From contig LLCB01000004.1 of NCBI GenBank assembly GCA_001414345.1, positions 310,001 through 374,000 of the forward strand: a DNA stretch of 64,000 nt, given 5' to 3'. Of the stretch, positions 1 to 64,000 are shown piece by piece. Numbering within the stretch: position 1 is the first letter of the stretch; each line of letters starts with the position of its first letter. A program made the translations under genes and the position numbers. This DNA is from Hymenoscyphus infarciens (taxonomy: Eukaryota; Ascomycota; Leotiomycetes; Helotiales; Helotiaceae). Under the pieces are notes generated by a model. The model was given only the letters and a program-made list of their open reading frames with translations. It had not been told where the DNA came from and made no database searches.

Positions 1-1
1 G

Positions 2-533
2 ACATTGTCCGAGATAGCAGACCGCGAACTAGAACGAGTCATCCCAGAATCTCTGGATATCGCCCCAGAAAACCGAGTCGGATTAGCCGTGGGCTGGTGT
101 CTACCTTTCCAACCTTCTTTCTGGTGTGTATCATGCTCCAAACCCATAAATTTAAACCACTGAGAACCTACAGGCATGGGTCTTCCATAGGGTCCTCGAC
201 CAGAGGCGGAAAAGTCCCTACCTCGCTGAAGCCTTCTGGTTTCTCGGTGCTGGAATTTGGCTCCCCGCCGTTTCTTTCGGCTTCACCTACGACGTTCTTG
301 GCAGAATCAAAGTCTAGGACGTTTATTTAGAGAGATCTAGAAATCATGATTATAAGGTCGGAGGAGCCGACAGTGTGGCTAAGGATTTGACGTATCCGGA
401 GCTGGTGGAGTTCATGTTAGAGGCTGTTTGCAAGAGGGCAAGTGACACAGTAATTCATGGAGTTGTTATTACGGTTTACTGGCTGGGGATTGCTTTTATT
501 TGTAGGGTTTTGATGAAGATTTTCTGGGGTTAG
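2..533 (+). pseudogene. C-terminal part of a membrane protein gene, with in-frame stop
   Basis: Two blocks of coding-like sequence are joined by a probable 46-bp intron at 128-173 (GTATCA at the donor, CTACAG at the acceptor, phase 0). The first block starts before the window and reads LSEIADRELERVIPES and onward. The second begins AWVFHRVLDQRRKSPYLAEA and contains a hydrophobic stretch around FWFLGAGIWLPAVSFGF. The frame meets TAG at 315-317, then stays open for another 71 codons with ordinary composition and a second hydrophobic stretch (VVITVYWLGIAFICRVLM), and ends at TAG 531-533. A single CAG-to-TAG change would explain the inner stop, so I treat it as a recently broken gene or one with a truncated product. 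Alternatively the protein really ends at 317. I do not recognise the family. The gene is partial at its 5' end. Confidence 0.5.
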
Positions 534-894
534 AAGAGTGGTTTGGAGATCATATAAGCTTGGGTGAAAAGGCACCACATTTCGAAAGAGAGAACAGAGC
601 TGTTGCCTTTGGAATTTGAAGTACATCACCGTGTTGGAAGAGGAGGTTGGGAGTCAATGAGGGGTGGAGGTCGTGTTCGCTTAAACTGGCAACGACGTTT
701 TTAGGTTAGTATTTCTTTGGAAGAGAAGTGCACTTGCGTTATAGAACCAGAGAATGAGAGAACCTTTGGACTGCTGCGCTCAAAACTCGAATAGAATATC
801 AATAGAATTGCATATTTGTAGCTATGAGGGAAATCGAGAATAACGGCTACAGCCTTGCAACCTTTCGATGGCACGAAGTAATTGGTCAGCAACA
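534..894. other. Intergenic flank left of the Copia insertion
   Basis: No convincing gene. On the minus strand a reading frame ending at 701 continues, across the Copia insertion, into the sequence right of 6499 (see the entry for 6495-6777). Confidence 0.4.
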
Positions 895-899
895 GAAAG

Positions 900-1082
900 T
901 ATTGCAGGTGCAAGGTCAAGGGAAGTGTTATAGGCATTCAAAAGTATAGGGTGGAGAATTAGGTATTAATTACTACAAAGAGAGAACTATCTACTATACG
1001 TAGGAGGGAGTATAAGTACTCTAAGAGTAAGCTAACCCTAATTAGGTAGCTATTATAAGAGTAAATATCTAATATAACAACA
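900..1082 (-). repeat. 3' LTR of the Copia element
   Basis: 183 bp, direct copy of 6312-6494. Differences are mostly C/T and G/A transitions, and this copy is the more TA-rich of the two. Confidence 0.92.
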
Positions 1083-4000
1083 CACCCCCTATTCGAGATT
1101 TAGTCTCTAAACCGGTTATCCTATATAACTCTACCTATTCTTAACTTTTAACCTTTCTAAATAGGCAACTTTATAAGCTATAATAGCTTTATAAACTTCT
1201 TATACTTATTACCTCTTAATATCTTAGTTAGTCTATCTACTAGCATCTTACTCGTAGGTACGTAGTATAATTCTATAATACCCTCTTTTACTCTTTCGCA
1301 TACAAATTATTACTTATATATAAAGTGCTTTATACGTTAATATAATTTAAGATTCTCTATAATTTATATAACTTTATAGTAATCACTTCCTACTTAAACT
1401 TATAGAGCGTCCTTACTTTTATACTCTAATTCTAAGAGTAAGAACCGTACCTATATAACCTCCTTTACTAATTCGGTAATACCGTAGTATTCCGATTCAA
1501 TCGAGTATAGTATAGTATAAGATTATTTCTAGAATTAATAAGTAATAATACCCTCTTCTAAAAAGAAGGCATATCCAGAGGTCGATTTACTAGTATATAA
1601 GTAATTCGTATAACTAGTATTAGTATATACTTCTAGTTCTTTTAGATCTAGTCCTCTATATATAATATACTAATTCTTTATTCCTTAGAAATATTATAAT
1701 AAGTGTTTTATAGCTTGAATATACTACTACGAAGAATTAACTAAAAACTTTGATAATACCGATATTATATACGATATATCTAGCTAAGTAAGAACAGCTA
1801 TATAATTAGCTAATCCTACTATTAATTAGTACTCCTTTATACTCTCTTAAGAGGCTTGTCCTATATTTGATACTATAAAGTTTATATATCTAGGGTCTAA
1901 AGGAGTTATAACTGGATTATAGTCTTCTATACTAAAGCGTTTAAGGATCTTCGAGATATAAGTATCTTAATAAAGATATAGCTTTTTATTTTCTCTATTA
2001 TATAAAATACGTACTCTAAGAAAATATCTAGCTAGACTAAGGTCTTCTATCTAAAACTTTATATAAAGGTCGGTTTTAAATTTATTAATATACTACTTTT
2101 CGCCTACTATTAAGAAGTTATCTACATACGTATAAATAATAACTCTCGTAGCTTTATTTTAGTATATATAATAATTAGCTACTAAGAGCTTAAATCCTAT
2201 CTCTTTAAGTGCCTCGTGTAATTTGTTTTACTATAACTAAGGGGATTGTTTAAGACTATATAAAGACTTATTTAATTTAGCTATATATTCTTTGGAATTG
2301 TATATAACACTATCCTTAGTATATCCTAGAGGTATATTATAGTAAACTTCTCTATCGATCTTACTATTTAGGAAGGCAGTGATAGTATCTATCTATTTAA
2401 CTTTAAGATTATATATTATAGTAAGAGCTAAAATGATCCTCTAAGAGCTTATCTTATACACCTCTATAAAAGTATAGTAATAATCGACTCTATATTCTTA
2501 CTCGAAGCCACGTACTACCTATCTTATCTTAAACTTTGAGATAACCGAATTAACGTCTCTTTTAGTATAATAAACGAATTTAGTAGTAAGTACTCTTTAG
2601 CCTCCTAGTACTAACTTTTGCTTAATTAGTGTCTAGGTCTTTTTATATATAAGTAACTCTATCTTTATTCTTATAGTATATCTCTACTCTTTAGAGTTTT
2701 TACTATTTAAGGCTTTAATTAAAGTCTATAGATTATTAGAAATTTAAATACTCTTATGTTTAATAGCGGTATATACTTATCTAGCAGCGAGTTTTATAAG
2801 AGACTTGATTTCCTTTAAAGTTATCTTCTTCTTTACTAAATTTATAGTAATATTTAGATTAACCTTCTTAGTATAATCCCGACGAGTATTAATACGTTTA
2901 CTTAGTAGAATAGTAGAATATACCTTTTAAGGTCGTCGAATAGGTTTATTAACTTTGTTATTAATAGAAACTTTATTAAGAACTTTGTTATATTCGTTAT
3001 AATCTAAATCGGTTAAGCTAAGTTCGTTAATATTAAGATTAAGAGTAAAATCACCGAAGTTTATACTCTTATCTAAAGTAATAGAAACTAGGATCTTATT
3101 ATTAAGATTACTACCTCTAGATCTAGGTTCTAAGAGACTATATCTACTAATATACTCTTCTTTGTTAAATCTTACGTCTGAGGATCTTATAACTCTTTGT
3201 AATTCTAGTACCTAAATTCACTAAATATACGAACTTTTGTAACTAACTAATATACCTTTCTAAGCGTGTATAGCGAGCTTTTCACTTATAACTCTGTCTT
3301 ATACTAGGATATAGATAAAAGCCTTATACTCTAATACTTTTAGATTTAATACGTCTAGTATATTATCCTTATTTAGATAGAATTCGTCTAGAAACTTTTA
3401 ATAAGAGGTTTTACTATTAACTATACTATTAGTAGTAATATTATATATTTAGATTAGTATAAGTAGTACTTCTTCCTAGAGAAACTTAGGGATCTCTTAG
3501 TCGATTACTATAGATCGAAGTCTTTTAATAAGAGTATAGATTATACGCTTAGAAACCCTATCCTACTTAGGTGATCTTAGAGTAGTAATCTTAAGCTTTA
3601 TTCTAAGGTTTTTAGTATACTCTTAGATATCTTTAACTATAAATTCCTTTTCTCTATCTAGCTTAAATATCTTAATTTAGCGGCTATATTAGGTATATAT
3701 CAATTACTTAAAAGCTTAAAGATATTCTTATACCTCTCTTTTTATCTTTGAGAGGTATTCTTATTACTTCTTTAAATATTCGTCGGTTAAGATTATAGTA
3801 TACTCTATACTATTATATATTAGAGGCTTAATTTATACTATATTACTAAATATATGTCTAAGAACTTCCTAGCTTTTATACTCTAGATTAATAGCTTTTA
3901 GCCTATACTATATTAGCTTTTTAAGCTTATATAGAGTGTATACGATTTCACCTTCTTAAGGTTCTAAATGTTCTTTAAATTCTATACCTTTTACTAATTT

Positions 4001-6300
4001 AGAAGTCTTTTATACGTTGTTAAGGCTGAGATGTCTAAAGCAACGATGCTATATTATTAGTAAAGGGATTTTAACTTTTTAAAGTGCTATTAGGCGAGCT
4101 ACGACTATAGTCGATACTAACTCTTACTTAAAATTTCCTAGCTTCTTATTAGTTGAAATAAGAAAGCTAGCCTTCTTATTAGTCGAGAAGGTCTTAGTAT
4201 TAGTACTTATGCTGCTTTTAATAATAGTATTATTAGCGCCTTAAGAAACTATAGAAGTTAGTCTCTTATTAAGGTTAAGGTTATATTCGATAATCTTAAT
4301 ATCTTGCTTTTTACTTAAATATATCTTTAAGTCTTTAGGCGAGAGATAATTATTTAGTATTTCTAAGAGATAGTAATCGTTATCTAAAAGAGAGAAGATA
4401 CGCCTAGATTTAGCGAGTTATAATTTATACTTGTTAATAACACCTCTAGTATCTATAAAGATATGTCTACTAAAGAGGTTTATACTACCTTCTAGGATAT
4501 ATAAACAATTCTTTAATTTAATATAGTAATAATCGTCCTTACCTTAGCTAGTATATAATTAGAGTACTACTATACTAATTCCTTAAATAGAGGCTATACC
4601 GCTAACTATTGCGATAGTGCTTAAATTCTCTTCTTAGAAGTCTCTTTAAAAGCGATGGCGATTATATATAATATATAAGTCGGTGCTAATATCGTTTTTA
4701 AATCTCTTTCTCTAAGGTTTAGACTTTTATAAAGATGTTGTAATTACGTTAGTATCTAATTTAAGACTATATACTATATATAAGCCTATATATCTAAAAG
4801 CACTTTCTATATCCTTAGTATTATTATTAGAGGTATCCTTAGGCTCGGTATTCTTATTCTTTAAAGAATTATCCCCTTTTTTACCTTCCTTTTTCAGGTT
4901 CTATTTAGTCTACTTCTTACCTTGAAAGGCCTCCTACTTTTCCTTCTTTTCCTTGTTTTTTAGAAGGGAAAAGTATAAATCGGAGTTATACCTATTAGAC
5001 ATATAATAAGAGTAATACTTATCCTCTTTACTATTATTACCTTTCAGGTATTATTGCTTTATACCCCTAAAAAGGGCTTTGCTTTTAATAGTCTCTCTAA
5101 TACGAGCTTTATCTGTAATATCGATGATTAAGCAATTAAGGTCTAGTAGATTAAAACCTCGAAGATCTACTTACTTAGCTATAGACTATTAAGGAAAGGA
5201 CTATGTTAATCCTTTAACGAAAAGAGTAGTATACTACTTTTTGATATCTGTTAATTTAAGATCCTTAAGCTTATGCTTTATATTTAAGAAGTAACTAATA
5301 TACTTCTTGAGATTGTTATATCTCTTATATTTATAGTTAATATAATCGCTGATTATATTATATATAAGCACCTCTCTTTTTCTAGAGTACTTTCTTTCGA
5401 GAGTATCTTATATACTCTTTATAGTATAGATGCTCTTAATAACTTTAGTAGAGAGAGCTTTAATATTATTTATAATTATAAAGTAGTATCTAGCCTCTTC
5501 CTTATTCTAAAGGTTCTATAACTTTATATTATTTATAGTTTCCTCTTCTTATATAGTAAATATTGATTTAACCTTCTTTAGTAGCTAAATATTCTCTTTA
5601 AGGTAGACTTTTAATTTATATTAATATATAAGCCTTATTATCTCTTCTTTCTATAATAAGTAATTATTTTCACCTTTTAGACGTAATCTTAATAGGAGCT
5701 AAGGAGTGCTATAATAGCTTGAATTTAGTAGGTCTAATATATTATTAGTGCTAGTAAATATCGACTAAGAGAGTAGCGGCGGAGAAGCTCCTAATCCGTC
5801 ACTATTTAAGCTATTATTTTCTATACTTCTTAATCTTAATCCTTTTAATAGTGAATTCGATTTATTATTAAGACCTTCTAGATTATTATAGAGAGACTTT
5901 AAGAGCGATTCCTTAATTAGTAATCCTTTTATTAGTGAAAGTTGCTCTAGAACCTATACGAGAGTATTTACTTTACTCTTACCTTTTTATATAGTTAATA
6001 CTAAAGAGAGTAAATCGTTAAAAGATAATTCGAGTACGGCTTAGAATGCCTCTTACCCTTGTAAGTCGAAGGTTATTAAAGGGATCGATTGTTATACTTT
6101 TATTAATTTACTAAACGGATTATTTAGACTCGGTACGTATTAAGGTGTAGTTGGTACTTATATGTTTTCTAGTGTTAACATCTCTTAACCTAAGTTTATA
6201 TATGTATATGTCGTTGGTAGTAATAAGATAATAAGTAAATTAACTTCTACTATTACGATTTAAGTAATACTGTTAAATACTAATAGTACGATGGTTACTA

Positions 6301-6311
6301 GGCTTATAACC
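6301..6311 (-). other. Primer-binding site candidate (half-tRNA type)
   Basis: The 11 bases directly inside the 5' LTR read GGCTTATAACC on the plus strand. From memory, the anticodon arm of eukaryotic initiator tRNA-Met contains GGCTCATAACC. The only difference is a C-to-T change at a CpA, the preferred RIP site. Copia-group elements are known to prime from an internal tRNA fragment rather than from the tRNA 3' end. Confidence 0.55.
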
Positions 6312-6494
6312 TATTATAGGTGTAAGGTTAAGGGAAGTGTTATAGGTATTTAAAAGTGTAGGGTGGAGAATTAGGTATTGATTGCTATAAGGAGAGAACT
6401 ATCTACTGTGTGTAGGAGGGAGTATAAGTACCCTAAGAGTGAGCTAACCCCAATCGGGTAGCCATCACAAGAGTGAATATCTAATACAACAACA
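6312..6494 (-). repeat. 5' LTR of the Copia element
   Basis: 183 bp, direct copy of 900-1082, less mutated. Followed at 6495-6499 by the target duplication GAAAG. Confidence 0.92.
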
Positions 6495-6777
6495 GAAAGC
6501 CCGCAAACTCATTCAACAGATCCCAAAAGTGGACCACCGCAAGTGACGACCTTGCTTTTAGTCCGAAAAGCAAGCTTATCAGAGGGTGTTGCTGTTTGTG
6601 GCGGAGATTTGATTTCATATTGTACGAACGATCTGGGAGAATGTTGAGCACTAAATGCTGGTTATTCGAGACCAACTGGTATAATTCATTCTGCTGTGCT
6701 AAGTGGCTTAAAACAATCAGTAATTCTCTGCGACAATCTTGTACAATGTTTCCACGGACAGGCACGCATAGCAACAC
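6495..6777 (-). pseudogene. Open frame split by the Copia insertion (possible disrupted gene)
   Basis: Read without the element and with one copy of GAAAG, the minus-strand frame running 6777 to 6495 joins in phase to 894-701, giving about 158 open codons across the insertion point. No ATG is present at the upstream end, no family is recognised and no splice signals decide the structure. Either the element broke an exon or this is a chance frame in unique DNA. Confidence 0.25.
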
Positions 6778-7245
6778 CCTGGTGGCTGTTGCCCAGAGTT
6801 TTAATTAAGAGTGGAAGAGACAGCAAAGTGATATGTGTTGTACTTCTGTGTAGACTCTTTCCCATTTCGGAGGAAGATGAGTTGTGTCTTATTGTTTTCT
6901 ATATATTGATTAGTTGAATAGCCACTTGAACTTATGCTCGTCCAAGAAATCAACACAGTAATCTACCGCCAATACTTCACGATAGAGAAGGTAATAATTT
7001 CCTACGAGACTAAGAATTTCTCGGTAAACCATATAATAATTACAATCAATATCCACTGTCATTCAAAGAGGACTTCGAAATAGAAAACAAGCGGAAGCTT
7101 GCCAGAAAGTATAACTGGTTCACAAAATTATATCACCTAGAGTGACCTGTGGAACTACATTGCGAGAAAATCTCAGAGTTGGAACCATAGTAGAATAGTA
7201 CTTTCGAGTAAGTTAGTTGGAGATTGAAGGCCTTCTTTAACGGCT
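6500..7245. other. Unique sequence without a recognisable gene
   Basis: Moderate AT content. Only short overlapping frames on both strands, none with known motifs. Confidence 0.4.
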
Positions 7246-7253
7246 TTTTTAAG

Positions 7254-7446
7254 CAGTGTTGCCAGTAGTATCTAGAATATCATACTACTACGATATATTA
7301 ACAAAAATAGAGTTTAATATATACTATTTATACTATATAATCCTGATAATATTTAATTGTATTACAATTATTATTATTAGTATTTTAATTAATATTATGA
7401 ATAATACCGTGGCATTGCTATGCCTGTTAGAGTTAAGCTTTTTAGG
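7254..7446 (+). repeat. Relic related to the first 190 bp of the hAT-like element at 20329
   Basis: Starts CAGTGTTGCCAGTAGTAT, like the terminus of the 20329 element, and stays alignable through the shared blocks ACTATTTATACTAT, TATTTTAAT and TTAAGCTTTTTA, about 190 bp in all. It could be a short non-autonomous relative or a 5' fragment. TTTTTAAG (7246-7253) and TTTTTAGG (7439-7446) look like an 8-bp duplication, but the second lies inside the homologous part, so this is uncertain. Confidence 0.5.
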
Positions 7447-9764
7447 AGTATGACCCATTCATCCCGAAGTGCCACCATCGTTCTTCCCTTTTCGCCAAGG
7501 GTGCATCAACGGAAGCTATTTTTATACAGCACGAGTAACTTTAAGGCTACCATTCTGCTGAGTGTAAACAAACACAATATCGAGACCTCACTAAGTCTTT
7601 CCCAAACCCCCAAAAACCTACAATTCCAAACCACCTTGTGAACTCAAGTATAGGTTCAACACGGACTAATCTTAAATATAAAATCTATGCATTGACTTGA
7701 TTGAAAAATCTTCTATAAAAACGACTTGACTTGTTACTAAATACATTATTTATTTCCCCAAACTGAGGTATATATCCTCCCTCATTCAACACCCCTGGTA
7801 AATGGCAGAAAGACACCTAAATACTCAAAATCATAAAGTTTATGCAAATTCTAGAGACCGAGAGAAATATCTGGCGTTACAGAGTGGGCGCCGAAAATCG
7901 ACCAGCAAATGCAATGAATAGGGACTTCGCTGAAGTCGAAGAATAAATATTGAATCTGGCTATCAAGTACTCAATGAACATGTCTGTTCCCCCTCCACTT
8001 GGATATTTCTCTAAAGCCTCAGGCGGAAGGTAATTTTTTAATCTTAGCAGAGAAATAAAGATCACTTTCCACAGCAAGAAATGATTCGACAGCAAAAGAC
8101 ACCGAAGTTATTCTCACAAGGGTCCAAGAACCCGTGCTGAATACCACATACCAAATTATGGAGAACTGCTACTGATGTCCTGTGAATTCTACAAGATACA
8201 AAGCGCTTCAAACAGTCTAGTCAGATTCCACACAGGTCCCAATGCGATTAATCTCTATGGTGCTGTTGTGAAAGAAACACCTACAGTCCAGGAAGAACAT
8301 CTTAAACACCAAACCTCTCAATAATCACCGCAACCATAGACCTGAGACAGTACCACATCACTTCGTCGCGACTCATGCCTTTCTACTTATTCTCAGACAA
8401 TTCCAAATATTCTCCTGGATTATTTAAGAGAATCAAGAATTCCGCTTTCGACTTCTATCTAGAACAATACTCATAATGACTCCTAAACAGGTTTGCACAA
8501 TCAAATGAGGTGGAAAAAAGATACGTCGTAAAGGGCGAAGCTCTGTCAAGTCCTTACTCCAACCAAAATCTCGATTTTAATATTTCCCCCCGAAAAAGAA
8601 TTGCCCTTCCAAAGCCACCTTTCACACGGGAGCACCTGGACCTGAAAAGTGTCGGTTTCGGAGCTAGAAGCTGCCTATAGCAGAGGCCTTGCAAGAGAAG
8701 CCGGAGGCGGGTATCTCTCTTTGATGGTGAGTGGATTGTAGTTGCAGGGTCGCACTTGTATTATCATTTCTCAAGCCAAGAAAAGAAAGGGCTGATTTCG
8801 ACAAGAAGAAATAATTCGACAGTAACACTTACCCACATCCTTCTCCTCAACATTCAAGAAACCCACACCCTTTGATGTAATACATCAAGATCTTGCAAGC
8901 CCCAAGGATTTTTTGGAACGAATAATGGGACTAGGTCCTCTGTTGGCCGTTGACGCGAAACCTAGCGCGATATCGCGTGCACCTGGAAAAGTGGCAGTAA
9001 ATAGCTTGATGTTCCAACTCCAATTACCAACTAAGTCGAGACGATTGAGCCAGTTTCTTCTGAACACTTGGGCTAATAATCTAAATTGTTCTATGTGGCT
9101 AGGAACATTCCTTTGAATTACCCTAAAAAGCTTGAATAACGAGAGCAAGGCAGGTGCGAACTTATGTACGCGGTTATTACCGTTATTTACTGCCGCTTTT
9201 ATTGTCCACTACGAGCTGGGGTCAATCCTGAATTCTGTACAGCCTTCGGAAACGAAGACTATATAGTGTTTGTTTTTAGAGAGGCGAATTATCAAAAAGT
9301 GCCCAACGTAAAATTTCTTCAGCATTGAAATCTCTATATCTCCACTCTCAAAGCGACCCTGCACACTTCTATCCATCCAACCAAGGATATCTAGCACACT
9401 TGCCTCAGTCTATATCCATATCAAAACAATTTGTACCAAAGAAAGAAGAAAACAGGGATACCTGATCCCAGCCCAAGGAAACATACCTCAAACCCATCTA
9501 AGCAAAATCCAGGTCACTTCGCAAGAGCCGAGAAGATATCCAAAGACCCAACGCCCACTCCGAGAGCGCGACCCCGCACTCTCTGTTGTCCTACGGATAT
9601 ACCCAAACGCCATCTCCAACCATAAAACCCAAAAGGTATCACACAAACTACCACCACATACTCGCCCTTCCCAAGTCCAAGACCGAACAACCAACCCATA
9701 TTTATCCCAAAAAACTCCATCATCTCGCCCTTAGTAAACCACCTCACACTCACACGCCCCAACT
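7447..9764. other. Gene-poor stretch
   Basis: Only frames under 90 codons on both strands, none with a recognised motif or a plausible exon chain. Part of it (about 9400-9764) is the 3' flank of the small Cys-rich gene. A 20-bp string at 9189-9208 recurs at 18546-18565. Confidence 0.4.
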
Positions 9765-10147
9765 CTATCTCCTCCCTCGACCCCGAACAACAACCTTCCT
9801 CGCCCCCTTCCGCTCCCTGCCTTCCCTCTCTTTCCTAGCCTGCAAAGCAGCAGCCTCTTTCTCCTCGGCCTCAATCCGTCTTCGTTCCGGCATAGCACAC
9901 TTATCACAGTCCTCACATTCAACTGTTTGCCAGATATCGCGTTTCTTGCATGGAGTTTGGACCACTGTGGATAATTTCGGAGTCAGTATTAGAAGGATGA
10001 GGAGGAAACGGGGGTTTTCACAAAAGGAAACAAAGGCTAAATTTTAGAAGAGGGAAAAAGTAGCTCACTTGCACCAATGGAGCAGTATTTTGCAAGGGCG
10101 TAGGTTTTGTGAGAGCAGTTGTGAAGGTTGAGGTAGTATTGGCACAT
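9765..10147 (-). CDS. Small Cys/His-rich fungal protein, 92 aa
   Basis: Two exons, 10147-10069 and 9964-9765, separated by a 104-bp intron (GTGAGC donor, CACAG acceptor). The joined frame gives 92 residues. The N-terminal half holds spaced Cys and His residues (MCQYYLNLHNCSHKT, then KYC, PCKKRDIW, ECEDCDKC), followed by a highly charged helix-like stretch (ERRRIEAEEKEAAALQA) and a basic Arg/Lys-rich tail ending RGRGRR. I recall similar small proteins, with a Cys-His start and a CxxRxIW block, from many filamentous ascomycetes; none has a function known to me. The Cys/His pattern suggests metal binding and the basic tail suggests nucleic-acid contact, but both are inference. No signal peptide is visible. 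The long plus-strand frame over the same bases is a shadow. Confidence 0.72.
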
Positions 10148-13100
10148 TTTTGAGGACCGTGGGGAGAAAGGAAAGTGTAGTTATAATTCCGAGGAGTGAT
10201 GAAGCTGGAGATATTGATAGAATGTGTTTGTTTGGTGTTTTGAGAAACTTGTGGCAGAGTGCATTTGATAGCAAAAAACAGCTGAAGGTTTGAAGATAGA
10301 GAAATTTCATTAAAATTCAAGGCAAACTCGCAAATATGATCCTGATAAACTTACTAGGGGTCATATATATGAACCCAATTATCCAACGCCCAACTTCATC
10401 ATAGTCACACAGCGCCAAGTACACTCGTACAAAAAACGCATCATACACATGCTCGAGGCAACATTCCTTCCCCCCGTTTCGAACCCCAAATAAAACTGTG
10501 ACAACCCAGCCTCGAGTCCTCTCAAGACCACCCATTTTCCAACAACAAATAGTTTGCCTTGCTTGGAAAATCGCTTGATTGCTTCCAGCGACTGGCCGTT
10601 GCCCTGCCTACGGGAAATGACGGATGTTGGCCTGGACAAGGCTCTGTGTAATGCGAAGGAAGAAAAATGGTTTGCTCCACGTTTCAACACAAGAAAGGAA
10701 TGGAAAGTATATAACTCTGACAACGAAAGGTAGGGAAGTAGCGCTGAACCAACCGTATATTCGGTACCTGCGGGACATCGCGGATCTATCCGTTGGGTTT
10801 CCATTCTAGGGCTGAAACTTGGTGAACAATGACAGCTTTGACTCGATGTCGAGGGAGCAGGAAGCATGTCACCGGTGTGGTGCGTGAGAAAGCGGTCTGG
10901 ATGCAGGCTCCTTGCTTTGAAGGTACATCAAGTAAGCTTCTGCATGCTGCTCACTTGAACAGAAGTACAAGAGTACTCGAGAAAATCCAAAATCAAGGTT
11001 ATTTTAGACACTCTGTTTGCTAGAGTCCCTCCATGACAGATTGTTTGCCTGGATAGTCCTTGATACCAGGTTCTTGGACTCTGCTGATGATGTCTTTGAT
11101 GCTCACAATGCTCCCACCATCCCACATCCCCTCACTCGTGCATCTGCCAGCGACTTCCATGCGTCTGAGTTCATTTCCTAGGACATGCAGGGGTGTCGCT
11201 AAGTGTTTGTGATTCCTGCCTTTCTCCTCACCGCCAATTCAAAAGCTCGTTTGCCGATAGATCGTTTTTCTTCATCCCGTAACATTCCAGGTTGGGCCGA
11301 TTGTAGAGAGGTGGGAAGGCCGCATATATGAAGGCCAAGTTCGAGAGAGCTGTGCTTCTGGTGTGCTGGCACCATGATCCGGCCTTTAAAATGGAGGAGG
11401 TTGGGCCAGTCTGATGAGAAGACGTTGGCATAACCGTAGACCCTGGCTGGGCCAACTTCTGCCACGATTCTTCCATCCTTCTTTGCCTGTGCCATTGGCC
11501 CCAGGGACTTGAACAAGTTAGGAGGCGATCGGGCGGGAGAGCCAGTCAGAGCACAGATGACGGATTTAGCCCTAAAAGGACCTCCACCTGCATACCACCC
11601 GGCGATTCTCCAACACAAATGGAGATTTCCTGTATCAAAATGGCCCAGAGAGGTCTCTCTGCTGTTCTGCCGACAGCTGGAAATCCCCAAGAGTCGTGGA
11701 AAAGAATGCCCTTATACCCAAATGGGGAAGAAATAAATTTCCGGAGATTTGGAGGCGTTCGAGTCCAGCCCGAGGCACCCACCAGCGATTCCCAGGCACC
11801 GTAGCGGTGCGGTCTCGTCGACTTCTGCGCTGCCACGTATCGTGCATGCATCAACACCAATGCAGCTACAGCGGTAGTACGTCTATATCCAGTGTGAGGT
11901 AGGCACAGGTAAGAGGCGAAGACCAAGAAAGCGGAAAGGAAAGCAAAGCGGTTGGGTGCTGCTAGTTGATATCTCGACAGTTCCCCTTTTTGTCTGTTCG
12001 CTACTAGACTGCTAGTTCGTGCTGCATTGCCGTTGTTGTCGCTCTTGCTGCACTCCATCCTCGAATCTTGCATCTCTCTGCTGCACTGCACTTGCTTGTC
12101 TGCTGCTGCTGTACTGTCGTACCTCGGAAACTCCCAGATTCCCAGGGGTTTAGACGCGCCGCCGTCACCAACGCTCCTTCGTCGAGGGATCCGCAAACCC
12201 TCAATCGCCCTAGAATTCGCCTCGGATCGTCTGTACTGTGTTCGACCAGATCAATTGGTGTGTTGGGCAATCAATTGAGGGTGTTGCCCGTCTTCGGGTC
12301 CCCTTGCGCCTGGTCCAGCTCTTGTTCCGAGTTTTGGGTCTAGTCTCCTGACCGCCTCGAGCAATCCACTACGTCTTAGGTGCCGGTGCGCCTGTGGAAA
12401 GAAGTCGAAATGCTTTGTGCGCGTTCCAGTCCATCGTTCGAAGGATTAAAGGGTTCGCGGTTGTGTTGAGATCAGAGTGGCCGAGACCAGAACGAGGAAT
12501 CTCCCTGCCATTGGTGATCAGGGTCCGTTACCTTCGCGCCTGCGACCGACCTTCGCGTGTAAAATAGTGGTCAGTGATGCTATGCTTGGGCAAAGAAGCC
12601 AATGACCCTCCCCAATGCGACGAAAGAGATTGTGTGTCTGACCTGGTGTAGTTTTCCTGGAAACGGACGTCGGTCCGCCAGAAGGCTCAGTGCTAGCCCT
12701 CCAAATATTCTTCGAACTTTCCGTATATAATTCGACCGCCATTCGTTTTGACATTTCGAGTTTTGCGTTTTGCGTATTGCGTTTTGCGGATTGTTTTGGT
12801 TTTAGAAAAGGCAGTGGAGGAGTGTTGGGTATCAAAAGCTAGAGAGTTGTAATTGGTGTGGTGGATTGAGTCCAAAGAGCTAGAGGTGTTGCCAGAAGCT
12901 CACTAGGCACTAGAGGGAGGGAGGGAAACCCACGATACTTGGGCGAAGAAGGACTTAGACGGTCGAGTGAGAGAAAAGGGCAAGATATTAGAGGTGCAAT
13001 AAGGTTGCCTGGCAACAAAAAGTCAACATAAGAGAAGGATAACAAAACGGCCAAAAGAGGAGAGCTTTGTTTGTACACCTGCAGACCTGCTCACCACCAC

Positions 13101-13367
13101 CTTCACAACACAACAGCAATCCCAAATTGCCCAACTCATTTCTTCCAAGACACGTCTTGATTTGAATGCGACTAAATAGCCTCTTGGTTTCTGTTGGAGA
13201 TTTTTTCTGGTAAGCAGTAGTACACCCCCTCAAGGCGCGCTTTCAATCTCAAACGAGTAATCCTTTCACCGAGATCCCCAATTGACTTGCTCGTAGTTGA
13301 AGTTGAACAGGCGGACACGTTCACTCACAGCCCAAGGACGGTACAATTTCACCCTCGCCTCTTCCAA
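10148..13367. other. Long non-coding stretch and upstream region of the 14-3-3-like gene
   Basis: Overlapping frames occur on both strands, the longest 216 codons on the minus strand at 11546-12196, but none has a recognised motif. The part from about 12000 on is probably promoter and leader of the 14-3-3-like gene. A short GTTTTGC/GTATTGC-like tandem lies near 12764-12790. Frames at 11199-11690 (minus) and 10379-10867 (minus) were considered and not called. Confidence 0.35.
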
Positions 13368-14342
13368 ATGGCTCAAGGTGAAGTCGACCTCAAGTTTTTG
13401 TCGCAATTCGCCGAGAATGTCAAATTCGACCATCCCTCTTTATCGAAGAATCTTTCGACGGTTCTGGGCAACTTGACTATGATGTCCGAACTGGTCATAC
13501 GCGCGCGCAAATCACGAAGACTCGATACGACCCGCAACACCAAGTCTGTTGATCTCTATTGTCGCATCATCTGGTATGCGCGAGAAGGCCTGCAGATTCT
13601 TGAGCAAATCGTGCTGCCCATGGTCGCAAATTCCGGTCCCCTCAAAGTTTTGTCGTACAAGATCCGAGCGTCCTACTACCATCTATACGTTCTATTCAAC
13701 AACAACCCCCAAATTACGTTAAAGGCCGCGCATAAGGAGGTTCACACCCCACCGGGTCTCAAATCATCTCGAACAGCCAAGGATAAGGGAAAGGCTCCAG
13801 AACGACCCATGGGACTGGACGGCCAACTTGCTAGTGAAGAGATATACCGACCTAGTTCGGTACAACCTACGCATCCTCTCGAAGGCGGGCCAGTTGGCGG
13901 TGTCAGTCCCCCTGTTCCAGAAATTACTATGAACTTCTTGGTTCCCAGCATCGACTACCGCGGAATCGCTCTCCAATGTTTTCAAGAAGCAAACCAACTT
14001 GCTGAGAAGCTTCTCTGGGGCAGTCATCCACTGCGCGTTTCTGTTAGACTCGAATACACCGCTTTTCTCTACGACTGCCTTCACGAAAAGGGCAGCTCGC
14101 GTCAATTGGCAAAGGCAACAATCAACGAGGTTTATAATGCGCCGCAGGGTATGGACGATGACATGTTTCAGGATACGGCACTATTGGTCGGGATCTTGGG
14201 CAAGATGATGAAGCGGGGCTTGGGATCAGCAGCATCTGGAAGTACACTTGGGGGTAGTACAGGAACTCGACCCTCGCCTCCCCGAAAGACCGGTGCTGCA
14301 AATCTAGCAGTAGCAAGTCCAGGCATGGATAATGCCATCTAG
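13368..14342 (+). CDS. Divergent 14-3-3-like protein, 324 aa
   Basis: Single exon from ATG 13368 (MAQGEVDLKF) to TAG 14342; the frame extends upstream to 13287 without another ATG. Two blocks resemble 14-3-3 helices: residues about 91-107 (PLKVLSYKIRASYYHLY), like the family segment with KVFYLKMKGDYYRY, and residues about 205-256 (FQEANQLAEKLLWGSHPLRV and onward, ending NEVY), like the segment carrying THPIRLGLALN. Between them lies a Pro/Gly-rich, probably disordered insertion at about 116-195, absent from classical 14-3-3 proteins of about 250 residues; a low-complexity tail follows residue 285. The Arg-Tyr pair that helps hold phosphopeptides in classical members is replaced by His-Leu (residues 105-106), so ordinary phosphoserine binding is doubtful. 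It is probably a cytosolic adaptor of changed specificity. Family membership is likely; the role is unknown. Confidence 0.8.
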   Translation: MAQGEVDLKFLSQFAENVKFDHPSLSKNLSTVLGNLTMMSELVIRARKSRRLDTTRNTKSVDLYCRIIWYAREGLQILEQIVLPMVANSGPLKVLSYKIRASYYHLYVLFNNNPQITLKAAHKEVHTPPGLKSSRTAKDKGKAPERPMGLDGQLASEEIYRPSSVQPTHPLEGGPVGGVSPPVPEITMNFLVPSIDYRGIALQCFQEANQLAEKLLWGSHPLRVSVRLEYTAFLYDCLHEKGSSRQLAKATINEVYNAPQGMDDDMFQDTALLVGILGKMMKRGLGSAASGSTLGGSTGTRPSPPRKTGAANLAVASPGMDNAI

Positions 14343-14715
14343 GCGCATCCATGTACGACTCATATTATTAAAACGGAACTGGATTCACAGGGAGTCAAAC
14401 GGAGATAAATTTGCATGGTCGGGATTTTCGATTCTCTATTCGCCAGCCACGTACTCGCAAAGGTGCTGGATATAGCCCGGACAATTTTGGAAGGGCTCCT
14501 ACAAGCTTATAATGGGAGGCAAACATTTTTTGGCATTTCAGATCGGCGTTCAGCATTACCTTGTACAAAAGAAAATGGGGAAGTTTTTGTTACCTTGCGA
14601 TTCTTTTTTGGTGGATATTGGATACCTATACCCTGGCTAACCAGTTATGGCGAGTCAACTTGCGTTGGGAGATTTGATTGTATTGTTTGCGCAATTTTAA
14701 GGTCAATTCATCAAT
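14343..14715. other. 3' flank of the 14-3-3-like gene
   Basis: A 105-codon plus-strand frame at 14415-14732 has no recognisable motif and is probably untranslated 3' sequence. Confidence 0.4.
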
Positions 14716-15140
14716 TCAATTGTAATAAATGAAGTCAACCCTTTTCATTTTTGGTGAGGCATCTTTGATGAGTACCTCGAACGGATCCTTTTTCCTACAC
14801 CAAATATCGAAAATCATGCTTCCCTTTTGCGCCATATAAACAAACTCCTCGCTTTGGTATCTCCGTTCTTTGAACCACAGAAAAAGCACTAACTCCCTAT
14901 CCCCAGATTCCACACCGTAAGACTGCTTGCCCTAGTCTTCCCTCACCTACCGAAAAATTGCCCCCTTTCCTTGACTCTTAAAATGATCATCACTACCATC
15001 CCCCAACGCCATCCTGAAAGCAGAAAGGATGGCAAATTTATCTTCCGTCAGCCAATTCTCAAACTCGAAGTTTAGAATAGTGATGAGGCAGTTCGAGGGC
15101 GTAGTTTGAAAGTGCCAAGATCCCCATTACTTGCTGGCTC
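14716..15140 (-). pseudogene. Decayed coding sequence with several stops
   Basis: Read on the minus strand in one frame, 15126-14716 gives coding-like text (ENWLTEDKFAILSAFRMALG, later ELVLFLWFKERRYQSEEFVY) interrupted by TAG at 14947-14949 and 14932-14934 and preceded by TAA at 15127-15129. All three stops can arise from CAG/CAA or TGG by C-to-T/G-to-A changes. The block starting MSQQVMGILALSNYALEL, from an ATG at about 15140, is in another frame and could be the true N-terminus, which would imply a frameshift near 15070. The end is TGA at 14716. The WLTEDKFAIL string faintly recalls the Myb-like module of the neighbouring gene at 15246, so a decayed relative is possible. Confidence 0.45.
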
Positions 15141-15245
15141 ATGGTGGGAAGCGGAATTCTCTTGTGTCACTCATCCATCCCAAATCCTCGAAACAATGCC
15201 ACAACTCCCTACCCTCTTCCTTCTACCCTTCAACGCGGGCGAGAT

Positions 15246-16832
15246 TTATTCGTACCCATCATCCCTAAACTTCCTCTCAATAATCTTCCCATCCACCATC
15301 CGTCCCGTCCAATTAAAAAAAGCAGCCTGAACATGCAACCACTTATCATCCACATATCTCTTCTCCAAGCCCTCAAGGATGGTGCAATCTTCTGCCGTCC
15401 AGACATTATTCGGCTTCAATCCCTTGGGTTGTCCCTTTTCTGCTCCTCCCTTTCCATCACCACTGCTTTCCTTATCTTGGTTTTGTGATGTGGAGTTGGA
15501 CCTGGCTTTCTGCTTCTCACGCTCTTTGTTGCAGACCGTGCAATGACACTCTAATTCTTCCTCGAGCTCTTGGGTTCCGGACTTGCTGGTCCAGGCTGGA
15601 GGAGGAGGCGATTTAGGCGTTGACTTTGGATTTGGTGCCGAAACTTTGGCGGATGTAGGTTTGGGCGTGGACTTCTTGGATTGTACACCATCGCCTCCCT
15701 TTTCCTTTTCCTTTTCCTTTTCCTTTTCTTTCGTCAGATCGGCCGGTTTGTCATCGCCTCCCAAACCACCAAACATCTCGAGTATAATCTCTACATCGTC
15801 CCCCTCCTTCTCCTTCTCCTTCTCCTTCTCTGCCTCTGCCTCTTTCTCAGCTGGTTCAGCTGGTTTCTCGGCTTCTGCTGGTTTTGGAGAGGCAGTACTC
15901 GCCGATTTCGGTGTTGAAGTGGCAGCAGTTAACTCCTTGAATCTGTTGATTATGTCTTTTTTTGCACCTCCTATTTCGGCCATGATGTCTTTCCAGGATT
16001 TTTTATCTTTCTTCATGGAGAGGATTTTGGCGTCTTGGTCGGGGGTAAACTGTGTTGAGGGGGTGGGGGACTTAGCAGGGGCGGGCTCGTCCTTTTTCTC
16101 TTCAACTGGAGCGGTGACGGGCGTTGGAGCTGGATCTGCTGGTTTCTATCATGTAGAGTATTCAACGGTTAGCTCTGACTTGAATTTGAATAATGCGAAT
16201 GGATGTGATAATCGCCACTTGGTGATTTCATCCAAAGTTGAAAGAAAAAAACTTCACTGAAAAGAGCGAGGGGTTAATCAATACAGCTAAGTATCGATCT
16301 GCCATCCAGGAAACCTAAAAAAAAAAAAAGATTCCGAGCTTCCATATAATCTCACCTCCTCATCTTTCTTGGCCTCCTCTAGGGGGTTGGCTGCTTCCTC
16401 GGGTTTCTTCTCTTCCACTGGTTTGGCGACTTCTTCTGTAGGTTTAGGTGTCTCCTCCACTGGCTTGACTTCTTCAACAGGTTTAGCTGGCTCCTCCGCT
16501 GGTTTTGCGACCTCTTCAGGCTTCTCCTCCTCGGGTTTGGGCTCTTCAACAGGCTTCGCAACTTCCTCGACCTTCTTCTCTTCGGGCTTGGGTTCCTCAG
16601 GCTTAGCAGCAGCAACCTCCTCTACCTTATTTTCTTCCGGCTTGGGCTCTGCTTTTGACTTCTCTTTCTTCTCTTTCTTGGATGAAGACTTTGAACTAGA
16701 ACGAGGCTCGGTAATAATCACCTTCTTGCCTCTGACTTTCCCCCCATCACTACTGGTGACGCTTATGAGGGAGCCACCTAAGATCCAGTTAACGACGTTG
16801 AGTTCCACTTTTTCTTTGGCTTTTTTCGGCAT
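15246..16832 (-). CDS. Myb/SANT-like protein with charged repeats, 458 aa
   Basis: Exon 1 is 16832-16356 and exon 2 is 16145-15246, with a 210-bp phase-0 intron (GTGAGA donor, ATAG acceptor); the frames join as KKDEE then KPADPAP. Residues about 1-30 (MPKKAKEKVELNVVNWILGG) form a small ordered N-terminus. Residues about 70-190 are a Lys/Glu/Pro-rich region with repeats of the type PEEKKVEEVAKP. At about 192-230 a first Myb/SANT-like unit reads FTPDQDAKILSMKKDKKSWK and onward to INRFKEL. Glu/Lys runs follow, and at about 406-458 a C-terminal unit begins NVWTAEDCTILEGLEKRY and includes FNWTGR. Proteins with this type of Trp- and acidic-start module are common in filamentous fungi and are presumed chromatin or DNA associated; a nuclear role is inference. 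The long plus-strand frames over this gene (15583-16260, 16369-16857) are shadows of its repetitive codons. Confidence 0.8.
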
Positions 16833-17460
16833 TTTGGCGGTTGGGGTGGTTCGGTGAATCGGTGAGATCGGGGTGGTTCGGGGTGTTTTATGAAGTTGGA
16901 GTATGGTTGGTGGATGGTTTGAGATCGAGGGTTATGATGAGAGCGGTTTGGTGTGTCGATTTGTGGTTTGGAATTGAAAGTGAGCGGTTGATGTTTTTGG
17001 GACTAGAATATGGAGGGGGTTGGGTGGTTTGTGACAATAGTAACGGGAGGTTGAAGGTGAATTGATTTGACAATGTGTTTTGAAAATTCGAAAACACAAT
17101 CGGAAATAGTACTTGGTGGTACGAGCCAATCGTTGAGGGCTATCCCTATTGTGTGTCGTTCAAGTGAGATTCGAGTGGGTGTTTTGGACTGGTTGTTGAG
17201 ATCAATACTAGCAAGAAGGCGATTTGGGCTCCCGAGGAACTAAAGAAGGCAATGGTAAACTCAATTGAGAGTTTTTGTCAAGTGACGTTTGAGAGGTGTG
17301 GTTGCGTTGGTTATCACGATCGAGGAGGTGAATCATGAGGAGTTATATCACAAAAATTGAGATGATGTGAAGCTCGCTTTATCTTCGAATGACGTATTTG
17401 TCGAGGGCTACAAGTGAATTGAGCTTTCTTAATTCTGTTGTGGTGGAAGTGAAAGTGAGC
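16833..17460. other. Upstream region of the Myb-like gene
   Basis: G/T-rich, no supported gene. Presumed promoter and leader of the minus-strand gene ending at 15246. Confidence 0.4.
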
Positions 17461-17485
17461 TTGTTCCTCCAAAGCACACTATGAT

Positions 17486-17815
17486 GTGCACCAACGTTTA
17501 GCTAGCATATATTATAGTATGCACTTGCTCGACCTTCCTTTAAATATATGCATAAAGATGTGCACCGCCAAAATTAAATAATATACTCTTTTGACCTCTT
17601 AACCTTCAACTTTTATGTGCATACATATATTTTTGAATCTCCACCACTATTAGTACTAGACAGCCCTGCTTCCCTGATATGCGAGCTAAACAATATAGAA
17701 GCTATTCAAGGTCAAACTTATAATATAAATAGATATATACGAGTACCTTTTAACCCTGTACTCGTGTACAACTCTCATATATCTAAACTAAATTATATAT
17801 GTGCCAAACAGGCTC
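17486..17815 (+). repeat. Degenerate relative of the Harbinger-like element at 21405
   Basis: The right end GCCAAACAGGCTC followed by TAA matches the right end of the 21405-21860 element. The left end is less clear: CCAACGTTTAGCTAGCATA near 17480-17500 resembles its TIR. Between them lies TA-rich sequence. Boundaries are approximate. Confidence 0.35.
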
Positions 17816-18545
17816 TAAAGGGGCAGAACCACGAGCAAAAGTGCAAAAATATAATATCCCACAAGCTCATAGATAAATAGAGTAGGAAACAAGCAAACTA
17901 AAAGCTAGCAACCATGCTCTATAGACTCTGCCGAAACAGACCAGGGTAGTAGACTTTGTGGCGCACTAGAACACCCTATGTTCTTTGCTTTTGAAATTTT
18001 GACAAGGCTCGCGGTAGATAGAAAAAGTGGCGGGACCGTAGTGATCACAACAAATGAGACACCTTTTTAGCACACGTATAGATTGACACCAAATATCAAA
18101 TGAAAAGCACATAGAGAAGCAGAAATAGCTATCAAATACTTGATAGAACTTTAGAAGCTTTGCGGTTGTGATATCGAAGTTCTGGGGTGGATTTAGGAAC
18201 ATTCATCATAGCCCTGCTGCTACTTATTACGAGCGAGGCTAGCATCAAAGGGGCTAAAGTCTTTAGGCTTCGAGTCCCTGTAGCTTCAGGGCATTAAGCA
18301 CTAACTGCGATATGCAACAAAGTTTTCAGGTTGGCCTGTGCGGGGTGACTGACAACGAATAAATCTTTGGTCTCTAACTTACCTCCAGAAAAAGAGGCAG
18401 TAAATTTGCCCATTATTCCAAATCTCTAGGTTAAGCTGTGTATATCATAAATGCTTGGAACAATTTAAAGTTACTTTAGATAGTTGGAGCAATCGACTTT
18501 AATTGTCGTAGAAAGTTAGAATAATGAGAAGGATAGAAGGTGTGG

Positions 18546-18565
18546 ACTGCCGCTTTTATTGTCCA
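18546..18565 (+). repeat. 20-bp string shared with 9189-9208
   Basis: The string ACTGCCGCTTTTATTGTCCA occurs identically at both places with no other similarity around it. Confidence 0.5.
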
Positions 18566-18858
18566 TCGCGGGCAAACTCCCTCTATGAACAATATAACTT
18601 CACCCACTAAGAGTTTGGCAGTGATAACTTCCTCTTATGGGTTCTGGTTTGTCTTATTCTTGACCATAACTTTACTCACTAGTGGGTTCAACTATCTAGG
18701 TGCCGAATTCCGTGAGCGACTTAGTATAACACTACTTTCGCCATGGAAGATAATTTCGTTTTATACACCTAGTTTTTTTTACAACGTTACCATCACCCAC
18801 GCCCCAAAACAACAAAAGACGTAAATGAGGTCAACAATCTTTTAAATGCTCTCTTTCC

Positions 18859-18926
18859 AAGGTCATTATGGAAGGCGTTAATCCATAGAACCTGCTTTGA
18901 GTGAGTTCGAATCTCATCCCAACTTG
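18859..18926 (+). other. Degenerate tRNA-like sequence
   Basis: GTGAGTTCGAATCTCAT forms a T-arm with five pairs (one G-T). Upstream, GGTCATTATGGAAGGCG recalls the D-arm of a leucine or serine tRNA. No matching acceptor stem or anticodon arm is found, so it is at most a tRNA remnant or a tRNA-derived repeat head. Confidence 0.3.
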
Positions 18927-18948
18927 ACTCACCCGTCGTCGAGGCCTT

Positions 18949-20112
18949 CTAACTTGCTAGTATCTCTGGGTCTTCCACTTTCTTGCCGAATATCCGGCAA
19001 ATGAAGAGTAACCATGTAGAGAGAATATTCCAAGAGTCTGGAATTGAATCCTTCATTGTAGCATATGAGACTTCGTGCTTCTTGATGATGGGCATGCAAT
19101 AAGGTTGCTCGTACAGTTGAGGAAGCCGAAATGTTGTCGCGAGGAAAGCCGTCATTGCTAGATGAAGGCACTCAGATAGAGCATCTTTGCAATTGCCTTC
19201 TAGTTCAATGAGACTAGAATGGATAAATCCCAAGCATTCCTGAAGGAAGGTTCCATTTATTGGGGTTATATTGTAATAATGTTTGTTGAAGAGTATCGTC
19301 GTGTGCTGGAGATTTCGAATTATGATGGCCCAATGTAAGTTGGTTAGGCCACAAAAGTATAACATGTCTTGTGAATGATGAATATCCACAATTTCTGGTG
19401 GACATATAGGGTTTTTCCAGGAAGAACTGTTATATATTGGTTTCCAGAGTTTGGTAACAAGCGAACTTGAAAATTTGAGACTGTACCGGGTGAGCAACAT
19501 TCGTACGAGGGGTCCAAGAAGTGTTCTTATCAATCTATTGAAAATTTTACCATAGGAATACAGCTCACAGTCTCAAACCCCCCACCAAGGCGTATGATCT
19601 CTGATTACCCCGCGGAATGAGTTTTTGCAGCATCATAATCCCCAGAGAGAACGGCTATCGTTGCTACAAGACTCATAACATACAATATAGTATCATAGTT
19701 GTGGGCATCCTTATCCGATAGTTGCTTGTTCAAAATGAGCAAAGTGCGTTTGAGATGACGGGATGTAATGCTTGATAGGGTTTGTTGCGAAATAAAATCA
19801 TTGGATGCTGAGTTTAATAGTAACATGGCGCGGAAAGGCAATTGGTCTGTACTGAGGATGTGAGAGCACCATGATGGATGACGGTAGAAACTGACGGGTA
19901 TACCAAAGAGTTTGAAGGGACCGAGTGGGTCTCTGATTGGGGTTTGGAGGAAGTCTAGTAGCAAAAGTTCGCTTAGCAAGGCGAAAAGGGTGTCTCTCTA
20001 AACACCCGATGTAAGATTCCACTTGGAGGTCAGTAAACCTGCTTTTCATTTCTGCCCAACTTCTTCCAAATTTGAAGAACAACAATCCATCTGGTACTCC
20101 TGGTCGAATCAT
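18949..20112 (-). pseudogene. Broken fungal-specific transcription-factor-like gene
   Basis: The minus strand carries pieces of a protein resembling the regulatory domain of fungal Zn2Cys6-type factors (Fungal_trans_2 type). One piece (19979-19608) runs from FLQTPIRDPLGPFKLFGI to SVVATIAVLSGDYDAAKTHS-like text and stops at TAA 19605-19607. The next codons read SEIIRLGGGFETV, which fits the family's G-L-x-x-I-I-x-L-R-G-G motif, so the TAA replaces a sense codon. About 50 bases later the frame must shift to continue as KIFNRLIRTLLGPLVRMLLT and on to a normal-looking C-terminus at 18949 (EDPEILAS). An upstream piece (20112-19980) begins MIRPGVPDGLLFFKFGRSWA in yet another frame, perhaps linked by an intron. 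I see no Zn2Cys6 cluster. It is probably a nonfunctional relic; a gene with extra introns is less likely. Confidence 0.6.
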
Positions 20113-20328
20113 ACTGGTGGCCTCCGGCGAAGCTTTAATCGCCGGATATTCAGAAAGAACGAGGTGCCTTTACTTGCCGCCTTTGATGAATCAGAAAGAT
20201 GGAACTCTTCCATCCCCAAAAAGAGGTACGACACATCTCAGGGATTGGCATGCTTGCATACAAATTGAGTCAGATGGCAAAGGCTGAAAATACTCTTAAC
20301 AATGTCGTGGACCCGAGTTTCACACCAG

Positions 20329-21103
20329 CAGTGTGGTCGATAGTATTTGGAATATTGTACCACCACGATATAGTGTTGGAAACCCACTTTAATACGCACT
20401 ATTTATACTATTTAAATGCCACGATATCCAACAATATTATCCTTTCTATTGTTGGTATTTTAATCAATATCATGATAATATCGTAGTGTTGCCAAGCCTA
20501 ACTATTTAAGCTTTTTACCTCGGATTTTGACTCTACTTCTTTTTAGCCTTATCTTTTAAAACTATATAGTATAACGTATAGTGTAGAAAACATATTACTG
20601 AATAGCTAGAATTATAGATCTATTTAAATAGAGTCTTTTAAAAAAAGAATCGTATAGATAGCTTATAAATTAGCCTTATAAGCTCCTATATAGTTTATAT
20701 TAATAAAAGTAGACTATGTAGGATATTGAATTTTAATAATACTAAGGACTAATTCGACGATAACAACGTTAGTTTACTAGATAAATTAAGATTTCTTAGA
20801 GTATCAAACTTGTCAAGACTAGCCCTTTATTTATATATAAAAATTTAATAATTAATAAATTATATAGTGTTGTTGCTATATAGTTTTAAGTAATAGAAGT
20901 GTATATAGAAAAAGTATGAATAGCTTCATTTTGAGAAAAAGTGGGCCTCTACGCTTACGAGTCATTAAAAGATATACCTTTTGGTATCACGATGTTACCA
21001 TAATATTATTGCGTATTTGAAAACGTACTATTACGATATTATGATAATATGTTAATCTAAAATACTGTAGTATTTTATCACGATAATACTATCGACTACA
21101 CTG
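20329..21103 (+). mobile_element. hAT-like DNA element, 775 bp, TA-rich
   Basis: Terminal inverted repeats CAGTGTGGTCGATAGTATT (left) and the complement of AATACTATCGACTACACTG (right) match at 18 of 19 positions. The flanks CACACCAG (20321-20328) and CACACTAG (21104-21111) form an 8-bp target duplication with one C/T difference. An 8-bp duplication with termini beginning CAGTG is the mark of the hAT superfamily. No transposase frame is present, so it is a non-autonomous or RIP-decayed copy. Its first 190 bp are related to 7254-7446. Confidence 0.75.
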
Positions 21104-21404
21104 CACACTAGGAACGAACTTCTTCCGTAATCTTCCTCATCTTATGAGAATAATTCTTTGGCAAGTGGTGAGGCGGTTGGGTACCTCTGTGAACAATGCA
21201 GGGTGGAGGTATGTGAATGCTGCTGTAGCTAGAGGAGAGAAAAGTCCTAGAAGTTTCATAAGTGAATGGGAAATCAGCCCGTAAGTTGTTATCACTTTCA
21301 TTTTTACGATAGTGTGAATTTTACTAACTCGTTTAGTTTCAATACATCTATGTATACGAAGGATAGTAACAAGTTTATGGCTCGTCTATAGAGCGAGACA
21401 CTAA

Positions 21405-21860
21405 GGGCCAGTTTGGCTCGCATAAATTATTTAAATATATATATAGATATTTGACGAGATGTCCTAAGTAGTAACCTTGTATAAGTTAGTGTATATCATT
21501 ACTTGTTTCTTAATATATCAAGTAACTGTTTAGCTTGTAGTATATATAAGAGTATATATGTTAGTGTATATATTAGTATTTATAGTAGTATATATATTTT
21601 GTACTATGAAACTAGTAGGTGGGAAGAGTTATATACGAACTTTTAAAGATTTATACCTCTAGAGGTCTAAATCTTTTTTTAGTAGTGTATATCTTATTTA
21701 TATATATACTAAGATATATGAAGTTAAACGAGGGAGTTATATCACTTTTGAATATATTTGCTAAACACTAGTATATATATAGAATTGGTACACATATATT
21801 TATATTACCTTATAGTTTTTGGTAGTACATATCCTAGATATGCACGAGCTAAACAGGCTC
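21405..21860 (+). mobile_element. PIF/Harbinger-like non-autonomous element, 456 bp
   Basis: Left terminus GGGCCAGTTTGGCTCG and right terminus (reverse complement) GAGCCTGTTTAGCTCG are inverted repeats, flanked by TAA at 21402-21404 and 21861-21863. A 3-bp TWA duplication and termini resembling GGSCCTGTTTGG are typical of Tourist-like MITEs of the PIF/Harbinger superfamily. The interior is TA-rich and non-coding. Confidence 0.72.
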
Positions 21861-21863
21861 TAA

Positions 21864-23095
21864 AAGAGTTTGATTTTTCTGAGGTCCAGGAGGTGCTGAG
21901 ATCTTCACCAAAAAAATCGACAGAGTGAAATTCTCGGATTGTTTATGTGGGTCAAGTGCACGACCAGCGTGACTTTCGACTTTCTCGGGCTTGGCTTGTC
22001 TGAGTAATAAGTTGTACTAGGGAACATTAGATAGATTGCCGGTGCTGAATGGAATAAATATTCTCGGAATTTCAGCAAAGCGAGTATCAGAATTTCGTCC
22101 CCTAAAAGGGCCCCGATATGAACGGAACACTCTAAACAAACAAGAACATGATGCTCCCCCCTCTTCATTATCTCCATAGGGTGTAGATTCCAAGGACGCT
22201 TTTTTCCTCAACTGGGCGCCTTCTGTTGCATGGATGTCTCTTTCCAGGATGTCTCTTTCCAGCTTTCAGGGGAACACTTCCATCATTTAAGTCCACACCG
22301 AAGACATCGAGCTTGCAGTTTATTATAAACAATCGCACAAAACATTTCGACGGAAGGTCTGCGACACATGTTAGTAACGAAAGCACCATCTAGTGTTCAT
22401 TATGTAAGTTATTTTCTCCCCATTTGATACCCTTGGGGCCTTGGCCTTTCCACCCGACAAAATAGTAGCTGAAGACTTCGCGAATGGTGAACCGGAGTTC
22501 CTCTCATTGTCGTTCGGCTGTGTTCTTTTTGCTGACTTCGCAGTAGTAGATTGGCTTTTTGAATTGGGGCTTGCTGCTGTTTCTGGTCGCACTTCCCTGT
22601 TGGAGGGTATGCCATCGAGAAGGTGTCTAATTTTCCGGCTCAAATTGTGACCTCCATTCTTTCAAATCTGCTGAGTCTTTCTAGGGAAGAGAGAAAATAG
22701 TCGTGATTATTTAAGAGAAAGTTTTAAGAAATATGTCGCCATTTTCGCATTCATCGCTGTGTAGCAGCCGTGACCTTGTATGGCTTGGATAAAGAGAGCG
22801 AGCCCTGGTTCATCGATACATCTTTGATACACAAACAACGACTAGTTAGGTTATTGTGTTTGTGGTTTTGGAAAAGTGAGCATTATGGGAATATAAGATA
22901 GCAAGGTCTTATTGCTTTTGAAAATTTTGCCAGCAGCTTTCACAAGTGGGGGACAGATGAGATTTCTTTTGTTTCACCCACCACCCAGTTATAGGCTATA
23001 CGAGAAGCTATTGAGGACCATGCCAACGATATGGGGACGAAATCGACAAGTCGACCATAAAATATGTTTCTTGTCTGGCTAACTGTTGCTACTCG
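21864..23095. other. Stretch with possible relic coding sequence but no gene called
   Basis: A minus-strand frame at 22643-22371 is Ser/Lys/Ala-rich (NSKSQSTTAKSAKRTQ) without an ATG. A second frame over 22690-22600 reads SADLKEWRSQFEPEN and then meets TAG. This may be a worn coding sequence, but nothing decisive is visible. Confidence 0.3.
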
Positions 23096-23097
23096 TA

Positions 23098-24573
23098 CTA
23101 GTTGGCTTCAGAGATTTATATATTCAGGATTTATTAAGTGAAGTGAGTAAAGAGGGTAACCAATTATATAATTAAGTAAAAAGTCGATTTATTTAAAGTT
23201 TTAAGTGGTCGCAGCGACCCCAAAAACGCACCAACCCCAAAACCAGTATCTTATCCCTTCAGTTATCCTTATACCCCACGTGTAGACGCGTTTAGTAGTC
23301 CGGTTTGAAACTACTCTTATTTAGAGTAGTTTTAGACTAAAATCTAGGTAGCTTTAAACTACGATGCTGCTAAACCAGTTTAGAAGTACTAAGATATTAA
23401 AATCCGAATTAAAGCTATTTACACCTCTTTCCACCTCTTTATTTAATCTCTCTCGCTCTCTTATATACTTAATAACTTCTATCTTATAGAATTCTTTCTT
23501 ATATAGCTAATTACTACTATAAATAGGTATGTTATACTACTTATACTAACTCTTAGTTTAACGTATATAAGGTAGACGCGTCGCGTACTTAAGAGGCCTT
23601 CTTTTTAAGAGGCCTTCTTTAGTAGCTTTTAAGGCTCTTTTAGTAGACTTTTTATTACTAGAAGTAGTATTATTTTACACTATTCTAGAGAAGGTATATT
23701 AAGTAAAAGAAGAATAGAAGAGTATAAAAGTAGCAGTAGAAGTAGTAGAAGTAGATAGAGCTAACTTACGCTAAAATAATTATTTTTTTAGTAGAGCTTT
23801 TTAAATATAAGATTATAGATAAATTATTATTAAATTTCTACATCGTTATATACTTTAGTAGAGTTTAAAGAATAAGATAATAATTTAAATATTTAGTCGT
23901 ATTAGAGCTAGAAATATAAGATTAGAACCGCGTTCTACTAAATCACGTAGAGTATAAGAATAACTAAAGAGATACTCTTAAATATATAATAAATCAACTA
24001 CTAAGCCTAATCGGGAATATATATATATATAGATAGAATAATATTAACTTAATAAAAGTCTCTACGAGTATAATATCTAAATTATTAAAGATAATCTATA
24101 TATTATTTTATAATTAACTAGGTTATAATCGTAAGCTTTTAGAGAGAGCCTTCGTAGGTCTTAGCTATTTATATATCTTTTTATTAAGATATAGCGATAA
24201 ATTAGCGCTAAAGAGCTATATATAAACTAAAGAGCTATAAATAGCCACTTTTTAGGATTTATTACTTCTTAATATACGCTTTAAATACTTATTCTATTAT
24301 TAATATAGCTCTTTACTAGTATATCTTTAATTATATCTAAGAATTACTATTTTCCGACTATTAGTTATTAAGTAATTAATTATTTTAGTTATATTTTTAG
24401 AGTCGCTACGTTTTAGAGTTACTACGACTAACTTATATAGCGAGTTAGTAAGAAATCTTAAAAAAAGAATTTAATTAGACTTTTACTTAATTATATAATT
24501 AGCTTATTAAATCCTCTACTTTAACTCACTTCACTTATAACGGCTTAATATATATATCTCTGAAGCTAACTAG
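23098..24573. mobile_element. Tc1/mariner-like element with long inverted repeats, RIP-degraded
   Basis: The left end begins CTAGTTGGCTTCAGAG directly after TA (23096-23097). The right end, read inverted, begins CTAGTTAGCTTCAGAG directly before TA (24574-24575). The inverted similarity continues inward for about 90 bp through AAGTGAAGTGAG and ATTATATAATTAAGTAAAA. A TA target and inverted repeats indicate the Tc1/mariner superfamily. The interior is heavily TA-rich with no usable frame, apart from a less mutated patch at about 23210-23300. Confidence 0.7.
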
Positions 24574-24810
24574 TAGGGAAAAAAATATTTCACCTCTAAA
24601 AAAATAACTTGAAAAAGATCGTGCGGAAATTAGAGAATTGCTTTCAACGTCAGATAAGTTACCTAAGTAGCAGTGGTAAAAATAGCTTGAATCTAAAGTT
24701 ACCTTCGTGCGAAAATTAAAATAAAATAAAACGTGACCAAGTTTTGGAAAGTAAATCAACTAAAAAGGTTGAAATATATAAGCTAGCGTGCTTGCTATCG
24801 TGCTTTTTCC

Positions 24811-24873
24811 CTCTGACGCGGAACCGAACCGGCAACCCCAGAACCGGTATGTCTGAGAGCCCTGCCGACAGGC
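24811..24873 (-). other. tRNA-like remnant
   Basis: On the minus strand GCCTGTCGGCAGGGC resembles a D-arm, CTCAGA...TCTGGG can form an anticodon-type stem, and GCCGGTTCGGTTCC resembles a T-arm. No acceptor stem is present. Likely a tRNA pseudogene or part of a tRNA-derived repeat. Confidence 0.3.
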
Positions 24874-25085
24874 AAAATAGTAAATTCGTTTATACGAGCT
24901 TATAGGTGTTGGATACATACGATCTCTAGATGATTTGGTTACTTTGCGACTGTTGCCTGATGTTACGATGCGACTGCGATTGGTAATTGTGATTGGCTAG
25001 AAAAAGGACTGACAAAATAGCCTCCACGGAATAGTAGCCCTCGGAGAACCAGTCAAGCCTCACACTTGCAGCTTTAGAAGCTAAA

Positions 25086-25370
25086 GTTCAATATAGAGAA
25101 TAGTACAGTTTTCGTAGTTTTCGTCTAGTTTTGAATATACTAAACTATACTACGGTTTTAGTACTATTAGTAGAACTAAGTAATAAATTAATAAAACAAA
25201 CTACGTAAACTATTATAGTTTTAAAAACTATAGATAAAAAGTACTATAAAAGTAGCTCTTTAGTACTAGTAGTAGCCTAGACCTTAGCTTAGATAGGAGT
25301 AAAGAATATAAGAGGTTAGCGTATCTTTAGTATAGGTTATAGAACTCTCGCTAGCCTTCTAGAGAGTATC
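25086..25370. repeat. AT-rich flank of the nested transposon block (left)
   Basis: TA-rich sequence outside element Y. TATAGAGAATA near its left end and TATTCTCTATA near 44046-44056 on the right are inverted, so the whole block may sit in an older element; the match is short. Confidence 0.35.
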
Positions 25371-25375
25371 TAGGC

Positions 25376-25552
25376 TCTAATAGCTCTCTATAACTATATA
25401 AAAGAAGTGCTTATAGAATAGTACCTTTTATTAAGAAAAACTAAACTAAAGAGAAAAGCAGAGAGTATAGATACTCTAGCTTTATTTATATATATTAAGC
25501 AAGTTCTTAGAAAAGTCTTAGAATAACCTAGTATATAACTAGGACTATTATA
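25376..25552 (-). repeat. 3' LTR of Gypsy element Y
   Basis: Matches 43458-43652 but lacks about 14 bp around the TTACGTAAGTAACG palindrome. Preceded by the duplication TAGGC. Confidence 0.88.
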
Positions 25553-26410
25553 CTACCTCTCTCTTCTAATAGGCCTCTTATAACTAAGTAGCTTTATTCT
25601 TTTTTAATATAAGAGTATTAATCTCTAGCTTACTATAATTCTCTCTTCTATTCTTATATACTACTTTCTATAATAGAAGAGCTACTAGAGAACTAGCTAT
25701 CTCTAGCTTCTTTAAATAGAACTTTTCTACTAGTTATAGTATATAGATTAGTTATTAAGCTAGATACTAATTAAGGTCTTTATTATAGCCTTTCTACTTA
25801 ATTTAGTAATAGAGAGACTACTATCTCTTTTTACTAGCTAGTATTTCTTTAACCTTCTATTTCTTTTCTTTATTTATAATAATTAGTAGAGATAGTATAA
25901 CTACTTATTCTAGTAAGAGATTATCTATAGCTTTATATAACTTTTTAAGAGTAAAAATAAAGTAGACTTTAATAGAAGCTAGTAGTTATAATTAGAAAGT
26001 AAAACCTACTTCTTCTAAGATCTTAAAAGAGCTAGCTATTTAGTAGTCTAGCTTTTAGCTTAGTTGTTAAGTTACCTAGTCCTTTATTATAATAAAAACT
26101 ATATCTTCTACTCTAAAGTCAACGTCTTATCTATACTTATTTACGTCTTATTTCTTCTTCTACTAAGTTTTTAATATCTAGATAGTTTTTATAACTACTA
26201 TAGCCTCTTTTTATAATAGCTGTTCTTTTATATTAGCTAGTTCTAGTATTTACTAATTAAATAAGGTTCTTAATATATATCTCTTTTATAAGTTAAAAGG
26301 TAATATTCTAATAGTATTATAAGATAATACTAATTATATATAGTCTATTATTAGAAGTATCTTTAACTAGTTAGTATAATAATAATTAATATAAGGCTAT
26401 AAGTACTAGT

Positions 26411-26601
26411 TATAACAGTCCTAGTCACATACGTTACTCACGTGACTAGGTTGTCCCGAGGCTTTACTAAGGCTTCGCTTAATATATATAAATAAAGCTA
26501 GAGTGTCTATACTCTTTACTTTTCTCTTTAGTTTAGTTTTCTTTAATATTAAATACTATTTTATAAGTACTCTCTTTATATATTTATAGAGAACTATTAT
26601 A
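26411..26601 (+). repeat. 5' LTR of Gypsy element X
   Basis: 191 bp. It carries a less mutated palindrome region (ACGTTACTCACGTGACT) than the other three LTRs of this family. Confidence 0.9.
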
Positions 26602-28192
26602 CTAAAACTAAACTCTTCTTCTTTATCTAAGAAGGCTTTTACTAATATCTTAATAATAATATATATATTTACTTATATTAAATCTTCTAAATCTACTATT
26701 ATCTTCTATAAAGCTAAACCTATTTATATTAAGTAGTAAGGTTTAGTATTCTTCTATTAGCTATATTAAGTCTTTTAAAAGTAACTTATTAACCTAAGAA
26801 CTATTCTACTTTATTTTAGAGTTAGTAGAGCTAATCTCTCTTCTCTCTTCTATTAATATTATATTCTAATCTAGCTTAAGAACTCGACTTACTAAAATAT
26901 ATATACTAGCTATTATTATACTACTACTACCTCCTCTTACTAAGGTAACTACTAGTTCCTTATAGTATAAGATCTCTAAATCACCTTTACTTAACTCTAC
27001 TTTATAATAAATCCTTAAAGTAATAACCTTATTAATAAGTAAAGTTTATAAACTTAAAATAAATACTTTAAATATAGCTAATACTTCTTATTAATATACT
27101 CTTACTTAGCTATAAACTCTTAATATAACTTATTCTCTTTCTATAGTTCTATTATTAAAGAAGATAAGTAGAATAGCTAATCTTTACTAATTTACTATAG
27201 AAGATAAATTTATCTATATAATCTAAGAAACTAAAATTATAACGAAGTTATCTATTAATACTAACTACTTTAAGTCTAAGAAAGTAAAGATAAATTTAAT
27301 CTACTATTATACTTTTAGAAGAGCTGAAAACTATATTTACCTAAGATATAAGTTTAATACTATAGATTAGTTTAATAGTTATAAAAAGATATTAACTTAT
27401 CTCTAAAATATTATTATTAGCTCTTATATATACTAAGAACCTTATATCTAATATTAAGATCTTATTATATTAAAAGAAAAACTTTTTATAACTTCTATAC
27501 TAAGTTCTAATAAATTATAAATAAAGCTAAAGTTCTCTAATAAAACTAGATAAAAGACTTATAAAAAAATAGTTAACTCTTATACTATACTAATCTCTTA
27601 TTATTATTAAGTTCTAAGCTAAAAGAGATATAAACTCTTTTTATAATCTTATAAGTAATATTAATAGTAACCTCTAAAATCTTACTTCTTAAAAAGTATA
27701 AGTAATAAACTTTCCTTCTACTTTAAACTAGTATACGTCTACTTCTATATCTACTAGCTCTTCTTCCTTTATAGCCTCTTTTATCTCTCTTAGATACTTT
27801 AACGCTTTTATTATAAATAACTACTTAACTTTAAGACTATTAAATAAGTACTTTAACTATAGTAAGCTTAGTTATTATATTAAAGATTATCTAAAGCTAA
27901 AGATATATAAAGTTAACTTTAAAGAGCTTAAAAGAGAAGATACTAGTTTAGAGTTAAGAAATAAAGAAGCTTAAAAGAAGACTTCTTCTTAAGTAAATAT
28001 AAGATTAATCTCTTTAAAATTAATCTATAGTTATTAATTAGTAGAAAAGCGTTTACTTTACCTAATATAATAACTATTAATAGATTTAGTATATAAACTA
28101 CTACTTTTAATAACCTTAGAGTAAATATCTTTTCTTTTATAAATATATAACTTAGTTATAACTTTATAAAGTTTTATAGTTTAAAGACTAAA

Positions 28193-28365
28193 TGTCGGTA
28201 TATATATTTAAGAGGTAAATAGCGATTCGGATTAGTATACGTAGGTATACGTGCTTCTCGCTTAAGAGCTACTTAAGTAGGCATCGTAGCTAGCTTTACT
28301 TAGTATATACGAACGATAATATAACTCTTTTTATATCGCTTTTATAACTATAAGTTATACTAATA
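28193..28365 (+). repeat. 5' LTR of Copia element Z
   Basis: 173 bp, direct copy of 34211-34383. It is followed immediately by CTGATTAGTAG, a possible half-tRNA primer-binding site. Confidence 0.9.
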
Positions 28366-31300
28366 CTGATTAGTAGATATATAGATTAGATACTTAGTTA
28401 CTTTATATATTTCTACTATAGATATACTTATATAAAAGTAAACTTAATATTACTAGTAGACTCCTCTTCTCTGATTATAACTCCTTCTACTATTTAATAA
28501 CTTTTTGATAATATACTATAAACGCTTCTTAAGATAGGAAGTGCTAATTGCGAATATTAACTTCTTACTAACCTCCTTTTATCTACTAAGATAATTTATA
28601 CTCTCTAAGATACTTATTTACCTGAAACTTGAATTCTCTTTTACCTACTAAGTAGAGTATAAATAGACTTTCGATAACATCTAAATTCAATTTAAGTAAT
28701 AATAATATCTATAATATCTATAATATCTATAATATAATAGATATACTAGTACTGATTTCGACGACTTTAAAGGCTTTAACTTTAGTACTAAAACAAGTTC
28801 TAAAGCTAGCACTAAAGCTAAAGTCGATATAGATAGAAGAGACGATTTTTACTACTAAAAGAGAAGAGGAGTATACTAAAGAAGAGAACGAAGACCTTCT
28901 TCTTTAGAACGAATTTTAAGTAGACTTTAAAAGATAAGATTAAGATAAATTCGCTAAAATCTACTAATCTACTACTACTAAGTTATAATAAACACTTTAT
29001 AGAAGAGGTATATAGGTTAAGATAGATAGACATAAGATACTTATATCTTAAGCACTATATAACACCGTTACTAAGGTTAACTAAACTAAGTAGTTAGACG
29101 AAGAATTAAAAGATATAGTATTAGAAGGAGCTAGGACTAAAGACTTTAGTTCCTATTATAAATCTATGTTAGAATACGCTAAAAGATAATAAAAGCTATA
29201 GTAATAATATCTATAACCTCTATAACCTCTATAATAATAACCTCTAGCTGAAAATATTACTTAAAACACCTGATCTAAGACGAAGGCTAGAGACGAAACT
29301 TTATAAGCATCTACTATATAATAATAATAATAATAATAACCGACACCTTTAACGACTTTAATCCTACCGACTAAAAGGAAAGACCTAAGCGATCTAGTAC
29401 GACTTTTAATCTAACCTTTAGGTCTACTAAAAGACGACTAGACCTCCTTTTTTATATCTTATTAATTTAGCGAAGATACTAGTAGCGACGATTTTAATAA
29501 TACCTCTAAGTATCTAGAATATAATTAGTAATAGAATAATCTTAGTAGAAGATTACTAGTACGAATAAATATAGTATATTTCGAACTAGAATTGACTTCT
29601 CGAAGTTTAAGAGGTTAAGACTACTCTTATATATTAGGCACTTTTATAAAAGCTTATAAGGACGATTAAAAGTATAGTAGAAAAGAAGATAACTTTATAA
29701 TTAAAGTTATAATATTTAAGAATATATATAAGAGAAGTAGGGTATTACTAGCGATTTACTCTCTTACTTTCTCTACTATACTAAAAGGTAATGCTTTAAA
29801 TTACTTTTATATTATACTTTTTAATAAAGATAATAATTAATCTTTTAAGGTTTTATCTATATTTATATAATAATACTTTAAAGATAAACTTTATAAAAGA
29901 GGCTAATTATCTAAATAGAATAACATCGATTTATAGGAGATAATATAAGTATCTAGAGTATTAATATTATAGTCTTTTAAGGATATATTATTAAGACTTA
30001 ATTTACTAAGATTTTCCCTCTTTATAGATTTTTATATTAATAGTTAGTTTTTAAATAAGCTAATTTTAGTATATAAAAAGGTCTTAGATTATACTATTAT
30101 AATATTAACCTTACTCTAAGACTCTTTAATTTCTAATACTATTACTCTTCTACGAAGTTTAATCTAATTCTATATAAAAGTCTACCTAGAGATAGTTATA
30201 AACAAAACTATAATAACTAAGAGATACTTTTATAAGAGCGGATAATATAGTACGAATAAATTTAGTAATATAGATTAATATAAGAAGAAGAGGATATATT
30301 ATATATATAGAAAGGACGACTATTTATCTTAGGATTATAGTTAAAAAGAGTAGGACTATTACTTTACTAAATAGACTAATAAGAATTCTAGATACTTTAA
30401 AAGTAAGCGAGATAACTATACTAGAAAGGTATATAATATAAATATAGTATATACTTAGAGTACCTAAGAGGAAGAGATATTAGAGATACTTTATACTATT
30501 ACTCTATTAAAAGAAGATAGTTACTTATTAGATACTAGTTTAGATAAAGAAGTTTTCTATTATAATATTACTTTTATAAGATTTATTAACAATTTAAATA
30601 CTAAATAACTTACTATAAATTTAATAAGTTTAGTATAAAGATATACTATTAATAGATATGTTCTATAAAACCTAAATAACCTAAATAATACTTCTAACGT
30701 TATATATAAATTTATAAAGGAAGTGTTTATAATAATAGCTAAAAGATATATAAAAGAGAACTTCTTTAGTATAATAATTAATACTAGAGTAGTTTAAAAG
30801 TTAAGTATAAGATATAACTAATATCTTATATATATTAGACTTATTAAAAGCGTTCTAATTAATAAAGATATAAAGAGTTAATTTAATATCTAGTTTAGTA
30901 AAGGATATACTTTATCTTTAGAATTAATAACAATTAATATATTAATCAGAAAAGCTAAATTCTATATAGTATAATCTAATACCTCTTTTATCCTTTATAT
31001 TAATAATATAGATAATCTAAATATTATTCTAAATAATCTTTAAAATATACTTATCTAAGAGAATAAGAAAGAGATAGAAGTTAAGAGGTTCTTTATTATA
31101 TAATAATTTAGATACCCTTTTCTACTCTAGGATAAAGCTATATATAACTTTATATAAGAGTACCTGACCTTTCTTATAGATATTAATATTTAAAGACTTT
31201 ATAGGTAATTTAGCTACCTATTAGTACTAAGATTATAACGTATACTAGAAAGAGCTAGGTATTATATTAACTAAGACATTCTTTAATATCTTATTAAATT

Positions 31301-34210
31301 CTATAAATACTATTAAAAGTATAGAAGTTTACTAGGCTAGTTTAAGTTTACTTTTTATAATAACTTTAAATTTAATTATAGTGTTTTAATTAATACTTTC
31401 TTTCTTAATAAGTAGGCGGTCTTATATTATATAAACGAAGTAATAAGGTATTAAGTAGGTAACTTTTTATTAAATATAAAAGCAACGACTATATAGGAGG
31501 TCTTTTAAAGATATTAGATTAATATATATCTTAAACTCTTTAACTATATTATTATAGATACTAGGATAAACTTTATTAGAAAAGACTTTATATACTCTAC
31601 TACTGAAATAGGTACTATAGTAAAAACTATACTAGTTAAGGTATATAATTTAATTAGTATAGTAGAATAATACTATAGACTAATTTAACAAGTATATAAT
31701 ATTATATATAAATAAGAGCTTTATCTCTTATAAAGTTTAGTACTTTAAATAGCTTTTAAAACAATTAATAATATAGTAGGCCTAAATAGACTAGTCTCTA
31801 CTCTATTAGTATATAAGGTATATACTCGAATAACTATAAATAATATACCTTCGTAACTAATTTCCACGAGGTCTAAGACTTATAAGAAGACTACTTAAGA
31901 AGTATAAAAGTGGATTATATCCTATTAAGTTAAAGAAGCTCTTAATATATAAAATAGACTAATTAACTAAGTTAAGAACTTACTCTTAAATTTAGACGTT
32001 TTAGTATAAAGGGAGTATATAAAGTCTTAGATAGGACCTTTTATCTTTTAAGGAATCGAGAATAAGGACTATATTATAGTACTACTAAGTAGTCTTATAA
32101 AGTTTTAATCTATAGTTATAAAGCTATACTTTATTAAAACTTCTAAAACTTTTAGAATAGTACTAGTAACTAAGGAAGTTTCTAGTATAATACTATCTAA
32201 AACGACACTATAACCTTATAAAAAAGAGGGAACTTTTAAGTAATAGAGTAGGTAGAATGTTAAATAATATTTACCTTCTTTCTAATATCAACTTTAATAG
32301 TTATAAGTCCGCTAAAACACCGATATTCTAGAAACTATACTAGAACCTTCTTAGAAGTATAGATATAGATAGTCTTAAAAGTATCTAAGACCTTTAAATA
32401 AGTCTTTTAAAGTATTATTCTAATAGTTAGAAACTTTTATAAATAATTTTAACTATATCACTCTTAAAGATATTAGAACTTTTCTTACTAATTTAAGTAA
32501 ACCTTATAACGTCGAAGTATTTATAGCTAATAATAGTATAGTATATATTAAATTATAATAAAAGGAGATTAATAGATTAACTAATTAAGGTGTTTTTAAG
32601 ATTATTACCTAGAAGGAGTTGCTTTCTAATACTAGAATATTTAGATTATACTTTATAGATAATATTAAATTTAAGAGTACTATACTTGCTTTTATAAAGT
32701 TAAGATTAGTTATCTAAGTATATAATAATACTAGGAAGTCGCTAGTACTTACCTAGGCGTCTACTATTTAGAGAGTAAGCTAGAGAATAATCCTTATACT
32801 TATTATAATACTTTTAGGCTTATAAGTATTTATTTAAGATATTACATAAGTGTATATATAATTATTAACTAACTTAAATCGGAAATTCTTTATATATTCT
32901 TTTAAAGGTTATCTCTAATAGGAAGATATATTCTTTAAGGTAATTAGACTATTATATAGTATTCTAGAAGCTAGTAATTACTAGTTTATAACGTACTATA
33001 AACACTATATTATAAGGCTTATAATAAAACAGTTAACTTTTAACCTCTATCTTTTATATATTAAATTATACTAGTATAACGAGTAAGTAAAGTTAGATAT
33101 CCCTTTTAGTATAGTAGGCTTTTAAACTAATAATACTCTTATACTTACTAATAACACTTTTACTAATAAAGAAGAGCTTACTATTAACGAAGCTAGATTT
33201 ATATCTAAGAAGAGAGAAGAGCTTACTATTAACTATTTAATTAAATTTAATAGAGAGCTAATTACTAAGTATTATAACAGCTTTATATCTCTTACTTAGG
33301 ATTACGTAAAACACTTAGATTTAGTATAAAAGGCTTTATCTAAGATATCTAATATAAAAGGGACATTATATATAGTAGATACTAAAGATTAATATATTAT
33401 ATAACGTGCTAGAGAGGTATACTTAGCTATAGTATTCTAGTCTAAGGCTGCTTTCGACTTATTATATACTACTTAAACTATTAATTCTTAAGATAATAAT
33501 ATTTTACTTCTTAATAAGCGAATTTAATAGTAAATTAATAATCTCTTAAAAAGACTTAAATTTATTAAATTAGATAAATCTTCTCTAAAGTTATATACTT
33601 TTACTAATAGATTATTTACTAATAATAAGGACTTATTATTATAAATCAGTTATATTATTACTCTTATAGATAAAGATAATAATACTAATATCTTATATTA
33701 GTCTTCTACTAAATATAAGAGAGTTACTTATAGTTTTTAGTATTAGAATTATATATAATAAGCTCTAGATTTAACGCTATAGCTTTAATAAAATCGACTT
33801 TTAAAAGTATCTTAGGATTTAAGATACTACTTATAGTATATACTAATTCAAAGTCTATTTATAAATATATAGCTAAATTAGGTACGACTAAGAAGAAGCA
33901 ACTAATAATTGATATTATATACCTACGAGAAGTATATAAATTAAGAGAGATTAATAAGATTAAATAGATTAATAGTAAGAGTAATCTTATAGATACTATA
34001 ACTAAAAAGGGTTACTATAATGCTCTATAAAAGTTGATTAATACTAATAAGCTAGATATTAATCTTATAGAATAGGTAGAACGAAATAAGAGACTGAAAT
34101 AGAGCCTTCTTATTAGTCGAGGATAGGGAATAGAGAGCTCTAATTAGTTAGCTTAGATATGTGATTTTCAATAGTTTTAAGTAACTTCTATCGTTTTAAA
34201 GAAGTACTAG

Positions 34211-34383
34211 TGTCGGTATATATATTTAAGAGGTAAATAGCGATTCAGATTAGTATATATAAGTATACGTGCTTCTCGCTTAAGAGCTACTTAAGTAGGC
34301 ATCGTAGCTAGCTTTACTCGGTATATACGAACGATAATACAACTCTTTTTACATCGCTTTTATAACTATAAGTCATACTAATA
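34211..34383 (+). repeat. 3' LTR of Copia element Z
   Basis: 173 bp, direct copy of 28193-28365, with transitional differences only in the positions I compared. Confidence 0.9.
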
Positions 34384-35314
34384 CTAAAAGACTTCTTACT
34401 TTTATTAAGATTTATAAATATAATAGAGAAATTAAGAGTAAAGCTACTTATTATCTCTTTTTAAATTATATCTTAAATAACTATAAATTCTTTAATATAC
34501 TATTTATTCTCTTAAACTTAGGTTTATATAATATTATTCTTAGTTAGAGGTTCTTTAAATACTTTTATATTAATATTAATATAACTTATTAAAAACTACT
34601 CTAATATAATAACTTTAAGCCTTACTTCTCTACTTAATAGCTAACCCCTCTTCTTTAAAACGCTATATAACTAAAAGACTTTATACTCTTTTACTAGGAT
34701 AAAGCTAATACTTATAACTAAGCTATAGAAATAGATAAATAATACTAATAAGATAAAAGACTCTTAAAGCTTATAAATTACCTTAAAATTAATACTATAA
34801 CCTTAACTAGTTATACTCTAACTATATATAGTAGAAGAGGCTATAAGTTCTTAATATAAGTATAATACTAGGTTATAAAGAGAGAACTTAAAAGTATTAT
34901 AAAGAAGGTACTTACTCTAGTATACTATTAGAAACTCTTTATCTTAAAGAAGTTAGATCTTATTATTAATATTTTAGTTATTTTAATTATAGAAATATAT
35001 TATTACTTATTTTAAAAAGATAGTAAGATATTTACTATAAGTATATATGAAATTAATACTATTATAGCTAATTAAGAGCTAGATATAGCTTCTAATATTA
35101 CTCTTTTTAATAAGTATTAAGACTTTAAAAAAGTATTTTTTAAGACTATTTTAAATACTCTGTTATCTTACTAATACTATAACTATAAGATTAATCTTAA
35201 AGGTTTAAATACTTTTAGATATTTCTCTTTATATAAGATATCTATAAAAGAGTTCTTAGCTATAAAGAAATATATTTTAAAAAATCTCTATAAAAGGTTT
35301 ATTAAATATAGCTA

Positions 35315-35832
35315 ATCGCTCAGTCTACCTCTTACCTAATCCGCTTCGCGTATTAGATAAGAGAGAGTAATACGATAAAACTAGTAATACGACTACTTTT
35401 GTTTTATACTAAAATCGCCTTAACTAGCCTCTAATAACTCCTCACCTTTGCTACTAAAACTACTCTAATATGTTCCTACTATTAATATATAGCTTAAACT
35501 TATATTTAATCTTTAAAATATAATTATATCTTCTATATTCTAGGCTTTACTAAATTTTTCTAGAGATTTAGTAGTAGCTTTCTTAGAAGTTAGATTTAAG
35601 AACTAGATAGATACTAAATAGATAAATCTTACTTTATATTTCTATTTATTAAGGTTAAAATAAGAGACTCTAATTAAAATTAGAATATAATAAAGCGTTG
35701 TTGTTTTGTTATATATTTTTAAAAACAATGTATTTTGATATAAACTAAAAGTAGTCGTATTACTAGTTTTATCGTATTACTCTCTCTTACCTAATACGCG
35801 AAGCGGATTAGGTAAGAGGTAGACCGAGCGAT
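35315..35832. mobile_element. 518-bp element W with 86-bp terminal inverted repeats
   Basis: The first and last 86 bp are inverted copies with two differences, both G/A. The termini read ATCGCTCGGTCTACC, next to TA on both sides (35313-35314, 35833-35834). The middle 346 bp has no coding sequence. The homologous site in Y (complement of about 40960-40970) has a single TA and no insertion. TA duplication suggests mobilisation by a Tc1/mariner-type transposase, so W is a MITE. The long inverted repeats could fold into a hairpin in RNA. Confidence 0.85.
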
Positions 35833-38735
35833 TAGTCTCTCTTTACTACTTCTATTTTATTTATAAAGAAAGTAAATAGAAGACTATATTTCTATATTAA
35901 CTTCTAAAAACTTAATAATCTTACTTAAAAGGACTACTATCTATTACTTCTAATTAATAAAACACTTATATATATTAGTTAAACTTATATTTTTACTAAG
36001 CTAGATATCTAATAAGCCTTCTACTATATATAAATAGATCTAAATACTAAAGAATTAACTACTTTTTATACTTATTATAAAACATATAAGTATAAGATTC
36101 TATTCTTTAGTTTAATAAATAGCTTATCTATCTACTAATATAATATAAATAATATCTTATTTAACTATTTAGATAACTTTTACTTTACTTATTTAGATAA
36201 TATCCTTATTTACTTATTAAATGTTTTTAAATATAAAGAGTATATATAAAAAGTCTTTTAATATCTTAAAAATACTAAGTTATAAGTTAATATTAAGAAT
36301 ATAAGTTTAATATTAAGAAGATAAAATATCTTAAGTTTATTATTAGTATTAATAGTATTAAAGTAGACTTTAAAAAAGTCTTAGTAGTATAAGAATAGTA
36401 AGGTTTAAAAATAATAAAAGGTATTTAAAGCTTCTTTAGTTTCTATAACTTTTATTAAAAGTTTATTTAGAACTATAGTATAATTATAAAGCTCTTAGTA
36501 TATTTAATATAGAATAATATATCTTTTAATTTTAATAAGAAGTACTAGGAAGTGTTTAAAGACTTAAAAGTAGTACTTACTTCTATACTAATCCTCTACT
36601 ATTACTCTTCTAACCTTTTTATTATAATTAAAATAGACGCTTTAAATAGAATTATTACTAAAGTATTATAATAATAATAAGCTAATAGAGAATAGTATCT
36701 TATAGTCTACTTTAGTAAGACTATATCTCTAGCTAAGTATAACTATAAAATATATAATAAAAAGCTACTTACTATTATATACTTACTTATAAAATAGAGA
36801 CTAAAACTATAAAGTACTTATTTAAAGATCTATATTTATACTAATTATAAGGTGTTTAAGTACTTTATAACTATTAAGTAACTTACTACTTATTAAGTAA
36901 GGTAGGCTAAAGCTTTAGCTAAGTACTATTTTATTATTATATTCTATTTAAGATATAAGAATAAGAAGATAAATACTTTAACTTATAAAGTAAATAAGAT
37001 ATACTTATAAAAGGAACTTAAAAAGTAGTACTAGACTTATATACTCTTAATAAAGAAATAAGTTAATATAAAAGCGCTTAAAAACCTAGGAGTTAAGATA
37101 AGCTTAATTATACTAGCTCTAGTTAATAAAGACTACTTCTAAGAATTATTTATACTTTTAGAATAAATCTACTAAGTAAATAAGGATATTATAATATTTT
37201 AAGCTATATAAGTATAAGTTAAAACTAATACTAATTTCTTATATACTTTAGAGAAAGGCTTTTTACTTTACTAAGACTACTTAGTAGTACTAGATATAGA
37301 TATACTAAGAATAGACCTAATTTATAAGGCTTATAATTAGATACTTTTAGCTTACTTAAGAAGAGTTAAGACCTACTAGATTCTATATTTAAGATATATT
37401 TAGCGAAATATAAAAGCTAATATTATAAGATATATATAAAACTATTATAAATATAGAAGAGTAGACGTTCTTTAAGATAAAATACCTAGCTATCTACACC
37501 TACTCCTAATACTACTATATATATAGTAATATATAGCTATAGATTTTAAGTCCTTTCTAGTTAATAAGTATAGTTATAATAATATATTTATAGTAATAGA
37601 CTACTTATCTAAGTAGTCTATTTTAATACTCTATTATAAGAATATTACTTCTAAATAGATAGTAAGGTTATATATTAAACACGTTTAATAATACTATAAG
37701 CTTCTAAAAAGTATAATATTAGATAGAGGCTCTTACTTTATTACTATATTTTAAAGAGAGTTTACTTAAACCCTAGGTATTTAGCTTTAACTCTTTACTA
37801 TAAGCTATACTTAAACTAATAGCTAGACTAAGATTATAAATTAATATCTTAATTAGCGCTTATAGCTATATATTAATTATTATTATACTAATTAGTCTAA
37901 GATTCTTCTAATAATAGACTATATATAGTTAGTACTATCTTATAGTACTATTAGAATATTACCTTTTAAGTTATAAAAGAGATATATACTAAGAACCTCG
38001 TTTAACTAGTAAATACTAGAACTAGCTAATATAAAAGAACGGCTATTATAAGAAGAGGCTATAGTAGTTATAAAGACGATTTAAGAGGTTCTAGAAGTTA
38101 GCTAAGTAAATATATTAAAAGCTTAATAGAAGAAGGAATAAGATGTAAATAAATATAGATAAGACGTTGATTTTAGAGTAGAAGAAATAGTCTTTATTAT
38201 AATAAAGGACTAGGTAACTTAATAACTAAGCTAAAAGCTAGACTACTAGATAGCTAGCTCTTTTAAGATCTTTAAGAAAGTAGGTTCTACTTTTTAATTA
38301 TAACTACTAGCTTCTATTAAAGTCTACTCTATCTTTACTTCTAAGAAGTTATATAAGGCTATAGACGATCTCTTACTAGGATAGGTAGTTATACTACTTC
38401 TGTTAATTATTATAAATAAAGAAGAGAAATAGGAGGTTAAAGAAATACTAGCTAGTAAGAAGAGATAGTAGTCTCTCTATTACTAAATTAAGTAGAAAGG
38501 CTATAATAAAGACTTTAATTAGTATCTAGCTTAATAACTAATCTATATACTATAACTAGTAGAGAAGTTCTATTTAGAGAAGTTAAAGATAGCTAGTTCT
38601 CTAGAAGCTCTTCTACTATAGAAAGTAGTATATAAGGCTAGAAGAGAGGAGTATAGTAAGCTAGAGGTTAATACTTCTATATTAAAGAAGAATAAAGCTA
38701 CTTAGTTATAGAAGGCTTATTTAAAAGAGAGGTAG

Positions 38736-38926
38736 TATAATAGTTCTAGTTATATACGTTACTTACGTAACTAGGTTATTCTAAGGCTTTACTAAGGCTT
38801 CGCTTAATATATATAAATAAAGCTAGAGTGCTTATACTCTTTGCTTTTCTCCTTAGTTTAGTTTTTCTTAATATTAGATACTATTCTATAAGTACTCTCT
38901 TTATATATTTATAGAGAGCTGTTATA
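38736..38926 (+). repeat. 3' LTR of Gypsy element X
   Basis: 191 bp, direct copy of 26411-26601; followed by the target duplication CTAAT. Confidence 0.9.
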
Positions 38927-41900
38927 CTAATTAAGGTATTAGTTTATAATTTTAGTCTAGCTATTAGTTTAAGTATAGTTTATAGTAGAGAATTAAAGCT
39001 AGATACTTAGAATTTAAGTAAACTCTCTCTAAAACATAGTAATAAAGTAAGAGCCTTTATCTAATATTATACTTTCTAGAATCTTATAGTATTATAGAAT
39101 ATATTTAATATATAACCTTACTATCTACTTAGAAGTAATATTCTTATAATAGAGTATTAAAATAGACTACTTAGATAAGTAGTCTATTACTATAAATATG
39201 TTATTATAACTATATTTATTAGTTAGAAAGGACTTAAAATCTATAGCTATATATTACTATATATATAGTAGTACTAGGAGTAGATATAGATAGCTAAGTA
39301 TTTTATCTTAAGAAACGTCTACTCTTCTATATTTATAATAGTTTTATATATATCTTATAATATTAGCTTTTATATTTTACTAGATATATCTTAAATATAG
39401 TATCTAGTAGGTCTTATCTCTTCTTAAATAAGCTAAAAGTATCTAATTATAAGCCTTATAAATTAGGTCTATCCTTAGTATATCTATATCTAGTACTACT
39501 AAGTAGTCTTAGTAGAGTAAAAGGCTTTTCTCTAAGGTATATAGAGAATTAGTATTAGTTTCTACTTATACTTATATAGTTTAAAGTATTATTATATCCT
39601 TATTTATTTAGTAGATTTATTCTAAAAGTATAATTAATTCTTAGAAGTAGTCTTTATTAATTAAAGCTAGTATAATTAAGCTTATTTTAATTTCTAGGTC
39701 TTTAAGTGTTTCTATATTAACTTATTCCTTTATTAAGAGTATATAAGTCTAGTACTACTCTTTAAGTTCTTTTTATAAATATATCTTATCTACTTTATAA
39801 GTTAAAGTATCTATCTTCTTATTTTTATACTCTAAGTAAAATATAATAATAAAATAGTACTTAGCTAAAGCTTTAGCCTACTTTATTTAATAAATAGTAA
39901 GTTACTTAATAGTTATAAAATACTTAAGTACTTTATAATTAATATAAATATAGATCTTTAAATAAGTACTTTATAGTTCTAGTCTCTATTTTATAAGTAA
40001 GTATATAATAGTAAGTAGCTTCTTATTATATATTTTATAGTTATACTTAGTTAAAGACATAGTCTTACTAAAGTAGGTTATAGAGTACTATTCTCTATTA
40101 GCTTATTATTATTATAATACTCTAATAATAATCTTATTTAAAACATCTATTTTAATTATAGTAGAAAGTATAGAAGAGTAGTAGTAGAGGATTAGTATAG
40201 AAGTAAGTACTACTTTTAAGTTTTTAAACACTTTCTAGTATTCCTTATTAAACTTAAAAGATACGTTATTCTATATTAGATATACTAATAGTTTTATAAT
40301 TATACTATAGTTTTAAATAAACCTTTAATAAAAGTTATAAAAACTAAAGAAGCTTTAAACACCTTTTACTATTTTAGAAGCCTACTATTTTTATACTACT
40401 AAGACCTTTTTAGAGTTTATTTTAATATTATTAGTATTAATAATAAACCTAAGATATTTTATCTTCTTAATATTAAACTTATACTTCTTAATATTAACTT
40501 ATAACCTAGTATTTTTAAAATATTAAAAGACTTTTTATATATACTTTTTATATTTAAAAATGTTTAATAAGTAAATAAGAATATTATTTAAATAAGTAGA
40601 GTAAAAGTTATCTAGATAATTAAATAAGATATTATTTATATAATATTAGTAGATAAATAAACTATTTATTAAATTAAATAGTAAGACTATATACTTATAA
40701 GTTTTATAGTATATATAAAAAGTAGTTAATTCTTTAGTATCTAGATCTATTTATATATAGTAGAAAGCTTACTAAATATCTAACTTAGTAAAAATATAAG
40801 CTTAACTAATATATATAAGTATTTTATTAATTAGAGGTAATAGATAGTAGTTCTTTTAAGTAAGATTATTAAGTTTTTAGAAGTTAATATAAAAACATAG
40901 TCTTTTATCTACTTTCTTTATAAATAGAATAGAAGTAGTAAAAAGGAACTAGTTATACTTAATAAACCTTTTATAAAGATTTTCTAAGATATATTCCTTT
41001 ATAGCTAGTAGCTTCTTAGTAGATATTTTATATAAAAAAGAATATTTAAAAGTATTTAAACCTTTAAGATTAATCTTATAGTTATAGTATTAATAAGATA
41101 GAAGAGTATCTAAGATAGTCTTAGAAAATACTTTCTTAAAGTCTTAGAGAATAGCGATTATAAAAGCTATATCTAGCTCTTAATTAGCTATAATAGTATT
41201 AATTTCATATATACTTATAGTAAGTATCTTACTATCTTTTTAGAATAAGTAATAATATATTTCTATAATTAAAATAACTAAAATATTAATAATAAGATCT
41301 AACTTCTTTAAGATAAAGAGTTTCTAATAGTATACTAGAGTAAGTACCTTCTTTATAATACTTTTAAGTTCTCTCTTTATAACCTAGTATTATGCTTATA
41401 TTAAGGACTTATAGCCTTCTTTACTATATATAGATAGTATATAACTAGTTAAAGTTATAGTATTAATTTTAAAGTAATTTATAGACTTTAAAAGTCTTTT
41501 ACTTTATTAGTACTATTTATCTATTTCTATAGCTTAATTATAAGTATTAGCTTTATTCTAATAAGAAGATATAGAGTTTTTTAATTATATAACGTCTTAA
41601 GAAAGAGGAGTTAGCTATTAAGTAAAGAAGTAAGGCTTAAGGTTATTAGGCTAGAGTAACTTCTAATAAGTTATATTAATATTAATATAGAAGTACTTAA
41701 AGAACCTCTAGCTAAGAATAATATTATATAGACCTAAGTCTAAGAGAATAAATAGTATATTAAAGAATTTATAACTATCTAAGATATAATTTAAAAGGAG
41801 ATAGTATATAGCTTTACTTTTAATTTCTCTATTATATCTATAAATCTTAATAAGAGTAGAAAGTCTTTTAGTCTTTAAACTATAAAACTTTATAAGGTTA

Positions 41901-43457
41901 TAACTAAGTTATATATTTATAAAAGAAAAGGTATTTACTTTAAAGTTACTAAGAGTAGTAGTTTATATACTAAATCTATTAATAGTTATTATACTAAGTA
42001 AAGTAAACACTTTCTTATTAATTAATAACTATAAATTAATCTTAGAGAGATTAATTATATATTTATCTAAAGAGGAGTCTTCTCTTAGACTTCTTTGTTT
42101 TCTAACTCTAAGCTAGTATCTTCTCTTTTAAGCTCTTTAAGTTTAACCTTATATATTTTTAGCTTTAGGTAATCCTTAATATAATAACTAAGCTTACTAT
42201 AGTTAAAGTACTTATCTAATAGTCCTAGAGTTAAGTAGTTATTTATAGTAGAAGCGTTTAAGCGTTTAAGAGAAATAAAAGAGATTATAGAAGAAGAAGA
42301 GATAATAGGTATAGAAGTAAGTATATACTAGTTTAAGATATAAGTAAGGTTTATTACTTATATCTTTTAAGTAGTAAGATTTTAAAGGTTATTATTAATA
42401 CTACTTATAAGATTATAAAAAGAGTTTATATCTCTTTTAGCTTAGAACTTAGTAATAATAAGAGATTAGTATAGTATAAGAGTTAATTTACTCTATAAGT
42501 CTTCTACTAAGTCTTATTATATAACTTTAGCTTTATCTATAATTTATTAGAACTTAGTATAGAAGTTATAGAAAGTCTCTCTTTTTAATATAATAAGGTC
42601 TTAATACTTAATATAAGCTTCTTAGTATATATAAGAGCTAATAGTAATGTTTTAAAGATAAGTTAATATCTCTTTATAGCTTTTAAACCGATCTATAGTA
42701 TTAAACTTATATCTTAGGTAAATATAGTTTTAAGCTTTTCTAGAAGTATAGTAGTAGATTAAGTTTATTCTTACTTCCTTAGACTTAAAATAGTTAATAT
42801 TAATAGATAGCTTTACTATAATCTTAGTTTCCTAGGTTATATAAGTAAATTCGTCTTCTATAATAAATAGGTAAGAATTAGCTATTTAACTAGTCTTCTT
42901 TAATAATAGAGCTATAAAAGAGGAACGAGTTATATTAAATGTTTATAATTAAATAGAAGTATATTAATAAGAACTACTAGCTATATTTAAAGTATTTACT
43001 TTAAGTTTATAAACTTTACTTATTAATAAGGTTATTACTTTAAAGATTTATTATAAAGTAGAGTTAAGTAGAGGTAATTTAGAGATCTTATACTATAAGA
43101 GACTAGTAGTATCCTTAGTAGAAGAAGGTAGTAGTAGTATAGTAATAGCTAGTATATATATTTTAGTAGATTAAGTTCTTAAACTAGATTAAGATATAAT
43201 ATTAATAGAAGAAGAGAGAGAGATAGACTCTACTAACTCTAAAGTAAAGTAGAATAGTTCTTAGGTTAATAGATTATCTTTAAAAGACTTAATATAGCTA
43301 ATAGAAGAATATTAGACTCTATTACTTAATATAAAGAGGTTTAATATTATAGAGGAGAATAGTAGATTTAAAGGATTTAATATAGAGTAAATATATATAT
43401 TATTATTAGAATATTAGTAAAAGCCTTCTTAGGTAAAGAGAGAGAGTTTAGTTTTAG

Positions 43458-43652
43458 TATAATAGCTCTCTATAACTATATAAAAGGAGTACTTATAGAA
43501 TAGTACCTTTTATTAAAGAAAACTAAACTAAAGAGAAAAGCAGAGAGTATAGATACTCTAGCTTTATTTATTTATATATATTAAGCAAGTTCTTAAAAAA
43601 GCCTTAGAATAACCTAGTTACGTAAGTAACGTATATAACTAGGACTATTACA
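43458..43652 (-). repeat. 5' LTR of Gypsy element Y
   Basis: 195 bp. Its outer end reads TGTAATAG on the minus strand, so the original TG start is preserved here while other copies show TA. Followed by the duplication TAGGC at 43653-43657. Confidence 0.9.
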
Positions 43653-43657
43653 TAGGC

Positions 43658-44380
43658 TTCTTTTAATAGTATATTAATATTATTATTAGAATAATAGTAC
43701 TACTAATAAATCTAAAGTTTATTATAAAATAGATAATAAGAGCCTAGCTAATAGAAAGACTAGAAAAAACAATCTTACTTAAAAGAGCCTAGTTTACCTC
43801 TTTTCTAGGCTTATAGTCTTATTAAAACTATAAAATTTTAATATATTATTATATATTATTATATAATATTATAGAATATTATATAATATTTAAAAGCTAC
43901 TTAGTTTATAAAACTACGTAGTTTTACTATATAAAACTATACTAACTATAGTTTTATATAAGTAATTCAAAACTAAGTAAAATTTCCTAAAAACTAACTA
44001 TATAGTAAGTTAGTATAGTTAGTTCTTTAAAAACTATACGTATTCTCTATACTAATCAGTTCTTAATATATAGATGAATCTAGAACAACCTAAGATTCTA
44101 TTCTAATAGTAATCAAGGACTTAGGAACTTGTGAAGGCTGTTTTGAAACCTAAGTTACAAAATGATATTTAGTAGCTAACGTCCTCTCTGTTAAGTTCTA
44201 TATCATTTACAAATACTACATTCGTGATCTTGACCCTATACAAAACCTCGCATACGAACTAAAAGCCCCACCACAACCCACAACAAAACATCCACAGATA
44301 TTCCGTGAAAAACTTCACTGACTCATGGTAAGGCCCCACCCAAGCCCGAACATAATACTAAATACCACTCTTCCATCTCA
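43658..44380. repeat. AT-rich flank of the nest (right), then unique DNA
   Basis: To about 44070 the sequence is TA-rich with internal inverted copies (ATAAAACTATACTAAC near 43930-43960). Beyond that, ordinary composition upstream of tRNA-Asp. Confidence 0.4.
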
Positions 44381-44394
44381 ACAAGAACATACTG

Positions 44395-44547
44395 TCTTTG
44401 ATGGTCTAGTGGTTATGATTTCCGCTTGTCAAGAAAAGCCCTATCTAGGGCTTGATAAGCGCGGGAGACCGGGGTTCGATTGTAAGTATTTCCAAAATTC
44501 AACATCTAAAGACAAGCAACTAACAATAAAACAGCCCCGTCAGAGAG
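44395..44547 (+). tRNA. tRNA-Asp (GTC) with two introns
   Basis: Acceptor TCTTTGA (44395-44401) pairs with TCAGAGA (44540-44546, one T-G pair); discriminator G at 44547. The anticodon stem TCCGC/GCGGG encloses loop TTGTCAC with anticodon GTC. The usual intron follows position 37 (44432-44459, 28 nt, with an AGCCCTATCTAGGGCT hairpin). The T-stem CGGGG and loop TTCGATT (44470-44481) are followed not by CCCCG but by a 53-bp insertion, 44482-44534, beginning GTAAGT and ending ACAG; CCCCG follows at 44535-44539. Without both introns the RNA is 72 nt with full pairing. The internal promoter is intact: A box around 44402-44413, B box GGTTCGATT upstream of the insertion. A T7 run at 44586-44592 is a suitable terminator. 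Confidence 0.88.
44482..44534 (+). other. Spliceosomal-type intron in the T-loop of tRNA-Asp
   Basis: 53 bp between tRNA positions 60 and 61. It has a perfect GTAAGT donor, branch-site candidate CTAAC at 44520-44524 with the branch A 11 nt before the end, and acceptor AACAG. Size and signals match the introns of protein genes here (45-61 bp is the common class). No T4 run is present inside. Confidence 0.8.
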
Positions 44548-45478
44548 AATCTGAGGTTCAATTCCCCAATAAGAGTTTATTTCTATTTTTTTGTCTTTTT
44601 CCGGCGCTGATAGTGACCCCGATTCTCTTCATTTCAGAAATCCAACATATAAAGCCCTCCATCTCAACCCTCCACAACAGTAGACTTTGGAGAGCCAGGA
44701 GAGCGTTAGTCCAAAGGCTCTAGCATCTAGCTTGGGTTTTCGTTCTTTTCTTTATTTTCTTTTTTATCCCCGTTGTTCGCTTCGCTCTGAAAAAGTAATA
44801 GCATATATCAAATCCTGCGGGCTCCGACTTCGGGCCGATCGACTTTTTTCGATTCCACATCAGAGAGTACAAACTCTGAAGGTTATTGTTCAACTCTTTT
44901 TTTTGGCCTTTTTGGGTATTTTAATCAGGACTTACGATGAAATTTTGCTTCTTTCCAGCCTTGTTCTGAGGGAGATCGGATGGGAGATGAGGAGTGAACA
45001 AGAAAAAGAAGTGGAAAGCCCGTCTCCAGTAATAGATAAAAGGTTATCTCTTCAACTCTAGTTACTTGTGATCGATCGAAAGTCCGAGACCTTCCATAAG
45101 GAGTGATGTTATATTTTCCTTCCGCCTTTTTTCAAACGGAGAGACACCCCCCAAAGGCAAAAGGAGCTGAAGGTGAATCCACTCTCTTATCATCTACTCT
45201 TTCGCTTTTGATCCTCAGCAAGATGTGGAAATCGAGGACTACTGTGTCTCTCAGTTCTCATGCCAGAAAAGGTACGGGTGAAAACAAATCCCTTTATCCC
45301 AGTCAGTATGCGAACACTCTAAAAATATTTTGACACAAATCCTTTTCCTTATTTCACGAGTCTTGTCTATAAAGAAGTCAACTTAATTAATTCGTGTAGT
45401 TCCGGTGTTTCCATTTTGAGAAGGAGTTTGAGTAAAATATCATACAGAAAATCATTTAGTATTTGACAACACACAATT
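44548..45478. other. Region downstream of tRNA-Asp and 3' flank of the F-box gene
   Basis: GAGGTTCAATTCCCC at 44564-44578 is a second T-arm-like string just after the tRNA. Plus-strand frames at 44687-45061 and 45103-45333 lack recognised motifs (the first has no ATG start); they are not called. Confidence 0.35.
44586..44592 (+). terminator. Pol III terminator of tRNA-Asp
   Basis: Run of seven T, 39 nt after the discriminator base; the first run of four or more T after the gene. Confidence 0.6.
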
Positions 45479-46986
<1,508 letters not shown>

Positions 46987-47608
46987 TGTGGTGGCATGGG
47001 TGTGTGTTTTGATGGAAGAGGTGTATTCAGTGAACACTGATGGAGAGAAGATGTTAAGGTGAGTCGTGGTAGCCTAGCTTGAGAGGGGTCAAGCAAGGGG
47101 TAGTGATGGCCGTTGATTGGTTATTTAATCGAAAGCCGCGCGTGTATTTCGGGCAAGGTGGCACAATTGATTTCAACACTTTTCAAATTAATCTTAGACT
47201 TTTACAGGAATAGTAATCTGCTATCCAGGTGTTTTAAAAGTCTCACTTGCCTGTGGTTACAACGAGAAGTGAAGACCTGTGACAATTACATAGACAATAC
47301 GTAAAAGTGGCTGCTTTCGTGAAATGTTGTTTTTAAATAAAACAATCTTGGAAACAACTTTGAACTTACTGTGATCATATTGAAACCATATACCAGGCAA
47401 AACGTAGCTCAAAAATAGCGCGAAAAGTTCTCTAAGTGCAAGAGTGTGTTTAGCGAGGAGAGCCGTCAATCTACTAAACACTCAAATGCCCCACTTTGTC
47501 TGTCTTCTATCCAATAGGGTGAGTTTCCAGCTAGGAGATCCCACAAATCCTGCTGACATTTTCATAAATTGAAATAAGAAAAATTGAAATATCCATAATT
47601 CACAAAAA
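46987..47608. other. Intergenic region between the F-box gene and tRNA-Thr
   Basis: Promoter region of the minus-strand F-box gene; no supported frame or repeat. Confidence 0.4.
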
Positions 47609-47701
47609 GCCTTCGTAGCTCAATGGTAGAGCGCGTCACTAGTATTAGAAGTTACTTTCTATGATATGACGAGGTTGTGTGTTCGATTCGCACCGAAGGC
47701 A
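47609..47701 (+). tRNA. tRNA-Thr (AGT) with one canonical intron
   Basis: Acceptor GCCTTCG/CGAAGGC pairs 7 of 7, D-stem GCTC/GAGC, anticodon stem CGTCA/TGACG, loop CTAGTA plus A with anticodon AGT, T-stem GTGTG/CGCAC with loop TTCGATT, discriminator A. The intron after position 37 is 47645-47665 (21 nt). Unlike the Asp and Phe genes in this window, its T-loop is uninterrupted, so it serves as a local control. Confidence 0.93.
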
Positions 47702-48145
47702 AAGAAAGTATTTGCGTTGAATATATCTTTTTGCTCAAAAGCGCCTCGTCTCTTTCTTTTGTTCTAGATACGAACATGATTTGTCATTTAATAGTATCAT
47801 ATCATCCCGTTTTTTCTTCTCTCAAACTACTCTACCCAATTCCTTGCTTTCTCTTTAATGTATTTTAGGGAATTTATTTTTATAGTAATTCAGTACGTTG
47901 ACTAACTTTGCCAACTGATATCCAGATTCCTGCAATGGAAGATAGTAAGGTGTGCCAACTAGCAGTTTCTAAGTAATGAATCACACTGAATGCAAAGGCA
48001 TACCCACCCCTGTGTACTTCAGATTAGCTCTTCCTGTGTGAGACGTCATAACTACATTTTCCCCTAGAACTACCAGATTTCTACCTGCACCACTCCTGAC
48101 CATGCTCCTCGCCAACTACCACAAAGTTTCCTTCCGTAAATCACA
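47702..48145. other. Intergenic region
   Basis: A T5 run at 47728-47732 is the likely Pol III terminator of tRNA-Thr. The rest is 3' flank of the hydrolase gene; no gene seen. Confidence 0.4.
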
Positions 48146-49609
48146 CTACAAATCCAAAGCGCGTTCCAAAATCCATTCCTTAACAAACTTCGCCTGTTCA
48201 CACTCCCCCTTCTCCCCAAACTGCGGTCCAATATTCATCATATCATGAAACTCCCCTTTCGCCTCAAAATAAACAAACCTTTCTACCTTCCTCTCTCCCT
48301 CTCCATTCAAGAAACCTCTCTTGAAAACTGGTACAAACTCCCTAATACCATCGATCAAACCCTCTTCCTCCCCCGCAACGACAAGTGCGTTCCCAACCGG
48401 TAATCCATTCCACCACTCTTCGGGTGCCAAACTAGCGAAATTATAGAAATCCCGTTTTTCCTCGAAGGGATAGGAGGAAGCCATAAATGCTTCACTCCAT
48501 TTCTTAGCACTTTCGATGGCGAAGATATCTTTGTATCGATTTCTCACCCAAGAATCATTTTCGACACTTAGGTTTACCCATGGACTGAGGAGGAGCACTG
48601 CTTTGAACGATTTTTGACTCGGGAGTTCCAACTTCGGAATCAAACCCGAAGGATGTGGATGCATGATATGTGATAAAAGAGCAAGTGCAAGTGAGGAACC
48701 TGCAGAGTCCCCCATTAAAATGATATTGCTTGGTGAAATGCGAAGACTATGTAGGAGGTGGCTTAAGAGGAGAGTTGCTTGCTTGAGTTGGGTTGGATAA
48801 GGATTTGAGGGTGCGAGAGAGTAGGAGAGGAAGAGAGTCGAGATTGTAAGGGGCTTCTTTGTGTGGAGTGAACTTCCAGTGTTTAGGTATTTCGTGAGAT
48901 CGTAAAGGAAGTCGAATTGCGCGGGGCCGGCTGGGAGGACATAACCTCCTCCTGTTGAAGAGAGTCAATAAGAATACTTATCTGGGGCTCGGTATGGTAG
49001 ACGGAGAAATACCGTGGAAGTTGACGAGCACAAGATCGGGATTATCAATTCCTATCCAATGAGCTGCTGTTTCTTCTTCGAGGCATATGGATTTTGGTTC
49101 GTAGCCGTTCTTCTTGGCGTGTTGGAGGTAGACTTCATCGGTGTGTGGAAGCACGTATCTATTTTTTATAATTGGTACTTGCTCACTCTGTTTGATAAAG
49201 TGTGGATCGTGATAGAAAAGAGAAACAGAGGCACGGAAAGAAAAAGATTAATAGAAGAGACATACTGTTGCTGTTGAATACCAGCCAATCTCATAAATGT
49301 TCTTCCTACAGTAAGAGACACATAACGAGAATACTTCTTCGGTCTAAGACTTTTGCTTCGAAGGAAGAAAGTAAAGAGGGCTGCGATGACGTTAATCACT
49401 GTCGGGCACATAGATATCAGCTCATGGTCGCAAACCCACATCATATTTGTGTCGCCGCCGCTCCATCGATATTCAATTGTCAAAGGAAATAAGAACTCAC
49501 AAACACCAATGATAACCCCAACAACACTGATCCTCTTCCAAATTCCCAAAGAAGAGGTAGCTGACTTGTAAGACTTGAGAGAAGCCGAGATTTTGTCCGT
49601 GTCCACCAT
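48146..49609 (-). CDS. Alpha/beta-hydrolase (esterase/lipase, HGGG-GDSAG type), 431 aa
   Basis: Three exons: 49609-49266, 49158-49013 and 48951-48146, introns of 107 and 61 bp (GTATGT...ATAG; GTATTT...ACAG). The joined frame gives 431 residues. Two hydrophobic segments at about 34-50 (VVGVIIGVCEFLFPL) and 70-88 (CPTVINVIAALFTFFL) suggest membrane anchoring. The oxyanion motif HGGG is at 163-166, split by the second intron; the nucleophile Ser246 lies in GDSAG (244-248); Asp364 (LIDGI) and His399 (GEFHDMM) complete a plausible triad. This is the arrangement of the hormone-sensitive-lipase/arylacetamide-deacetylase branch (alpha/beta-hydrolase fold 3), enzymes that cleave carboxylic esters. Substrate unknown. 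ATG 49609 (MVDTDKISAS) was chosen because the frame has only a TTG further upstream. Confidence 0.88.
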
Positions 49610-50820
49610 TGTGAAGGCCAACCAAGGATTGAATTAATTGATATATTCAGGTTCCAATTCAGAAACCCGCAAGATGAAAAGATTGACCCGGGTCACTTCA
49701 AATAGTCGTGGAGTATTGGAGCATCAGGATCTTGACTTATAATCAACACCCAGGAGAAGGTTCTGGAATTAATTAAGTGTGCGGGCATAAGACCCTCTAC
49801 AATCCGTTAACAATGCGCACACTTGGTAATCAAAGTGTGCGGCGTATGCGGCGTAGGCGGCACGTGCGACATGTGTAGAGTATGCTTTTTCTTTTAATTC
49901 TTCTTCTTCTATTTCTTATTCTTTCAATTCTTATTCTTTTAATAATTATTAGTCGTATTCTACTTGTATACGTAGTACGATACATTCTAACCTCCACCTC
50001 TCTTTGTGTAACCGCAGATCATTGATGATCGCCATATGCCAGGGGTTGCAGTCTCAGGGCACTACCCTTCTTCAATTATTCCTAAATTATTCCTACCAGC
50101 ACTTGTAACCTTTATACCGAATTATCCGAGCACATTGAGGGGAACCTGAAAAGGGTTTCTGAGTCTTAGTTATCATAATCTAGAAAACAGTGTACATTAT
50201 TCGAGTTCATTGAATATCTCGTCCTTGCAGGGTTGCGTCGGGAATTACACTGAAAGTGAGAACTCAAGGAGGATGAGAGTGCAGAAGTGGTATAGAAAAT
50301 TTTCAAGAATCATGAATGGATCACTCTATACTTGTACAGCGTATTCAAACATTACTCAATTACTCAATGGTACTTCGAGTATCTCGGAGTAGAGTAGAGT
50401 ATGAGTAGCGACCGATTGCATTGAGTAGTGCCATGGCATATTACTCTACTCTAGTCATTGAGTTTAACTGACTGGCTCTGTGTGGGAGGTTAGTAGAGGA
50501 GATTGATTAAGAATACAAGGTGGACTTGAGTTGAAATATGAAGTGGTGTAGAGTACCGTCTCCCGACCATGTTCAACGAGAGGAAGGAACGACCCTTATT
50601 GACAGCGTGACCTCGACTTTTCCACAAGAACGGTAAAACCAACTCACCTTCTACTCCTTCCTTCCTCTTCCCCCAATTCTCCATTCCAACCTAGAAAACC
50701 AACAAGATCCGCCAATATCTTAAAAGAGGACCCCTCTCCATATAAAACCCACCTCAAAACCCTCCACAACAGCAAACTCCAAATACCACCAGAATAATTC
50801 AAACAATCACAATAATCCCA
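49610..50820. other. Intergenic region between hydrolase and tRNA-Phe
   Basis: Contains a pyrimidine-rich low-complexity patch (49895-49945) and, at about 50345-50465, repeated and inverted GAGTAGAGTAGAGTA/ACTCTACTCT and TACTCAATG/CATTGAGTA strings. No gene supported. Confidence 0.4.
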
Positions 50821-50962
50821 GCGGCTTTAGCTCACTTGGGAGAGCGCCAGACTGAAGTCCACTTCAGACATTGAAATCTGGAGGCACTGTGTTCGATGTA
50901 AGTTTACCTTACAAAAATGGAAACAATAAATTCTAATATGTCAAATAGCCACAGAAGCCGCA
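50821..50962 (+). tRNA. tRNA-Phe (GAA) with two introns
   Basis: Acceptor GCGGCTT (50821-50827) pairs perfectly with AAGCCGC (50955-50961); discriminator A at 50962. D-stem GCTC/GAGC. Anticodon stem CCAGA/TCTGG with loop CTGAAG plus A, anticodon GAA. The canonical intron after position 37 is 50858-50875 (18 nt, the size usual for fungal tRNA-Phe). The T-stem CTGTG and TTCGAT (50887-50897) are followed by a 51-bp insertion, 50898-50948, starting GTAAGT and ending ATAG; then C and CACAG complete the loop TTCGATC and the stem. Removing both introns gives a 73-nt tRNA with all stems paired. A T7 run at 51004-51010 can terminate transcription. Confidence 0.88.
50898..50948 (+). other. Spliceosomal-type intron in the T-loop of tRNA-Phe
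   Basis: 51 bp between tRNA positions 59 and 60. Donor GTAAGT, branch-site candidate CTAAT (TTCTAATATG near 50931-50940), acceptor AATAG, no T4 run. It lies one nucleotide from the equivalent site in tRNA-Asp. Confidence 0.8.
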
Positions 50963-51003
50963 ATTCTGCGAACGGTAGATCACTATCATCTTTCGAACAA
51001 TTC

Positions 51004-51010
51004 TTTTTTT
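51004..51010 (+). terminator. Pol III terminator of tRNA-Phe
   Basis: Run of seven T, 41 nt after the discriminator base. Confidence 0.6.
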
Positions 51011-51233
51011 GCTGTTGTAAGTGGGTAGAGGTTTTTTGTGGGATGGTGTGGCCTTGGAGGTCCAGGAATCTAAATACTTCCCTCTTCTCTTTTTAGGTTA
51101 ATTGAATTCAAGCATTTTTCAACACAGAAAAACATGTAACCCCGTACAAGTTCCTGCGCCCTCTTCTCCGGCTGGTAAAAGAGGGGGCTAAAGTGAAAAC
51201 TGCATGATAAATTGCATCTTAAATTTTCCCTCT

Positions 51234-52929
51234 CTAAGTACTCCTCAACTTAACCATCCCCCTCTTCCGCTTACCTCCAACCTCTCGTCCTTCCTCGATT
51301 TCCAACATAGCCTCCCTCTTCTTCTCGCCTACAAGTTTTAGAGCTTCACGGATAACTCTCGTCTCCAAATTAACACCTTCTTCCTCCCAAGCCTCCAACT
51401 GTCTCCCCACCCTCGCCTCGATAGCTTGAACAAGCTGCACATCCCTCTGTCCCACAAACGTAACAGCATCTCCCTTCCTCCCCGCACGAGCAGTTCTTCC
51501 CACGCGATGAATATAATCATCCGGGTCGCGGGGGATATCGTAGTTTATAACCAACCCGACTTCTGGGATATCGAGACCTCTGGCTGCGACGTCTGTTGCT
51601 ACTAGGATTCTAGCTGCTGAGGCACGGAAACGACCGAGGTTGTCTATTCGCTGTCTTTGGGGGAGTTTGGAGTGTAATGCTGTGACTCGGTGTTCGAGGA
51701 GACGGAGAAGATGGGTGAGGTAGTCGGCTGTGGAAGTGCGATTGCAGAATATGATGATTGATTTTGGGAGATTCGTGTCCGTGAGGAGGAACATGTGTAA
51801 ATAATGCTCTCGGTGAGTAACTGGAATTTGGAGGTGCATTTGACGAAGAGAGGATGGGATGGCGAGTTTCTGGGTATCGACTTCACAAACGAACACTGGT
51901 GGTTTTCCTGGAGTTTGTGGTCGCTCTTTTAGAGCTCGAACTTCGGGGGTAATTGTTGCTGTGAAGAGTAATGTTTGTCTCTTTGCTGGGGGTGGGAGGA
52001 CTGAAAAACATTCTTCCACGTCTGGTAGCATACTTCCTGCCATTCCACCCGCTAATAATCGATCCGCTTCATCAAGTACTACCATTTTTACCCTTCTTAA
52101 TGCACAAATTGTGTCCTCTCCCGATGTGCGAATATGATCTGCTAGCCTTCCTGGAGTCGCAATTACAATATGCGGCCTTTGGGCTAAGGCGGTTGCTTGA
52201 GGTCGCATATCTGAACCGCCAGTAATGAGGACGGCTTTGAGACTTTGAGGGGAGGATATCGCTTTAATTTGCTCGAAAATTTGCAAGGCAAGTTCTCTAT
52301 TTGACCATTAGCCATGGACAGCTGAAATACCAGTTGCACAAGCACAACTTCGCGCAGCCATGATGCACGTACCTCGTTGGTGTCAAGATCAAGGCAAATA
52401 TTCCAAAAGGATCCTCAGCCCATTTCTGCAAAATCGGCACAGCAAAAGCAACAGTTTTCCCAGAACCAGTCCTACTACCACCAATACAATCCCTCCCTTT
52501 CAATATCTCCGGTATACATCCCTTCTGAATCCCTGTCGGTCTCTTAATCGCCATTGAATTCAAACTCCCAACCAGCCATGGCTTCACATCCAAGGCAGCA
52601 AAACTTGTATTGGGGTCTGTGGGAGCTAGTATCGTACCCGTAGTGGGTGGAGGAACAATCGCTTTCGTTGTTGCGCTTTTCTTACTTATTCTCGAGGGCA
52701 CGGAGGAGATTGCGATTCGTGGTTCGTCATCGTCGTCCGAATTATCTAAAATAGGCCCTGGAGAAATCTTTCTTCGTTTTCGCGATCCTTGACTATCGAG
52801 GCAATCTGAGTCTGAATCTACCCCGCTGGATTGTTCTCCCGCACTTTCTTCTGCGGATGAATTGGCGTCATCGTCGAATTGGCGAACTGGGCTACTTCGC
52901 ACATCTTTTGGGGTATTTTGCGAGGGCAT
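51234..52929 (-). CDS. DBP8: DEAD-box ATP-dependent RNA helicase Dbp8, 539 aa
   Basis: Exons 52929-52373 and 52296-51234 with a 76-bp intron (GTACGT donor, GGCTAATG branch candidate, AATAG acceptor) that splits the Arg codon of PTRELA. Order of motifs: acidic Ser/Asp-rich N-terminus (1-100); Q-motif region ([14 protein letters not shown], then KRPTGIQ); motif I GSGKT 155-159; Ia PTRELA 184-189; TPGRLAD; DEAD 261-264; motif III TAT 298-300; [19 protein letters not shown] 449-458. Sequence and length fit Dbp8, a nucleolar helicase of the small-subunit processome needed for 18S rRNA maturation with its cofactor Esf2. The TAT in place of SAT and the compact C-terminus without a long basic tail agree with that. 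Start ATG 52929 opens [12 protein letters not shown]. Confidence 0.9.
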
Positions 52930-53717
52930 TGCAAAAGATTTTGAGGCGTTGAATACCGGTGGAATGAATAAGTTCCGAGGCTTAAAAAATTACTTATCGG
53001 TCGGCGGTGAGGTTATTCCGCCCCGAGCCACTTGCCCCACTTTAGGCTTTTGCTTACTCTACCACCTCATGTCAAGATAGAAATCACTAAGAGTCAGGTA
53101 AGAGATCGAGAGAGGGCTGTTTAGCAAGACACTTGATTAAATTAAGTCACTAACTTATATTTTCGTCTTACTAACTATATATAGAAATGAAGTTCTTAAA
53201 TGAAAAATAAATTAATATTCTTCTAATATTAATATAGAATAAAATGTTTTTTTTAGACTTCTTAAGTAAGTTCGAGTTATATTTTATTATATCTCTCTAA
53301 AAAAGATTCCGTTACGTCTTATTATTCTACTACCCTCGGATTAATTAAAGTTTAACCTCTCTTAATCTCTTTGTATTTAATAGTTCCGCTAACCTCGTCG
53401 ACTTTTTATAATATAAACTATAGCTTCTAGAGTTAGTTCTCTTTTATATCTTCGTATACTAGCTTCTTAGCATAGTTATATAATATAAGGTTTATTCTTT
53501 CTAAGCTTATAAAATATTATATAAAAGCTTAGTAGTTTAGCTAGAGAACTTACTTTAAAGTACTTAAGTACTTTAGTTATAATAGAATTATCTTACTATA
53601 TATTCTAAAAAAGAGTATAAGAAAGTAATATTAGATAATTTCAATTACTATAATTATTAATTTCTCTCTCTATTTTAAGTTGTTCTAATATCTTTTCTTT
53701 AAAGAATTTTAAAAAGC
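52930..53717. repeat. Promoter of DBP8 passing into an AT-rich RIP-like repeat
   Basis: Up to about 53130 normal composition; beyond it TA-rich sequence typical of RIP. The same AT-rich unit resumes at 56534 behind the LTR element. Confidence 0.5.
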
Positions 53718-53722
53718 GAAAT

Positions 53723-54073
53723 TGTGACGGCATGCCGTCCTGTATAGCCGAGATGACATGGCATATACCGTATATACAAGGTTTCAGTAGTTATTGTTTT
53801 ACATTGTCTAATTTAGGAAGGTTACGTACGTCCGGGCTTTCAGACGTACTTCGTAGGGTTCGGGCTTTTGTATTAGCCAACGTATGTCGTTGTTCGGTTT
53901 CGTACCCCTTTTTATCGTCCAAAACCTCTTATATATAGCAGCCTACTCCTAGAGTCAGAAAAGGCCAGTTTAGCCTTTTCTTCCGTATTAGAGCCTAGTA
54001 TTTATATACGTTATTCTACCAAACGCACTCCCATATGCCTCTTCTATAGTTGTGTATATTTCATGCTATTATA
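53723..54073 (+). repeat. 5' LTR of the 2.8-kb element
   Basis: 351 bp, direct copy of 56178-56528. Confidence 0.88.
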
Positions 54074-54410
54074 TAAAAAGGAAAAACTCTTCTTCGCCGG
54101 TGACGGCATTTATAATATCTCTTTGAGCTTTTTGTCGCTTTTGTTTCGCTTTAGGCCCGAATCGGTCCATTACGACATCATCCTCAAATAGCCGGGATTC
54201 CAGAGATCTCCCGGACGGCCAGTGATATCAGGGTTTAGTATCGGTTTCAGACAGCTAGTAAAAATCGTATGTTGCACGTCACGGGATTTAAATACGCTGA
54301 GTGTTTAGAATCCTAATAACCCTCTCCGTACAGGGACTGCTGTACACAGGTTTGGTGAATAAGTCGACTATCACCAAAAGTCATCGCGAAGGCTTCCGAA
54401 TCTGCTCTTA

Positions 54411-54427
54411 CCCCCCCCCCCCCCCCC
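54411..54427 (+). repeat. Run of 17 C
   Basis: Homopolymer just upstream of the gag-like start; a likely site of length variation or assembly error. Confidence 0.9.
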
Positions 54428-56177
54428 ATTCGACATCATGTCGACAGTTCCGCCGAATAGCGTTGAGCAACAAACCCCTTCCAGGGCCACCTCTCCTTTT
54501 CGAAAGACCCTCTAAACCCTCTCTGAACCGAAAACCGTATAGCAAACACAAAAGGTCTCGAAGAGACTTTTCAAATGCAGATAATATACAGACGAGATAG
54601 CGGCATACAAAGGACAAAACGATCGGTTAGACGAGATAGACAAAATTACAAGCGAACTTCGAAGTCAACAGTTAAAAACCCACCTCCGAACCCTCCCCGA
54701 TCCAACCCTCTTTCAAACCTTCGTTCAAACCCTCCTTTGTTTTTCAAAGCCTGAATTTCAGACCTCTTTTACTTAAGAGACACCGCTACCCCTAATGCCT
54801 TCCCACCACTTCCCTCGAATCGGATACAAATCAGTCGAAATACGCTTTCTATCAAGACCAAAGAAGTAAGCTCTTAGCTAAGTTATCGCTGTTAATCCCG
54901 ACCGAACATCATCCGACTCTAAACTTTTCCTTTAAAAATACCTCTACCAGCAAACATTCAAAAGACTACAGTTACAGACCAAGTCCTAGCCGCTAGTACA
55001 AAGGTTATGAAAGAGATGGAAGTAGAATTAAGAAGAAGATTACGCTGAAGAAACGTTCGCTTTTCAAGTACGGCTATACTCAGAGAAAATAGTAACGGTT
55101 CTTTTATATATAGGACAAAGACAAGATTACACCTTAGCTCCAAAACCCGTCTACTACTTTTAAGAGACGCTAGAATTATAACTACTAAAATAGTAAACAA
55201 TCTTTTAGCTATAGATAAGGAGACACGCTAAAACGCTAAGTTTTACTTATAATCAGCACTCCAGTTCAATAGAATACCCCTCCATCCTTGTCCAGTTCAG
55301 CTCCGAACTCTCTACAATCCAACAGCAACTCTTTCTTCAAAATCAAAAGATGACAATTAAGTCCTTAAGTACCTTAAAGGGAACGAGGCAGCCTACAGGC
55401 CTAAGCAACACAGTTCCTACAACAGTACTAATAAATGTCGTACCTAAAACTATACCTTTTATTATCTAGATACTCAGATAGCGTTTTCAACATTCGGCAA
55501 CAACTTCGCTTTTAACCAGCCGAAACCCCACTGACTCTAATCAGAGTCTTCTAGTCTTTACTTTCTTACTTTCTTTTACTTCTAGCCAGGCCAGAAGTTA
55601 CTTTTCATTTAAATTCTTCAACTCGGATACGAATCGGTACGCTTTCGAAAGGATAGTAACCTCTTAGCTAAGTTATCACTATCTACGACATTATCGACTT
55701 TTCGTTTCCGACTTCACTCTTTTTTTTATTCGAATCCGAATCAGATACGAATCAGTACGCTCTCGAAGTAAGCTCTTAACTGAGTTATCACTGCCTCTCA
55801 ACCGAACGACCTCCGACTCGACTCTAAATTCGCCTTCGACTTTTAAAATTTTTCTAATTTTACTTTAAACTTTAAACTTTCTCCGACCTACTAGACAGAT
55901 CAGACCACACTCTTTTAGCAGACGCGAATACTTGCTTTTAATATTAAAGGATTAGAAACGAAGTCTCTTTACAAGCATCTACAAAGTCGATTCGAAGCCG
56001 ACATCTCGCTTACGACATTACGATAAACAAAGCATCTTGGAACCCGGGTCAGCTACGATTCAGACCCTAACCAACTTACGACAACACAACAATACAACAC
56101 TTACACCATCCCGATTCAGCCCTAAACAACAAGAGATAGATAGACTCGAGGACAAGTCTTTTTTCAAGGGAGGGGGA

Positions 56178-56528
56178 TGTAACGGCATGCCGTCCTGTAT
56201 AGCCGAGATGACATGGCATATGCCGTACATACAAGGTTTCAGTAGTTGTTGTTTTACATTATCTAATTTAGGAAGGTTACGTACGTCCGGGCTTTCGGAC
56301 GTACTTCGTAGGGTTCGGGCTTTTATATTAGCCGACGTATGTTGTTGTTCGGTTTCGTACCCCTTTTTGTTGTCCGAAACCTCTTGTATATAGTAGCCTA
56401 CTCCTAGAGTTAGAAAAGGCTAGTTTAGCCTTTTCTTCCGTATTAGAGCCTAGTATTTATATACGTTATTCTGTCAAACGCACTCCTATATGCCTCTTCT
56501 GTAGTTGTGTGTATTTCGTGCCGTTATA
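56178..56528 (+). repeat. 3' LTR of the 2.8-kb element
   Basis: 351 bp, direct copy of 53723-54073; followed by the duplication GAAAT. Confidence 0.88.
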
Positions 56529-56533
56529 GAAAT

Positions 56534-58080
56534 AAAGTAATTCTTCTAATATTAATTCTAGTTAGTTAGTCTTCTAATAAGAGCTTCTCTAGCTAAGTTT
56601 AAATCTAGCGCTATTTTAATTCTAAGAATCTTTTAATTATTATAAGATAATTAATTAAGTAATTGAAATACTAGATATAGTTAGTATTAACTTATAACTA
56701 ATATATACTACTTTTGTATTTAAACGCGAAGTAAATATCTTAAAATATTTATATCTTCTACTTATTTATAATAGTATTAATTTAAGAGATTAACTAATTT
56801 AAGAGATTAACTAATTTAAGTATTAACTATAATTCTATATATTTAAATTATCTCGTAGATCTATATATATAAAGTTATTATAAAGTTAAGTAAGATAGAG
56901 TAGTAAAGTAGACGTTTTATATTAAAAAGTAAGTAAAAATACTAAGAAAACATAATATCTTACGTATATAAAGAATTATAACGTATTTTTAAGCTAAAAA
57001 CACTCTAAGAAGTCTTAGATTTAGAGATAAAAACTCTACTATATATATAGAGGAAAAAGAGGTTATATAAGACTCTATTTTCTTATAATATATCTCTTAG
57101 ATCTAGAAGAGAGAACTTTCTAAGTCTATAATAATAGTAGACTAGATTATAAAAGAACCTCTTAACTATATCGCTCTCTATTCCTACTCTAGATAATTCT
57201 ATAGAGCTATATAGATTACTTTAAACTCCTAAATAGCGATTCTCTAGATAATATTCTTAAGAGTAAAGTCTTACTTCTAAATCTTATCTAACTTCCTCTC
57301 TTATACTCTAGTATATTATTAACTCTAGCTTTAGTAAAGATAGTAAGTAGCGTTTATAAGAGATAGTAGCTCGTAGTTAGTATTATATTTAGATACTAGC
57401 TTTATAGAGTACTAGGCTTCTAAATTCGAATATATCTTCGAGTATCTCTTAGAGTAAGCTAGCGCGTCGCTAGACTTCTGGTTTATATACTTCTAAGAGT
57501 AGTAATAGCTAGCTTCGTAGCTAGGCTTTATACGAGCTCTTTAAGAGAGTAAGCTACTAAATTAAAGTATACTAGCTTCGTAGCTAGGCTTATATCTTCC
57601 GTGAAAGGCTTCTATATACTCGTCGAATATAAGTATTAAGAGGTTAGTTATACTAACTCTAATAGTAAAGAGCGTTCTAAATATATAGTATTATATTAAA
57701 TACGTAAGTAGAAGTTATAGAATATATTATAAGTATATATAAGAGTATATTATAAGTATAAACTAGGCTTATAACTATAACGTATATTTAGGTTAAAAAC
57801 GCTCTAAAAATCCTTCTATTTAAAGATAAAAACTCTACTATATATATAGAGAAAAAAGGGATTACGTAAGACTCTATTTTCTTATAATAAGAATATATAA
57901 GTAGTATAGCTTATAAGTATTATATAGTAAATAGAAAGATAGATAGACTACTTCTTAGATTAAATCCTTACTCTTGAAAAGATCTATAGAGCGTAGAAGT
58001 AGTAAGATATACGCGTAGAGTAGAAACAGAAGCTATTTTTAGTAGAGTTTTGAAAAGTGTCGGTTATAAGTTAACTAGTA
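56534..58080. repeat. AT-rich RIP-like repeat with internal direct copies
   Basis: TA-rich, no frame. About 130 bp near 56960-57090 recur near 57775-57905 (shared AAACTCTACTATATATATAG and GACTCTATTTTCTTATAAT). The family could not be identified. Confidence 0.55.
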
Positions 58081-61000
58081 CTATATATAAAGATCGAGAG
58101 TTTATAACGAAAAAAAAATTCAATTATTTAGTATCGCTTATGATTTGTAAATATCTTCTCTTTTTATAAACATCTCTCTACTCACTTTTTCTATTCGTTT
58201 ACGCAAAGTCTCGTGCGTAGTACCTACCTCTACCCAACGCAACGCTTCATTCTCGTAAGCAATTAACGGCTAATAGATCTTTCCAGAGTTCTGCTTTGTG
58301 TGTGTAATGTTGTTTTATAGCTTGAGAAGCTGCGAAATCATAGGTAGGCACCGAAACTAAGGTAGACGATCCATCGCTACACGCAGAACTTCTCTGATCT
58401 CTTCACGCTCAACATACTAGCGCTTGCGATACTACATACCTACCTACTACTTCGTTATACTACATCTCTATCATTAACTACCTACCCAATTTGCTGTTCA
58501 GTTACGACACGACATTATGTGAGTAGTATTACTTTTATCCTCACGATATCAAGTGATTGATAATTAGAGAAAATATTTCGCACATCCACAAAAAGGGGTG
58601 TGAGTGAAAAGGGATTATAAGCAGTCGGAAGTACTATTTATCTTCTCTCTCACTCGGTAGTGTGAAAAAAGCTTTCGAGAAAAGAGAAGTGTCGGAAGCA
58701 CTAAGAGAAAAGTTCATCGCTTGCTAAATAAAGTTCGGATCATTGCGATGGAGAGCAGTTCTCTAGTTTACTGACCTCTTTTCAAGTCCCCTATTTTTAC
58801 CTATGACAGAGACAATACTTGTACGTCTGTAAGAAACTACCTACTCCCTATGCTATGTAAGGTAGCGAGCTAGCTAACGTATCGTATCCCAAAACTACAT
58901 ACCATTCGGCCCGAGAGAGAGAGAGAGCCGACCCGAGACCCCTCATCCGACACAAGCACCAGGAAGTACACTTGGAAGGCAAATGCATCATCAATTTCCC
59001 CGAGTCTAGGCTTTGAAAAGCCGTTGAGAAACCCAAAGCCAAACCACTGGCCGAAACCGAAAGTCCAAAGGCAAACAAACAAACTGACGAGTGGGAATCT
59101 GGAGACCTGAATGGAAAAATAACTTACCCAGGGGAGGAAGCATTGTGCGTAGAGACCGAAGGTTATTTTTGAAGCGATCACCATAACACATGAATTTAAG
59201 CATCTACAAATAACCGCTCAGCCCAGCCCCAGAATTTTCAAAAATCCCCTTACGCGCCTCAAGGCATGTTGATCTACGGACGGACCAGTACGCCAACCCC
59301 CGTTGTCGGGTCTTACCCGGTTCCGCATGATGAGACCTTGTTGGTGATGGGGGTGCTCCTGGGAAGGGAATCCAAGCATTTGAATGGTGACACGAGGGGA
59401 AGAGGGTTGGGGGCGGGAGCGAGCGTTTAATGGTGGCTATTAATTAAGCAAGCACATTAAAAATGATGCCGGCTGACAGGAGGAGGAACGTTGCTTTGCT
59501 TTGCTTTGCTTCGAGAAGGATTCTTTTTCGTACTGATTAGGGTTGGTGGTCTTGTGAAAGGGTTGTTGGATGGGGGGGTCCCTGAATATCATCCCATCTT
59601 GTGTTGAGTTGAGTTTGACTGATTGATGCAGCAGAAGGAAATATGCGATGTGTTGTGATGGTTGTTGTCCGGACTCGTAGGAGATGCATTGGAGTGCATC
59701 TGCAGAGAACAATGAATGAAGGATGTCTCTCTTCGGCTGCAAGGAGGTTGAACTTGTTGTATTGTGTTGCTTTGATGCTGCATTGAGCTCTCTCTCCCAC
59801 CACCAGCTTTCTCCGCATCCATCAGATCAGATCAGATCAGATCAGCTCACTGCTTCGCAACTTTAATAATCCCCCAATTGTATATCTTGACCTCTCTCCC
59901 ACCATTGCCACTAGCTAGAGATGGATTCCAGCTCGTCCGATTGCCAATGAATTGAAGTGCAACTCTGCAACTCTGCACCCTCTGCATTCGCCAGCTCCTC
60001 TCAACACCAGTCGTCCCAGATTTTGCTGAATGCTGCTAAGGTACTGCTGCTGCTGCTGCTGCTGCTGCTGCGAGCACACTTGAGCTACTGCATTCATCTT
60101 GCCAGTTGTCCCTTTGGGACCGGTGAGTGAGACGAATTGAGGCAACGAGCAGCCCTCTTCACATTGCATCTCACAACACCCGCCGTCAACCCACCTACTC
60201 GCCTCCTCTTTAGGTCTGGAGAAGAGGAGAGAAGGAGAGAAGGAGAGAGGAGGGGAGAAGATGCATGTCGCTTTCTTTTTGGCCCCTGGACCCGGACAGG
60301 CGGCAAAGTAACGAGCAACCCCTCGAACCCCTCCGCCGCCCTCTCACTGGCCGCAAATCCGACCTTGGGCCCAAATCTCTTGCAGCGGTACTCGAGTACA
60401 GCGGTACAAGTACAGCGTTACAGACACAGAGCAGAAGCCGAGCAGACGCACTGAAACGCACCAGAAAAAGAAAAATCCAGCCAGACCGTAATTACTCTAC
60501 TCACTCAGAGTCTTCGCCTCATGCTCGCATCGCCCGACTTTGCACTTCCTCGTTTGGGGGCCGTGAATAAATCTTGCAGTACAGCCCAGTGCCTTCAAGG
60601 GCCTTGCTAGCCGCCGAGCGTACTCCCTGCTCTGCTCTGCTCTGCCCTGCTGCCCTGGACCCAGATCCAGTGACGAGTCTGACGACGTTGAAACTGAAAC
60701 GAGCAAAGTTGGAAACGCCATACTACCACTACCACTACCACTACCACTACCACTACTACTAACACTAACCTTCCCCTTCCCTCCCCTCCCCTCCCCTTCC
60801 CGCCAACCCCAACCCCAACCAAGCATCTACTACGACTACGCAAGACAACCGCACTACCCTACCCCATCGAGCTAAAGACCTCGACGCGGACTCGACAACA
60901 TCGACTCGACTTCAACCTCCTTTCATCCTATTCTTGCCTTGCCCTCGACGACACTCGTTCACACTGCACACTACTTACATGCCTGTCGGATAATCAGCCT

Positions 61001-61107
61001 CGACCTTCCAACATCATCACCACCACATACCCCGCGGCCCGATCCAAGCAACACAACGTTCTACACTTCTGCAGGACGCTTTACTGCACTAGAAAACTGC
61101 AGAACGG
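58081..61107. other. Long region upstream of the MAPKK gene with microsatellites
   Basis: No gene supported. Simple repeats: TTTGC-type 59491-59511, ATCAG x5 59821-59845, CTG x9 60044-60070, GA-rich 60215-60260, CCACTA-type 60721-60760. The C/A-rich part after 60600 with many short frames fits a long 5' leader of the kinase gene. Confidence 0.45.
60044..60070 (+). repeat. CTG trinucleotide repeat (9 units)
   Basis: Uninterrupted CTG run upstream of the kinase gene; no coding frame is assigned to it. Confidence 0.9.
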
Positions 61108-62972
61108 ATGCAACAACAGAACACACTGCTTGGAACCACCGGCGACGGTCCCGCATCAGACACGGAAAATAGAGCCTTGCTAGGAGGGGCAGATTCTGCA
61201 GCTATCGCCATCGATGTATGTTAGTTTGTGATTCAACCCCCCTCCTTTCAAAACCCAGGCAAGAGCAAGGCGTAACATATGCAAAACCTCATACTGATGC
61301 CCAAATAGCCCGTCAGTAGCAGAGATCCAGCTTCCCTACCCAAGATGTCGTCACCCGCTCCCTTACTCCGTCCTCCGATTCCTGGCGGACGCAATGCCGG
61401 TGGTGCAAGAACCCCAAGATTAGGCCTCGCTATTCCACCCTCTCCAAATGCAAAGCCTGTCAACAATGGTGGTCCACCCCCAATGGGGCTGTCACTACAG
61501 ATGCCTGGTCAGGTTTCATCACGACCGTCTCTACCTCGATTACAACTCGCAACACCTATGGGAACCAGTGCTACTCCTTACGAGCAGCCTTCTTTACAAA
61601 ACGGGCGACCGAATATATCAATAGCTACCGGTCAATCGGCGAGTGGGGGTAGTGAGAGTAGTGCAGCACATTCAAGAACTGGAAGTTTTGGTCCCCTGGA
61701 TGGAAGAGCGAGTGGTCCAACATCTGCAGGCTCACAGTACTCGGCACTATCCTTTGCATCTCAATATGGATTGCAACAACCCCCTCGAGGAACACCAGAC
61801 CCTGCTTCGGCTGTTGGTTCTCTATACTCGAATCACAGTGAAGGTGGTGCAGGTATGGAGCGTGATGGTAGCATGACCGGCCTCGATGGCTTCGAAAAGT
61901 TAAGTTTGGAAAGTTTGGAAAAAGGCCGAACACTCGATGTGGATGAGTTGGATGATGAGGGTTGGCGAGTTGCAAGTATGGAGAAAAGAATTGAGGAGTT
62001 AGGAAGTCTAGGAGAAGGAGCTGGTGGTGCTGTCACGCGATGTGTATTAAAAGGTGGAAAGACAGTATTTGCTCTCAAGGTACGTTATTCTGTCCTGATG
62101 CTGGATTTAGGCTAATTTTCAAAGATCATCACGACAAACCCAGATCCCGATGTCAAGAAGCAAATCGTTCGTGAGCTAGGTTTCAACAAGGACTGTGCCA
62201 ATGAGCACATTTGTAAATATTATGGTGCTTTTGTTGAACCTAGCACAGCGACGATTTCAATTGCCATGGAATTCTGTGAGGGTGGATCACTCGACAGTAT
62301 CTACCGCGAAGTAAAGAAACTTGGTGGCCGAACCGGAGAAAAGGTTCTCGGAAAAGTCGCCGAGGGTGTCCTGACCGGTTTAACCTACCTCCACAGCAAG
62401 AAGATTATCCACCGAGATATCAAGCCCAGCAACATTCTCCTCTGCCGAGACGGACAAGTCAAGCTTTGCGATTTCGGTGTCAGTGGAGAATTCGGTACCA
62501 AGGGTGACGCCAATACCTTTATCGGAACCTCATATTACATGGCACCAGAACGGATCACGGGACAGAGCTACACCATCACTTCCGATGTATGGAGTACAGG
62601 CGTCACGCTACTCGAGGTCGCCCAACATCGCTTCCCCTTCCCCGCTGATGGTACAGAGATGCAACCAAGGGCCGGGCTCATTGATCTTTTGACGTATATC
62701 GTGCGACAGAATATCCCGAAGTTGAAGGATGAGCCGGAGGCGGGGATCAAGTGGAGTGAGAATTTCAAATACTTTATTGAGTGTTGGTATGTTTTGCCCC
62801 TTGATCCAATATATGGAGACCAGTAGCTAACAAATGCCACAGCCTGGAGAAGAAACCCGATCGTCGTGCGTCTCCTTGGCGGATGCTCGAACATCCTTGG
62901 ATGATTGAGATGCGCAGTAAACGTGTCAATATGGCACACTTCCTTGCCACCGTTTGGGGTTGGAAGGAATAA
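61108..62972 (+). CDS. MKK1: MAP kinase kinase of the cell-wall-integrity type (Mkk1/Mkk2), 556 aa
   Basis: Four coding exons: 61108-61215, 61309-62079, 62125-62786 and 62843-62972; introns of 93, 45 and 56 bp with GTATGT/GTACGT donors and CTGAT/GCTAAC branch sites. An in-frame TAG lies 15 bases before ATG 61108. The N-terminal 230 residues are Pro/Ser-rich ([20 protein letters not shown]). The kinase domain follows: glycine loop GEGAGGAV, catalytic Lys293 (FALK), HRDIKPSN with Asp391, DFG at 409-411, activation segment with [12 protein letters not shown], and C-terminal [19 protein letters not shown]. This matches fungal Mkk1, which relays the signal from the MAPKKK Bck1 to the MAPK Slt2/Mps1 in cell-wall stress. 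If the first exon is not used, ATG 61345 ([10 protein letters not shown]) would give a 508-residue protein. Confidence 0.9.
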
Positions 62973-64000
62973 GTCACTCCTTTCACACAACGGCAAGACC
63001 AAAAAGCGAGATTCACCATTGAAGAGGCCGGATTCTTCTTGATTTTCTGGCCATGGAATTTTTTTCTCACCACCTCACATTATACCATGTGTTATATTTT
63101 TCTCCAGTTGTATGGGATCTGGCGTTTTCCTGTGGATGGGTGGACGGGATTAATGGGTGGGTGGGGGAATTTGAGATATATTGGTGTTTTTGAATGGGGG
63201 GGATCTTTTACATATGTGGGGAGTGGGGTGGGGGTGGGGGTGATAGTAAAGTATATTTGATATACGAGAGAATGGGGCTGAAGATGCATGGAAAGATTGA
63301 AAGGGAGAAGACTAGATTGAAGGATATGAAAGATGGATCAATGGGTGGAATGGATTTCAGCAGAGCGTAGGTGGGGTGGATGATGAATTTTTCAATCCCC
63401 AACTAACTACACTTTGAGTTAGGTGGCGTGTGTAGTAAGTTAGATAAGCCTTTTGAGAAAGAAATATAGGGAGCGAATGACTTTGAATCCTTGAAGATGT
63501 AATTCATGACCTGTGGCCGTGAGTTAGTTGAGAATTCAAAAATAAAAGTAAGATATTGAGGACGCCATCAAAAGTATGGAGAATACAGGGCACAGTGCGC
63601 TGTAAAGCCCTGTAAAGTGCCCTGAAGGTTGAAGGGTAATCCGAGTTCGACCTCCCTGTATATACTTAAAAGTTCAGAGCTTAGAGGCCTTCTCCTTCCC
63701 ATCCCATAGTCAGTCTGGTAACGACGCCCTCCTATCTTCTAGGGCTCACCGCTCGTAGCTAATTCGAAGCCTTTTAGGGCAGAATCCAGAGAGATTACCT
63801 ACAGGCCATATATACTTTTTTCCATCGACGTCCGTCCTCTGTAGCGATTTGATTTGATTTGATGGAATCAAGTAAGATATGATTTTTACAGACTGGAAGG
63901 AAAAAGGCTGAGTGAAATATGTGTTCTAAAGTAAAGTATGTTCTTTATGAGGGACTGACTAATTTAACTAACGCCCTTGAAATGGCAAGATTACTTTTTA
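62973..64000. other. 3' flank of the MAPKK gene
   Basis: G-rich patches (63130-63240) and no supported gene. At about 63588-63626 the inverted repeat CAGGGCAC...GTGCCCTG may be part of a small hairpin element. Confidence 0.4.

Follow-up and report, generated by a model that had tools for sequence, protein, structure and literature searches.

The window, the whole 64,000-nucleotide stretch of Hymenoscyphus infarciens DNA that was analysed (C336:310001-374000, from a genome of 65.6 Mb in 742 contigs), carries a tRNA-Phe(GAA) gene interrupted in both the anticodon loop and the T loop. Read from the sequence of the plus strand, its 5' exon extends to position 37 (50821..50857) and is followed by an 18-nt anticodon-loop intron of the ordinary type (50858..50875, also placed by Aragorn on the joined exons), whose exact ends may move by 1-2 bases and within which CTTCAG is complementary to the anticodon region. 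The middle exon (50876..50897) runs to T-loop position 59. There, between positions 59 and 60, sequence and a comparison of five genes place a U2-type-like GT-AG intron of 51 nt (50898..50948, plus strand) with the donor GTAAGT, the branch motif TCTAAT and a terminal TAG; it reads GTAAGTTTACC...TTCTAATATGTCAAATAG, and the 3' end of this insert, which starts with GTAAGT, is TCTAATATGTCAAATAG. The 3' exon CCACAGAAGCCGCA (50949..50962) completes the gene. It is followed by a 3' trailer (50963..50998) with a hairpin that the five Phe genes recovered all share, and then by a T-run terminator.

With the insert taken out, the T stem CTGTG/CACAG and the acceptor stem GCGGCTT/AAGCCGC are re-formed, and Aragorn calls the joined exons of this gene (L070) as tRNA-Phe(gaa) and makes no call on the unjoined sequence. 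A sequence-only reading of this DNA had described an insert of 51 bp with a donor, a branch candidate and an AG end, flanked by stems that pair after its removal, and its coordinates, anatomy and pairing are all borne out. In the window the interrupted tRNA-Phe was missed by both Aragorn and Rfam; the sole gene they found there, at 47609-47701, is tRNA-Thr(AGT) by sequence and has a whole T loop.

The same arrangement recurs in a tRNA-Asp(GTC) gene (44395..44547, plus strand; sequence and Aragorn) with an anticodon intron at 44432-44459 and, by alignment with an uninterrupted Asp gene (L075), a 53-nt GT-AG intron between positions 60 and 61 (44482..44534; GTAAGT, branch ACTAAC, CAG). The two inserts do lie one nucleotide apart, as the earlier reading held. 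It was also right that two differing genes are interrupted, but Phe and Asp are different isotypes and not isoacceptors as it named them. G+C content is 20-25% across window positions 24001-44000 and 37-49% in stretches next to them. Low-G+C blocks of this kind resemble the RIP-mutated repeats of filamentous ascomycetes.

Interrupted tRNA genes across the assembly

A 35-nt pattern from the 5' part of tRNA-Phe, searched genome-wide with up to three mismatches, found five matches on five contigs, each of them a whole tRNA-Phe gene interrupted exactly at 59/60 by 51 to 60 nt. The interiors of these inserts differ, while GTAAG, a terminal AG and, 12 nt before the end, the A of a CTRAY branch motif are retained. 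The Phe insert is therefore not a product of chance, since five genes with different intron interiors keep the same splice signals. A search of the whole assembly for the Phe T arm and acceptor in uninterrupted form, again allowing up to three mismatches, found no match. Every tRNA-Phe of the fungus would come from interrupted genes, unless the assembly has a gap or a Phe gene departs from the pattern by more than three mismatches. Because all Phe genes found are interrupted and tRNA-Phe is essential, the insert must be removed.

For Asp, a genome-wide pattern gave eight matches, of which five are interrupted at 60/61, one is ordinary (L075) and two look broken (L074 and L080). Alignment of L075 with the five interrupted genes shows a clean insertion. 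One of the five, L081, has several exon changes of C-to-T or G-to-A type and retains its splice signals. L081 and the elongator-Met-like L085 both have many apparent C-to-T/G-to-A changes, resembling repeat-induced point mutation. The sequence-only reading would have given way had Phe and Asp genes been normal in sufficient number with just the two interrupted; instead five of five Phe genes and five Asp genes carry the insert.

At least 21 genes of seven isoacceptors are interrupted (Phe, Asp, Ser-AGA, Ser-GCT, Gly-GCC, Arg-CCG and Leu-CAG), at six positions: 34/35, 52/53, 57/58, 58/59, 59/60 and 60/61. None of these is 37/38, the site of canonical eukaryotic tRNA introns. Recurrence of the same type of insert in Ser, Gly, Arg and Leu supports the earlier suggestion of a systematic feature of the genome rather than a single accident. 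Gly-GCC has six genes, three with an insert at 52/53 (L082-L084) and three without (L037-L039). A Ser pattern had seven matches: Ser-AGA L109 (= L055) and L111 and Ser-GCT L112 (= L067) are interrupted at 60/61; L113 and L114, which form a second Ser-GCT type, are interrupted at 57/58; and L108 (AGA) and L110 (GCT, = L015) are ordinary. A further Ser-GCT gene with an insert at 60/61, L057, came from a splice-motif pattern search. Compared by eye, interrupted and uninterrupted Gly genes, and Ser-AGA and L108, again differ by a clean insertion. Arg-CCG L119 is interrupted at 58/59, and in the Leu gene L050 the insert lies within the anticodon, at 34/35, such that CAG arises only on joining. We read L050 as Leu-CAG, which its long variable arm fits, although Aragorn's calls are Thr(cgt) before joining and SeC(tca) after it. 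No uninterrupted paralogue was found for Phe, Arg-CCG or Leu-CAG.

Aragorn called a tRNA in 21 of 21 sets of joined exons and in two of 21 unjoined sequences (Gly L082 and Leu L050), where it placed one long intron in the anticodon loop. The anticodon called on joined exons was unexpected in Phe L072 (ggt), Ser L114 (aac), Leu L050 (tca) and the damaged Asp L081 (atc). Stems split by the inserts are retained, and in Ser the acceptor pair 7-66 is A-T in L055 and G-C in L057, across the insert. A run of five T lies 11-57 nt past the gene end in 16 of the 17 genes tested (all but L111, L113, L114 and L119 of the 21) and 78 nt past it in the remaining one, L050. TTTT occurs in one of 17 inserts against 3.4 expected (P 0.09), and terminator avoidance within the introns, not being significant, was set aside as a signal.

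GTAAGT patterns led to the first five Asp and first three Ser genes. Exon patterns or the Rfam family, with no requirement for splice signals, supplied the Phe, Gly, later Ser, Arg and Leu genes. The bare pattern GTTCRANNGTAAGT has 18 matches genome-wide, eight within tRNA genes (five Asp, three Ser) and ten outside; its reversed control has 20. Because the pattern is no commoner than its reversed form, the case rests on the tRNA context. The pattern GTTCRANNGTRNGT matched 93 times (130 reversed), and 11 of the 75 matches beyond those 18, inspected by eye, included no tRNA gene. The Rfam tRNA search returned 55 matches, of which 19 lie on C340, presumably mitochondrial, and the other 36 were read. 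We give no genome total or fraction, since the Rfam lists lack the tRNA-Thr of the window and the ordinary Asp gene L075. More inserts may lie in the isotypes beyond the one-by-one check (Ala, Asn, Cys, Glu, Ile, Pro, Trp, Tyr, Val and others).

Splice signals and interiors of the inserts

All 21 inserts are 50-70 nt long, start with GT and bear marks of U2-type introns, namely a 5' hexamer complementary to U1 and a branch motif followed by AG; a further mark, clean insertion relative to an uninterrupted paralogue, is seen in Asp, Gly-GCC and Ser-AGA. The 5' end is GTAAGT in 16, GTAAGC in three, and GTACAT and GTAGGT in one each, so that GTAAG is present in 19 of 21. The 3' end is TAG in 16, CAG in four and AAG in one. 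Every insert has a YTRAY branch motif (CTAAC, CTAAT, TTAAC or CTGAT) whose A precedes the end by 10-12 nt. One protein-coding intron in the window served as a comparator, a 76-nt intron of the neighbouring DEAD-box helicase gene on the minus strand (52297..52372; GTACGT...GCTAAT...CAAATAG), flanked by matches to positions 1-55 and 55-165 of the Pfam DEAD profile. Its signals are alike, and its end, GCTAATGGTCAAATAG, resembles the TCTAATATGTCAAATAG of the Phe insert, this being the sole mRNA intron compared.

Beyond the splice signals, no sequence is common to all 21 inserts. With the first 6 and last 18 nt of each insert omitted, mean interior identity is 0.49 between isotypes, 0.48 for shuffled sequences and 0.54 within isotypes; a few between-isotype pairs are slightly above the shuffled values, the highest reaching 0.69 against a shuffled maximum of 0.66. 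An alignment for common origin, which the sequence-only reading had proposed, thus gave no support for one, the mean identity being that of shuffled sequence. Separate gains appear likelier than a common origin, though unproven by these comparisons. Introners of fungi are near-identical copies of spliceosomal introns, of which many are gained per genome. The inserts are like them in being many probable spliceosomal introns in one genome, but their likeness between isotypes is on average that of shuffled sequence, and an introner element was rejected because the copies are not highly similar.

Proposed transcription and removal of the inserts

We consider it very probable that the inserts are U2-type spliceosomal introns in nuclear Pol III tRNA genes and that the spliceosome excises them, while tRNA endonuclease deals with the anticodon intron. 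Pol III would transcribe the interrupted gene, U1 would pair with GTAAGT and U2 with CTAAY, and excision of the insert by the spliceosome in the nucleus would rebuild the T arm. The refolded pre-tRNA would proceed to end processing and export, and tRNA endonuclease and ligase would then take out the separate anticodon intron. We infer Pol III transcription and spliceosomal removal. The spliceosome would act before the other steps, while the RNA is still in the nucleus, since a folded T arm is needed for end processing, for export and for modification of the T loop. Two machines would act on one transcript, since Phe and Asp also retain an ordinary anticodon intron. It is likely, with somewhat less assurance, that supply of at least one essential tRNA (Phe), and in part of several others, requires spliceosomal processing of Pol III transcripts. 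On this view introns were gained independently and repeatedly in or near the T loop, two machines work in sequence on one tRNA, the Leu-CAG anticodon arises solely through spliceosomal joining, and a B box re-sited outside the Asp genes makes up for their broken internal promoter.

The flanks bear on which polymerase reads these genes. A TATA/AAATA-like motif lies 31-43 nt upstream in 9 of 17 interrupted and 18 of 33 Aragorn-called genes (L050 being counted in both sets) against 105 of 990 random places, so the interrupted genes share the upstream make-up of tRNA genes. The internal B box suffers from the insert: it scores -1.8 in Phe, 9.7 in Asp and 10.8 in Ser (L055, L057 and L067), against 12.0 to 17.5 in the 33 Aragorn-called genes from which the matrix itself was built. 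Gly, by reading, keeps its B box, as the intron ends in G before GTTCGATTCC.

Eight nucleotides past the tRNA-Asp of the window lies an extragenic B box, GGTTCAATTCC (44555..44565, plus strand; score 12.0). A perfect GGTTCAATTCC is found 8 nt downstream in all five interrupted Asp genes (that of the window, L077, L078, L079 and L081), inside a strongly kept stretch; these are paralogues and not five independent cases. The uninterrupted Asp gene has no downstream B box (best score 4.0), and among the 33 genes only His L042 comes near (10.8). The Asp motif looks like a possible re-sited Pol III promoter. The His genes L041 and L042 have B-box-like motifs, GGTTTAATTCC and GGTTTGACTCC, 28-29 nt downstream, and their internal B box is whole.

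No replacement B box was found in the flanks of Phe, whose internal B box the insert breaks, and only Asp has a clear one, a point against our preferred reading. The Phe trailer hairpin is kept in the window gene, L069 and L071-L073, and is followed by a TTCGAAC-like element. Two of its pairs are changed on both sides, which is equalled by 31 of 500 shuffles of just five sequences, so that covariation support for the hairpin is weak.

It is possible, if unlikely, that Pol II reads these genes. This rival departs from our preferred reading in the polymerase alone, as the inserts would be spliceosomal introns under both. Pol II is the usual setting of spliceosomes, and the broken B box of Phe and a TATAAAA that precedes the Phe gene of the window by 80 nt would suit it. 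However, the other four Phe genes have no TATAAAA within 98 nt upstream, the downstream T-runs and upstream motifs are placed as in ordinary tRNA genes, and the extragenic B box of Asp likewise points to Pol III.

That the interrupted genes are dead, with ordinary or unassembled copies used in their place, we regard as very unlikely. Uninterrupted Asp, Ser-AGA, Ser-GCT and Gly-GCC copies exist, beside which the interrupted ones could be dispensable; L081 is damaged by its C-to-T or G-to-A type changes, and an assembly of 742 contigs may be incomplete. Against this, no uninterrupted Phe gene was found, and stems, splice signals and the Phe and Asp 3' flanks are retained while the intron interiors diverge.

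It is highly improbable that the tRNA splicing endonuclease removes the T-loop inserts at bulge-helix-bulge (BHB) motifs, as it does archaeal non-canonical introns, even though they lie in the same tRNA arm as the T-arm introns of Cyanidioschyzon merolae (in the available part of PMC9602550). BHB-like pairing was found in two Ser paralogues (L057 and L067), above the 0.3 expected from shuffled sequences by a simple test of our own rather than a published model, but 19 of 21 inserts are without it, and BHB introns were rejected as a general account. Nor would this route account for the GTAAGT, the AG and the constant spacing of the branch motif in inserts that are otherwise unlike. Group I or II introns are dismissed, as the inserts are only 50-70 nt long and Rfam (E up to 5) found tRNA-Thr alone in the window.

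Known systems and further candidate loci

In the textbook division, protein enzymes splice tRNA and the spliceosome splices mRNA; single tRNA genes here seem to need both systems. If our preferred reading of spliceosomal introns in Pol III genes is true, tRNA supply would be coupled to spliceosome activity, the spliceosome would have access to the Pol III transcripts of many genes, and intron gain could be studied in genes of which the structure is known to the single base. The question can be put to a direct test with tRNA-Phe, because the search turned up no uninterrupted gene for it. Some fungi have an mRNA-type intron in their U6 snRNA genes, which is a spliceosomal intron in a Pol III transcript, as the inserts probably are, but concerns one snRNA gene, as against several tRNA isotypes here.

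Spliceosomal introns were reportedly described by Bhattacharya et al. in 2000 from ascomycete nuclear rDNA, chiefly that of lichen fungi. Such ascomycete rDNA introns are established (available portions of PMC8527467 and PMC6652019), and budding yeast excised those of lichen rDNA from Pol I transcripts (PMC8527467, same portion), a precedent for the removal proposed here. As far as these partial texts describe them, the rDNA introns, which yeast removed when tested, share with the present inserts their small size, their GT-AG ends and their place in the gene of a stable non-coding RNA that Pol II does not read, or in the case of the inserts probably does not; unlike them, they sit in Pol I rRNA genes, whereas the inserts are in tRNA genes with internal promoters. 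In the red alga C. merolae, T-arm introns occur in nuclear tRNA genes, their removal is described as not understood, and Pus4 is inactive on pre-tRNA with a T-arm intron (PMC9602550, in the part available). The D- and T-arm introns of archaea and C. merolae resemble our inserts in lying outside 37/38, T arms included, and some beside an anticodon intron (PMC8450103, PMC9602550; both in part). Unlike archaeal introns, which are searched for by BHB motif (PMC8450103, available sections), the inserts carry mRNA splice signals and no general BHB.

By title or start of abstract, no report of spliceosomal or T-loop introns in tRNA genes appeared among the matches listed, most subscription journals being outside the coverage. 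The search of tRNAscan-SE 2.0 for non-canonical introns is described, in the accessible part of PMC8450103, as belonging to its archaeal mode. Because of this restriction, and because Aragorn calls no tRNA in 19 of the 21 unjoined genes, isotypes can look missing from a fungal genome.

Two candidates were kept out of the 21. Arg-TCT L089 (C108:85751-86007) has a D-loop insertion of about 50 nt ending in TTAACAGTTTAACAG, with ambiguous splice points; the options are GC-AG, or GT-AG with a long D loop, and L001 is an uninterrupted Arg-TCT gene. The Arg-ACG-like L086 (C720:190521-190841) has a T-stem insert (GTAAAT...TACTAAT...AAAG) and an imperfect fold, and is perhaps a pseudogene. A tRNA-like sequence on the minus strand, L044 (C145:40351-40526), is called with a UCA anticodon and has a 104-nt insert in its anticodon loop.
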